The position numbers and the translations under genes were made by a program. Source: Phlyctochytrium arcticum (lineage: Eukaryota; Chytridiomycota; Chytridiomycetes; Chytridiales; Chytridiaceae). From it: DNA of 64,000 nt. The stretch covers positions 1 through 64,000 of the forward strand of contig JAHLKI010000042.1 of assembly GCA_025602905.1 (NCBI GenBank), read 5' to 3'. Below, piece after piece: positions 1 to 64,000 of the stretch (the stretch's first letter is position 1; each line of letters begins with the position of its first letter). Below the pieces are notes generated by a model, which did no database searches, was not told the origin of the DNA, and saw nothing but the letters and a program-made list of their open reading frames with translations.

Positions 1-197
1 AGTACCACAAGAAAGAAAGAGTGTAAAAAAAGAAGCAGACATAGAGCAAAAGTATTTGTTTGAGCAGAGGAGAGATGATTTTATTGTACTCCAGCGGTTA
101 AAACTACTATGTACAGAGAGAGAATGCAGTGTTTGTTGAAGACACGATTTATAGGTGGCGTTGAGAAACGCCGTTGGTTGTGAGACGTAATATTTAG

Positions 198-236
198 TGG
201 TGGTTGTGGGGGTGGTGGTGGAGGTGGAGGCGGTGT
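198..236. repeat. G/T-rich simple repeat in the 3' flank of histone H4
   Basis: A short tract of GGT/GGA-type triplets lies just downstream of the H4 stop codon, in the likely 3' untranslated region. The rest of positions 1-278 shows no other feature. Confidence 0.6.
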
Positions 237-278
237 GTATGTTGGTGAAAATGATGATGGAAACGGAGCCAGAGTTGC

Positions 279-1619
<1,341 letters not shown>

Positions 1620-2116
1620 GCGCTTTTGACTTGACTCTACCTACCACATCAACAACATACACCATCACCACCGCCCCTTACACGGCCCTTGTCTTTCGAC
1701 GAGCAACTCTCTCACTCTACCCCGTCACACCTACACACTTCACCTCCAGCGTTTTTTGTCAACGCTTCCACTATCATTATGTAGTTACCCTTGAGGTCTC
1801 GGAGGTCTCCACTGCTATAATCTATCATCTGTAAATAATATAATTCCAGAGCAATACAACTGCCAAAGTTTGCAAACCCAGACATTTTTTTACATTTTGT
1901 GCTTCTACTGAATGACTTCCGAGTCTCTTGCCTCACCTCTCGCGTCGCGTGACACATCTTGACTGTGCCGCTACATCCATCGGGGCCTGCTCTTGATTGA
2001 AATTTTGTCCCGATAGATTTTTCCTCAGCCAGCGGTGTGAATTGTGTGAAGCTGCACTAACGTTCCCCGATCGCCCGAAAGCAAGGAAAAACCGTTTGGC
2101 CACCGCTAGCCGCTCC

Positions 2117-4580
2117 ATGGGATATCCTGCCGAAACCAAGCAGCATTTGTCACCGCTCGGTCCGGCTTCCGCCACGGACTCTTCCTGGGTTGTTCGCCCG
2201 TCTCCCCCCGCCTCACCTTCGCCATTTGACCCTACACTCTCCGATCCAGCTCTCTCACCAATGGACACCGATCTAGTGCACGAACCTCTTCCACCGCCAA
2301 CAGTGACCGCCGAAACTGCTCCTGGCCCAGTTAGCTTGGGCGACATTCTCGACGGTGGAGTCGACACGTTGGGCAGCAACGGCCGCGATCATACCGAATC
2401 AGACCATGGAGGAAGTGGGAGCGATACGGACTCTGTGAAGGGGAGGAAAAAGCCGTCTCCAGTCGGGTACTGCGTCGAATGCGAAGGTAAATAATCACAT
2501 CCTAGTCGTCATCTTGCTGCGGAACCCTAACCTTTTGCAAAATTCCGTAGATCAACCGGCCATGGTCTTTTGCGAGCAGTGTGCTGATGACTTTTGTGAA
2601 GTATGCTTCCATTCGCAACACCGAAAAGGTTCCCGCAAAAAGCACGTCTCCAAAAAACTCCAAACATCTCTATCGCAAAAAAAGGCCCGGCGCTCTGATC
2701 CAAATGTCACACATCAGGTAAGGGTCCAATGCATTTTTTCCCTGCTGTTCGATTGATGTTTCGGCGCATTACGCTCTTTTTGCGTTGCCGTTGGTCATAC
2801 AAAAGACACGAGACGGCGGCCATAAGCAAGGTGTCATAGGAAAGATTTTAAAATACCTTCATCCTCAGGCCGAAGCCGATGCATCTGATGCTCCGGTTGC
2901 TGACGACAGCATGGACCATGAACCGGATTCATCGAAGGATCTTAAGCTGATGGGCGAACAACCAACAAACAAGGCGCCTGTTGGTGACTGGTTCCTGGAA
3001 CGTGCCAAATATATCCCACTGCGACTCACTCTAGAGGAACGCAAGTTTTTGCGGCTACTGGAAGCCGGTCTGAATGTCTCTGAATACACAGACAAAATTG
3101 ACATTCTCGCGTACGGAAGTAAAAACAAGCGTATTGTGGGGCAGATTAAGGAACTTTGCGCGATTTTGTCGGGTCTGGTGCTGGCAGCAGATTACAAAGT
3201 CGGACAAGAGCTCTTCCAGGACCGAAATTTCCAAAACAATGCAGAGTTCTTTCAAGAAATGTAAGTTGTGTTTTTTGAAAAGTCCCGATCCCGATTCATA
3301 TTTTTCAAACTCTGGCCATCTTCTTAGCTTTGAATTGGGACGTCGTCACAAGATTATGAACCCAGAAAAAATGCGATCAACGTACGGAAAGCTTGTTTAC
3401 CTCTTGCAAGATGCTCAAATTCCCGATGTCGTGGACATGCTGGAATTCTCCTGCGTCAAACCCATCAAGACCGTGTACAACGTGCTTGAGGAAATGAATG
3501 GATTGAAGATCCTCCAGGACGAGTTGATTGGCGTCGCAACCCAGGAAATTCTCTCGGAAGGTCGATCACGGTACCAAGTTCAACAGGATATCAAAAACAA
3601 GGAACGGGCAATTGAAAGACTGGTCCGTAAATACTCGTCCTCCGGGAAACCAGATGAAGTCATTCGCCAATGTCTTTATTCAATCGGCGACAACCATGCA
3701 TTTTTGCGCGTGAATCGAGACCCCTGCGATAAAATGATTGCCTACCTGCAACAATTTTTCGACGCCAACAAGGAAGAAACCGGATTTTCTCTGGCAATCC
3801 GGTCAGGTAAAGGCGGCGCGCGACTCTCGCACGATCACAACAAGCAGTATCAGTATGTCCTGCAGTCCTTGACCCTCTGGCGCGAAATTATGCACGATAT
3901 GTTTATGTTGTGGACACTCGCGGAACAAGATTTACTGAGTCCCAATAACCCTTACCGACTGAGAGATACGGGTCAGGGTCTCAACCGAGTTCAGCCCGCG
4001 CCAAAAGTATCACGGATGATGCACACCATCTTGCACCGTGCGCAGCAAAGAGTGGGCTATTGGGTCGGATCTTCAGTAATTCACCTTGGGGATCATGTAA
4101 GTTTTTCCGTAAATCATTTTGTCAACTTAACGCAAGTATACTAATCGTCGTTTTTATTTCACCAGAACGTCCCCAACGCACTCATGTTTATCGACAAGTA
4201 CACTCAAATCTACCGAATCCTTCTCCCCATCTGCAACACCCTAAACCAAATCGATAACCTCCACAAGAACCCCGGACTGGCAAAGTACATTGACGAACAA
4301 TTCAATGGCCCAGATAACCTTCGTAAAACCATCTTGGTTGATTTCTTCCGCCACGCATTTGATGGAAGTGGGGCCGATAACTTTTTCGGTATGCATTTTT
4401 TTTTTCAATTCTCTCTCATTTTTATTACCGGTCCTCATACTTATATTTCCTTTAGATGCCGGATCATGTATTGATGGACGTCTGACGTCGGCCTGGAATT
4501 GGTGCGCAACACTCGAAAAGAAGCCATTTTTCCCAGTGTTTTTGTTGAGCGGGTTTGTCGGGTTTGATGGGCAGTGGTAA
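2117..4580 (+). CDS. B-box zinc finger UPF0652/DUF2009 protein
   Basis: A eukaryotic family of unknown function (UPF0652, DUF2009), also known in fission yeast and plants. Six exons, 2117-2486, 2551-2717, 2806-3260, 3328-4096, 4166-4388 and 4456-4580, give 702 residues in one continuous phase. After about 115 Ser/Pro-rich residues comes a B-box-like zinc finger (about 118-160) with YCVEC, FCEQC, DDFCEVC and later paired His. The large DUF2009 domain follows, with the family-typical FELGRRHKIMNPEKMRSTYG segment. The frame opens 40 codons earlier but has no ATG there, so I start at 2117. The exon 3 acceptor is weak (CAAAAG). The molecular role is not known; the B-box suggests a protein-protein scaffold, which is inference. 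Confidence 0.9.
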
Positions 4581-7370
4581 TCGCCCAGAGTTTGCAGCCA
4601 ATTTACCTTTTTTCCTAATTTACATATTTAACAATCAAACAACTTTTGCGATCTTTTTCGAGTGAACGTTTCCTTTATGTGATTTGACTTGCTGGACCAA
4701 AAAATAATAATCTGCATCAAGATGTGGACCTGAGTTATTGTCTTCGTTATAATTGTCCTCCGTACCTGTTTGTACGAGGGATGTCAGTTGAGAAAATGTC
4801 TTTCTTGTCCAGATAACCCCGATCGTACGAGGGATGTCAGTTGAGAAAATGTCTTTCTTGTCCAGATAACCCCGATCAAAACCTTTATGTTGAGTTCCTA
4901 CCCTGGACCCAACTGCATAGCCAGTACAGCCCTTGCTCACCAATGTACAATCAATCTGGTAACTTTCAGCAGAGAAGGCCAAATCTAAAAGTTCTTTCGA
5001 TACATCATCGGAGTTATATTGGTAGCTAAACTACGAGGGAAGTATTGACGGAATGAAGAGTGCAAGCTTCTACTTATGTCCTATGTAATAAATTTTTTTT
5101 GATATACAAAACTACTCTCTCTTGTTCCGGCGTCTCGCGAGCAACCTTCTTGGTAATTGCTAATGAGACCAACGCACTCGACAAACAGAAGGACAAATGT
5201 GATCCCCCGCGCCGGCGCCGGCACCTCCAATGGTTCTCAGGGTTCCGATTTTTGTCGTGTATGTGAGGACGCAACCACGTTCTCCAAATCACCAAAGTAT
5301 TGACTCGCTTGGGACCAGCGGTTTCGCAAGTATGCGACCTGCATGCAGAGCTACCTAAACACGAGATACCATTTGTTCCTCTGTTGGGAGCGTCAGATAA
5401 ACAGTGCTTTGCTACCGAGACATTCCATGGATGGACAAACAAGACCACGTTTTCTTTATAAAAGAAGGCTTTACGATCTGATAAAGTAGTGTAGCTGCAC
5501 GCCCACTAATTGATATCATGTCTCTGTTTACTTATGGATTTAGGCAGCACGAAAGACATGTGGGAAAATACGGCAGGTATGCGCGCTAAATAAATTTTTT
5601 TATATACGTTCCTTTATACGCATATATTTTATTTGGCCCCATCCTCGCGAGAGAAATCAGTATGAGCGTTTGCATCCATATATGCATATTTTATGGGAAC
5701 GATTTGCACGGCGTTTTTTTTGGACGCCGTTTCGTATATTTTCGGTCAGACTTATTTCAACAGGTATCATCTCATCTCTTGAAGCAGTCTCTTCGGCTCT
5801 TCATCAATTACTTTTTACTCAAAATCTTATGTTAGAAATTGAAATCACCCTCCACAGGAACCTGCAGTTTTGCAGGTAGTCGTTGCCCGTTCACGCTCAT
5901 GCTCCCTGCGCTTCCACCGCATGTGCAATATGCAGCGAATTAAGTTCTAAGACCAGATCAGCCATCCTCTAGGCATTGTAAATACTAAATGTTTCTAGGT
6001 AGGGTGACAGCAATTCTCCAGATGAGTAAGAAACTTTGGCTTTCAAAGGAAAATGTCTGCTTGTCTTGTAACAGTCCCTCATTGCAACGACCGTTCGATG
6101 AGAAAAGCACACATGTAATAAAAACATGAATGCCTTTCAAAGGTGTCCAAAACAATGGGATCGGCGTGTATCAACGGATCTCTGCAAATACAGAGCGATA
6201 TTCTTGTGTAAATTCTGTACATCATCGTTGCTACTCGCACTTATTAATGCGACAGGTTCCTTTTTTTAAAAGAAGAACCATTCCTGATGCGTCCATATCG
6301 CATCTGCTAAGTTCATGCTCTTGCTATTGCTGAAAACTGGCAATAACTCCAAATGACCAGAGGACGGGTTTCGATTATAGATGGGGAGGGTGAGAGGATG
6401 CGTGAGGCCGGGCACGATCGCAGTAAGTCCATCCATCTGGGATGTCTGATGTTGAAGGGTGGGCCAGTAGATACTGCTATACCATGGTCCTTGCCCACTT
6501 CCAAGACCATCAAAAGCATGATGCCTTCAGCCAATTTATTCATTTGGTTGACGAATTTTTCATTATTTTTGTGAGTCTTATGGAATTTTTACGCTGCAAA
6601 CACAATTACCTTTCCACAGTCTACGCAGAGTACATCAAGTATCGTTTTTTATACGGATGTTCGAACAATGGACGCACATTGATGATATATACCATAATTC
6701 TCTCAGCTCACTATCTGTTTGGGTAAGTTGTCAAAGTTAGAACCAGAGACTTTGATTTCCTGGTACATATGGTGGCATTCCAATTTACCAACCCCCGAAA
6801 AATGTAGAGTATTGGTTTTAAAGACCGTTTTGAGTCAGTGCCAAGGAACAAAGTGAGAGAAAATTAAAGGGCGGTTGTTTCGGAGGTGAACGTATGTTGT
6901 GCGTTTTCACTGACCCACGGCCGTCATATTCGAAGCCCCGATATTGCTCCACTGTGAATCGTACTCGATACCAGATCTCCGCCCCAGAATGGAAGATATC
7001 ATTACGCTTCGATTCTGAAAAGGCTGCAATTGGGTAACTGGAAAACTAGCCGAAAGTATTCTGACACCCAGACTTGGATTTGCACCGTATATGCAATTTG
7101 TTCATTGTAAAAGCTGGCTCAACCTAGAGAAAGAGTCAATGACAATACGGTAATGAACGAAATCACATATGGCTGGAGACCTCATGGCATTGACAGTTTC
7201 GAAGGCGGGCAAGGTCCATGGAATATTTAGTTTCTACTGACTCAACGACTGACCCACCCACCAGATTCAAACACGCCCATCATCCCACGACACGACCCCT
7301 GCTTCGCTTTCAAAGTCCGCTCCACCGACCCGACAACGATCTCCGTCAACCGTAGGTCCTTGTCCAGCGG
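4581..7370. other. Long intergenic region, no supported gene
   Basis: About 2.8 kb of AT-rich DNA. Frames up to 124 codons exist, but none starts with ATG in a sensible context or resembles a family. The only structure I see is a 53-bp tandem duplication (4772-4877) and a short GC palindrome near 5208-5221. Broken older sequence cannot be excluded. Confidence 0.5.
4772..4877. repeat. 53-bp perfect tandem duplication
   Basis: Two head-to-tail copies of a 53-bp unit beginning GTACGAGGGATG, the first at 4772 and the second at 4825, identical by eye. The unit has no coding logic. It lies about 190 bp downstream of the DUF2009 gene, and the identity suggests a recent local duplication. Confidence 0.85.
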
Positions 7371-7376
7371 AAAACT

Positions 7377-7384
7377 TATAAAAG
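7377..7384 (+). promoter_or_regulatory. TATA box of the NADAR-like gene
   Basis: TATAAAAG stands 140 bp before the ATG at 7524. It matches the octamers seen in the histone promoter and supports the small downstream reading frame as an expressed gene. Confidence 0.6.
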
Positions 7385-7523
7385 GAGCAGTGCTTCAAGG
7401 CCATTTTCCAGAAATCACGAACCCATCTCGACTGGAAATTGAGTCTACTTCACATTTTCGACTTCCACACACAAAAAAGACATTAAGATTCACCCAACTA
7501 CCCATCTCACACTATCATCACAA

Positions 7524-7958
7524 ATGCCATCCCACCCATCTCACACTATGGCCCCTCCTACCAACTTTCTATCCACAACCTATTTTGCCCCCATCACCAT
7601 CAACTCCCAAGTCTACCCAACAGCAGCCCACTACATCCACTCCCAAAAATTCAAATCCGATCCAGCTACCCAGTCTCGGATCCGTCTCGCCGAAACCGGA
7701 GAACTGGTCCTCAAGATTTCCCAAGAGCAAGCATTCTATTGCCGTCCTGACTGGGCTAACGTGGCGTTAGAGGCGAAATTTACACAACATCCATTGTTAC
7801 GCGACCCGTTGTTGGCGACGGGAACAGAGATTTTGGATGAACAAGCAGGGAATGTGATTCCTGCTCGGTATTCAATGGAGATTCGTGCTCAGATTCAGCG
7901 GGAAGCTGTCTTGGCCGCTCGGAATGCTACATTCCAACGCTCCATATCGGCCATGTGA
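7524..7958 (+). CDS. Small NADAR (YbiA/DUF1768)-like protein
   Basis: A single-exon gene of 144 residues. The middle resembles the NADAR/YbiA fold, whose members hydrolyse N-glycosidic bonds in riboflavin intermediates or handle ADP-ribose. Matches are FAPITINSQVYPTAAHYIHS followed by QKF (about 21-43), RPDW (about 74-77), and EAKFTQHPLLRDPLLATG (about 82-99). Two features usual in the family are altered. The Glu of the EHYFQ block is Ala here (AHYIH), and no D-x-x-W-G motif follows the LLATG block. The protein may be catalytically dead or divergent. An alternative start at 7548 (MAPP) would remove eight residues. The family assignment is by eye and should be tested with a profile search. Confidence 0.6.
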   Translation: MPSHPSHTMAPPTNFLSTTYFAPITINSQVYPTAAHYIHSQKFKSDPATQSRIRLAETGELVLKISQEQAFYCRPDWANVALEAKFTQHPLLRDPLLATGTEILDEQAGNVIPARYSMEIRAQIQREAVLAARNATFQRSISAM

Positions 7959-8380
7959 TGTTTATGTTCAATGGGCCGAAGTTTTTTGTATACCCTTCTT
8001 TCTTGCATATACCATTACTGTACCATTTATCTTTTACAATTCTTACATTTATTCTCTCAATCAATATCAATCGTACTTGTTCTAACAAACTCTTTCCGTT
8101 GCCGATCCGCTGTCATCACGAAAAGAAGAAGTATGAGATCTTCCGTCGTGTATGCATATTCTATTCGTTGGCCCTCATGACATGCCGGAAAGCAAATGAA
8201 CTTATTTATCTGCCGTACTTGCCTTCTGAAAATGGAGATTGCGCAATTATAAAGGGCCAGCGGTTTTTGGTACAAGGAAAAAAAATGTGATCCAAAAGTA
8301 AGTACAAGAACAAGTAGGAACAAATGGAAAACAGTCCGATGGACTATCTCGCGTGGGAAAGCCAAAAGCGATAAATTTAT

Positions 8381-10403
8381 CTAAGTATGTTGTGAACGAG
8401 GTAAGCGTAAAGAGTTGATGCAGAGTGCGGCGCCCGCAATAATGACGGCGGCAAAATAGATGGGAAGACGGTGTGAAATAGAGAATAGGGGACCAGAGAT
8501 GAGCGGAGCGATGATGGATGCGCTAAATGAGAAACATTGTGTGCAATTAGTTTTTGGACGATGTAGGAGAGTAATGTTACTTACATTCTACCGATTGCAC
8601 TGCATGCTCCATTTGCAGTGGTCCGGACCGGCGTGGGAAAAATCTCTGGTGTGATTGTGTAAAGAACTGCGTACATGATGGTCGCGGCGGCCCCAACAAT
8701 GCAAGTAGCGGTGACAGCTACCCCCCATTGTTGAGGAAGAAATGAGACTGCAACTAGGGACGCAGCCGTTGCTATCGTAGAGTACAACAACGTACCCCGG
8801 CGGTCAAATTTGGGATGATCTACGAGACGCGTAGCCAAAAGAGACGCGGGTATAGCGGTTGCAGCGTATAGTAGACAAGCGACATATGTGTCCCTCTCAG
8901 ACTGCTGGGTCGGTAGCGCGTTTTCCGGCGCCGGTGCAGATATCTCGGCCATGAACTTTGCAATAAAGGCATTGAAGATAGTAAATCCGAGATTGACCAG
9001 ACCCCAAATTGCAAAGAGGTGAAGGGTGGTACGGCGATAACTTGGATGAACACAGAGCATAACCATAGTCCGATAGGTAGATCGATTTTGAGTTAACGCG
9101 GAGTTTTGGGAAAGTTCTGGCTCCGAGTCGATGGGGTCACTGTCTTCTATGTCAACGTCCTGGCTGATCGCGAGCGTTTCTGCCGGTAGTCTCCGAACTT
9201 CATCCAGTGAGATATCATAAGTACAATTGTTCAACTCAATGATATGGCTGAGGACATCATGTAAGCCTTGACGGTCGTTTTGAGCCAAGAGGAACTTGGG
9301 TGACTCCTTGAGCTTGATGAACCAAGTTCGTCCGACCTTTTGGTGATAACAGTTTAAACTCCGTTGCGTGGGCCGCTTAAATCTCTACCGCGACTTACCA
9401 GCATCAACAATGACAAGATCCCCATCAACAATACCATGGCCCTCCATGCCCCACCGGCCGTAAATATCCCTCCGGCATTCTCACTCGAAGAAAAGATAGC
9501 TAAAGCTGCTACGGATGCTACCACCCCACCAATAGAAAAAAAGACACTCAATAGTGTCAAATATCGCCTATCTTCCCTGGGACAAAACTCCACAAAGAGA
9601 CAGCCATCGACTGGCATGTGCCCGCCAACTCCAAATCCCAGCAAGAAAATTGTAGCACACAAAACGAAAAAGGAGGGTGCAAACGACGCAGCAATGCCCG
9701 TAATGGTAGATATTATAAGCGTGTAGTTGAAAGCCCATTTTCGACCGTACTACGCGCAGCGAATGATTTTAACTCTATGAAGCCAAAACGTGCGCAATTA
9801 GATTGGTGTCGTTACCTTATCACTCCATGTTCCCCAGAATACCGCTCCTGTGTAGTGGGCCAAGATAAGTCACGTATGCCTTGACAAGTCGGACCCGGAT
9901 ACCGAACCAAAAACACTTACCGAGAAACATGCCCAGAAACATGGCACTCGACAAGACTCCAATGTAGGTATCCGGTACGTCAAAGTGTCTCTGTACGTGG
10001 GGTAAGGATAGCGCTAGACCTGAAGCAGATGTTAGCGCACGTGTCGACCACCTCAAGTGGGGATGTATTTACCTTGCATCCACATATTGTCAGCGAGGTT
10101 GCCAAATCCACACTTTTGAGACAGAGAGTGTATTAGATACGACTCGCTCACTGAGAATCTCCCTGCGTTACCTACCAGGACCAGTAATGCCATGTGAAAC
10201 TTTCCGAATCCTATCCGCGATATAACATCATCCAGGGAAGATTCGCCATCACCAGCGTCATCAATGCTGTCCTGGGAGGCCCGTCTGGCGTTTCTGACTG
10301 GGTAAGGGCCGGATATGGATTCATCGGATGATTCGCGACCCGGCAGCAACTGGGAATAGGAACTTGTGCGGGCCGTTCCTCTGTGACCCCCCAAGTCGCT
10401 CAT
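8381..10403 (-). CDS. SV2-like major facilitator superfamily transporter
   Basis: A 547-residue integral membrane carrier of the MFS, closest in layout to fungal SV2-like/sugar transporters. The seven minus-strand exons are 10176-10403, 10073-10112, 9921-10019, 9816-9847, 9399-9749, 8585-9336 and 8381-8522, all in phase. A hydrophilic Ser-rich N-terminus precedes helix 1 (CGFGNLADNMWMQG). The loop 2-3 signature is GAVFWGTWSDKYGRKWAFN. Helix 4 holds GFGVGGHMPVDGCLF, and ESPKFLL lies at the start of the central cytoplasmic loop. The late loop reads YTITPEIFPTPVRTTANG, the usual sugar-carrier PETK-like position. The substrate cannot be told from sequence. Divergent from the HAD gene with a 464-bp gap. 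Confidence 0.9.
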
Positions 10404-10867
10404 TGTAACAGCTTTGGCGTACTTATCCTAAAGACATGATTCATCCGACTAAGTACTGATTCTTAGCATGTATTAAAGACATTTCATGTACCTTCTTGTC
10501 GTCGCCATATGTGGTGGAAAATCACAGTATATCCCAAAGACTTTCGAAAAGTCAAATGTCAAAGGAATTTGTCAAATCGAAATTCGATGCTGGTGATGAC
10601 AGTGCTCTTCCAAATTTCAAACACGTGACCACAAGTCTTTGTCAGAACGCCAGCGATCGGAAAAGTGACAACGCGGCTAAAGATATGCTATTTCGTTCTG
10701 TCCCAAGACTTTTTGCAACGTCCTCCCACCTATTTTATTCTGCTTCAAAAGGACTTTCCGGTAACTTGCGCCCCAAGACTTGCGGGCTCCTACTTCCATC
10801 TTGCCTACACCCCCCGTCGCGTGTTCCCTCAAACTCCGCTCAACGTTTGCCCTACACTTCAACGACC
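10404..10867. promoter_or_regulatory. Intergenic region between divergent MFS and HAD genes
   Basis: A 464-bp shared upstream region. An in-frame ATG at 10685 extends the HAD frame by 61 codons with a mitochondrial-presequence-like stretch (see findings). No clear TATA box is visible in either direction. Confidence 0.45.
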
Positions 10868-11936
10868 ATGATGTCGGCGAGCCCAGAAACATCCAAAAAT
10901 GCCCCATCTGGACGAGTCTTCTTTTTCGATATTGACAATTGCCTCTATCACAAAAGCTCTGGAATCTATGTCGAAATGGGCAAGCGGTGAGGGATCTACC
11001 CAAATCTCTGGTACGGTCGGAGTTGGATCTTAATACGCTACAATGTCAGGATTCACGAGTATTTCAAGCGAATGGGATTCCCAGATGAAGAAGGTGCGCT
11101 CTTACGCGTACAAGACATTGCGACCATATCGCTGATATAATCTCGTTCAGCCTCCGAGCTTCACGTACGGTACTACACAGAATACGGCCTGGCCGTACGC
11201 GGTTTAGTCAAGTATCATGGTATGCATCTTCCTGTTTTTTCCTTTATTTTTTTGGTGTACAATCCTCATAACTGAAGTATAGATATCGACCCTCTCGCCT
11301 ACGGTATGCAAAGCATTACATCCAGTTATGGCCGAGCGTGCATCTAATGAGTCGTAGATGTTGAGGTTGATCAGAGTATACCACTTGACCTATATCTCAA
11401 GAACGACCCTGAGCTGCGAAAGATGCTGGATTCTATGAAGGACGTCAAGAAATGGGCATTCACAAATGCTTACAGTGTTCACGCCAAGCGCGTTCTCAAG
11501 TTCCTAGGAATTGACGACCAGTTTGCCGGCTTGACGTTCTGGTAAGACTGTCTAGCTCACGCTCTCTCGCATGTCTTGTCCCTAAATCTCATTTCTTTGC
11601 AAAGTGACTACGCGAAGCCAAATTTCAGTTGCAAGCCTGAGGAGGCATACTACCATGAAGTCATGAAGGCAGCCGGGGTGACAGATCCCAGCAAGTGCTA
11701 CCTGGTAGATGATGCCGCCGTCAATGTTGATACAGCCAAGGTAAGTAAGCCCCTGTCATCAGATGCCATCGAATCGTACATCAGATGTTAAACGCGTCTC
11801 ATATATTTAGCGCCTTGGATGGACGGCTGTTCATGTCACAGACACCCCAGAAGCTGAACCAAAGCATGGTCATTTCCAAATTGCTGATGTGAAGGATTTA
11901 CCAAAGATCCTGCCGGAATTTTGGGTGCCCCAATAG
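10868..11936 (+). CDS. HAD-family pyrimidine 5'-nucleotidase (Sdt1/Phm8-like)
   Basis: A HAD hydrolase that removes the phosphate from pyrimidine or other nucleoside monophosphates. Seven exons, 10868-10986, 11050-11093, 11151-11219, 11283-11303 (21 nt), 11358-11541, 11605-11740 and 11811-11936, give 232 residues. Motif I is FFFDIDNCLY (Asp21 nucleophile, Asp23 acid/base), motif II is AFTNAYSVHAKR, motif III is the Lys in FSCKPEEAYY, and motif IV is CYLVDDAAVN. All HAD catalytic residues are present. The start at MMSAS gives the standard family length. A longer start at 10685 could add a mitochondrial targeting sequence. Confidence 0.92.
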
Positions 11937-12269
11937 ACACTGTCACTTTTTTTGGGACATCCTTCCTTAGAAATGTAAATATGCGCTGGTATCAGACTAA
12001 TAGATGATTCGAAACTTTGTCTTTCATTCAGGCTGTTCTGACGACGCTTTTTCCTGGTGTGCATAGCCAACCAATACCGCCGTCATTGTCAGATCTCAGC
12101 GCTGCGCAATCGCTGCGCAAATGTGTGACATGGCGGTCCCGTGACTATAATTGTTTTTGGCGCTTTTTGTCAAAAGTGTTTTCCACTAACGGTGGACGTG
12201 AATTTGCTGTTGACTTTGAGCTACTAAGAACACTTTACCTTTGACGACCCTAGAGGAGAATTCGCCAAG

Positions 12270-14821
12270 ATGTCCGCAGACTCCGTCCAGTTCCATCTTG
12301 AAAAGATGGTCCCGGAGCTGGAGGACCTGCAGGAGCGCGGAATCTTTACCACAGTGAGTAGTTTGCGTGCAATGTCGAAAACGCTAATAGAACTAAGATT
12401 GTATCGTCCAGACCGAGATCAAGTCCATCGTCAAGCAGCGGACGGCGCACGAGTATCGAGTACACCGTATCATCCCCCTGAAGTCTGATTTCCTGCGATA
12501 CATTGCATTTGAGCAGAATTTGGAACGATTGCGCCGTAAGAGGAGGAAGCGGATGGGTCTTCAGGAAGACAACGAAACCCACGAAAAGAAGAAACAACAG
12601 AATGCTGAAAACGGCCAAGAGGGTGTGGTCAACGTTACGGGAGTATCGGATTACAGCATCATGCGAAGAATTCACGGATTGTATGCCAAGATGCTAAAGA
12701 AGTTTTCTGGGGACGTGGACTTGTGGATTCAATACCTCAACTGGAGTATCTCGGTAAACTCGTCAAAGGCGCTTTCTATGCAGTTTGCCAAAGCCATTCA
12801 ACTCCATCCCACCAAGCCCGTGTTTTGGATTATGGCGGCCAAATGGGAGTTTGAGAAGAATAACAATGTGGCTGCAGGACGAGTGCTGATGCAGCGGGGA
12901 ATTCGGATAAACCCAGAGAGCCAGAAGCTGTGGGCTGAGTACTTTAAGCTGGAGCTTTTATGGATTGAGCGGATCAAGGAGCGACGAAAGGTGCTGTTCA
13001 AGGATGATACATTGGCAGAACCGGAAGCGAACCAGGAGGATTCGATCGAGCTACCAAAACTGGATGACGAGCCCGATTCCGAAGCCGCATTACCCAATGC
13101 GACGACAAACGACTCGTCCACTAACGCCCCTCTCCTGAAACCCACCCTTTCCACGACACAAAAGGCTCTTTTGAGTGTCCTCATTCCTCGAGCGGTGTAC
13201 CGAAACGCCATCAAGGCCCATCCTACAGATCTTGCCTTCCGATTACAGTTTTTGGATCTGTATAGGGCATTTGGAGCTAAAGACACGCGGGAAGGATTAG
13301 AAGAAGTTTACGAATCCCTTCGAAAGGATTTCATGGATGATGCGCGGACTAAAGCCATCCTGGCAGAACAAGGGCTCCGCGACTCAGAAGTGGAGAATGA
13401 TGATCCCCGCTATCCTAGTCTTTTGCAATCGACCGTTGCCGCGTTTGAAGCGGCTGTCAAAGAGATTGGATCTATCGAGATGTGGCAAGAATTTGCACAC
13501 TTCTTGGCACGCGAATTCGAAAAGGCTACAGAGAAGAATATCCGGCTTTACCTGTCTATTCTACTGTTCCAAACCTTTGACAATGCTGATCAACAAGGGG
13601 TTGCCTCGGAGAGTATGTACATGCTTTGGTACAATCTTCTATGCACTTTACCTCTGGACCAGCTGCCACCCCAGTTTAAAATTACGCCGACAGAGGTGTT
13701 GCACAAAGCGATCGGCTGGCATAGCAAGAGCGCTGCTGTGTGGATCAAGTTCATCGAAGGCTTCACACCTAGTACAGAGCGCAAAGCACGAGATACCGCG
13801 GATGAAGACGGTTCGGAAAACAAAATTGTTCGGGGTGATAGGGCAAAAGTGGAGAAAGTATCACTTGAGGTCCGGGAACGCATGTTTACAGAAGCATGTC
13901 GCATGGTAATCAAAGAAGATGTTCATATCGTTTGGTTCCTGTATCTGGACTGGCTGGTGGATACCTGTCGCACCCAAGGATTTACTTCGGACCCTCAGTC
14001 TGAAGGTTTTGGAGCAATCAACTCTCCGGACCACGGCGACAGCGACGAACAAGAGATGGCTGATAGGTCAAATGGAACGCAATATAACTTTGATCTGACA
14101 GAGCCCAAGAAACGAAAGACACCCTATGTTATCACTACCAATCAAGTCCACGCTCGGTTTACACGTGCGCTGTCCCGCCGTGTGTTGGGCAATACCCCTC
14201 ACGCCACAACGATTTTGCAAAAGTACATTGATTTCGGATACGAGCTGCATGGGATCGATGGTGTGCGGGCAGTGTACGAATTGTACATTCCCAAGGGCGT
14301 AGAACTGGCACGGAAGGGAGCGAATTCCGCATTGATTGTGGGAGTTTTGGCGCCCTCAGTTGCTATATGGCGGAAATGTATTGACTTGGAGTGCGCGGCG
14401 GCTGGCGTGGAAAACTGGGTTCCGGCTGAGGATGAAGGCGAGGAACAAGTCGGAGACAAGCGACGAGCAGTTAGTCCAGCAGCAGACGGTGTGCCAGCTA
14501 AGAAAGCCAAGTCTGTTTCGAAGGAGACTAGCTCAACGACGCGGGAGTTGCCAATAGATGTTCGCAATCGCATTCGGATCTTGTGGGATAGAGCTACACA
14601 CGTCGACCCAAGCAATTCTGGTAAGTACCTTTGTGGAAGAAATTCGGTTGTCATGCTTTAATTCTGGACCATTAGATCTCTGGCTCGCCTACATCCGATT
14701 TGAACTCTCTGTTACTTGTGACTTTAGTCGACCCGCCAACCTGCATTGGCAAGCCGAAGGCAAGGTGCCAGATCAGGCGGCATTTGCTCGGGACTATGAG
14801 GCCTTGAAGGCTTCTCTATGA
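12270..14821 (+). CDS. UTP6: Utp6, U3 snoRNP/small-subunit processome HAT-repeat protein
   Basis: A component of the U3 processome needed for 18S rRNA maturation in the nucleolus. Exons 12270-12353, 12412-14620 and 14676-14821 give 812 residues. The N-terminus has the family pattern: VQFHLEKMVPELEDLQERGI, then EIKSIVKQRTAHEYRVHR and LERLRRKRRKRMG, then SDYSIMRRIHGLYAKMLKKF. HAT helical repeats follow (LWIQYLNWS, VFWIMAAKWEFE, LWAEYFKLELLWIERI) and more up to DLWLAYIRFELS near the C-terminus. The protein is longer than yeast or animal Utp6. The extra length includes acidic, low-complexity insertions between repeats (for example around the EPEANQEDS segment and a Lys-rich stretch near residues 735-750). 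Confidence 0.9.
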
Positions 14822-15961
14822 ACCTTTCCCATCATGTACATTTTTATTTAGTCAACTTTAATTTATTTGATTGCTCACTCGATCCTGGAAATGTGCAAAA
14901 CCCATACTACTCCCAGCCCCAACCACCAAAGGTGATTAGGATTGCCGATATAACTCGGTGGCAAGAGAAGTCCTGCGGGGTGTTTGCCTGCTCACGTTGA
15001 CAAGAGTCAAATCTGGCGTTGTTGTTGCGTGATGATCCCATGGGACAGAAAGAAAATGGGCATTGCTACCTCTGATATCGCTCGACAACAAAAGTTGTCG
15101 GATCAGAGTACACCCTTTACGTTCCTTTGATTCACGCGCATTTCTTTGCCGTAGAGACTTGCTCAACCAAACTGACGAAAAGACGATTTGCCAAGCACTT
15201 GGTGACTGCTCGACTTTTGATCAACAGGTTTCGGCCCATCTCTGCCAATAGGCTATTTCTAATCAGCAAAGCAGTTTTTTGTCGTAAAGAAGGCGGTCGA
15301 AAGTTGCGGAAAAGGATGGAAGGTCGCGGAAACACTGCAAAAAAGCAGCCAAAAAACCAGGCCGTTGTCCGTCCAACCCCGTCGATTTTCGTTTTCCACA
15401 AGTTCATTCACCAGCATTTCTTCACGGCACTCTTCCATAGTTTGACCATACCCATCCCATTTTTATCCTTCTGATTCCTTGCTGTTTCTGCAACTCGATT
15501 ATTTTGCCGGGCGATTTGTAAAAGGTCAGTATGAGCGTTGCCATGGTTGCGGTTAGACTTTCGGCTAGCGCCAAATGTCAAACAGTGCAAATTCTGGCAG
15601 GCAGATCTTTCTTGAACCAAATTCAAGTTTGAAGAAACAGTGCAGCTCAGTGTGCGTATTTTGACTATTGGTGCTGGGGAAGCGGACGGGAAAGACGTTG
15701 TGGGCCGGGACGAAGAACCGGAATTGCTGCGCTTGAAGCCGCCATTGAGTAAACTGCAAAACGAGGGACGTGTTTACTAACGTTTTCTGTCTTTCTTTCC
15801 AATCCATTTATTCATATTTCGCCTATCGAAAACTCTGTGAATTTCGTCTATTTGAACTCCTTTTACCTACGGTTTTCCAACAAATAGTCTGCCGTTTCCC
15901 CTACAACACGTTATATTTGGAAGAACGCTAGTTTCCCAGTTTACATACTGCTAGCAACACC
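14822..15961. other. Intergenic, DnaJ upstream region
   Basis: About 1.1 kb between Utp6 and the DnaJ gene. I see no gene, repeat or convincing heat-shock element array. The stretch just before the DnaJ ATG is pyrimidine-rich. Confidence 0.5.
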
Positions 15962-17253
15962 ATGGTCAAGGACACAAAGTATTACGACCTGCTGGAGGTC
16001 TCTGAAGGCGCTTCAGAGTCCGAATTGAAGAAGGCTTACCGCAAGCTTGCTTTGAAATACCACCCGGACAAGAACCCCGATGCCGGTGACAAGTTCAAGG
16101 ATATCTCCCACGCATACGAAATTCTCTCGGATCCACAAAAGCGCGATGTTTACGACCGATATGGTGAAGAGGGTCTGTCGGGAGAAGGTGGTGGTGGCGG
16201 TATGTCACCCGAAGACCTGTTCTCGCACTTGTTTGGAGGAGGCGGTGGTTTCTTTGGTGGAGGCGGTGGACGCTCACGCCCATCTGGTCCACGTAAGGGC
16301 AAGGACATGGCCCATGCTCTCAAAGTATCTTTGGAGGATCTCTACAAGGGCAAGGTCTCCAAATTGGCTCTCCAAAAGCAAGTTCTCTGTCAAAAGTGTG
16401 ATGGCAAGGGCGGAAAGGAGGGTGCAGTCAAGACTTGTTCCACTTGTGCCGGTCGTGGTGTAAAGATTGTCATGCGTCAAATTGGTCCAATGATCCAACA
16501 AATGCAACAGACATGTCCGGATTGTCAAGGAGAGGGTGAAGTCATCAAGGAGAAGGACCGCTGCAAGGGCTGTAACGGAAAGAAGGTCATTACAGAGCGA
16601 AAGGTACATTTTTATACTAGTGTTTGAAATTTATAGCTCCATATTTAACGGTTTTTCGCATTCAGATCCTTGAAGTCTTCATTGACAAAGGCATGCAAGA
16701 TGGCCAAAAGATTACCTTCACTGGTGAGGGTGATCAAGCCCCCGGCATCATTCCTGGTGATGTGATTATCGTTGTCGAAGAAAAGGAACACCCCCGCTTC
16801 AAGCGCAAGGGAAATGACCTCTACTACGAAGCCCAAATCGATCTGCTCACTGCTCTTGCCGGTGGTCAATTCGTCATACAACATCTCGATGATCGGATCT
16901 TGGTTGTCAACATCCTCGCGGGTGAAGTCATTAAGCCCGGCGATGTCAAGGCCATCACAAATGAGGGTATGCCAGGATACAAGCGACCGTTCGACAAGGG
17001 CAACCTCTACGTCAAATTCGACATTATCTTCCCCCCACCAAATTTTGCCGATCAGACCAAGTTTGCCGCTTTGGAGGCCGCCCTTCCACCTCGCCAGCCA
17101 TTGCCAAACTTCAAGGGCAAGGACGTCGAAGAAGTCGTTCTCTCTACCGTCGACCCCATGCAACAGCAGCGCGCAAACATGCGTGGCGGTCACGGCCACG
17201 ATGACGAGGACGATGAAGGTCAAGGCCCAGCTGTGCAGTGCGCACAACAGTAG
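15962..17253 (+). CDS. Type I DnaJ/Hsp40 co-chaperone (Ydj1/DNAJA type)
   Basis: A cytosolic Hsp40 that stimulates Hsp70 ATPase and delivers unfolded clients. Exons 15962-16603 and 16666-17253 give 409 residues, the same length as yeast Ydj1. The J domain (about 6-70) has HPD at residues 34-36. A Gly/Phe-rich linker follows ([14 protein letters not shown]). Four zinc motifs come next: [24 protein letters not shown] and CKGCNGKK. The C-terminal client-binding domains contain [19 protein letters not shown]. The protein ends CAQQ, a CaaX box, so it is probably farnesylated and tethered to membranes like Ydj1. Confidence 0.97.
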
Positions 17254-17995
17254 GGTTCCCCAAGATGCCTTCGCCTTACTCCGGCATTTCTTCTCCCTCA
17301 ACGTCTTGTACCCGCCCCGCCGATTTTTAATTCCCAATCATCCCACCACCGCCAAGCCCGTCGCTGCCTGGTTTATTGTTTATTTTTTATCTACCTACGT
17401 TTTGTACCATGTGCGTCTGATTTTTTACACTGTTCTCCCTTGCTAAGATGTACCCTTGTGTCTAGCGTATGCCTATATATATTTGCTGCACACATAGAAT
17501 GAATTTTTCGCACACATTGCCTGACCCTTTCTCTGCACTCTGCAAACTCTGCGATTCGCTAATTTACACAAGTTCTACCTCGATATGATGAGATAGCACA
17601 GCGTCCATTTCCCGCCACTATCCCTTGCATGTACAGATGACGCCAATCACAAATCCCTCACTGTTCTGGGCAGCAAGTGACGCAAAAAAGTTCCCACACT
17701 TCAAAGTGTGTGTTTAATAAAGGGCAGTATGTACCATGCACAGTGCCTTTGCAGTATCGCTTGCCGTCACCCTCATCGTAATGATTGTAGCAACAATAAT
17801 AGCAGTAGTGGTCAGGTCTGTAGTTGTTCTGAAAGGGCAAACAAAAAAATTGAGACGATAAGCAAATCTCGAGAATCACGAATCATTTATATTGAGCCAG
17901 ACATAACAAAGATTTTATTGTGAATACAGAAACTCGAAATGAACCGTATGCGGAAAAATAGTTTCGATGGCGAACAGGGAAGAATGCAAGTGGAG
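17254..17995. other. Intergenic between DnaJ and the accessory region
   Basis: The DnaJ 3' flank, then AT-rich DNA with no supported gene. It marks the boundary between the housekeeping block and the repeat-family region. Confidence 0.5.
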
Positions 17996-18390
17996 AAGGC
18001 GGCGAAGGAGACAAAGTGGTAAAAAGAGGGTTTCCGGTAGATTCGGTTCGTAGCTGACGGAATTTATTGCGTGGTTAATGGTGATTCGCTCCGGAAGTCG
18101 ATTGCCCTCCCGGAGTTCCGTTTGCCAGCGTTCGATCAAGGGAGCAATCTCTGCCTTGACCTCTGAATCCTGATTAGCGGAATCACTCAGTTTGATAGCC
18201 AGATAGGGGTGTTGAATACCCTCATTCTGGAACTTGCGTTAGGGTGATTCGCTCCGGATGTCGATTGCGTGTTAGAAGCCGGACTTGGTGTCCGGAGAGA
18301 GCGGAGAAGATAGGCGCGGGCATGCGGGAGCGATCGGCGATTTGTTTGCAGCAAGGCGTAATTGCGCGAGTAATTCTTCATGAATGACAT
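17996..18390 (-). pseudogene. Hypothetical protein-coding remnant with an internal duplicated motif
   Basis: Two minus-strand open stretches. The upstream one starts at an ATG near 18390 (MSFMKNYSRNYALLQ). The downstream one reads like real protein (IQHPYLAIKLSDS, then IERWQTELREGNRLPERI). A segment containing GGTGATTCGCTCCGG and GTCGATTG occurs twice, near 18080-18105 and 18242-18268, so part of the locus is duplicated. I found no clean splice chain linking the two parts, and no family is recognised. Confidence 0.3.
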
Positions 18391-18582
18391 AGAAGAGCCT
18401 TATTCGATCCATCCGATGAGGAAGGTGGCCAGGTCAAATTGCTAGTTCAGATGTTTTGACGCGGCCGAAATACTGACGAGTAAGAATTTCAGGACAAAGA
18501 CCGGAACGATGAGGGCCTATAATTTGAATACGAGTGAGTTTTGGTCACTTGCGTTATGGACACAATCGGACTACTCACCGAA

Positions 18583-18691
18583 TCACCAGATCGGGTACAA
18601 CGCCCGCATGAAGGGTCTGCGGAGGGGCTGCTCTCTCGATGAGCCCAGAGGCAGCCCCTCGTCCTCAACCGACGCCCAGTGGCGGGAGATG
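18583..18691 (-). pseudogene. WPSVEDEG-family copy M0 (exon 2 only)
   Basis: A minus-strand match to the second exon of the repeated family: ISRHWASVEDEGLPL, then REQPLRRPFMRALYPIW and TGA. The conserved hairpin lies within it (18622-18660, stem GAGGGGCTGC / GCAGCCCCTC). The expected CAG acceptor is altered (ACTGGC). Upstream an acidic Asn/Asp/Glu/Tyr-rich frame replaces the usual exon 1. A GTGAGT donor follows the stop by a few bases, as in copy M1. Confidence 0.6.
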
Positions 18692-18911
18692 CCAGTACTC
18701 GTCGTATCGTGGCATTCTCGTAGTCGGAATCGTACTCGTACTCGTCGTGAAAGTCGTAATATTCGTCGTCGTCGTTGTTGTTATCAACGGTATGGTCCAA
18801 GTTTGACGTTGGATAAAGATCAAAGGGAGGAGGGAGGGGAGGCGACAGAAGACTAAGATGATTGATGATGAGACTGGGCCCCTCCTAAACAGCTAGAAGA
18901 GTTAGACTTAC

Positions 18912-19247
18912 CGCGATGGGTGGTAGCAGGGAGGTGGGGACACCATCGGCTGCCCGATAATTGAGCATAGGGGCGGCCCCTAGGCCCCATCCCCGGCTAC
19001 GCGCAGTGGCTGCCGAGCGTATAGCTGTCCGTTGCCTTTGCGCCTTTGCCAATTCCGTGGCGTCCGTCACATCATTACCTTCTTGATCCATGTACTTAAA
19101 ATTCAAGCTTCGACAAATTGCCACGGCTACCATAATATGTCTGTATGCCTTATCGAGTTCTGCCGGTATCAGAATCGTGTCGCCTTCTCGGGCGAAAGCG
19201 CCGGTGGAATGCAGGAGGGTGGATAGTTCACAGCCAACTGTTCGTAT
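18912..19247 (-). pseudogene. Chimeric fragment M3: unknown coding exon joined to family splice donor
   Basis: An open minus-strand frame, with no stop between 19247 and the donor at 18912, reads like a genuine protein segment (TVGCELSTLLHSTGAF, IPAELDKAYRHIM, then FKYMDQEGNDVTDATELAK). It ends in a stretch matching the M2 second-exon region (LGAAPMLNYRAAD) and a GTAAGT donor very like that of copy M1. It contains a collapsed hairpin palindrome at 18969-18981. No family is recognised for the protein part. The mosaic suggests that recombination joined a foreign exon to the repeated module. Confidence 0.4.
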
Positions 19248-19275
19248 TCAGTTAATACCTTGTCCATGATGTTGA

Positions 19276-19680
19276 TTATGGGTAGCGGGGAGGTGTGGGC
19301 TCTACTGGCTGCCCGATAATCGAGCATAGGGGCGGCCCCTCGTCCTCAACACTGCCCAATGTCGAGGGATCCTGCAAGATTATTGATGATGAGAGCGTGT
19401 TTCTTTGAAAAACCAAAATCGGTGGACTCACCGGGACAGGTGGTAGTGTGGAGGGATGGTCACCACCGGCCGAGGCTGGTAGTATAGGTGAGGTAGCTGC
19501 TGAGTGCGTTCGGTTGCAGGTCGTTGGAGGTGGTGGTGGAGTGAGGAACGGTGGCCTTCCAGATGCCCACTGTCATCCACGAGAAGCATTGGCGCTCGCT
19601 ATCCGGCGTGGAGTGATTGATTTGGGGCAGGGCATGCACCCCGTTCCGCAAGGGCGGAGGGTGGTCAAAGTTGTGATTGA
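19276..19680 (-). pseudogene. WPSVEDEG-family copy M2, frameshifted
   Basis: Exon 1 (about 19432-19680) ends with the family block QPRPVVTIPPHYHLS. A 60-nt GT-AG intron follows (19372-19431). Exon 2 (19276-19371) starts IPRHWA in the expected phase but lacks one base before VEDEGPPLCS, so the frame is broken. The usual hairpin is reduced to a palindrome of 13 bp at 19328-19340. No M-N-F start was found. Confidence 0.5.
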
Positions 19681-19796
19681 GAACCTTGGACGCGGAAAGG
19701 GATGTATGCCTTGGTGAAAAAGTATTCCTAAAAAAAAGAAAGAAATGTGATGAGATTAAGGTATGTCATATCACAAAAACAAGAATGTTGCCAACC

Positions 19797-20092
19797 TCAA
19801 TAGCACAATAGGTGCATCGCCCGCACATAGTGGTCGATGGAAGGGCTGCCCCACCCTCCCCTCAGGGGCAGCCCTTCATCCTCTACGGATGGCCACCTTC
19901 CCGAGAATGCTGCAGGGTGATGATATTTGAGTGTGTTATACTAATATCAAGCTGAGCTCTGTTACCTACCGGAACAGGGGAGTGGTCCCTACCGGCCGAT
20001 ACAGTGGGGAAGGATAGTGTACGGTGGCGAAATTAGGAAGGGGAATGGACGGAGCCCCACGCGTAGCATGAAAAGTGTTGTTTGAAGTTCAC
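19797..20092 (-). pseudogene. WPSVEDEG-family copy M4 with the longest hairpin
   Basis: Exon 1 (19970-20092) begins NFKQHFSCYAWGSVHS, paralogous to copy M1, but the start codon is GTG instead of ATG and a stop follows 18 codons later. The intron is 50 nt (19920-19969). Exon 2 (19797-19919) reads WPSVEDEGLPLRGG in one frame but is one base out of phase with the family splice. The hairpin is the best of all copies: 13 perfect pairs, GAAGGGCTGCCCC with GGGGCAGCCCTTC (19840-19877). Confidence 0.55.
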
Positions 20093-20420
20093 ACTTGTAG
20101 AGGTTGAGGAAGCCATCGGGGGAGAGTCCCCACATGGGAGTCGGAATCATCCCCCGAGAACAAGAGTAGATTTCACCGACAGTTGTAATCTGTATAAAAA
20201 ACAAATCGGTGGTGAGGGTGTGTTGCTTGTACAAAGTCAGAGTGCTTGACCTACCAGAGAAGGTAGCGAGGTGGGAGGGTCACCACCCGTCTCGGCCGAT
20301 GTGATCAGGTTGATCGGTGGTAGGGAATCGAGGCCGTTGCGATTTGGGGAGGCCTCCAAGACGATGGTTGTTGAAGTTTCGTTTTTGATATTAATGCCGA
20401 AAAATCAGCGACGTGTTTTT
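19989..20420 (-). pseudogene. Hypothetical two-exon remnant M5
   Basis: Minus-strand exon-like stretch ending at 20255 (ASPNRNGLDSLPPINLI, then TGGDPPTSLPSL), a GTAGGT donor, a 65-nt intron, and a second open stretch from 20189 to the stop at 19989 (SCSRGMIPTPMWGLSPDGF). The second part overlaps exon 1 of copy M4 in another frame. The donor context and the preceding GGTGGTGACC resemble the family exon 1 end. No recognised homologue. Confidence 0.3.
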
Positions 20421-20905
20421 TGACGTTCGCAGGAATCGTAAGCAAGCACCCCCTGAATAAAGCTAGGGTTCATCTCGACTGACGGATTAAAATTGGTCTT
20501 GACACCAAATATGTCAAATCGGTCTTGAGCAAGGGGAGAAAAATGTGGGGGGGTAGTCTTAAGTACTCCAGTAGTTCGAGTAGACTTCCGGTGTGGAGGG
20601 TACTGAAAAAAAATGTTTAAGTGCCGCTCAGGTAAATTATTTAAAAGTCGCCGGTCGGAGTTTTTGGGACTCAGGAGCGGCTTTTCGTACAAATCAGGAC
20701 TCCCTGGATTTGCAAACATTCGACGGCTGAAAGCCGCATACCGGAGCGACCAGGAACAGTAGTTTTCGACGAGGGACATATATGACGGCGGAAGAGAGAC
20801 TGTACGTTCGTCGCCATATCCAACCCATCGCAACATACAATTTTCCCAGATCAACAAACCTCTTCTTATAGATCCGGCGCGGGATTGCAACATGGAGTCT
20901 TTCAT
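20405..20905 (-). CDS. Hypothetical protein, 166 residues
   Basis: The longest uninterrupted frame in the minus-strand cluster from an ATG (MKDSMLQSRAGSIRRG). It is basic, with no membrane segment or known motif. After its TGA the same frame stays open again into the M5 stretch, so the stop could be a recent mutation or this may be one exon of a larger gene. Coding status is doubtful. Confidence 0.25.
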   Translation of the reverse strand: MKDSMLQSRAGSIRRGLLIWENCMLRWVGYGDERTVSLPPSYMSLVENYCSWSLRYAAFSRRMFANPGSPDLYEKPLLSPKNSDRRLLNNLPERHLNIFFQYPPHRKSTRTTGVLKTTPPHFSPLAQDRFDIFGVKTNFNPSVEMNPSFIQGVLAYDSCERQKTRR

Positions 20906-21416
20906 CTGGAGCCCAAAGTTACGCGGGCAATGGTAGCGCTCGTCTGCTGGGAAGAAGAGATTCGCACCGTTCAACCAGTTTGCGTGGGAAACCACAACCT
21001 TTGCACTTTACATACAGATGTACGCAAGTGTACTTGCTTCGGAGAATACTATTCCTGTGGCTATTTGTGGCTATCACTTCAATCTATGAGAAATATCCCG
21101 CAGGACCTAAAAGACTTTGTAGTGATGCACAATGTTATGCCAAGTAAAATATGGTCTCAATCTCATCATTTGCATCAGTTTACCAGCAAAAAACAACCTT
21201 TCATTGCGCAAGGGCTTTATTTAATGCAGAACATTGAGAAACTGTTATTGGAAATGAACAAAAATGAGACCGCCAATGAATATATTTGAAAAAATTGCCA
21301 AAAAAAAAAAGAAAACAAAAGAAAACAACTAGCAACATTGAATTTGACGAAGGCAACGAAAAAGAATATGAGATTCTGCCATTTGACACTGAATAGCTAA
21401 AGTAATACTCACCACA

Positions 21417-21785
21417 TCACCAAATCGGGTACAACGCCCGCATGAAGGGTCCGCGGGGGAGGGGCTGCCCCCTCAATGAGCCCAGAGGCAGCCCCTCGTC
21501 TTCTACTGACGCCCAATGGCGAGAAATGCTGTAAGATAATGGATGATGAGACTGTGTTCCTCTTAGAAAGCCAGAAGAATTAGACTTACCGGGATGGATG
21601 GTAACGGGGGGTGTATGCTCCACGGGCCTCGGGCGGTGAGACGGTAGGGGAGGTGGAAGGTATGTAGGGGGCGAGACCGGCCGCTGCACAACTGGTAGAG
21701 GTTTCGGAGGAGTATTGTTGTTGTAGATGGTGGGCGGGTGCACCGGGCCCCATGCGTAGCAGGAGAAGTGGTTATCGAAATTCAT
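21417..21785 (-). CDS. WPSVEDEG-family copy M1, the most intact minus-strand member
   Basis: Exon 1 (21590-21785) starts MNFDNHFSCYAWGPVH, followed by a Pro-rich middle and the family block SHRPRPVEHTPPV. A GTAAGT...CAG intron of 61 nt follows (21529-21589). Exon 2 (21417-21528) reads SISRHWASVEDEGLPLG, then RGQPLPRGPFMRALYPIW and TGA. If the intron is kept the frame is open throughout (122 residues from this ATG). If it is spliced the frame shifts and stops early. The hairpin is at 21459-21497. No signal peptide or membrane helix. Function unknown. Confidence 0.55.
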   Translation of the reverse strand: MNFDNHFSCYAWGPVHPPTIYNNNTPPKPLPVVQRPVSPPTYLPPPLPSHRPRPVEHTPPVTIHPGKSNSSGFLRGTQSHHPLSYSISRHWASVEDEGLPLGSLRGQPLPRGPFMRALYPIW

Positions 21786-21793
21786 TGCGGATG

Positions 21794-21980
21794 GATTTGC
21801 GTGGCGGATGTATAGCAAGAGTAAATTTGCGAGATGCGGATGGGCAGTAGTAGGGGATTCGCGAGTTGCGGGTGGATAGCAAAAGTAGATTTGCGAGTCG
21901 CAGATGGGTAGTCAAAGTGGATTTGCGAGTGGCGATGGATAGCAATAGTGGATTTGCAGAGTTCCGGATGGATAGTAAAA
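21794..21980. repeat. Minisatellite, six imperfect units of about 32 bp
   Basis: Units starting at 21794, 21824, 21856, 21888, 21920 and 21951, each beginning GATTTGCG or close to it and containing GGATGG and ATAGCAA. The array lies immediately upstream of copy M1 on the minus strand, i.e. in its promoter/leader region. Confidence 0.85.
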
Positions 21981-24426
21981 AAGCAGCGGGGGAAAGGGGA
22001 GCACGGCCTTATTTATGTGAGCTAGGATTCCCCTCCCGACTGGACTGCCCAGCATGTTCGGAAATGTTCTCTGGCGGGTACCCTCGTTGTCGTCATTTTG
22101 GGATCTTTTACCACTTTATCAGACAATGGCAGACAATGCCAGCAGATCGCTGAGTACCGTGTTAACTCGGATATTTACTCGGATTGTTTCTTCAATAGTA
22201 TGTTTTTGCATTGTCCGCTTGGGATGCACCAGATTATCATCCGAGGGTCATCCACGGGCCTTGCGTGGTTTAGTCCCATTGGCACCCACGGCGGATTCCT
22301 TTGACTCGCGGTTGACATGATAATGGTAGATGTCTGATTTAGTGCATGTCAAGAGCAAGAGAAACCATTGAAGCAGTAAAAAAAATTCTCATCGAGTATT
22401 CTGCATGCCCTTGCGGTACCAAAGGTTTTGTAGCCCAGGGCCCAATTTTACCACTTATGGTACCAGACTTAAGCATCTCGGCATTATATCTCGTGACGCG
22501 GTATGTTTGTTCCGGAAGATGCCTCGCTCCGAAGCTTTAGCTGTCACTTTCAGGGTTACCTTGAATCGCGACCTTCTGCCAAGATCCGCGAGTTTCGGTC
22601 TCAACGTTCCGAAACTTTGGAATGAAGATAAGCTTTTCAAAATGTATTTACGTCTGTTTGGCTTAGTTCACCTTCGGGCCTTCGGGCCTTCGGGACTGAC
22701 CGGATGTGTTTATTCCGATGTCAGCGGACCACACTAATGCTGCATATTTATGGCCTTATGACCGATATCATCAATTGCGTGGGCCCATCTAAGCAATTAA
22801 ATGCCTACACATGCTGGTATTAGCGAAAACCTCACTGACCAGTTTTGGATCTCGGGAAAAAATAGCAAAAAATCCCTGGCAAAAACTGTTGCTGCTGCAT
22901 TAAAAGTTATTTGGAAGTTCAAATGGACCTTCGTGGCCGGCTGCAGCCCCTTTATAACTTCAAAATAGTCCTACATACTTCCCCCAAAATGTAGTGCGAC
23001 GGATCGGTAAGGTCCGGGGAAGGTATCGTGGGAAAAGTGTCTTAACCTTGTCATGAATAATTTGTTTCAGGCCACCAAATTTGCTTTCAAAAGTATGATA
23101 CTACATTCCCGGTGAAATTTCAAGAGTATTCGTCCATGCTGGACACACCTCGAACCTGAGGAAATGATATCGCCGCACAGATTACCTGAAAATCGAACAA
23201 TTATCAAGCCTCGCTTCTATTTTGCGAATTTGCATTATTCGGGGAGGATGGTAATATGGAAGCCACTGCGGCGGAATTACACACACAGGGGGATCAAAGT
23301 TTTAAAGAAGAGTTGACACCTGTCAATGGGATTGACAGGTTGTCCGAAATGGGTGACTCTCAAAGGGAGAACGATGTGCCCCGAAATGCTTACGCCCATA
23401 ATCAAATGGATCTGTGCGCACCAAAATTAGTTCAATCGATAGAAATGCTGGAGTGAAAGTAGATTGCTAAAATGATCTGACTGGTAAGTGAAATGAATCA
23501 ATTGACAGCCGGGAATCCTGGTTATTGCAACTGGCGGCGCCCGTCAAGGAATCGGGGTTCAGTTAAATCAGGAGATGTCCATCGCAATTTGCAGCTTTGA
23601 ATCAAAAGCCTGGCTCAACGCCAGTCGGGTGCAGGAGACATTAAATTTCACATTGGACCCCGTTTGCCAAAAACATTGTTCTGCATCTCACTTCAGAAGC
23701 AGTTCTGCATCTGAGTTCTCGAACATCCGCGTACATTATGATAAGCCACATTAAAGGTTTATATTCAATGAAAGCCAATGGTTACCATCAACCCGGCAGG
23801 TCCCGAGAGTGGCTCATCGAAAAATATCGACGTGGAAAAAACCCACCCAATGCAAGAAGCAAGAGTCGCGCGTCCGGCTCAGCAGGACCCTTGAGAGGGA
23901 TGGTAACCGAATTTTTTTTGCAAACATTACGGATTGAGGGCATGGCCAGAAGAATTGGGAGATAAATCCATGGCGGCACATTGGTTAAATTACCCATTCG
24001 AGAACCGCCGATGTGGAAATAAATCGATAGCTGGACTTTGTGGATAACCCGACGCAGGCTACTTATGCCGGAAGGATGCACCAGGACTAACAAATACCAA
24101 GTTGAATAAATTCACGTGCCCGAGAGTAATTGTTTTAATCAGACTAGCCTGCTATAGAGCTTGCTATGAAGCTAAGGAGAGCGTACTGCGCTGCTCTGGC
24201 CTGATCGCTGGACGCGCGAGCGACCCCAAAATGAAGTTACATGGTCGAGGTATTGTCAGAAATGTCACGATGCTCCACCTATTGTTGGAATGGACGGCGC
24301 CTTCGCCATCCGGGCTACATAACTTTGTTTTCGATAGCCGCCGAAAGTACTCAATTACAAAAATGTCCCGCCGACTAAGTGATTGAATTCTCACGCTAGC
24401 AGCAACTTATAAGATGTTTGAATGAT
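21981..24426. other. Spacer between the two oppositely oriented clusters
   Basis: About 2.4 kb without a supported gene. Short open frames up to about 110 codons exist but none is conserved in appearance. A triple CTTCGGGC repeat occurs at about 22672-22698. A short stretch near 23510-23565 translates to something like a dehydrogenase glycine motif, but I regard it as chance. Confidence 0.4.
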
Positions 24427-24867
24427 TTAAACGGTGTACTCCTCAAGCTTTAAATAACGTACAATAGAGGTCACTCTAATATAGATTAGCATTCCTGTGA
24501 AGGTACTGTCGGCGAAATCCGCTATTGGTACCGACGCGACCAGTAGAGGTTGTGAGCTAGCATTAAAAATCCAAAGCATACCTTTGCAAACATGACCGGT
24601 ACCGATCGAAAATGTCTCAACTAAATGTTGGAATAGCTGGAGATGAATGTCCATTCTTACCGTCATGAGGACCAGGATCGTTTCAGCTGATGCTTTAGCA
24701 TTGTCTGTCCAGTGGCAAAAGTCCCACCATGACGACAATGACTTGGGGAGTAAAAACATCATGGAAATGATGCCCGGGCAAGGTCTTTCGGGAGGGAAGT
24801 TTAAAGCGTATAAAAGAATTAGGCTTCCTGCACCTCCCCTGATTCTCCCATCCTCTGAATTTACCAT
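24427..24867 (-). CDS. Doubtful 146-residue ORF antisense to copy P1
   Basis: An ATG-initiated minus-strand frame whose first 30 codons are antisense to the promoter and start of copy P1. The last two thirds (KGMLWIFNASSQPLLVASV, then FTGMLIYIRVTSIVRYLKLE) look protein-like and hydrophobic. No homologue is recognised. It may be a remnant displaced by insertion of the P1 module. Confidence 0.2.
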   Translation of the reverse strand: MVNSEDGRIRGGAGSLILLYALNFPPERPCPGIISMMFLLPKSLSSWWDFCHWTDNAKASAETILVLMTVRMDIHLQLFQHLVETFSIGTGHVCKGMLWIFNASSQPLLVASVPIADFADSTFTGMLIYIRVTSIVRYLKLEEYTV

Positions 24868-25337
24868 GAACTTTCAAAATAGCACCCTTTACCAACTGTG
24901 GGCTGATGTCCCTGCCTATATTACTCTCCCCCCCACTACCACCAACATCAGCAGCAACCGCAGCAACAGCAGCAGCAGCATCACCACCACCACCACCACC
25001 AGCTGGAGCAGCAGCAGCAACAGCAACAGCAACAACAGCAGCAACACACCACCCCCACCATGAGCCGCCGCTGTCCCCCTGCCTCGTTCCCCCGGTGCCC
25101 CCCGCCGTCCCTCCACTCCCACCGCCCTCGGGCGGTGGTGACCACCACCCCACGCCCCACCCCCCGGTATGTTGCACGTTTTGGCTTTATAGTCGCACAC
25201 ATACTCATCTTCAATCACCTTTCACCATCGCCCGCATCTGGCCCTCTATTGAGGATGAGGGGCTGCTCCCGTGCCCACTGAGGGGGCAGCCCCTCTCCCG
25301 GGACCCGTTCATGCGGGCCTTTTATACAATTTGGTAG
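24809..25337 (+). pseudogene. WPSVEDEG-family copy P1
   Basis: TATAAAAG at 24809-24816 followed by the conserved leader TTAGGCTTCCTGC. ATG at 24866 opens MNFQNSTLYQLWADVPAYIT and a Thr/Ser/Asn-rich run that stops at 25063. A second frame carries HSHRPRAVVTTTPRPTPR to the GTATGTTGCACG donor at 25167. The acceptor site is CAC instead of CAG (25225). Exon 2 (25226-25337) reads IARIWPSIEDEGLLPC, then RGQPLSRDPFMRAFYTIW and TAG. Hairpin arms are at 25257-25266 and 25286-25295. Start and end are out of frame with each other, so it is probably a decayed copy, unless a further intron in the repeat corrects the frame. Confidence 0.55.
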
Positions 25338-25864
25338 CGGGGGTAGGTAGGCATCTTCACTTGGATGTTTGAGAAGTTCTAAGCTTACTCATCGCTTTCC
25401 GCATTTTCTCCCTCTCAATGCACTTTGCTCTCAGAAGCTGGCGTTATTTTTGATTTTTGTATGTTTTTAAAAAAAAATACATTTTTTTGGGGGATTCTTT
25501 CTTGCTCATCTTCACCGTCTTCACCTTAACTACCAATGCAAAAATATATCTTAGGAGTACCTCAATGAAAATACCTTTTTTCGGAGCAGGCCAATTAGTA
25601 GCTGCTGGTTCTGTTGTCCGACTCTAAGTTCCCAATGAAAAAATTGATACGTACGAATAGTCATTAATGAAAGCGTTTGAGGGCAAAACTAGGCCACAAT
25701 TGCTTTTTCCCAGCCGATATCACCTTCGCAACCTATAATTTCGCTCCGAACTCAAGACCACGTGCACAATCAAGGACTCCTTCATGTCAAATGAATGCAA
25801 TTTCATTCTGGTGATCATCGGCCCGTGTAGATAGCATACGTACGAGATCTAAATTTGTAGATTT

Positions 25865-26051
25865 AGTAGCTTTTTGGCATGATATAACTTGCATGACTAA
25901 CTTTTTCCCCAAGGTACTTTAGCCACAATGACGGCCAGAAGAATCGACGATGGTAGATTAAGTAGCTTTTTGGCATGATTTGTATAACTTGCATAACTAA
26001 CTTTTTGCCCAAGGTACTTTAGCCACAATGACGGCCAGAAGAATCGACGAT
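25865..26051. repeat. Imperfect tandem duplication, about 90-bp unit
   Basis: Two copies beginning AGTAGCTTTTTGGCATGAT, at 25865 and 25961, each ending GAAGAATCGACGAT. They differ by a few substitutions and a short indel. Non-coding and of unknown role, between copies P1 and P2. Confidence 0.8.
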
Positions 26052-26752
26052 CGGTATATATGAGCGGTCTGTTGAACAATACAGTATATACAGTTTCTGT
26101 TGTGATGGGATGAATATGGAGACAAACCGACTATATATGGACAGAAGCTGCAGGCTCTCGTCCGCCGTCAGATGTCACCTGTCGACATATACTTGTCGTT
26201 ATCCTTTTGGTATGCGGCGCTCCCCGGTTGAATGTTTGCATATCCAGGGACTAATGCAAATGCCATGATTTGTAATTTGTGAGGAAAACTGTTTCCGAGT
26301 CCCTTCATCAATAAAGCATGTGCCGCACATCTGCATGCGAGTTCCGCCGGAAATCACAAGCATTGCCTCATTGATGACCCTCCACATCTATTCTCCCCTT
26401 TCCACGACGGATGTGATATATTGCTGTCAAGACCAACAAATCTGTCAGTCATGCGATCCCATGGGTCAATGACAATGATTCTTGTTTTTGCTCCCTTACT
26501 GTATTGCTTCGTGCTGCGATTGATTCTGAAATCTGATTCATAAAACGCTGGCTCCTGAATCCGTCCACCGTACTGCGCAGCTGCTTACGGCAAGTTCTTA
26601 GTGACGTTCAATGCTCGCGGCGCGACGCGTCGCGTCGTATTTGTTTGCATTCCCGATCGTGGCATTTTCAGGGCATTTGGCGTCCCGAGTAGCTTTCCGA
26701 GTAGCGCCAGGGAAAAGGATGTCAGTTATTTAAGCCGGCTGCTTCCTGGGTT

Positions 26753-26781
26753 CCCCCCCCCCCCCCCCCCCCCCCCCCCCC
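26753..26781. repeat. Poly-C tract of 29 bases
   Basis: An uninterrupted run of 29 C, directly before the exon-1 region of copy P2, replacing the usual TATA/leader/start. It may be slippage-prone in the genome or mark an uncertain stretch of assembly. Confidence 0.9.
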
Positions 26782-27082
26782 ACAATTTTCCCCCAACTCC
26801 CCAATACCGCAAATTACTGGCCAAACCACTATACCCATCGGCCCAACTACCACATCCAAAGTCACATGTTTCCTACTGGCCTCGGCCGGTGGTGAACACC
26901 ACAACGACCAAAAGAGCGTCGCCTCCAGAACGTCTATCGACCAACGCCTATCATCCGACACCACCCTTCAGCATCCCACGCATCTGGCCTTCCATCGAGA
27001 ATGAGGGCTGCTCCCGTGCCCATTGAGGGGACAGCCCCTCTCCCGAGACCCCTATATGAGGACATTTTACCCTCTGTGGTAG
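26782..27082 (+). pseudogene. WPSVEDEG-family copy P2, lacking start and donor
   Basis: Downstream of the C tract the frame carries WPRPVVNTTTT (matching the RPRAVVTTT block of P1). It runs without an intron donor into PPFSIPRIWPSIENEG. One base is missing after GAGGG, which breaks the frame. The downstream frame recovers LLPCPLRGQPLSRDPYM and ends with W-TAG at 27082. The N-terminal M-N-F block is absent. Confidence 0.5.
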
Positions 27083-27223
27083 TGGGAGGTAGGTGTGCAT
27101 CTTCGATTGATCCGCGAGAAACTATAATCTCACTCATCACTCTCGCCTTTTTTTTCCATCTATAGCTTTTTTTTTGGAGTATACTCCTCATCAACACATC
27201 CCGGGGGAGGGAAGTTCAAAGTG

Positions 27224-27693
27224 TATAAATGAACTAGGCTTCCTGCCCCTCCGCTGTTTCTCCCATCCTCTGAAGTCACAATGAACTTCGAAACGAATAC
27301 CTTGTACCAACTCTGGGCCGCTGCGCCCGCATACATCACCCTCCCCCCCACTACCACCAACACCACCACCACCAGCATCAGCTGCACCAGCTGCACCAGC
27401 AGCAACAGCAGCACCCCGACCATGGGCCGCCGCTGCCCCCTGCCTCGTTCCCCCGGTGCCCCCCGCCGTCCCTCCACTCCCACCGCCCTCGGGCGATAGT
27501 GACCACCACCCCCCGCACCACCCTCCGGTATGTTGCACGTTCTGGCTTTATACTCATTCATGTACTTATCCTCGACCACCCTTCAGGATCTCTCGACTGT
27601 AGCCCTCAGTCTGAGGGGTTGCTCCCCTGCCCACTGAGGGGGCAGCCCCTCTCCGGGGACCCGTTCATGCGGGCCTTTTATACAATTTGGTAG
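27224..27693 (+). pseudogene. WPSVEDEG-family copy P3
   Basis: TATAAAT at 27224-27230 and the same leader as P1. ATG at 27281 gives MNFETNTLYQLWAAAPAYIT and then a Thr/Ser tract; the frame stops at 27499. The other frame has HSHRPRAIVTTTPRTT up to the GTATGTTGCACG donor (27528), with a 59-nt intron ending CAG at 27586. Exon 2 has an in-frame TAG in place of Trp and a frameshift, but keeps GLLPCPLRGQPLSGDPFM and the IW-TAG end at 27693. Hairpin arms at 27613-27622 and 27642-27651. Confidence 0.55.
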
Positions 27694-27894
27694 GGGGATA
27701 GTAGGTAGTTTTATTCGCTTGGATATGCGAGAAGTTCTAAGCTCACTCATCGCTCTCCCCATTTTTTCCACCTATAGCTTTTTTTCGAGTATAATCTTTT
27801 TCAACACATCCCGGGGGAGGGAGGGAAGCCTAGAGTGTGTACAAGAATTAGGCTTCCCTTTCCTCCTCCGATTCCCCAACCTTCCAAATTAAAA

Positions 27895-28246
27895 ATGGAC
27901 ATCGAAAACTTCGCACTCTACCTCCTTTGGGATACGGCACCAGTATACACTCCCCACCATCACCAACATTAGAACAACCCTCGCCGCCAACTACCCCCAT
28001 TCGCTGGGCCCCGCGCCATTTCTCCTATACTACTGGCCTTGGGCAGTGGTGACCAACATTCCGCACCACCCCTCGGTATGTTGCACATCCCGGCTTTGTA
28101 CTGGCACATCTACTCATCCTCAACCACCTTTCAGCATCGCCCGCATCTGGCCGTCGGTCGAGGATGAGGGGCTGCTCCCGTGCCCACTAAGGGGGCGGCC
28201 CCTCGCCCGAGACCCGTACATGCTCGCATTTTTCCCCATTTGGTAG
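27895..28246 (+). pseudogene. WPSVEDEG-family copy P4
   Basis: ATG at 27895 opens MDIENFALYLLWDTAPVY, clearly paralogous to the P1/P3 start, and then stops early after a deletion relative to P1. WPWAVVTNIPHHP leads to the donor at 28076 and a 59-nt intron ends CAG at 28134. Exon 2 (28135-28246) is intact: SIARIWPSVEDEGLLPC, then RGRPLARDPYMLAFFPIW and TAG. The hairpin arms (28166-28175 and 28195-28204) pair with one G-T wobble. A GTAAGT donor follows the stop by a few bases. Confidence 0.55.
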
Positions 28247-28375
28247 CGGGGGTAAGTAGGCATCTTCGCTTGGATATGTGAGAAGTTCTAAGCTTACTCA
28301 TCGCTCTCCCAATTTTTTCCATCTATAGCTTTCAAAATTATTCCTCATCACCACATCACAGAGGAGTCTGAAGTG

Positions 28376-28894
28376 TATTAAAGCACCATGCTTCCTGCCC
28401 CTCCATGCTTCCATTCCGAATCAACCATGTCTCTCAAAAACTTCTACGAAAATCTCGTGTGGGAAACTACCGTTGCGGATTTCCTTTACACCACCACCGG
28501 CGACACCACCAGCAAAAGCAACAGCCCCGGCGGCAGCAGCAACGGCAACTCCCCAATCTTGAGCCGCCGCCGCCGCCTCCCTGCCCCATTCCTACGGTCT
28601 CCCCCGCCCTCCCTCCTCGCGCTACCCTTCGGTATGTTGCACGTCCTCGGTTGTACTAGCACATCTACTCATTCTCAATTACCCTTCAGCATCTCCCGAC
28701 TGTGGCCCTCGGTCGAGGATGAAGGGCTGCCCCTGTGCTCAGTGCTAGAGAGAGCTCTTTTCCGTCGGCCGCTTCCTCGAGGGCTTTACACCCATTTCTT
28801 GGTCTTTCGGGAGAAGTCTGTAGTTATAAGAGACCGAGCGGATACCCAGCCGTCATCACCGCGGCAGAAGCAGCAGATGTTCTTATTCACATAG
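28376..28894 (+). CDS. WPSVEDEG-family copy P5, divergent C-terminus, open if unspliced
   Basis: TATTAAAG at 28376-28383, an ATG at 28388 and the homologous ATG at 28427 (MSLKNFYENLVWETTVADFL) in the same frame. A Ser/Pro/Arg-rich middle leads to a GTATGTTGCACG...CAG intron of 58 nt (28632-28689). With the intron retained the frame is open to TAG at 28894 (156 residues from 28427). With it spliced, the frame shifts. Exon 2 begins SISRLWPSVEDEGLPLCS and then diverges completely. The right arm of the hairpin is lost. Confidence 0.45.
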
Positions 28895-29231
28895 TGTTTT
28901 GGGCTAGTAGAAGATGCCCATGAATTTCATTTCTTCCCAATATACGCAACTTCTAGTGCGACTTCTTGATAACATTGTAATGGTTTAAATTGATGACTTT
29001 GATCTGACCTGGTGCAAAATGGTGGAATGTGTACGCTCATTTTTGTGAAATCTTTCCAACTTAGGGAAACATTGTTGAATTTGGCCTTGAGCAGCTTTGG
29101 GGAGTCCAAAACCGTTGTATTGGGTTGTTCACGAGACATTCCCGGCGCGGCAAAAGACTTCAAGTTTTTACAATATTCTACCAAGTATATATACACAAAA
29201 CTTCAGCGCCAATACGAACACAAAAAAATAA

Positions 29232-31789
29232 CTACTCTTCTTTCACGATGCCTCGCGCACCACTTTCGATCTGCTCCGCCACTTCAACTCCCCACACCTC
29301 TCCCGCCTCCTCACGGGCCCAACACGTCGGTCCAATCCACGGATCAATGTTGACAGACACTTCCGCCCCACTTTCCCAGTCTTGCGGACGTCGAAGATCC
29401 TGGTGCGGGTGGAGCCGGTACAGCTTGAGGTTGAAGACTCGGTCGACGGACAGAGTTAGGAGGACGTAAAAGAGAGGAGCTAAAGGTTGGGGTTCGGTAC
29501 TGGTAGTGGGAGGACTGGGGGAAGGAGAAGCTGTTTCGCCTTCTTCCTGCATGATGACTTCGACAGTTTCTCCACCATCTTCAGTCTCGACAACTTCCAT
29601 TTCCATGCCCTCCCGTCCAACTTCGTCCGGAGCCAGCTCGTGAGGTGCTTTGACAGGGACATCCACCATACAAACGCGTTCACCGGCGGCTTCATCCCAT
29701 AACTCGATACGGACATTGCCGCTCATGGTCATGGCGCCCTTCTCCGTTCGGATTCCGCGAACAAAACAACCGCCTCGGGCGGGGAGGGGTGAGTTGCGCG
29801 AAATGAGAGGGTGATAGAGGGTTGCTGGTCTGCCGCTTTTCTTGTAATGTGGGAAGGCGGTTTTGAGGGCGACCGTGTTACTTGCTGCGTCAATCAGCAA
29901 ACTAAAACACTCATGCATCAGAAGAATGTATCGAGTGCCATATGGGCAGGACAAGGATTACGTACTAGTTTTTAATCGGCGGGGCAGTAACACCTTCCAA
30001 GAGCGCAGCCTCAAGTGAAGCACCAAATCCGACCGCCTACCCACAACCCATGTCAGTTTGCTGCGCTGATTCCTTGCTCTAGCAATAACATACCTTGGCA
30101 GGGTCAAGTTTGACGAATCGAAACAATCGATTCGGAAACAGGAAAGAAACATCATCCCTCAACTAACATTTTCTTCCATCAATGTCTTTTCTCATTCCAG
30201 TCGGAACGACAGCAAACTCACTTTAGGAATTTTAACACCACCACCCGAAAGCACGACCGTAGTAATATCCATCGGGTCTACATTGGCATCTGCCACTGCC
30301 TATCAAAACATTTTTAGACTTTACCGCTCTTTAAGAAGAAACAATAGGGAAAACAATGTACCTGTTGAAGTGGAACCATGCATCGAGCATAAAACGCGGC
30401 GGCCAGGAAATCCATTTTTTCGCGGGTAAGCGTCAACTCCATCCTAAGAATTCATTCAGTTACTGATAAGTGTCAAGATTGTAGCAAAAAAAGTTTGTAC
30501 GTACGGTCCAAAACTAAAGTCGACCGTAAGTGAGGTATCATGGCTGTATGTGAGAGCTGCCGTAGACGATGATTAGTAGATGTTTGATGTAAAGTAGTAA
30601 CAATTAAAACCTTTTTTGAGGTTTTCACAATTCATAAAGAGAATATGCATGTCGCGTCGTGTCGGTTTACTATCAGGGTATGCTTTAGGAATGAGCTATC
30701 CCAAATCGAACATTAGCAATATGACAGCATAGGAAACAAAAGAAATTACCTCTTCAAAATATTCCATAATAATATAATCGACCTCCGAAGCTCCCGTGTC
30801 GGTCAGGCCTTTGGTAGCCAGAACAGAATACACCCCACTGGCCACGGCAAGCACTGCGCAATCTACATGAGTAGCGCCAACATTCATGGACAAAACAATG
30901 TCAGTCTTGTCGAGCAAAGCTTTTTCAACGGGGTTTTCGTTCAGTAGTTCGGAAACGTCTTTCGCCCCAATCATGACATTGCGGCGATGAATGGTTTGTT
31001 TGCGGGCGTGGAGGTGGAACATGCATGCGACGGCTGCTGCGGTTGCATCGGTCAGGGCCCGGATGTGGGCGAAACCGGCAGAGTGGGCGGCGCGAAGAAT
31101 GGTTGCGCGGGTAGAGAGGGAGATGGAAGAGGGGATGGTCAAGACTACGGAGGGAAAGGTGCGGGATAGGTAGGCCTCTGCATTCTCCTATGTTTGGTTG
31201 CCTTGAATATCGAATGTGCGGCGGTTAGCCTGAGCAGATCATGAACCTTCCTACCTTGGCAAACTTCAGAATAATTGTAATCAACTCCGCCGGCTTGATC
31301 CGCATATGCGGACCTCCTTCTGACTCCTCAAGCTCTATAATGACCTACAAGAGCCAGTCAAACTCGCATGTTCATCCAAATGATGTGTACAATGTCCATA
31401 CCGTGCCGTCGACATCACAACCCAGATGGTAAGGAACATGTCTCTGCAATCTTGCCACGCGCGGATCGGTATATTTCATTCCCCTGCCATCTCAAGATGT
31501 CAATTGTGACAGCTCACCACAAGTTGAAATTTTTGAACACTTACACGAGGTAGCCCCAATTTTCCACCGTCCGACGAGGCCACACAATCTTCCATAATCT
31601 GGCTGCCTCAAGTCCGATCAGCACTTCACCCTTCAAAAAGGTCATTGAGCAATCAATGGACTGGGTGTCGTCAATTTGGACAGGAATGGAGTGGTTCGTG
31701 CTTGTTGCTTGATTGTAATGGGCCGTGAGGAGGTGGGTTGTCCCCAGGTCCATCGCCAGGGTTGGATGTGGGCCAATTGCTGCCGCCAT
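29232..31789 (-). CDS. Divergent Hsp70 family protein, Ssz1/HSPA14-like
   Basis: An actin-fold ATPase-domain protein of the Hsp70 superfamily. It is closest in architecture to the ribosome-associated Ssz1/HSPA14 group. Eleven minus-strand exons (31545-31789, 31402-31483, 31255-31344, 30750-31187, 30611-30695, 30505-30556, 30362-30443, 30222-30299, 30094-30162, 29966-30036, 29232-29901) give 653 residues in one phase. Phosphate 1 is MDLGTT (residues 13-18). ALTDATAAAVACMF matches the EPTAAA block, VVLSGGGVKIPK is the adenosine motif, and VGFGASLEAALLEG follows. The C-terminal part has NSPLPARGGCFVRGI, as in HSPA14, and a Pro/Glu-rich insertion. The DLGGGTFD block is degenerate (VLSMNVGATHVD). 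The exon 5 donor (GTTTTA) is unusual. Confidence 0.75.
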
Positions 31790-32339
31790 ATCTTGATTTC
31801 TTGCCGTGTAATGCCCGTTTCTGGGATGTAAGAATTGGGTTTAAAAATATGGGCTGCTTGATCAAGCAATGTTGATAGGAGAAGGAATGAATTTGGATTA
31901 TGTGGGGTCATTTCGCATATGCTAACGCATGTGTCAGGGACAAAAAGGTAACTACCCTAATTTGAATTGAGTGAAGCCCCACATCGATCTGCCCTGGATA
32001 GATTGTTTACGTTCGTTGATAGCCGGCTGAGAGATGCATTCAACACCAGAATCGCTAACCAGAATAAGATTAAATACATCCACCGCCAATTTATCGTTAA
32101 AGCAAATTCAAAAGTAGACCGAGAACTTGTTATGAAAGATCAGCGTTCAAGTTCCGTAACGACGTATGTTATTCCGGCAAGAAAGAGTAGAGGTTATATA
32201 GAGCAGTACGCCAAAGACAGAAAGCAACCGAATGTAAATATACACAGACTAGCTAAAAATCGGGATCACTAATATTACAACAGCTATATGCAATCGACAG
32301 ACTGAAGGGAAACGTGTATACAGGAAAGAGTGGGCTTTT
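31790..32339. other. Intergenic, no supported gene
   Basis: A plus-strand frame at 31967-32272 (101 codons) has no ATG at its beginning; its first ATG would leave about 45 codons. I do not call it a gene. The region contains the upstream sequence of the Hsp70-like gene. Confidence 0.4.
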
Positions 32340-33299
32340 TCATAGGCTGATATCCTGCAATGTGGAAGCTAGAGAATTGACGGAGGTGGCTGATGAGGGA
32401 TTTCGACGTCGTTTTGACATGATGACAGAGAGATTTTGCTTAATGTCGCTGTACCAGTTGGTGGGCGAGTGAATGGAATCGCTGACGGCCAAAGGGTGGG
32501 GGAGTGGTGAAGGGGAACGGGAGTGGTTTGGGAGATATGTTTCGCGAATAATGGTGGGTAGGTAATCGTCTTCCGAATCAGAATTTGATCCAAAAATTTC
32601 TTGGGCAGCGGAGATTGGAGTATTGGTTACGGAGAGTGGTGGAGTTGTTGGAGAATCGGTGACGGCGTCGTCCAGGGATGTCAGGGTCAGGACTGGGAGT
32701 GGCTGCTGACAGGGCTGCTGGTGTGGTGGACGCGGAAGTGATCGCGGAGCTGGCAGCGGATTTGTCAGAGGGAGTGCTGACGGGATTGGAGTCGGTGAGG
32801 AAGGCTCATCGGACATGGCAAATTCAACCAGAGTTTCATCCTCGGCAGCGAGTGAGTCGGAGAGTGAAGCACTTTTGGGGCGGTAGTTGGACATGTCTCT
32901 CATCTCAACACCACTATCGGCGTCGCTATCCTCGAACCAGTCATTGTCGCTCGTTTCGTCCTCTAGTTGAAGTTGTTTCCGGCCGCGGGCCCGTCGTTGG
33001 CGTTGGCGGTGTCGGCTTCGGCGTTTCTGGTTGGGTTGTTCGATCTGATCAAGAAAGGAAGATGGGTCGAGCGACTCGGCAAAACTGTCTGCGTCCGTGT
33101 GCGAGTACCATGAAGAGCGACATGATAATTTTTCGTCCGAGACGGGCTTGGCAGTTCGGACTGAGAGTGCTGGTGCGGTTGATGAAGGTGAATGCATCCT
33201 TGATGTGTCGGCTGTCGTCGTCGTCGTTGATGTCGGAGTTGAGTTTGCCGAGCGAAAGAAGGTGAACGAGAACCGCGGTGACTTTAGTGCAAGGGGCAT
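32340..33299 (-). CDS. Disordered Ser/Pro-rich hypothetical protein
   Basis: A single-exon gene of 319 residues from ATG 33299 to TGA 32340. It contains a basic Arg-rich patch (NQKRRSRHRQRQRRARGRK), acidic stretches, a Pro-rich middle (ALPLTNPLPAPRSLPRPP) and a basic C-terminus (SVIMSKRRRNPSSAT). Most of it should be unstructured. A TATAAGAA-like box lies about 50 bp upstream of the ATG on the minus strand. No family is recognised; a nuclear regulatory role would be guesswork. Confidence 0.6.
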   Translation of the reverse strand: MPLALKSPRFSFTFFRSANSTPTSTTTTTADTSRMHSPSSTAPALSVRTAKPVSDEKLSCRSSWYSHTDADSFAESLDPSSFLDQIEQPNQKRRSRHRQRQRRARGRKQLQLEDETSDNDWFEDSDADSGVEMRDMSNYRPKSASLSDSLAAEDETLVEFAMSDEPSSPTPIPSALPLTNPLPAPRSLPRPPHQQPCQQPLPVLTLTSLDDAVTDSPTTPPLSVTNTPISAAQEIFGSNSDSEDDYLPTIIRETYLPNHSRSPSPLPHPLAVSDSIHSPTNWYSDIKQNLSVIMSKRRRNPSSATSVNSLASTLQDISL

Positions 33300-34388
33300 G
33301 GCTTGGATTTTGAGAGCAGCGGTAGGCAGAAGACGTAGTGTGTTCTTATAGCAAGTTCTTCAAGGTAGAGGAAGGTATTCTTTCTGTCTGTAATTTCGGC
33401 GGCAAGTGTGAGCTGGTTGGTTGGTATAAAGGTAAAAAGAAAGCGGATGAAAAGTTTTCCAGGCAAAGGTGTTCGGTCGGCTGGACCGGCGCCAGCCTCT
33501 CTTTCAACGCGAGGAACGCGAACAGTCATCGCTTGTTGCGGATTATGTCAGCTCAGTTTACGCGCTTTTGTATAGGAACATGCTAGACGCGGATACTATT
33601 GGCTTTGGGCCCGATTCCCTCGACGGCAGGTTTGAGGCCAATGTATATATAACAATGTAACTCGCTCCAAGCTCCATATAGATCATTGGGTTGCGCTTAA
33701 TGCACATTGTGGGCTGTTTATTCAGTATTAACCCGCCCTTGAAACGCTTGAGTCCCAGCAAATTTATGATTAACCTTGGTGTTATATGAGCTGAGCCGAC
33801 TTTGAAATGAAGTCGAGGTCGGGTGAGCGATATACCCCACACAATCCCCCAAAGTATACTCCCAATCCCTCAGCTGCCGCTTTCTCGTCTCACCATCTCG
33901 GTCGCCTTAGCTTCGCGCAAGACTACGGCGAAACGCGGAAATTTGCTAGCGAAGCGGGCGGCCGTCGTGGACGGGCAGAACAACTGACAACGTCGGCGCT
34001 GGACTTTCGCCGGTTCAACCGGTTGCGGACCAAACATTTTAATATTGGACATGACTGTGCCGTGACTTGGGGTTTGAAGCACTTCTGCCATGACAATAAT
34101 TACCCAAAGTCGGGAACGCCAGCAATATATTGAGCGGCAGCTTCTTTGCTCTGATAATTCATTCATGAGCGACACAATGAAATGCGAATGCGGGTCCTGC
34201 ACATTGAGTTGCGATGGGGATTCATAAGGGCGAAGAACGACAAATATCCAAGCTAACGTCTCCAAATGTATGGAAGTTCAGCGTGATTACTGATATGCCC
34301 CAGCCTTCATGAAATAAGAATACTACCAGAGCAAAGCTATATAATTCTGTTCTACTTGCATTTCTTTCCTACAAATACGTTCATTGTT
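33300..34388. other. Intergenic, no supported gene
   Basis: About 1.1 kb between two minus-strand genes. Open frames up to 131 codons lack ATG starts and look like chance. Confidence 0.4.
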
Positions 34389-36396
34389 CTACATGACTTC
34401 TACAACCTCAATCGCGTTCCGACTACTCGTCAGGGAATGTCGCGACTCGGTAGCATTGATCGCCGGCATGCTGATTTGCTCATGAGAAGCATGGCGTGAT
34501 GATGTGGATTGACTGGGAAGAGACGTGGGAGGTGGAGGAGAGGTTGCTTCGGGACCATCGCCGTCGGCTTTGGCCGCATCAGCACCAGAAAAGACGGGTT
34601 GTCTTGATCCCTATAGTTCCACCTAAGTTAGTTTCGTGCATTCCGAAAGATGCAGGATTTAGCAATACCTTGCCAGCCCCCTCAGGTCTTCTCCGACGTA
34701 AGCTAGTCGTGCTTGACCCCCCATCAATAGGCGGCAGCATGCTCCCATCATCCGAACCCGTTCCTTTCGGGAGCTTAGGACCTTTTTGTGATGACGGTGG
34801 AGGTGCGTGTCGGGAAGCCGTCTTTGATGGTGGGAATGATGAGTGTATATTGGTTTTGGGGGTTTTTGAAGGCCGGGAAGGTGCTGGTGGGAGTCGAATC
34901 TCGTTCTGGGTGGGACGTGAGTGTGATTTCTATCGACAGTTGCTTGATTAATTGCTGGGGCGTGAAAACACATAAACCCAAGAACTTACGCGTGATGCAG
35001 GTGTACGTGATTTGATTCTATTTTGATTAGATATAGGAGGAACACGTCCCACATGCGACTTTGATCCAGGATCTTCAATCCCATCAATCAGTCTTGCCCG
35101 GTGTTGTTCGGCACGCTGTTTGGTCTCAGTAAGTCAACCCGAAAATGTTCCTTAAATACGGGATGAGTAAACTTACACATGAGGGGCAATTGAAGGTATC
35201 ATGTGGGTCTTGGTAAGTGGGATCAGACACAAATCGGAGGGCGTTGGATATGAGATGGTGAGTCGATGCGGAAGCAGGATCTGATGTAACCCAAACATAT
35301 TGTAAGGCCTCTTGGATGGAAGGACTGAACAATGAACCGGCGCTTACCCCAAAATTCAATCCACTCGCCCTTTTTCCGCAACTTGGCCATTGGCATGACA
35401 TTCACACTGACGACCCGCCCCTCAAACATCTTCTCCAACACAGACACCAATGGCACGGAATTTGCCCAGCGAAGTACTACCCTACCCTTACTCAATCCTA
35501 CCGTATACCGAACTCCCTCAGCCCCACCCACCTCCTCCACCCCATCAGTCAATGGATGTGGCTGGGCACCTACTTCGAAACCTGCCCCATCTTGCAGGAA
35601 TGATCGGTCAGAGTCCTCCAAAAACGGCATTTCGACATCAGAGGAATGCTCAACCGTTAAAAACGGTTCTGATCGGACTCCTCCTGCTATAAACGGATCG
35701 ACGCGACCCGGAAGCACGGCATGCGTATGCGGATGTAGCGCAACAACGACTCCGCCTCTTGTTTCCTCCAAATACCCCGTCAACGCTTTGCGTAATGTTC
35801 CTGGTGGGATGGGGCCGGGGTAAAGTGCTAGTAGGACCGCACTGTATTTTGGTAGAGTTTCAACCCCTACATGCTGTTTTCCTGGATCAACCACATCGAC
35901 CTTCATTCCATGCGTGGTGCGGAGGTAGTCGGCCAAGGGTTCGAGAGCCTGAGGGATGGATGTGAGGATAAGGATGATGCGTTGGTAGGAGGTAAGTTGG
36001 CGGACGGGAAGACATGTTTTGTGGTAGGTTCGGGAACACGATTGGCAGGGTTGGGGGAGAGGTTGAGCGACCTTATGGCCGCAGGCTGGACAGGTTGGCG
36101 GAGGTAGAAACTAGATCGCGTTGATGTTAGTCAAATGCATCAACGGAAAGATCCTTCGAGTAATACGAACCCAGGCATCCTGTATATGTCTTCCCTTCTT
36201 GATACCTTTACGCGAGAACCAGTCTTTCAGTGCCGGGTCTTGCAAAGCATCATACTCAAATGGGGGGCTGGTATATTTCGGTAACAGCCGTCGTTTCCTA
36301 TTTACTCTTTATCAGTAACATTGTAAAATCCGCGATCCGCAAGCATACTAACCCAGTTGGAACGATCGACGGTAACGCAACAGTCTCAACCTCCAT
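34389..36396 (-). CDS. Unknown protein with Cys/His zinc module, divergent from the giant coiled-coil gene
   Basis: Seven exons on the minus strand (36353-36396, 36171-36297, 35348-36110, 35177-35280, 34990-35124, 34669-34905, 34389-34610) give 543 residues in one phase. The N-terminus has RRLLPKYTSPPFEYDAL. Next comes a zinc-type module (CPACGHK, CQSC, YHKTCL). A structured region resembles an alpha/beta domain (YQRIILILTSIPQALEPL, GVVVALHPHTHAVLPGR). A second CPSC pair lies near residue 355. The last about 170 residues are Ser/Pro/Arg-rich and disordered. The exon 2 donor is GTTCGT (weak). No known family recognised. It shares a 387-bp promoter with the large coiled-coil gene, so a joint pathway (possibly flagellar) is a hypothesis. 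Confidence 0.65.
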
Positions 36397-36783
36397 TCTC
36401 GATGAACTCCAGATACCACAAATTTATTCTTCAAAGTGTGTCAATTGTTTCTTTTGGCGGACTGCACTCGGGTAAATTCCCTTTCATGCTGGTCGTCTGT
36501 TCAAATTATAAATAGGGGTCGGAGAGTTTTTTCCTTGTGGTTAGTGTTAAACCTTGGTACAGCGGCCTTTTGGATATGGGGGTCAAGGTCAACATTCCAA
36601 ATTCAAGTCACGACGCGCTAGACGCGATGCTGCGATGAGGTGATTGCGTCAGCACTGTCAGTCAAGTCCGATTCGAATATTGCGCGCAAAAGCAAAACCA
36701 AGATCACCGAAATCTGTAAACTGATCCGGGGTCTGACCCCCCCAAACACCAAGATCCTCGACGGCACCGTCAAAGAAAAAAGA
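36397..36783. promoter_or_regulatory. Bidirectional promoter between the zinc protein and giant coiled-coil gene
   Basis: A 387-bp gap between the two divergent ATGs. A TATAAATA-like box lies near 36508-36515. I could not recognise an RFX-type X-box by eye. Confidence 0.45.
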
Positions 36784-39700
36784 ATGGCGACTCAGCCCGG
36801 CGCCGCTCAAACGCCCGCGGAACGATTGACGATCGCCGCGGGTGTGGCTGCTCTGGCTGCCCAAGCCGAACTTGACCCCCTTGCCAACGAAAGGATCGAA
36901 GCAGAGATTCCCGATGAACTTAAGGAGCAGCCGCCACCAGAGAGTCTTTTCGCGCTTGATCGACGGATGGAAGATGTATGTTGCCTTTTGGTGTTTTTGG
37001 GGGTTTGGGATCTGCTTTGTTGATCTCTGGTATTTCAGTTATTGACCGATCTACGAGCGCTGCACGAAAGTCGTCACAAGGACTTTCAGAATCTGAGTGG
37101 GCGACGCGACCGGCTGGCTGCTTTTCAAGGAATGAGGTGTGAGATGTTGATTAATGGTGTTTTGGCGGATGGCTCACACAACTTTTTGCATTAGTGTATT
37201 TGAAAAGTTTAAGCAGAACCGGAGTGAACGACTCGATGCCGTGCTGAATATCGAAGTACCCATTCGTCCACAGACAGCCGGACAGGCCATTGCAGAAGAG
37301 GTCACTATGGGAATCCTTTGTTGATTGAGCTTGCCCATCAGATAGCTAACCCCAGCTTATCAGTTGGAGACGGGCTGGAACCTCGACCACCTCAAGCATG
37401 ATAGCCTATTTTCGCACCTACTCAACTTTTACCGGACCAAAAGTACGCATCTCCTCGAACAAAACGCACTTTTACTTTCTCGATGGACAAGATTTTGCCG
37501 AACGAGTTATGATATTGGCCGGTACTATGTAGTGTTCCAGAAGTATCAAGAGTGGTTAAATTCTGAATATGTGGATGCCGTTGGGCGGTATGAGAGGCTG
37601 ATTGAGGGATGGGAAGGGCAGATGGGGAAAACGCGTGAACAAGAGGTAAGGCGGGTTGATTTTGGTGCTGGTTACGCGGTTTGCTCAATTCGTTTGCAGG
37701 CGAGAATGGAAGCGGAGCGAATTGAACGTGAGCGAAGGGGAATTTTGACCGGCTCCAAGCCTGCAGTGAAGAGAGCCGCCAAAGGCAAGACTGGGACACA
37801 TGCTGCAACCGACGGTCAGACCGGCTCAGGTCCGACCGACGTTATCGATGAGAGCACGCAAAGTCCCTTTGGTCCCCCTGAATTGGGGCCCTCCCCCTTA
37901 TTTGACGTAGGCGATCTGGCCGTCTTTCTCCGCTACATGCAAACAACCCTGGCCGGTCGAAAGCACATTGAAATGTTTTTGCAGCGGATCAAGGTAAGGC
38001 TTCGTTTATTGATCTACGTCGGGGGATGAGACACACTTATGCTCAATCAAGATGTTAGTACACAGTGATCGGGTTCAGATTCTGAAGGATTACAAGACAA
38101 TCACAGAGATGAAGCCTTCAATGGGGGCCAACGCCGAAGTCTTGAATTTGCTTGAGGGAGTTAATAAGTGAGTGTTTTGATTTGTGGAGTGGGGCATTTA
38201 CACTTTGATTAACACTGTCCGTAGTTATATTGAGCGCCCTCCAAAAAAGCTTCCGCGGGTTGAAGATTTTTTGACCGAGTTTGATCTATTGGCAGGAGTC
38301 TGGAAGCTCGAGGTTCCTATCGCGCGAGAGGATGGTCGCCCGTTCGCCTATGAGGTGGATTTACTCTTTCAGGAGAAATTTCGTCGCCAAGCGGCCGTAT
38401 GGGGATTCATGCCTTATGAGATGGCCAGTGGTAGTGGCGAGGGTGATGCGAATAGTGGAGGTGATGGCCGTGGCGGGGCCGGTGGCGGTGGTGACACCCG
38501 AGCATCCCTGGCGGTACTTGTCGGATTGGGGGGTTTAGGAGCTTATAAGGGTATGTTTTGCATTTGAGCGTTTTAGATGCGAGTCTCAAACTGTAGACAG
38601 ATCCGACCCTTCCCCGGATGCGCCAGGCAGACTGGATCTCGAATACAGAATTTTTTCCCGATTATCCTTTGTGGCACGAAAAACAATTGGAGATTTTACG
38701 CCAACGCAAAGAAATGGATTTCGAGCTCCGGTACGAACATGACCTGCTCACGTCGAATGACGCGGAGATGGCCGTTGTCCGGTTACGTGAAACAGCGCAT
38801 CGCATCTGGGAGCAGAGCATGGGACAGGGAGGTCCGACCAATTCTACAGGCGGGACGTCTAGTTCTGCTCGACCCTCATCGGCACCTACGCAAAAAATGA
38901 TGACTTCAGATCAGCATTCTGAGGACCCCGGAGCTGACCCATCTGCGCCAGTACTAGCTCCGATGGTCGAAGACACGGGTCCTAAGCCGTTTGAATTTGG
39001 GATGAAAATACCAGATTTGCGAGATACAGAGAATCCTGGGGACTTCCGGGTGCTCGATGGTAAAAAGCACTTCTTTGGGGCATTACTACGGTCCAACATG
39101 GAAAATCGAAAAATGGAGCAGGAGATTAGTGGGCCGAGCGTTGGTGGTGCAGGCAACGACGAGCGCAAAGGCAACGATCATCGCGACCCTACCCTATCTG
39201 CTTTATTCTCTGAACATGAAATTTACGCCTTTCTCCAACTTCGCCACGCCCGACTTCGTCAACTTCGCCAAACCTTACTCTCACAAATGAACTTTTTCCG
39301 CTCGATTGAAAGAAGATTGAATTTGGACTGGAAGGCTACAAGTCGAAGAACCGTGAGCTCATTTACTGACCCATTTGTAGGCGAGCAAAGCGAGTACGAG
39401 GGGAGCACAACACTAGCGGGTGCAGCTGCTGTCACTCATATGTGGCATCAGCAGGAACTATTTGATATGCCAGATGCAGCGGCAGAGCGACCTGGCAGTA
39501 GCGCTGGCGCCGGAGGGGGAATGCCTTCTAGTGGATCATCTTCATCCGCGGCAAAGGACGGGAGTGGCACAGAGGATGTGCGTGGAATTCAAGATGGCGA
39601 TATTGTTGTGCGTGATGCACGAGGTGTACCTTTTGTCTATGGTATTGCTATCCGGATGTATTCCCCTGGTCACGGGTGTGCTGATCCATTTTGATTATAG

Positions 39701-42700
39701 ATGCGGCTTTAAATGATTTACGCAAGATGGAATCCATGCTACTCAAGCTGGCTACTATTTACATTAATGGTGGGAGCACTCTTGATGGGAATGCGGTCAC
39801 GGAGGATGAAGAGTTGGACGATACCATTATGGGGGAGCGCGCGGCATACGCTAATGACATGCGTAATCGAATGGCAGACCGTAAATGTATGTGTGGTCAA
39901 GTCGTTCCATTTCTATAGTATCTTACTAACTTCCATACATTCAGCTGAGTTCACTGACAATCTTTACACCTTCCGTGCCCCTGGTCTTGATCGTGCGCAA
40001 TTATTACTTGAGCTTTATGATCATGAGACCAAATTTCAGTATGCCAAAATTGAGGTACCCTTATCTACATTCATTCTCAAGAGTGTTACCAACTAGTTAT
40101 GCTTTAGGTCATCAACACATATATGGAGGTGTATGAGCATACCAGTAATCCACCAAAGATCCGTCGGGTTGTGCAAACAATAACAGATATCATGCACTCG
40201 CGGCCCAATTTTGAGTTTAGGGTACATTGCTCTCCATTTGCTTACTTGATGTCTTGATCTAATCGGGAATTTTTAGGCTTCATACTTTTCCCGCTACTAT
40301 ACACTCGCGACCAAATCGCTGTATCTACATGCGGAAACACTACTTCCTGTCGTCAAGGATAGTATTACTCGACATCGGGAGTGGTACAAGCGGTATTTTG
40401 GTAGACCTGATGCCACAGGCGCACGGGAAATGGACGAGGATGCGGATGGGGATGAGTTACAGGACCTCATGCCCGATGTCGGATTGAGGAAAGTGATAGA
40501 CAGTCCAGTTGCGGCTGGATTACCTCCAAGTGACGGTGAGTTGACGTTGACATTGCGATCGTGGGGAATGTCAGCTGAATGACTGCGGACAGATCCCGAA
40601 AAGCAAACCGTTACCATGCACCATGCTGGAGTTATTCTCAACATTACTGAGTTCATCCCGGCTCTTGATCTGGCTATGGACGTGTACGACGCTGCTCAGA
40701 CAGTCTGTCGTGAAATGGAAACAGTTATCCATGGGCTGCTGTCAGAACGGAAAATGAATGCTGGTTCACCATCAGGATCAGGATCGAATGCAAGTGGGGC
40801 ACACCCAGGAAAAAATCAGTTTATACCTGCTGCTGACACGATAAACCGCGCGGCAGTGAGTTGCGCAGTATGGAAAGCAGTGAATGTAGGTGTTCTTTTC
40901 CAAAGGTCTTGGGGGTCCGTTATGCTGACAAGTCTTTATCATGGTAGTTTGCGTGGCGCATCCTTCATGACCACTCCTTCAAAACGCTTGTTCCACGAGG
41001 AAAACGAGTTATTGGTCACCTTGACGCCGAATTGTGGCTCGAAAATCCTCTCCTTGCTGATCTGTTACTGGTTCAGCATTACAGCCCGCTCGATCTTGGA
41101 AGAAGTACCAGCGCAACAGGACCTATGCATTTGCAGGTCACAGCTCAAACGGGCTTTACCGATAATGAGTTCAGGCCACGCGGCTTAGAAATACTGCTGA
41201 GAGTGCTGAAGGTGGTCATATACCGAGATCGACTTTTCTTCTCTTGGCTGGAGACAGGTGCGTATTGTCAGGGAAATGGTTGGTACAGGACACGAATTGA
41301 TGCCAATTCCTTTTAAAGAGCAGTTACGAAAAGTGTACGAGTCACAATTTCCTCTTATGTCTGTCAACAAGGCCGCATACAGCGGGCGACTCAACTCGCT
41401 TCGATTTGATTCACCTGACGTTGCGGATAATACGGCGGTTGAGGTATTTTGTAAAGTTACGCATGAAACCAATTCCTGTATTGATCAATGACTTATAGGA
41501 GGATTACGAGGAGGGCTATATAGATGAGGGCGAGGGTCATGGGGGTGGAGGTGCAGAGTCTGATAGAGGCGAAGATGATCGCCCAGATATCAACTCGCAA
41601 TACAACATTCCTTTACTCCGTTATGGTCCCCTCGCGATTGCCGAGCTGGACGACACCATTTTTGCCGCAACAACAGCGTCCACTGCCCGTGGAGCTTTTG
41701 ATCTTGCGACTTTAGAGGGCGTGCAATTAGCCATGAAACCTGAAGGTCTTCGGCAGCTCCGCACTAGTCTCAAGGTGCAAACCACTGAAAAGTTTTGGCA
41801 TTTGGGTGCTGTTGAGATTCACGATATGCTACTGGGCGAAGTCTACATCAAACTTCTTTCGGATGGGGAAGTCGTGAAACCAGAAAAGAATGCGAAGCCA
41901 CTTGCACGACGCCAGGACCGGCTGACTACAGGAACGGACGCGCAGCAGGCCTATGATGTGGACTATAGGCTTCTGGTAACCAGTCTCGTCCCCAAAAAAC
42001 GGACCTTGCGGAAGCTCTTGCAGTCAGAATATGGCAAAGAGATGAAAAACCAGGCCAAGTCGGATCTGAGCGAGGAAGCCCGCGAGGTCATTTCAAATCG
42101 CATCAAGATATCTCTGATAGAGTGGTATTTCTCAAATATGGTGGAGCTCTCCTTAGAGGAATGTGAACGAGCCGAGTACGCCAAATCAGTTTCCGAATTT
42201 CGAGTAACCACCATGAATACTCCGTACGGTCGTCTTCTTTACCGACCCTCCAAGATTACCCGGCATTTCCACTTTTTTGCAAATCAGGAGAAAGGCATGG
42301 CTGAGACTGAAAGCGATCCAATGAAGCTGAACATGGAAGCGGTTCAAACGCAAGAGGTCGTCCATACAGACGGCTCGACAGCTGATAAAATTTGCAAATT
42401 GTGGTATTTACCCTACATTACTGAGATTGTAATGATGAGTAATTCGTCGGAGAAGTCTTTACGGGGAGCTACCGACCTATCCCAAAAAGTATTTCGCAAC
42501 TCCCAAGTCTTTCGTCGCGCGATGGTCATTCAATCCATCATGGCGGATCTGTTTGATTTCGTGCGCGTATTCTCCCACTTGTTGCAAGACAATCATCGCT
42601 TTGCCGTCCAAATTCGCCAAGTTCGAGAAGCAGATTATGTTGTCACAGGCATCAACAACTTTAAAAAAGATCTAATGTACCAAGGACCGCAAGCAGATTT

Positions 42701-45700
42701 CAATAAAGTGGAGCACTATCTGTTATCAAAATGGCAACTTTGGATCTTGAAATTACGCATGTCGTTGGCATCCTCTCTCTACACTGTAGGGATGGGCCTA
42801 AATCCTACCGCATTGGGAATACTTGCGTCGCAATACAGACGAACTTCAGGGAAATCCGACAACGGTGAAATGACAGACACCCCACAACTTTTCACTGTCG
42901 GGCGTACTTACACCTTTGGACAACGCACTCCCCATCCAAGTCCCTACGTATTCAGCGCTCTCGAGGAACGCACCAAACGATCTTGTGACAAGAAAGTATT
43001 GGATCTGGAAGAATGCCTGGACGAGTTTATGCAGGCAACGCTACTCAATTTTGGAGAAAACGCGGAAGAAATCAACAGAATGCAGAACGACTTTTTGTTG
43101 ACCGGGTTGAAACTTTTAAATCTAAGGCGTAACTTTCTACGGATATCAGTACCAGATGGTGTGATCAAAACCGAAGCCCAACTTGGGGACTTCTTCCGGA
43201 CGTACAAGATGAGAATTTTGGTGCCGGCCATCCGCCTATACCATAAAATTGGAGCCAAAGGTAACGCCAGTATCCCGCTTCTCCTGAGGGATGACATGGT
43301 GATTGCGACAGTGGACTTTGACTTCAATCGAATTGCCCAAGCGTCCTTCGACAAATGCCAGGCAACTTTGCTACAGACAGAGCTGCTTCGTGAATACACC
43401 TTCCAGATTCTCAAGCATGCCAGACACTACCATGACCGGCTCGCTGATGAGCGTACGGGACGCCTTTTCAAAGTGTACGAAAATATTGATGTTAGTTCCA
43501 ACAGTGGGGATCGCACTCTGGCCTTTCGTTTGGCGGAAGAGGACTATGCCACCAAGACCAGCATGATAAATGAATTTACCAAGGATCTTTGGAAAGCTCA
43601 CGGAGTGCTATTGCGAGAGGCGCAAGAAGCCCAAAAAATACCTGGTCGAAAACCTGCTCCCGGACAAATGGCACCCCCTAGTCCATTTGCGCAACTGATT
43701 GATGAACCCCGGGTTTTCATATGCACAAGAGACGCACTTACTCAAGCTATTATCAAGTTTACCATGAATTTGACCAAGTGGCAGGAGAAGCGTCGTGGGG
43801 AACAAGATCATTTCATGGGAACACTATTTGGCCGGCTTGTAGACATGGTACGCAATAACGAACGACTGATCCGCTACTTGGCTCAGGAGAAACGTGAACT
43901 GATCGAAAACTATAAACGTGATGTTCGGTTGCTGGCATTTCATCTTTGCAGCGAGTTGCATGCGGATTTCGCATCATCTTCAGTGGAACTGGCGGAACTT
44001 CGGAAGCAGCGAAGGATTGATGAGCGGAAGATCCGAAATAGAATTCTAAACGAATACGATGACCTCGTGCACGAGTTGGTGCAGGAGATCAATGTTTTGC
44101 GCAATAGATTCTCAGAATACCGGGTCAATACGTTTCAGGAAGTGATGAATATCATGGGGGAGGCCAAGAAGGAGGAGCTGCAAGTGGTTGTTGACAATAA
44201 AGAGATGCCGGCAGGAATGCAAGAGAGTGCACGGATGATGATCAAGCATGAGGAAGACGTTCAAGAAATTCAGGAGGAAAATCAAGAAATGAAAATGACA
44301 TTGCTCAAGTTACGCTCTATGAATATTCTGAAGGAACAAGCCTTGCGGTCACTTTATGAGAAGAAGGCCCGAAAAATGCGAGAGGACAACAAAGTTGCGG
44401 AAGAAAAGCTGTGGGATAGTTATCGGGAGGCTGAAGCCCGGGAACGTGCTCTACGTCGGCAGCTGACAAAGGCTCAGAAGCTCTTGAGTGTGCGCGAAGC
44501 TGAACTGGAAGTATCACAGCGACAACTTCGTGATGAGCAGCAACGCGTGAGGCAATTGACGCCCATCAAGGATCGTGCGACTTCTGCTGGAGGACGGCGC
44601 AACCAGGATGCAGAGTCTACCCGCATTGCAGAGTTACAAGAACGGTTGCATCGCTATGAAGTGCTCAATATAGATGCGCTCATGCAAGAGCTGAACGACA
44701 AGACTCGCCTATTGGAGCAAATGATCGATGACCGCAAGAAGGGTGGAGGAATGGTTGGGCGTCGCATATCTCCCGAGCGGAAACGCCGGGCTGTTTCCGC
44801 AAGACTTAATCGTCCGCCTATGATCATAAAAGCGGTTGTCCCTCGCCGAAAAGGGTTGGGAGCCTACAGCGATTATAAGGAAGGGGTTATTGTCGACGAA
44901 GACAACATGGCCAGTCCTGGCGAAAAGCTGGAAAAGGATCTAAACGACCATTTGGTTGAAAAGATGAATCGTCTAGCAATGGAGAACAAAACATTGCGGA
45001 ACGCGTTGGCCGACTGTGGAGTAATTGTCCGCGAAGACCTCGACCTGGCTGAAACGCCAGCTCCTATTAGACGGGAGTCTATCCGCAAAAGCGTGATGTG
45101 GGAAGACGAGCAAAGCATTCCCGAGATTGAGCCTTCATTAACGGATGTAACTCATCCGCGAACGGCACAGAGTGCCCCTGCAGGGGGTCGTCCAGGTAGA
45201 CCCCATCGCATTTACTCCGCAGATCCTTCTCGCCCAAACTCTGGCGATTCTGGTACTCGTCTACCATTGACCCCCTCGGACATCACTAGTTCATCACTAC
45301 CAAATTCGGAAACACCACGTAGCCCAGCGCCCGGATCCAATCAGGAGTTGCGGCAAGAGTCGCATCCCTCTCCATCTCCACCATCATTCCCCTTTGCTGC
45401 CGACAGCGATACAAACAGGCCTAGTGGGACAACGAGGGCATACCGAACAACACCACGTTTTGTTGAAGGATCTCCACCATCCGTACGTCGATCGCAATCC
45501 CTATTGAATCGTGGGTCATCTCAGGTCTCCACTTCGTCGGATGTAATTGTACCAAGTGGTAAGCCTAGGACGCGCACTCAAAATGCAGAGTGTACTCATC
45601 CTTTCGATAATAGTCTTGCGGGCGGAAACCCCTCCGCCACTGACTCTGGCAAAATCATCATCAGTTTTGTCCTCGGCACGTTTTGGCAGTACTCATGGAT

Positions 45701-45744
45701 CCCGACCCAGCACGGTATTTGACTACTTTCACCACGCATCATAA
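36784..45744 (+). CDS. Giant coiled-coil protein, candidate flagellar (CCDC162-like)
   Basis: The largest gene in the window. I predict 17 exons: 36784-36975, 37039-37136, 37195-37300, 37364-37645, 37700-37993, 38079-38167, 38225-38550, 38601-39641, 39701-39886, 39945-40054, 40108-40221, 40277-40535, 40593-40885, 40948-41211, 41258-41443, 41499-45558 and 45614-45744. The phase is continuous for about 2,676 residues. The first half is helical with Gly/Ser linkers. From about residue 2040 to 2390 it is a long coiled coil (LAQEKRELIENYKRDVRLLA, LKEQALRSLYEKKARKM). The last about 200 residues are Ser/Pro/Arg-rich. The size, layout and conserved-looking central domain (RLLYRPSKITRHFHFF, WYLPYITEIVMMSN) recall the ciliary CCDC162-type proteins of flagellated eukaryotes, but I am unsure of that name. 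The 46-nt intron at 41212-41257 is the least certain. Confidence 0.7.
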
Positions 45745-46134
45745 GACTGTTACTGAACTCACTGCTATAGGCACCACACTCGCGTCGATCTTCGCAACCA
45801 ATAAATTTTGACCGCAGGGCTTCAGATACATCTGGTCCAAGCACTCCTCGCAACCTCTCACGACCAACAACGCCCCGTGTGACTCGCTAAATATTTCGCA
45901 CGCTTTCAATCATTAATCAAATTGGCAGCATGGGCTACTGGTAAACTGGTGGGAAACTTCTGATGCAACATAATTTCAAAAGTGGCCTTGTGGCCGGGAA
46001 AACACTTTGTACAAATTCGGCTTAATAAATAAACACGTCCAGACTTTCGCGTGTTGATTCTTTCGTTGAACAAAGAACTTGAATCGTGTCCGGAGTTCAT
46101 TCCAAGTTTCTTACTGTCATCACACAGAACAAGA

Positions 46135-49100
46135 ATGCTAACCGCCTACGACGAGACACAAAGTGAAGACGGTGCTCCAGTTCAAGAAGTTGTGCGCGAG
46201 CAACATGGACCCGTGTGGATCGAAAAAGCTATTCGAACCCGGACAACTAATGCGGTGTTCGCAACCACCCCTGGACGGAAGCACATTCCTACTGGGAGGG
46301 ACATCCCGTCATTGGGTGAAGACTATTGTGAGACTTTTACTTTTGAATTGGAAGATGGGTCTTTCTTCAGTTGTTTCGCATTAGTTGACGGACACGGTTC
46401 AGCAACCGTATTCCCAGTAGCGGACATTACTGCAGAAGATTGGCAGGGAACACCCGGTCAAGCATTCAATGAAGCACTGGGCAATATTCTCGGCGATACC
46501 GTGCAAAAAATTGTCGAAAGCATCCATAATAGCAGCGACAGCTCAGGCTTCAATAGTGCTCTTACCACCCGGCTGCAAAACTTACATGTCGACCTTGATG
46601 CAGCGTTGCGAGAAGCCGTCCCCGATCTGGTGGAGAAGTGCGGAGCCAGTGTTGCAATCACACTTTGGCATGATACACATGTCTGGCAGTGCAATATTGG
46701 GAGTTGCGTCACAATGCTGTTTGATGATGAGACAGGTTCAGTACTGAAAGTTTGGAAATCGGCGGAAGAATTGATGCCCACAACACATGCTGATGCCTTA
46801 TTGGTTGATTCCTTACACGAAGGACAATTACAGGAAGTGGTAGACGAAGATGCGAAGCGTTTGGCTCATTTTTTGAAAGCTACGGAGGCAATTGATGGCA
46901 AGCAACGTTACGTCGTTTGGAGCCCACACAGCGCTTATGCGCTGGCAAGCTACAATTCTATTGGAGATCAATCGCACGCTCAGCAACTCCTTAAAAGAAC
47001 ACACGTATATTCCTTTTCTTTGGCCGAGCTCGAGGAGATGTCACCTTCTGGGTCAGTCGCTTTGGCTTCAGTCACGCAGAGTGTGTAAGTATGAAATGCC
47101 AGTTTTGAAATAGCTTCAAAGACAATCAGGATTTAACATAATGATTCGTAGCGCCTCGTTTTTGAAGTCCGAAGACATTGGACGAGTACTCAAAACCGCA
47201 GAGGAGCTGACGACGGATTCAGATATTTACATTGCCGCTTTCCGTAAAACTGCTGCAGTTATCCTCGCTGCCTGCCGCCAAAGTGACGATTCACATGATG
47301 CCAGCATACTGCTATTCTGCCTTCCACCACCAAATGCCTACATGTCGGACCTGTCCGCGGATGATAGCGTGACCGTCTTGCACATCGCTTCATTGGACCT
47401 TCCATCACCTCCCACCGAGCGTATCCTACCCGGAACGGTTATTTTCTCCCCAGAGAACCCTTTTCTGTCCGAGATATCTCTTATCAAAGCCAAATATCCT
47501 CCCGATCTACTGGAAGAGGTCCGTCTCCGTATGCAAGCAGTTGCACAGACTACGAAAGAGTGGAGTGGATCAGAAGAACCCAAGAGAGATATCACCACTG
47601 AAGTTAAGATAGAGATCGAATCGTCGGCAGACATCCAGGCTTATCTTGCGGAAGTCCGTAAAGTGCGAGATTCGTACGTGAATCTCATGAAACTTTTTGA
47701 TCCAGAAGAAGCTGCTGCTATGGCAGAACAATCGGCATACCTGGCAGATCCAGTTCAATTACTGAAACTGGCGGAATTATCGGTTTCGGAAAAGAATAGC
47801 AGTGCAAGCGAAAGTTTGCAGCAGATGGACATTACAGCCGAGAAGAGAAGCTTGTCAGTCGACCCCTCAGACGAGATTTCCAGTGTGCAAAAGAAACAGA
47901 GACAGAGTGAGCCCCTTACCCCTAGCAAGCCTGCCAATGTTAAAACTGGATCCAATTCTCCTAGTCAAGCCATGGAGGTTTCTAAAGACGCCATAACTCC
48001 CATCCGCAATCCACCCACTTCTGACGAAAATGTTTCGGATGATCAAATTCTGACAGAGTCTGCGAGTGCTGCGGAACCTGGCACTCGAGAAATGACTTCG
48101 ACCCCTCGCAAATCTACAAATTTGTCGGATGCTCAAACCCTGACCAAGTCTGCGAGTACCCCGAAACCTAGTAATCAAGAAATTACCTCAACGCCTCGCA
48201 AACTTACAACTGACTCTCCGGGGGTCGCTAATGCGGAAAAGCGGGGTATCAGCGAGGATTCAGACATGTCTGGCATACTCTCCAGCGTCAAAAAACGAAG
48301 GTTGTCCAACATTATGGATTCCAGTACGTCTCAAGCTTCTCCGAGTCACCAGCCATTATCACGCGAGTTCATTGAGGAACAGCCGCCGTCTTTGGAAGTG
48401 ACGCCGGTGCCAGCTAACGAGGAAGGCAGTAAGAATGTGACAATGGAGCAAGATGAATCAATGGAGCAAGTCACTCCCGTAGGCGAGGATGAACGAATGA
48501 CCTCGACAGTTGTTGACTCAATAGAGGAAGAAGCCCCAATAAGTCGTCCAGACTCGCCAACGAGTCCTCGAGCACACGTGGACGAAGTCAAAGCAGTGTT
48601 GCCGGAAGATGAGCGCATGGACGTTGAATCTCCATCACTTGATCCCCATCCTGCATCAACGAATATCACTCATCCAGAAATGGTGGCCATACCCGAAGAG
48701 ACTGATGCACCAAACATGGAAGCAGCCAACCCTATACCGACCACAGAGGTTGTCGACAGTACGGAAATGCAGACCAGCGTCAACCAAGAAGAGGACAAGT
48801 TTCAAGCTGATATTGGCGAGAGTGGTGCTCACATCTCACCCGAGGAGGAGCATGCGTCTACACCGGTCAATAATGGAGAAACTACCGCTGATGATCGTAA
48901 AGAGCAGACATTGCCAGAGGTTGTGAATGTTCAGAAAGATGATTCCAACGATACCAATACATCGGAACTCTTGATCGACATACTACGCAGTCCCAAAAAG
49001 ACAGATCCAATAGATCGAGCAGCCGAGGAGTCAGTCCAACAAGTCCTGGTGGAAGTCATGGATGAGATGCATGAGAATTTGATCACGATGACCCCTTTGA

Positions 49101-49633
49101 TTCCGGAACAGATGGATCTTTCCCCCGTCTCAAAGGACAAATTGACCTCGGTGCAAACAACGACTGTTGTCGAGTCTGTCCTTGTGGAGATGTCTGAACA
49201 GGTCACCACCCATACCGAAACGCAAGTGGTCGTTATCGAGCAAGATGTTCTTTTATCGCAGGAAGTTGGTGATGTGAATGAACAACCCGCTTCCGTCAAT
49301 ACCGAAGAATATGCCATTCCGTCAATTCTATCTGTGACCGACGACTCACAAAATATCGCTTCTCAGTTGAAGACACAAGAGGAGGACACTGTTGAATCTC
49401 AGGAGTCAAACGTGGACTCGCCAAGTATCCCAACCCCTCGTCAATCTCACACTTCCGGCCTCCCAGTTCCGAGTACCAGGAATTCCATTGGCTCCATCAT
49501 AATCGAGGGTGAAGATTTCCCTGCAGGGTCATTTTCAGAGGACGAAGCAGAGGACGAGAAAGTAGCGTCGCCGCGTAGAGCTTCTGAGGCTGAAGCACTA
49601 AAGCTTGTGGTCGATGAGGACGAGATGTTTTAG
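46135..49633 (+). CDS. PP2C-fold pseudophosphatase with long acidic tail
   Basis: Two exons, 46135-47084 and 47152-49633, encode 1,143 residues. The first about 400 residues resemble the PPM/PP2C phosphatase fold: FSCFALVDGHG (Asp85-Gly88), then a region equivalent to the LxVANxGDSR strand (HVWQCNIGSCVTML) and one equivalent to the FLILASDGLW strand (QRYVVWSPHSAYAL). The second and third metal-binding Asp motifs (GDSR, SDG) are missing, so catalysis is unlikely. The rest is a roughly 700-residue Glu/Ser/Thr/Val-rich tail with repeated phrases such as STPRKST / STPRKLT and ESASAAEPGT / KSASTPKPSN. The start at 46135 is the first ATG of the frame. The PP2C assignment is by eye. Confidence 0.65.
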
Positions 49634-49757
49634 AAATTTATTAATGTTTAGTAGACTATTACATAGTCCGTAGCAGGAGACATTTACAAGAATAACAGAA
49701 ATAAAAACTTTTGTACAAAGAGACAATAAAAAAATGATACGCCCATAAACTGATCAA

Positions 49758-52536
49758 TCACCACTCCACAACGATAGGAGGAACTACTCCGCCAGATCTC
49801 CGTCCAGTGTCTTGCATCAATTCCAGGACCCGAGCCAGGTTGTTTGGCATATGGTCTGCAGCCATGGACGTCGAAATCATAATTTCCTGGAATTCATCAG
49901 GTTGGGCCCATACAGGTCTATAAGCCTGTTTTGGAAGACTATGCCTAGGATTGGAAGAGGGAGTTCGGGATCGGGCAAACCGGAAGGGGTTGAGTCGGTT
50001 AAGGGACTGAACAAACATGTGGAGGATATGTCGCTTGCGGGGGGTCTCGGGGCGCCGGTCGGTATCTGAATTATCCGAGTCGTAGTCGTATGATTCATGG
50101 GTGGTAGGGGATGTGGTCAGGAGTGCCGAGGAGGGGAGCGAGGTAGGTAACGCTGGAACAGACTCTGATGTGACTAGTAGACGAGCAGGGGGTGGTGAGC
50201 GAGAAGAATCAGAGGATGTGGCCGTCAGAGGAATGCCGTCGGGAGAACTCCTTGTAGTACCTTCAGAGACAATCATCAAATCATCACGCAAGTTCCGGTC
50301 TTTCCGAAAATATAGGATTCGACCGGGGAGATACGTTGTTGGGAGATTTTCCGCATTGAAATGTCCTCGTTGTCTTTGCCGGCGACGTACTGCGCTACCC
50401 CCGGTTTCCATATCCACCCACGTAGTGTGGTCGTCTACGGTCAATTCACCGTTATCCTCCGGATCGACTTTTGCCCCTGGGCGGTCATACCACGGGACCC
50501 CAAAACATTCTTGCCAAAAGAAACTGCCGAGGACTTGGAGTTTATGGTGATGACACGTATCAATCAGCTCGTTAATCGTATTTTTCAGATTCTCGACCGT
50601 GTTGCGGTTGAGGCGGGGGACCATGTCAAAACCCAGGACAACTGATGTACAGAATGTTTCGAAATAGGGGTTGGCTTCTTTTGTGATGATACAGCCTGGA
50701 GGGGAGTAGGCGATTGCCCGGGCGGTGGGGTATGAGCCGGTCCGTAACAAGAATGCCAGCAGTGATGCAACGCCCTTAATAGATATATTAGTAAAAGACC
50801 GATAAATGATGAAAACTTATGTCCTACCCCTCCCAGTGAATGACCACAACAAATCAATCCATATCCTACATAGGCACTTGACTCCTCCAAGAGTAAGCGT
50901 TTCAGAACTCCCGAACGCTCAATTTCGTCTCGGACGTTTCTTGCAGTCCGGAGCATGCCCGAGTGGGTTTGGGCTTTCACGCCAGGGGGTAAACCGAGAA
51001 CATCCACTTCGGCCAAATCACAACTCAGATCGACCAGTACGTCAGCGGTCGATAGAGTTCCTCTCACGGATATGACGATTGTACGACGGTGATGGTCAAA
51101 ACATATTGAGAAGGGGGTGCGGAACAGGCCACCGTTGAGGGACAGATAGACCAAGTCGGCGTGGGGGAGTCGATCGCTCAAGGTGGTTGAAGGGGGTAGA
51201 CAGGGGATACAGGTTGTGGCAGTGAAGGTTTGAATGGCCGCAATGGCCGTTTTAGGGGGGTCTCGGCGCCATGGACAAAGCAAGTGGAAAACGCCGCGCG
51301 AAAAATTGGTCCACATGAACAATGGGAGGCCGTATATAGCTTCTGCGTATTGGTAAAAGTAGGCAAATTCTTCAATATCGTCAAATGACGCGGGTATATG
51401 TCGCACGGACAGTAAAGGAGGCGACTGAGGCGCGACAGGTGATGATAATTTGGAGATTGAGGCTCGGGGCGACTTTCCTGCAGCAGTAGTTTCCACGCTG
51501 GTACGGGTGTATAACGCGTCTCTTGACTCCCCAGATGCAACAGCGTTGGTCCCAGCTTCATTATAGATTGAATGATTTCCAAATTGGGCGATTCGGGCTT
51601 GCTCCCTTGTTTTTAACCGCCGCATATGCCGTTCCCGTTTCTGTTTCCGACGGAGTAGGACCACGCCTACCATAATATCACTCGGCACCGTTTCCGCATC
51701 CTCTAAAAACTCGGCAAACACACGGGCCACGCTCGATAATACGTCAGGGTCATCAACAGTCGACCCTGAATTTGCAGCTTCACCCGCTTTGCGAGAATGG
51801 GCAAAGAAGATGTATTTGAGCCGCGTCTGCCACAATGCGTGGTTGTCAATGTTTTTGACGTTGATGGGAGCGGTGCGGAGGAAGAGTAATAGGGTAATGG
51901 ACAAAAACCCGATGATGGCAGCGGTACCCACGTAAACGACCACGCGAAGAAGCACGTCAATTCGGTGGGCGCCGCCGCAATGCACGGCGTTACTTCCGTT
52001 CACCAAGATCAAGCCGTATATCTGTACTGCCTGTGAAAAAAGTAAGGGATGGAATAGCGTACCGAACATGAGCTAATGGATCTTACCAGCTCTACAAGGA
52101 CCATAAACATGTGAACATAAATTGCTTTGCTGTGCGGAAGGTTAGATCTAAATACTCGTTCGTTTGCAAATGACAGAACATACTAAATATGTCGTCTGGG
52201 TCTATCATCGGCAACCGTTCCCTTCAGACTGATCCACCCAATCGTCAATTCGGCAGCCATTTCCAGGACAAGAGATACAATCCCGAGTACCAAATAGGTG
52301 ATCAGCCCCTCTTCATTCGTACAGGTTCCTTTTGGATATGTCCCGACTTGGTGGTACACCGCCGAAGTTAAAATAAGCCTATAAGTTGGATTTCACGTCA
52401 GTTTTTACGCTGGGTTATTGTAGAGTGCCGAAGTACTTCACCATAGTGCGTGCAGGACAAACCCGTACGCTGCTGGGAAAAAGAGATCATCGCTGGCAAC
52501 ATGCCACCGACGGCGAAACACAACAATTCCTGGCAT
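49758..52536 (-). CDS. sn-1-specific diacylglycerol lipase (DAGL type)
   Basis: A membrane lipase that cleaves diacylglycerol to 2-monoacylglycerol. Five minus-strand exons (52442-52536, 52184-52378, 52087-52129, 50828-52030, 49758-50774) give 850 residues. The N-terminus MPGIVVFRRRWHVASDDL nearly repeats the animal DAGL start. It leads into about four membrane helices. FLEDAETVPSDIMVGVVLLR matches the conserved cytosolic stretch. The lipase core has VISVRGTLSTADVLVDLSCD, the nucleophile in GHSLG (Ser about 509), GFDMVPRL (Asp about 562) and ADHMPNNL (His about 820), so the catalytic triad is complete. Divergent from the WD40 gene. Confidence 0.9.
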
Positions 52537-52762
52537 CCCGCAATGCTTTTTGACACTCTCTTCAGCCGATTGTTTCCTTCTCCTCCGTCCTGACTTTGTT
52601 TTCTAGTTGGAGCTCCCGCATTCCTTGATATGGTTGGGGTAAAAGAGGCGAAACCCCAAATTTCGCGAACAATCGATCCGACAGTCACCTGATTCGCATG
52701 ACATCCGCAAAATATGACACTCGAACGCGCTCGACGCGTTTTCGCAAAAATCGGACCGCGAA
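52537..52762. promoter_or_regulatory. 226-bp bidirectional gap, DAGL and WD40 genes
   Basis: A compact shared upstream region between the divergent ATGs at 52536 and 52763. No TATA octamer is visible. GAACNC and TTCGCG-like stretches occur but have no assigned role. Confidence 0.4.
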
Positions 52763-54473
52763 ATGGCAGCTCTCAAAGCCAGCCGTAGCTTTGGTAGCGA
52801 GGCCTCCTTGGCCACGGCAGGGTTCAGTGATATCTTGCAATTGAGAGATACCCAAGATGTCAAAGCGGGTCTGGCTGGGTCGCGAGACCGGCTGGCCAAG
52901 TCATTAGGAGGTGGGCAGAACAAGAAAAAGATGGGATCTTTGAGTGAGTAAGGGATCTATCCTTGTCTAAAAGTTGGAATTAGATGATTGACTATTTATT
53001 GAATAGATAACCTCTCTGCAAATCGAGAATCGGTCGCGGTTGGACAACTGAAGTTGAGGAATATCTACAGGTTGAAGAATAGATGAAGCAGCAACAAGCA
53101 AATGTTGACGTATTGAATCAGGGAGTCCTCGGAAATATACACAGTCAAATTCTCGCATGATGATGAATATGTTGCATCTGGACTGGGAGATGGTCGCATA
53201 CCTGTAAGCGTTTCAATCGTACCGTAGAGAGAAAGAGACATGTCTGACTCTGTGAAAAATTAAGATCCTGTCAACGCGCACGCATGATTTACTGCATATA
53301 TTGCCAGCTCCGCCAGATGCACGGTTGCCCGTCACATGTATCGCATATCGGCCCGACAACAGTGCCTACAAGAATCGGAATGTCCTGGTCGCCGCTTGTA
53401 TGTGCTTTGATCCCATTTGTTTTTTGTTTGTAATCCCTGACCTTTTTGGAAATAGATGCATCAGGACATGTAGTTCACTGGCATACGACGTCGGGACAGG
53501 TCATGTCTACCATCATCGAGACAGAAAATCAAGTCAACTCGGTGGTCTACGACAACTACGGCACGCGTTTGGCGACGGGCGGTAGCGACCAGATGATTCG
53601 AGTGTATGATGGGATGGGAATGAAGGAGATTACGGCCATGCATCAAGGGTATGGATGACGCTAGTCCCGTTAGTGAATGCATTTCTCACAGCGAGCTTTT
53701 TTAGAACTCCTGGCGTGCCGATTGAGACAGCGGGTCATTCAAATCGAATCTTTTCATTGCGCTTCCACCCGACCGATCCTCATTGCCTGATTAGTGGGGG
53801 TTGGGACAACACGATCCAGGTGAATGTCAATCGAGAATGGCAAGGATTGCGAATATAGCTCATATCTTTCTTGTACGCGTAGCTTTGGGACATCCGTGTA
53901 GGGCACTCAGTACGCAGTATCTACGGTCCACATATCTGCGGGGACTCCCTGGACATTTCCGATAATGGAGAGAAAATACTGACTGGTTCTTGGAAGAAAG
54001 ACGATAACTTGCAGGTACAACCATACTTCTGGAGCGACACACTCTCTCCTCGACTAAAAACAAAATGTCAATATAATAGGTGTGGTCATTGAAAACGGGT
54101 ACACTCATTGAAACGCTGGCATGGTCTGTCGCAGAGGGCGAAGCCAAACAACATACGATGTTGTATTCAGCACAGTACAGCCGAAAAGGAAACGGATACA
54201 TTGTTGCGGGAGGAGGTGGCATGCACAACCAGGTTAAAATTTTCAGTGCGGCATCTAGACGGGTAAGTGATTTTGCTTGCACGTTCATTGACAAAAAAGT
54301 TTTGCTAAGATGAAGCATGCAAATAGCCTGTTGGAATGGTACATACTCTTCCATCGACAGTATACTCGGTCGCCATGAGCAACTCGACGAAAATGGTGGC
54401 ATTCGGGGGAGCAGACAAAACACTACATATGTACGACATGGATCCCCACGGACTGACTGATTTTGTATATTGA
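52763..54473 (+). CDS. WD40-repeat beta-propeller protein
   Basis: Nine exons (52763-52943, 53007-53070, 53122-53203, 53265-53397, 53456-53648, 53705-53819, 53883-54014, 54080-54262, 54327-54473) give 409 residues in one phase. After about 75 non-repeat residues, WD-like blades run to the C-terminus: VKFSHDDEYVASGLGDGRI, GHVVHWHTTSGQ, YGTRLATGGSDQMIRVYD, FHPTDPHCLISGGWDNTIQ then LWDIR, ILTGSWKKDDNLQ then VWSLKTG, IVAGGGGMHNQVKIF, and MVAFGGADKTLHMYD. That makes about seven blades, one propeller. It should be a scaffold, but the particular family is not recognised. Confidence 0.8.
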
Positions 54474-54545
54474 TTGACCCTGACCAACAACATCATAAAT
54501 AAATCTGTACATAACGTTGAACGACCTTTTCGCCTGCGAAAGGGG

Positions 54546-55091
54546 TCATTGCAAATAATCCTCAATTCCCCCTTTGCGATAGACAAGACCTAACCAGTCT
54601 GGCGGTGTCATCCCTTGCTCGTACGGTGCTGGTACTATGAGTACATTCTTGCCTATAACGCGAAGCCCATCACCAGTAGATCCAAAACTTTGCTCCATCT
54701 CGAAACCACCACCCACGTCCTGTTGTTCTATTGGAGGCTCATCAATGAGGACGAGCGAATGCCGAATGATTTTGTCGGTTTGCACGGCATAGGCGAATTG
54801 CATGCCCAACTCGGGCACCCGATGGACTTCGGCCAAAGCACTCGTGGCCAGAGCCTCCTTGTATGCCTTATCCCTGCCCTTTGTGGATGCCGACTCACTG
54901 GACGTCTTGATGAAGAGTTTATCGCCAATCTCAGAGATCAGAATGTCGATGAGCTTCTCGAAGCGGCCGCGGGTGAACCAAGCCGTGTGCTCTTTGCGGA
55001 TGTTGAGGGTGAGAGTCACGGCCGACGTCGGTGTTATTCTGAGATAGTGCACCGAGCGAGTCGGCAGCGGAAATGTCGGGAAAACGACCAT
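54546..55091 (-). CDS. Conserved-looking hypothetical protein, 181 residues
   Basis: A single-exon gene starting at ATG 55091. It looks like a folded globular protein: RITPTSAVTLTLNIRKEHTA, then GRFEKLIDILISEIGDKLF, a Lys/Glu-rich helix, and a C-terminus with NVLIVPAPYEQGMTPPDWLG. No signal peptide or membrane segment. It is transcribed divergently from the DUF1295 gene 199 bp away. The tail ends only 73 bp from the convergent WD40 stop. I do not recognise the family. Confidence 0.6.
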   Translation of the reverse strand: MVVFPTFPLPTRSVHYLRITPTSAVTLTLNIRKEHTAWFTRGRFEKLIDILISEIGDKLFIKTSSESASTKGRDKAYKEALATSALAEVHRVPELGMQFAYAVQTDKIIRHSLVLIDEPPIEQQDVGGGFEMEQSFGSTGDGLRVIGKNVLIVPAPYEQGMTPPDWLGLVYRKGGIEDYLQ

Positions 55092-55289
55092 GTTTCGGTG
55101 TTTCGTCGCGAGGCCACGAATCGGTCGCTTTCTGAAATCGCAGATCGGGCTGGGCAGAGTTGTTGCGTCACGACTTCTATGACAAACCGTCCTTTATACC
55201 CAGCATAAAAAGACTTGAAGGCATAAAATCCTTGGCCGAGAACTTGCTGCACCTGTAGAACTTTGCTGCTGGAACTCACTTAGGAAATA

Positions 55290-56285
55290 ATGTTTGGACT
55301 GGCACGAATCAACACGGTTGCAGGGCTTGGATATACGCTCGGGGCTGCCTATGCCATCCAGGCTGCCGTCGCACTTCCGTCCATTCTCTTTCAATCGGAT
55401 CGCTTTTACGACCTCTCGGGGTCATTGACCTACTTGACCTGCATCGGCCTCTCCCTGTACTTTCCTCAAGCTCGAGGCGGCTCATCAGCATATCTGAACC
55501 CATGGACGAGCTGGACATCGGGAGGGTTGCATGCCCGACAGGCACTCCTGAGTGCGTTTGCTGCCATCTGGGCAACCCGATGTAAGTTCTTAATATCTAC
55601 CCAATAAGCATCGCAATGGGCTAAGTTTGCGGCGATAGTGGGCACTTTTCTTTTCCAACGCGTCGTCAAGACAGGAGGGGACTCGCGGTTTGAAGAGATT
55701 CGAAAGTCACCCATCAAGTTTGCCGGTGCATTCTTTGCCCAGGCCACTTGGGTCAACCTCGTCGCCCTCCCCGTCTTTGCCTGCAATGCCATTCGTGTGG
55801 AATCACAACCACGGCTGAACTGGATCGACAAAATGGGGATGGGTCTCTGGGCCTTTGGGTTCCTGTTTGAAATCATTGCCGATCACCAGAAAAGTACTTG
55901 GTCTGCCGAGAAAAAGGCTAAGAAGCACGAAGAGGATTTCCTGACTCGGGGATTATGGAGCGTCTGCCGTCACCCCAACTATTTTGGCGAGATTACGCTT
56001 TGGACGGGTATTGCCCTCCTGGCCGCGCGCGGTGTTGTTCAAGGTCCTTGGGGAGTGACCAAAGGCCTGGCAATGTGCGCCATCAGCCCCATCTTTACAG
56101 CTTTCCTTCTGACCAAGGTATGAACGCTACGATTTACTTGATCTGTAATCAATACTGACCCACACATTCGTTAGGCCTCGGGAATCCCCTTGAGTGAAAA
56201 GAAGTACGACAAAAAGTTTGGTCATCGCAAGGACTATCAAGAATGGAAGAAAAATACTCCTCTTCTGCTCCCCAAGGTCTTGTAA
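55290..56285 (+). CDS. DUF1295 membrane protein (steroid 5-alpha-reductase-like)
   Basis: A multi-pass membrane protein of the DUF1295/isoprenylcysteine methyltransferase-steroid reductase-like group. Exons 55290-55581, 55639-56117 and 56175-56285 give 293 residues. Hydrophobic segments lie at about 10-30, 45-62, 85-105, 115-140 and 160-180, and again around 235-262. The family signature is clear: FLFEIIADHQKSTW, then LTRGLWSVCRHPNYFGE, then LLAARGVVQGPWG, with a C-terminal KKYDKKFGHRKDYQEWKK. Members are thought to act on sterol or lipid substrates with NADPH, but the substrate here is unknown. Confidence 0.9.
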
Positions 56286-56589
56286 GAATGAATTGTAAAA
56301 TATGTTTTGTATATTACTGCATCAGTTATGGCAATGTGAAACTATGGCAACTTGGATTTGAAACGTGTATCTGAACAAAGTTTCCGAACTGGCTCTCGAA
56401 TCTCAGCTCAACCCGATAGTGCACCTGATCGTGCACCTGATGGAAAGAGTCCTGAAGAGTGGTATCACTACTGTCTCCAGACCAAATGACCAGAGTTTGC
56501 CGTAAAATCAGCGATATTCAAAACGCATTGACCTGACCTGATCCTGGAGAGTGAAAACCCATCCACTGACAGCCCACAGTCATTCAAAA

Positions 56590-57045
56590 GTTATCAAAGA
56601 AAGGTGCGAGATGCAGCACACGCGTAGTAGGGAGGATGGGACGCCAATTAAGTTGATGGAGTGTCCCCTCAATAGTTATCAAAGAAAGGTTCGAGATGCA
56701 GCACACGCGTAGCAGGGAGGATAGGATGCCAATTAAGTTGATGGAGTGTCTGTCATCAATTGGTTGGTGATTATTCCGGACGAGAAACGCGATAGCGTAA
56801 ACGTACAGTGTGGGGTACCAAGCCCACAAAGCCGGTAAACCCCCCGTTCTCCAACGCTTTTTAACTTGCGTGGTAAACAATTCAGTGATAGTTCTGCCCT
56901 CGGAATAAACTATCCGGACGTAGTGGTGTCCGCTCATTAAGTTGATGGAGTGTCCCCTCAAAGGTTATCAAAGAATGGTCCGATGCAGCACACGCGTAGC
57001 AGGGAGGATAGGACGCCAGTTGAGTTGATGGAGTGCCCTCCCGGA
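56590..57045. repeat. Three direct repeats of about 85 bp
   Basis: Units beginning GTTATCAAAGAA at 56590, 56675 and 56964. Each continues with GATGCAGCACACGCGTAG, GGAGGAT and a terminal AGTTGATGGAGTG. The first two are adjacent (85-bp period), the third is about 290 bp away. The stretch in between also begins with a partial unit at about 56937. Non-coding by appearance, at the border of a transposon graveyard. Confidence 0.8.
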
Positions 57046-57327
57046 TTGGTCGGGGTTCTCAACTCTCCGGAATTCACGATGAGCGCGGTCGCGAAAGTCT
57101 TGCAATTCATCAATGGTCGGGTTGCGGCCTGGTGAAAAAGAGCGGTTAGAAATTATCAAACTTGATTGACACGGAAAGACATAAGAACGTACGGGTAGAG
57201 TTTGGTGGTTGCGAACTTCAATTTCCTCAAAGCAAAGCATCGTGTTGTCGCCGTTCGTAATGATGCTGACTCTATCGATGGGGAAATTTAGCCCTCTGTT
57301 GCGAAAGGTCCAAGGTGGTTTCCTCAC

Positions 57328-57910
57328 CGTCCAGTCTGGATTCCATTAGTGCACACTGTGCTCCATCATGATTGATAGCCATCGGAAGCCACTTTTTCAT
57401 GTGCTGAATCCAGACTTGCAAGTTATGGCTAGCATCCTCTGCGGTGTCAACCGTGGAGGAGCATCGGAATATTTCGATACAAGTTGTTCGCTACCTTTAC
57501 TTTTTAGGACCGCGGTGAACCTGAGTCTGTTGCCTATACATTTCAGGAAATCCATGTTGATTGGTGGTCTCAACAGCATCAAATTCGATGTGATCAGTGA
57601 CAAGTCGAGCAGGCCAGACTTTCAGTGAGCCCTTTCCGACTTGTTTTTCGATAATTCTCGGGTCGCGCTTGAGAGCGACAGCGGCGTGACGGTAGCTGTT
57701 GAACTTTGCAATCGCAGATGATTGGTCGTTGGAGTCGGGCTGCAGGACCAGAATCATCGGCGAACCCTCAATTGGCGGGAAGTTTGCGGATAGTTCCGCG
57801 TCTGATAATTCGTCACCGGTAATCAGCCGCGCAAACCGGTCTGTTGATGGCAAATAGATTTCGAAATCGTCAGATGGCACAACCTCTCTGTCGTCATCTT
57901 TATACTCCAT
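57328..57910 (-). CDS. Hypothetical protein, possibly truncated multi-exon gene
   Basis: An ATG at 57910 opens a good protein-like frame (MEYKDDDREVVPSDDFEIYL, then FPPIEGSPMILVLQPDSND, then WPARLVTDHIEFDAVETTNQ). A weak donor at 57510 can join to an exon at 57328-57438 (EDASHNLQVWIQHMKKWLP) in phase, ending at a GTGAGG donor. Downstream exons toward 56.9 kb run into the direct repeats and are unclear. No family is recognised. It may belong to a transposon or be a host gene damaged by the repeats. Confidence 0.4.
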
Positions 57911-58086
57911 GTGTTGTCAGGGCTAACAAAGCTCAGAACCTGTTCGGCAAAAGTCTCGGTATAAACAACATTTGGAGAATGAACCCATCCACGGGAATGG
58001 CGCTTATTCCAACACCCTCCACCGTCCTTCGGATACTCAGCAAGGATTCGAATTGTAGATAAAGATTCCGGAGACAGATAACGGTT

Positions 58087-58470
58087 TTATAGCTGGTCGC
58101 CACACCAGAGCCCGTGGATCATAACAGCATTGTGGGTGCAGCCAGCTGTTTGGCAGATTCTGGCTGCGGACTTGCGCGGGCAGTGCGTGACCTGCTTGGT
58201 GTAAATGTCGTTTTTGTCCAGAACTTTTTGGACGCGCAACAGGGCAGTGTACAGTTGGCCATGGGTGAACACAGGGTAGCGCATGTCGACAACAACTTTT
58301 CGTAAAGCAAGCCCTTGGCAGCTGGGTTGATGAAAGTGGGGTGGATGATGAAGCGGGCAGTGGTGATTAACGCACTCTGCCGAGGGGCCTACCAGGGTGC
58401 AGCGTTGGTAAAACCCGCCCCGAAAATGCATTCGCTTTTGGTCCAACCTAGCGTAGGCCGGTTGCTGCAT
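58087..58470 (-). mobile_element. Pif1/Helitron-type helicase C-terminal remnant
   Basis: A minus-strand frame has the terminal helicase motif block GLALRKVVVDMRYPVFTHGQ followed by LYTALLRVQ. It matches the SQG...VFTHGQLYVALSR end of Pif1 and Helitron helicases. The usual Ser in ALSR is Leu, and the flanks are degenerate. No complete helicase or Helitron ends were seen, so this is a fossil. Confidence 0.6.
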
Positions 58471-58800
58471 TGGGATTCAGGCTCTGGCTCCACTTCCCAT
58501 TGCGGGGGCCGGTGGAGGCGCCCCGGCATCTTCACCCACATGTCGTGGCATTCCATCGCGTCTGCCCCGACGAGGTTGCCAGCAAGGCCCACCACACCCC
58601 CAATGGGCAACGAAACGTCACCCCAACCTCCCTTCCTCCAGGCCCTCTGTAAATAAGACATTGAATTGTAGATCTTTAGCAAACGTATCCGTAGATAAAT
58701 TCACTGAGATCTGTTTTCTAACCATCGGGTAAAGGGGGCTAAGGCGTCCATCCGCGCACTCGGAATAATCTGTTCTAAAGAAATTTCGCTCGTGCAACTA

Positions 58801-59070
58801 TCACTCGCGCGGTCCCGGCTGCGGCAATGTCCTTCTTGATGTCGGAATTGGTGGATTCAGACACTTCATAGCAGGGTTTGAAAGAGCGCGAAGAGCTATT
58901 TCCTTAGTCGCAGGATCCAACATGATAGCTTCAGTACTGGTAAAATGCCATTCATAGCCAGCTTCGGTGGAAGCACGAACGGATAGCAGGTTGAAACCAA
59001 GTTTGGGCACATACAGAGCTGAGATGGGCAGGATCATACAATTCGCCTGTCTTATGCCTGGTGCGTCCAA
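58801..59070 (-). mobile_element. Ty1/copia-like polyprotein remnant (protease/GAG-pre-integrase region)
   Basis: A short minus-strand frame with LYVPKLGFNLLSVRASTEAG, the hallmark of the segment after the copia protease that introduces the GAG-pre-integrase domain. It is followed by EWHFTSTEAIMLDP. Only about 90 codons survive, with no long terminal repeats nearby. Confidence 0.7.
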
Positions 59071-59087
59071 CTTCGAAGCAGAGTCGG

Positions 59088-59492
59088 CTACTCAACCTTT
59101 ACATTTCGTGGAAGGACGTTGCTTCTCGTCTCCCACGAGTAGCCAATATACTCAATTGTCAGAGTAGTGGGTGTGGATGTTTTGATTTTGCCGATGGCGC
59201 AAACATGGGCGGTTGCCGGCTTGAAGTCTTCGGGGACGGCTTGGAGGGACTCGAATTGCAGGCCAGTCCCGTGACGGTCTACGCGGGCGTGACCGACGGC
59301 AAAATATTGGGCCCCGACGACAAGTTCCGCGTTTCGCATGTCGCTCAAAATCGTGCAAGGCAAAGTGACGGCCACTTTGTCGTCACCTTCCTTCATCCCG
59401 GCTGTAGGGATCAACGCGACCATTTGGGCCAAAGTACCGTTATCGGGCGTGGTCATCTCTTCGACGGAAATGATGGTTGTCACGATGAGCAT
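59088..59492 (-). CDS. Hypothetical 134-residue ORF in the transposon graveyard
   Basis: An ATG-initiated frame with a balanced, folded-looking composition (PCTILSDMRNAELVVGAQYF, then KPATAHVCAIGKIKTSTPTT). It lies directly upstream (minus strand) of the copia fragment and downstream of the RNase H fragment. It could be a transposon-borne gene piece. No family recognised. Confidence 0.35.
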   Translation of the reverse strand: MLIVTTIISVEEMTTPDNGTLAQMVALIPTAGMKEGDDKVAVTLPCTILSDMRNAELVVGAQYFAVGHARVDRHGTGLQFESLQAVPEDFKPATAHVCAIGKIKTSTPTTLTIEYIGYSWETRSNVLPRNVKVE

Positions 59493-59665
59493 TTTGTCGA
59501 GTAGGTGTCAGTGATGGAGTTTGAGGGGAAGATAGCTTGCGGTAGAGAGAGAGAGTCAAGATGAAGAAGAGTTGTGCAGTGAGATCGAGGACGACGTAGA
59601 AGACGATATAGAGAGAGAAGCAGCGACGTGAACGTGGAGGTCGTTGCATATCACGCATTCGAGGG

Positions 59666-60256
59666 CTACACGCCTTCCCCTTCTTGGAAGACGATCCGGA
59701 AGGTCCAGGGTTGGCGGGATCGGTGGCGCGGGACCCCCAGAGTGGGTGCGCCGGCGGCAAAGATATACTTGCCGTTGTTGTCCAGAAACATAAATCCCAA
59801 CAATTCCGAATCGATGCGCAACAATTTATGTAGTGTCGGATCTTTGTTGCAGTAGGACACAATACGCTGTTTCAGATTCTTGCCCTGACTTCCATTCCCT
59901 TCCATCAAGTTTTGGAGCGTTGACAAATGCCTGTGTAGAATGGAAGACGCCCATCTCGTAATCCGTGCACACCGTAAACTCAACGCCCCGAAGAAAATGC
60001 TCATAATGCAAAATAGATTCGACCACGGCCAATTTCTCTTGTTGCGTGGTGGTATAATTCCTTTTAGATCTCGTAAAGTTGGTTTGTATGTCCTCTGCAA
60101 CTGCCCAATTGTTTTCTTCTCCCATAACTGAAGCAGTGTTTGACGCATAATTTGCGTGTTATCGGATGGACGCGAATGTCCTTGGTAGCAGCATAATTGC
60201 GATCTCTGGTGAATTGGACGGTATACTAACTTTTTCAACAACTGCCGCCGAGTCAC
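59666..60256 (-). mobile_element. Reverse-transcriptase RNase H remnant (Ty3/gypsy-like)
   Basis: Within 59826-60125 a minus-strand frame has SKRNYTTTQQEKLAVVESIL followed by HYEHFLRGVEFTVCTDYE. This is the RNase H segment that follows reverse transcriptase in Ty3/gypsy-type elements. Overlapping frames continue the similarity with frameshifts on both sides, and a further protein-like stretch runs to about 59666 (LLGFMFLDNNGKYIFAAG). The copy is degenerate and not functional. Confidence 0.7.
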
Positions 60257-60905
60257 GGTAAATTCTAGTAGCCCTCTATACCTGCGGGATCATCCGCAGG
60301 GCCGCAGGCGCAGGCATATTCAAAGTAAGTGCTTTGGTGGATGATGCAAAGATCCTGATGCTAAACCTGCAATCAAATCATCAGGAAGCAGAACTTGGCA
60401 TCATAACCGATTCATATAAGGCATACCCTTTGCAGCAGAAACACTGACTGGTTGAAAGTTGAGACGGCCGCTCGACGCGATCAACCAAAGATGAGGTTCA
60501 TGAATTCCTCGCTGATAAGAGCCGAGAGCGGGTGACTTGATCCAAGATCTTCCAGATTCTGTTAAACTGATTCAAGACCCATCAGAGCACCAATCCGTGG
60601 GTTTTACTGGACGGAAACACCGGAAACAAAGTCAATTGTGCTGGTCGCAAACTGGAGGAGATCGCAGGAGATCGCGAACGCAACTTGAGCAAACTTACTG
60701 GTATTTATCCTTTTTGGGATAAATCAACATGAAACGTTTCGGTCCTTTCGGAGTTTTGAAATTTTCCAACTCGATCGACCATTTGCCACTTGCACAAACC
60801 TTTTCAACATCCTGAACTAATACCACTACTGCAAATTCGGCTATCGACCCAAGATCTCAAGACTTCTTTTCCTTACTGTTGATACTAATCGTTGGAGACA
60901 GCGAC
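60257..60905. other. Intergenic, small GC hairpin
   Basis: Contains a perfect 7-bp inverted repeat with a 6-base loop at 60281-60300 (CCTGCGG / CCGCAGG) and no supported gene. It forms the upstream region of the mitochondrial helical-repeat gene. Confidence 0.5.
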
Positions 60906-62503
60906 ATGTCTTTGGTGAAAACGGTTTGTATTCTGGTCAGAATTGCCCGACCTCAACGTAGAATATCGAGTGTCATACATTCTGGAGGCAGCCGGTTCGT
61001 TCACGGAAGCCGGATACGAGATAAGACTGATCGTAAGTCTATTGAAGGCTGTTGGGAGGACAGTCACACTCACACTTCTCGTCCTGAATAGGTAGTGATG
61101 CCAGGACGGGAAATATACCCAACGACAGATTTTCTGATCTAAAACGAAGCATTCAACCATCTGATGCTGACTCAACACCGTCCCAATCTCAACTCGACCC
61201 ACCCGTCAAACCCAGTCTCGACTCTTCAACCGCCAACGAAACCTATCTGCAATCCCTCCTCTCCGAAAAAGACACAAAAAAAGCCGTGAGCAGCGCACTG
61301 GAGTTTATCCGGTCCATGCTCAAACGGGACATGTTGCCGTCGTCCCAAGTCGTTACCCAACTGTTTCAATTACTGAGTTCCAGCAAGTCCGAGACTGATT
61401 TCGCGGCGTTGGTCAAAATCGCCAAACAGATTGGACAACTCTGGAGACATTTGGGAAAACCCGGGCCTGAGCCATTCGACGAGAAGTGTCTGATTCAGGT
61501 TACAGGAGAGATGGCCGTGGCGGGGTATCTAGCTGGGATCATGCCGCTGTACAACCTTATGGTAGAGTTATACCCCACTCCCGCCCCAGCCCAGCCGTTA
61601 TATCGGGACTTGGTCCGGTCACTACTGGACAAGGGCGAGCAGCAAGCAGCTTACATGATTTACCGGCTCATTGATCCATCCCTCAAAAAAAAGTTTTGGA
61701 CGTTTGACATCCACATAGATCTAATGGAACACTGGGCCCTCTCCAGCGACATTTTCAAATTCAAAGTAGCCTACGAGAACATCAAAGAACTCAAAAAACT
61801 CTCATCCATCCCGCCCCAGGTCTACGACAACCTGATTCAGATTTACGCATCGAGGCCCGGCCTGGACACTCTCCAAATGGCCCGGCGAATGATGAACGAT
61901 ATGACGAATTACACGAAACGCGTGCCGAATGTGTACTCTATGGTCCTCCTCATCAAGGCGTGCGAGCAGTTTTATGATGGAAGGGCCGCCCGGCAGTTTT
62001 TCGAAGCGGCTGAGGAAGCGTACCGGGATCTTCCCATATTGGCGCATAACGCCGTAATGTTGTGTTTTGCGCATGCGGGGATTCCATCGGCTGTTACCCG
62101 GGTCACCAAAAACATGCAAAAACACAATATCCATTTCGATGCTAGTAGTTGGTTTGCACTACTCTGGCTCAACCTTCGGAACAATGTTGATTCCGGACCG
62201 ACGTTGACCCGGATGCGGAAAGAAGGGTACACGTACCCCCCAACCCTGATCGACAAGGTTCAGAAACTGGCAATGACCGCGGACGTGACATCCGCTAAAC
62301 AACTCTGGCTATCCCAACTCCGACAATACGGCAAGCCCGTACCTCCCGAGGAATCCGTCGAGACTGCCGTATCCAATTTTCACTTATACAACGCGGAATA
62401 CACGGCTCCCATCCGGCTCCTGAAAAACAAGGAAATGTACGGGAAGAACTATGCGAGCAGGCGTGAAAGCGTGCAGGGTCAATCGTGGCAGAAGAGACGG
62501 TAG
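60906..62503 (+). CDS. Mitochondrial PPR/TPR-like helical-repeat protein
   Basis: Exons 60906-61032 and 61092-62503 give 512 residues. The N-terminus MSLVKTVCILVRIARPQRRI is basic, hydroxylated and free of acids over its first about 40 residues, a typical mitochondrial presequence. The body is made of paired helices in the style of PPR proteins (VYDNLIQIYASRPGLDTLQM, YSMVLLIKACEQFYDGRAA, ILAHNAVMLCFAHAGIPSAV). It probably binds organellar RNA or mitoribosome. The first exon was chosen because its GTAAGT donor and the phase of the AG at 61090-61091 fit exactly. Confidence 0.75.
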
Positions 62504-62731
62504 CTCAGTTTGTCAACATGTAGATAGTTTCGGGTCTTTGCCCCCGTAGATAGTAGCTTACAATATAGAGTTAAGAGTCCCGTAGCCGTTCCCACGCTCA
62601 ATCCCCAAATACTCCAAAGTTGCGTAAAACACGTGATCAACCAAGCGTCGGAATTTCCAAAATTCAACAGGAGCGGAGATCACAAAATTCCAATCCCCAA
62701 CCCAAAACATACCCCCACCCAAACCTCAGCA

Positions 62732-64000
62732 ATGTTACTCCGTCCACTCCTCCGGCGCTCTCCCTCACTCTGCACCTGTCTCCGACCAATCTCCCAACTC
62801 AAAACCACAAGATCGCAAAGCACGAGCAACAAGCAACAGTCCAATGGACTGTCTTTGAAAGATTTATTTGATACAGCAGGAGCAAAAGATACAGCATCAC
62901 CACCAGCTAATCAATCAGAGACGGAATTGTTTGATCCGTTTCATGGTCGGAAACCTCCAGCCCGGGATTTAGGTACAGTATTTCATGAAAAGAGGTTGTA
63001 AACAAAAAAACTCATATATGCTAGATCTGATTGGACTAGTCGACGATGTGGTGGCAAATCCAACGGCAGCGGCGGCAACAGTAGCTCCTAAAAAGCAAAA
63101 GCTCCCACGACACAATATCCCAAAACCCGTTTTAACTCTTCGCTCACTCCTCGCCTCCGATTTAGCCTGGTCCCCAAAAAAGATCCGACACGCCTGGAAC
63201 CAATGCGTTTCCACCCAAACCCTATTCCATCTCTCCGACTCTGAAATCAACAAGGTCATTCGCGGGATGGCGACGGGACGGTTAACCTCTGGTGGATGGT
63301 CGGGGTGGCGGAATTTACCTTATGATGGGTTAAAAACCTTGCTGGTGGAAGCTCAAGCGGGTGGATACGTGGTGGGAGAATTTGCACTGGCCCAATTGGT
63401 ATTTGCGGCAGCGTGTGCGGGGAACGTGACTGAAATGGAAATAATCGTTCAGCTATTTCATCGAATGGAGAAATCTTCGCGAGGAGATTTTCGAAAAAAA
63501 CAGAGTATTGTTGAGCCGCATTTTATACCCAACATGCGATGCGTGGCTCGGGCCGCTTCAGGAGATATTTCGGCTACCGAGGAACTCCTAAACGTGATAC
63601 CTGACGACATGGTTCTACCGACCGTGTACTGGGCCCTCATCAAAGGCTCAGTGATGAACAAGGACGTGGGTGGAAGTGTCAAATACTATGAAGCATTTAT
63701 GAGCAAATTCTTTTTTACGGATAATCTCCGACAACGAAGAAGTGTTCGTATGTTTGCTCTTGACGCCACAGAACGACTTCTCGACCTATTAGCCACCCAA
63801 CCCGTCTCCACCCTCCCCGACTTCCAATCCCGCGTGCAATACATCCATCGTCTCAACCTTCTCGATTCCACAGCCAAAGGGACTATAATCCAAGCCTATG
63901 TGCGGTGGAATCAGCCCTCCCTGGCCAAAAAAGTATGGAAGACACTGGATGTTCGGAAAGAACATGGTGTGAAAGTGACGAGGGCGGGGTTGATGTTGGC
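62732..64000 (+). CDS. Second mitochondrial helical-repeat protein, 5' part only
   Basis: Exon 1 (62732-62972) begins with a strong mitochondrial presequence (MLLRPLLRRSPSLCTCLRPI). A 52-nt intron follows (62973-63024). Exon 2 is open to the end of the window, so the 3' end lies outside. The visible 405-codon part has PPR-like helices (LKTLLVEAQAGGYVVGEFAL, AKGTIIQAYVRWNQPSLAKK). The gene follows the previous one in the same direction after 228 bp, and the two may share an ancestor, but similarity is weak by eye. Confidence 0.7.

Follow-up and report, generated by a model that had tools for sequence, protein, structure and literature searches.

The wtf genes of fission yeast are characterized by dual transcripts and membrane segments, and mitochondrial double-hairpin elements are dispersed, hairpin-forming inserts that occur in fungi. 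In Schizosaccharomyces pombe, wtf constitutes a multicopy gene family, for which gene conversion has been discussed (PMC11497594, PMC9562144). Self-complementary coding sequence is described in Saccharomyces cerevisiae, where coding inverted repeats are altered by template switching (PMC8604942), and in Nematomorpha, whose mitochondrial genes contain coding palindromes (PMC6649704). For early-diverging fungi, few descriptions exist of gene families restricted to a single lineage.

Here we analysed a 64,000-nucleotide stretch of the chytrid Phlyctochytrium arcticum (the window) and a second contig, C55. We consider it likely that their related copies belong to a family of small protein-coding genes that is restricted to this lineage, arranged in two arrays and subject to birth, death and conversion. 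A literature search on chytrids, orphan families, hairpins, template switching and wtf did not find a description of this family.

Family copies in the window

A preliminary description of the window had proposed at least nine related modules in two opposed clusters. All nine were found, together with extra fragments, using a profile seeded with four plus-strand copies and then iterated over the window and C55; profile matches on the strand opposite to the hairpins described below were left out of the count. The E-values of an iterated profile are self-reinforcing, and independent support was taken from single-query searches and self-comparison. P4 DNA matched five places in the window including P4 itself, all on the plus strand, and the M1 exon-2 peptide matched seven including M1 (E 1e-20 to 4e-4). 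M2 and M3 were missed by both queries; window self-comparison supports M3 through M1 (E 9e-14) and M2 through P5 (E 7e-9).

On the minus strand, exon 2 of M4 (18570..18692) is open and encodes ISRHWASVEDEG...PFMRALYPIW followed by a stop. A fragment with an M1-like donor and intron (18855..18950, minus strand) is probably the exon-1 end of M4, with about 160 other bases between it and M4 exon 2. M3 (19307..19497) consists of the exon 1 end, the intron and the start of exon 2, with a broken frame; M2 (19781..20043) has the exon 1 end, the intron and a frame-broken exon 2, and its N-terminal block (VNFKQHFSCYAWG) lies at 20047..20128. Another minus-strand fragment (20205..20338) carries an HRPR block (SHRPRRVVTLPP) and part of the intron. 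M1 (21401..21792) comprises an MNF start, an HRPR block, an intron-like stretch and exon 2, and a 32-base tandem repeat (21793..21980) replaces its usual leader. The central spacer contains a perfect palindrome, ACCTGTCAAT-3-ATTGACAGGT (23318..23340), the arm of which recurs in the C55 spacer (37965-37987). An upstream element bearing CAGCTG (24635..24736, plus strand) is also found upstream of the C55 genes m31, m36 and p39. No tRNA gene was detected in the window, and none of four telomere-repeat patterns occurred near the arrays in the window or C55.

On the plus strand, P1 (24793..25358) has a leader, MNFQNSTLYQLW, HRPRAVVTTTP in another frame and an exon 2 open to the IW-stop, and its intron has lost the acceptor AG. 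P2 (26840..27105) is without the N-terminal block and has a frame break in exon 2. P3 (27208..27717) has a leader, MNFETNTLYQLW, HRPRAIVTTTP (again out of frame with the MNF block) and a broken exon 2 core before its end. P4 (27822..28268) combines a leader, a MDIENF start, an early stop in exon 1, an intron and an exon 2 open to its end; P5 (28360..28827) has a leader, a MSLKNF start and the exon 2 core, and has lost the conserved C-terminus.

Some details depart from the shared anatomy given in the preliminary description. P1 and P3 have a clear TATA-like box; in P5 it reads TATTAA, in P4 it is degraded (GTACAA), and M1 lacks it. The MNF start stands in P1, P3 and M1, whereas P4 has MDI, P5 MSL and M2 VNF. 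An IW-stop ends M1, M4, P1, P3 and P4, but P2 ends in LW-stop and the end is unrecognisable in P5, M2 and M3. Start and exon 2 share a frame in M1 (from MNF to IW-stop) and P5 only if the intron is kept; like p39II on C55, these otherwise-open copies need intron retention. None of the window copies forms an intact spliced gene; the window array therefore looks like a relic, the intact genes being on C55.

Intact genes at a second locus

A search of the 31.5-Mb genome confined the family to the window and C55, which share one layout: a group of copies on the minus strand comes first, and one on the plus strand comes after it. Two sets of matches were discarded: those on contig C13, which fall where the query consists of ACC repeats, and a C55 profile match (21756-21654), which covers only the middle of the profile and is probably low complexity. 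Between family copies, one C55 frame gave a weak Pfam AbfB match (E 0.005, below the Pfam cut-off).

C55 carries six copies of the gene type found in the window (type I), of which m31, m36 and p39 are intact two-exon genes; in order of length, their proteins have 101, 123 and 124 aa. These have a TATA-like box, a short phase 2 intron with consistent splice sites and, directly 3' of the stop, a sequence resembling a 5' splice site; of the 16 listed copies, 15 have such a donor-like site after the stop (raw count). Type I proteins proceed from an N-terminal MxFxxHxSxxxWG through a Thr/Pro-rich middle and HRPRPVVTT to a C-terminal ISRAWDSVEDE...PYMRAxYPL. A shorter type II, found on C55 about 430-500 bases downstream of four type I copies, has only the HRPR and C-terminal (ISRLWPSV...YMxxFFPIW) blocks. 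The C55 copies p42, p43a, p43b and p43bII are broken. Family proteins are hydrophilic on average (GRAVY -0.46 to -0.71). At a weak guess, they are small, basic and largely unstructured, the HRPR and C-terminal blocks forming a short motif that docks onto a partner and the variable middle a tether; the AlphaFold2 model of P0001, the m31 protein, was uninformative (pLDDT 50) and lends the docking idea no support.

Spliced m31 is identical, letter for letter, to P0001 (hypothetical protein DFS34DRAFT_654734, Phlyctochytrium arcticum), and the splice prediction was fixed before the protein search that returned it. P0001, which may be an automatic gene model, belongs to a cluster of two member sequences on one contig; the second may be m36, about 89-90% identical by our own count. 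Short spliced genes easily escape annotation: intact p39, for example, was absent among the proteins returned.

The preliminary description had recognised no known family, and in the libraries searched P0001 was indeed the sole match. It was the only one for each of three queries, the type I alignment (7985 candidates scored), HRPR-to-end of m36 (4) and a mixed type I/II alignment (2059), in a word-based search of 5.8 billion proteins, which can find a relative only if it has exact 5-residue words in common with the query. At E<=1, type I proteins matched no family in Pfam (p39, m36 and M1 queries) or in NCBIfam and PHROGs (P0001 and M1 queries), and P0001 matched no PDB sequence. Phage records gave no match to P1 DNA. 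Absence elsewhere is no proof, because the exact-word search is limited and short genes are often unannotated.

Compact tandem genes with no relatives among the searched cellular proteins could also be a captured viral family. We regard this as highly improbable: the genes have short introns that begin with GT and end with AG, and neither the PHROGs nor the viral contigs, where 46 stretches fitted the type I alignment pattern, contained a relative, although neither is rich in viruses of fungi.

The arrays could instead be a non-autonomous transposable element or a family of transposon ends, with the codon signal a relic. Multiple copies in inverted arrangement fit this, as do C55 open frames that we take to resemble transposases and a copia-type element. 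Yet there are no dispersed copies (among the best-scoring candidates, all matches judged real lie in the two arrays), the ends of the homologous blocks vary by copy where an element would be expected to have fixed termini, and against this origin there also stand the codon-position bias and an intact gene whose product equals a publicly deposited protein. A match to a transposon terminal sequence had been named as evidence that would overturn the coding interpretation; no mobile-element pattern was seen, and we give this origin little credence.

Codon signal and exon-2 hairpin

On sequence evidence, the small genes of this family are protein-coding. The exon-2 differences previously counted between P4 and M1 were reproduced exactly (7, 8 and 16 at codon positions 1, 2 and 3). 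This pair alone gives p 0.09, and single-pair exon-2 tests reached p<0.05 in two of six; pooled copies are significant. By parsimony, changes at codon positions 1/2/3 numbered 13/7/45 in the exon-2 core (p 4e-9; 15 copies, both loci), 27/24/42 in the N-terminal block (p 0.05), 7/4/16 in the HRPR block (p 0.013) and 19/11/33 in the C-terminal block (p 0.003), or 66/46/136 over the four preselected blocks, significance being inflated because blocks were chosen for conserved-looking peptides. Controls outside the coding blocks (leader, 3' segments, window copies) gave 6/6/9, 9/5/3 and 8/8/7, with no significant phase, compared with 10/8/23 in exon 2 of P1, P4 and M1; the control segments are small (17-23 changes) and two overlap. 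dN/dS between copies was 0.04-0.37 in 13 of 17 hand-picked pairs, with dS saturated in the other four. The third-position excess across copies, lacking in leader and 3' segments at these small counts, and the intact C55 genes of the same plan bear out the earlier proposal of past selection on protein.

Exon 2 of M1 contains a hairpin of 14 pairs, counting G-U, with an 11-nt loop (21459..21497, minus strand). It lies at the same place in M4 (18622-18660, minus strand), P1 (25257-25295), P3 (27613-27651) and P4 (28166-28204). This raises the alternative of a structured non-coding RNA family in which the hairpin is functional and the reading frame incidental. The hairpin is found repeatedly among type I copies, with up to 14 pairs, and is still paired in p43b despite the broken frame of that copy. 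The strict arm pattern occurs at seven places genome-wide, each of them a copy of the family on a contig that carries spliced genes. However, covariation was not above shuffles (0.198 vs 0.194, sd 0.021; one hairpin, 10 sequences), with both sides changed at one of 14 pairs, in two of the 10 sequences. The hairpin is degraded in M3 and P5 and does not form in the lowest-energy fold of p43a, type II copies conserve the peptide without it, the third-position excess persists outside it in six of six pairs, and the 17-30 kb region had no Rfam match at gathering score. We consider an RNA family very unlikely.

Mosaicism and comparison with known systems

Mosaic structure is present in at least one pair of C55 copies. 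The m31 and m36 genes agree at 119/120 positions in the promoter, at 41/59 and 47/60 in the leader and N-terminus, and then at 56/57, 55/60, 60/60, 60/60, 60/60 and 59/60. Together with the frame breaks, this agrees with the fast turnover proposed earlier, but many copies are not young, because synonymous divergence between many of them is high or saturated. The arrays of this small protein-coding family may have expanded by tandem and inverted duplication, and conversion between copies would shuffle the promoter, the N-terminus and the 3' half. The hairpins of exon 2 seem to have arisen through replication template switching, presumably in frame in m31 and m36.

Selfish or conflict genes, a killer or driver family evolving in the style of fission-yeast wtf genes, would likewise be multicopy, with many broken copies, mosaics and no relative found outside the genome. 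Ordinary orphan families fit the same style, though, a driver of this kind would be expected to make a poison/antidote isoform pair and to bias its transmission, and the products are hydrophilic on average; we think such a role most improbable. Somewhat less remote, but still unlikely, is a diversity-generating or genetic-conflict system found only in this chytrid lineage, in which C55 would be active, the window and broken C55 copies would be donor relics, and N-terminal cassette conversion and exon-2 peptide added repeatedly by template-switch hairpins would supply the variation.

The family offers a compact natural record of the growth, decay and reshuffling of a protein family with two gene types. 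With several self-complementary insertions in one small exon, it is also a test case for template switching making nuclear coding sequence. Like the double-hairpin elements, it has hairpin-forming inserts in a fungus; those are mitochondrial and dispersed, whereas the strict chytrid pattern occurs in a single gene family. Compared by description rather than sequence, wtf and the chytrid family are both fungal multicopy families for which conversion is discussed or proposed, but the chytrid family sits in two arrays, and dual transcripts and membrane segments are features of wtf. The Nematomorpha palindromes are perfect inverted repeats within protein-coding sequence with both arms translated, as here, while the chytrid repeats are short, lie in spliced genes and are missing from type II members (PMC6649704). 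The S. cerevisiae case shares inverted-repeat arms within coding DNA and template switching; there, substitutions arise in the arms, whereas the chytrid exon has apparently gained whole self-complementary segments (PMC8604942).

Two arrays of one gene family

All nine modules were recovered by direct reading, repeat finding and profile search, in agreement with the preliminary description, which had proposed at least nine related modules at 18.6–28.9 kb of the window. They form two opposed groups, M1–M4 on the minus strand (21.4, 19.8, 19.3 and 18.6 kb) and P1–P5 on the plus strand (24.8, 26.8, 27.2, 27.9 and 28.4 kb), and had been described as sharing a TATA-like leader, an MNFxN-like start, the block HRPRxVVTTTP and a short intron, followed by a second exon that ends in IW-stop. 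Single-query searches of the whole genome found seven of the nine; support for M2 comes from the profile and a pairwise match to P5 (E 7e-9), and for M3 from the profile and a pairwise match to M1 (E 9e-14). The profile, whose E-values are optimistic because each round drew on its own earlier hits, also identified three extra family fragments in the window.

Among the best candidates scored in 31.5 Mb, the family was found at two loci only, the window and C55 (81,002 bases); matches on contig C13 were set aside as low-complexity. The C55 array (~28–45 kb) follows the same plan, with minus-strand copies followed by plus-strand copies, and contains long tandem and inverted duplications. The central spacers of both arrays have short sequences in common, including a palindrome with arm ACCTGTCAAT. 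Further duplicated stretches within the C55 array (31973-32499, 34522-35153 and 37600-38308) carry open frames that are 59–100% alike, one of which matches AbfB weakly, at E 0.005, short of the cut-off. Elsewhere on C55, open frames at 53452-57893 and 67970-72621 resemble MULE-type transposases and a copia-type element.

The window also holds a minus-strand open frame at 550-1062 that contains the histone H4 N-terminal sequence. To the left of the array, at 12553-17253, Pfam matches mark a UTP6/HAT-repeat-like protein and a DnaJ chaperone, and direct repeats of ~82–102 bases lie at 56584-57038. Protein-kinase matches score identically on contig pairs C30/C71, C13/C70 and C12/C36, which suggests that the assembly contains duplicated or haplotype contigs.

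Intact and broken copies

C55 has six type I copies, of which m31, m36 and p39 are intact, each with a start codon, a phase-2 intron running from GT to AG, an open exon 2 and a stop; the final codon of m31 is Arg, not Trp. The other three (p42, p43a and p43b) are broken. The spliced m31 protein was predicted before the protein collection was searched, and hypothetical protein DFS34DRAFT_654734 (P0001, 123 aa) of Phlyctochytrium arcticum, a member of the Chytridiomycota, is identical to it, supporting the splice model. The public model may be automatic.

A shorter relative, termed type II, lies ~430–500 bases downstream of m31, m36, p39 and p43b. Those following m31 and m36 encode ~51–55 aa across a splice (MYNLRxSTFLVxHRPR..., then LWPS...YMxMFFPIW), with more than one possible acceptor AG; p39II is open only unspliced and p43bII is broken. 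Type II genes retain the core peptide without the exon-2 hairpin shared by most type I copies, indicating that the constant part of the family is the peptide, not the hairpin.

No intact spliced gene was found among the window copies. Start and HRPR block are in different frames in P1 and P3, the acceptor AG is lost in P1, P4 has an early stop within exon 1, P2, M3 and M4 are without a start, M2 is broken, and M1 and P5 have an open frame only if left unspliced. Low dN/dS between window copies (P1–P4 0.15, M1–P4 0.14) indicates that they evolved as genes for some time. On these grounds the window array is best read as a relic.

A 29-C run at 26753-26781, immediately upstream of P2 and near the expected site of its leader and N-terminal block, could reflect a repeat or an assembly difficulty. 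Two direct copies of ~100 bases each, 92% alike, lie between P1 and P2 (25857-26059). An inverted pair, 74% alike, joins 20701-20802 (between M2 and M1) to 26151-26250 (between P1 and P2), suggesting that the array is a degenerate large palindrome. In P4 a perfect 11-base inverted repeat (27822-27859) has the TATA-box place in its loop; read by eye, P1 apparently has a shorter version of this repeat.

Evidence for past selection on the protein

Parsimony changes were counted on a tree in four blocks across 18 copies from both loci. Changes at codon positions 1/2/3 were 27/24/42 in the N-terminal block (12 copies), 7/4/16 in HRPR (11), 13/7/45 in the exon-2 core (15) and 19/11/33 in the C-terminal block (16), summing to 66/46/136. 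Block p-values are too small, because blocks were selected for conserved-looking peptides. This worry is lessened by segment controls and by position-3 excess outside the hairpin: in window copies neither the leader nor the 3' segments had significant codon phase (6/6/9, 9/5/3 and 8/8/7; small controls, two 3' sets overlapping), exon 2 of P1, P4 and M1 had significant phase (10/8/23, p 0.008), and outside the hairpin position 3 had more differences than either other position in all six pairs among M1, P1, P4 and p39.

The count originally reported for P4–M1 exon 2 was reproduced exactly (7, 8 and 16 at positions 1, 2 and 3); this pair alone gives p 0.09, and two of the six single-pair tests among M1, P1, P4 and p39 reach p<0.05. 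In 13 of 17 hand-picked pairs dN/dS was 0.04–0.37, dS being saturated in the other four. The parsimony counts and low dN/dS support the past protein-level selection initially proposed; the preliminary interpretation is supported and extended.

Hairpins, mosaicism and nature of the family

Copies m31 and m36 are identical at 119/120 promoter positions, drop to 41/59 and 47/60 across leader and N-terminus, then match at 56/57, 55/60, 60/60, 60/60, 60/60 and 59/60 onward to the stop. This mosaic likely results from conversion or recombination between copies. Over the 50 columns that diverge most, each lies nearer to p43a (m36 40/50, m31 37/50) than to the other (30/50), so the donor cannot be named. 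Just past the stop, a 5'-splice-site-like sequence occurs in 15 of 16 listed copies of both gene types, a raw count; p43a fits only a shorter pattern, P3 has no match, and the list excludes P5, M2 and M3 because they have lost their ends. On the simplest reading it would mark a 3'-UTR intron.

The exon-2 stem of most type I copies has up to 14 pairs around an 11-nt loop; M3 and P5 have it in degraded form, and it is absent from the lowest-energy fold of p43a. The pattern GGGGCTGY-(8-30)-RCAGCCCC has seven occurrences genome-wide, each in a family copy. A second hairpin in m31, m36 and p43a (perfect arms of 18, 18 and 15) has its left arm, the reverse complement of the conserved C-terminal coding stretch, within an insertion. 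Read by eye, p42 has a different insertion with 9-base arms, and the right arm of p43b is apparently extended, matching its own left arm. Of the perfect inverted repeats (arm >=10, loop 3–40, simple arms filtered out), 15/16 fall within the arrays, which make up 27 of 145 kb; several of these repeats are one inherited hairpin rather than independent events. Hairpin RNA covariation was at control level, leaving selection for RNA structure without support. Template switching has been described as making and repairing such arms and altering coding sequence (PMC8794818, PMC8604942), and Nematomorpha mitochondria have coding palindromes (PMC6649704). The exon-2 hairpins here likely arose by template switching, a mechanism that, like their direction (insertion, not loss), we infer.

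Other than P0001, no relatives were found, within search reach, in Pfam, NCBIfam, PHROGs, PDB sequences, viral contigs or a 5.8-billion-protein collection. All three proteins that were measured have a basic pI (9.7–10.3) and are on average hydrophilic, and a single-sequence AlphaFold2 model was without confident structure. The leading candidate for the product, though a doubtful one, is a small basic protein, disordered over most of its length, that has a putative C-terminal docking motif. It is very probable that the gene family is real and lineage-restricted; the account as a whole we consider likely. Its unusual feature is hairpin growth within a coding exon. Within the searches made here the family is new; its evolutionary style is already known.
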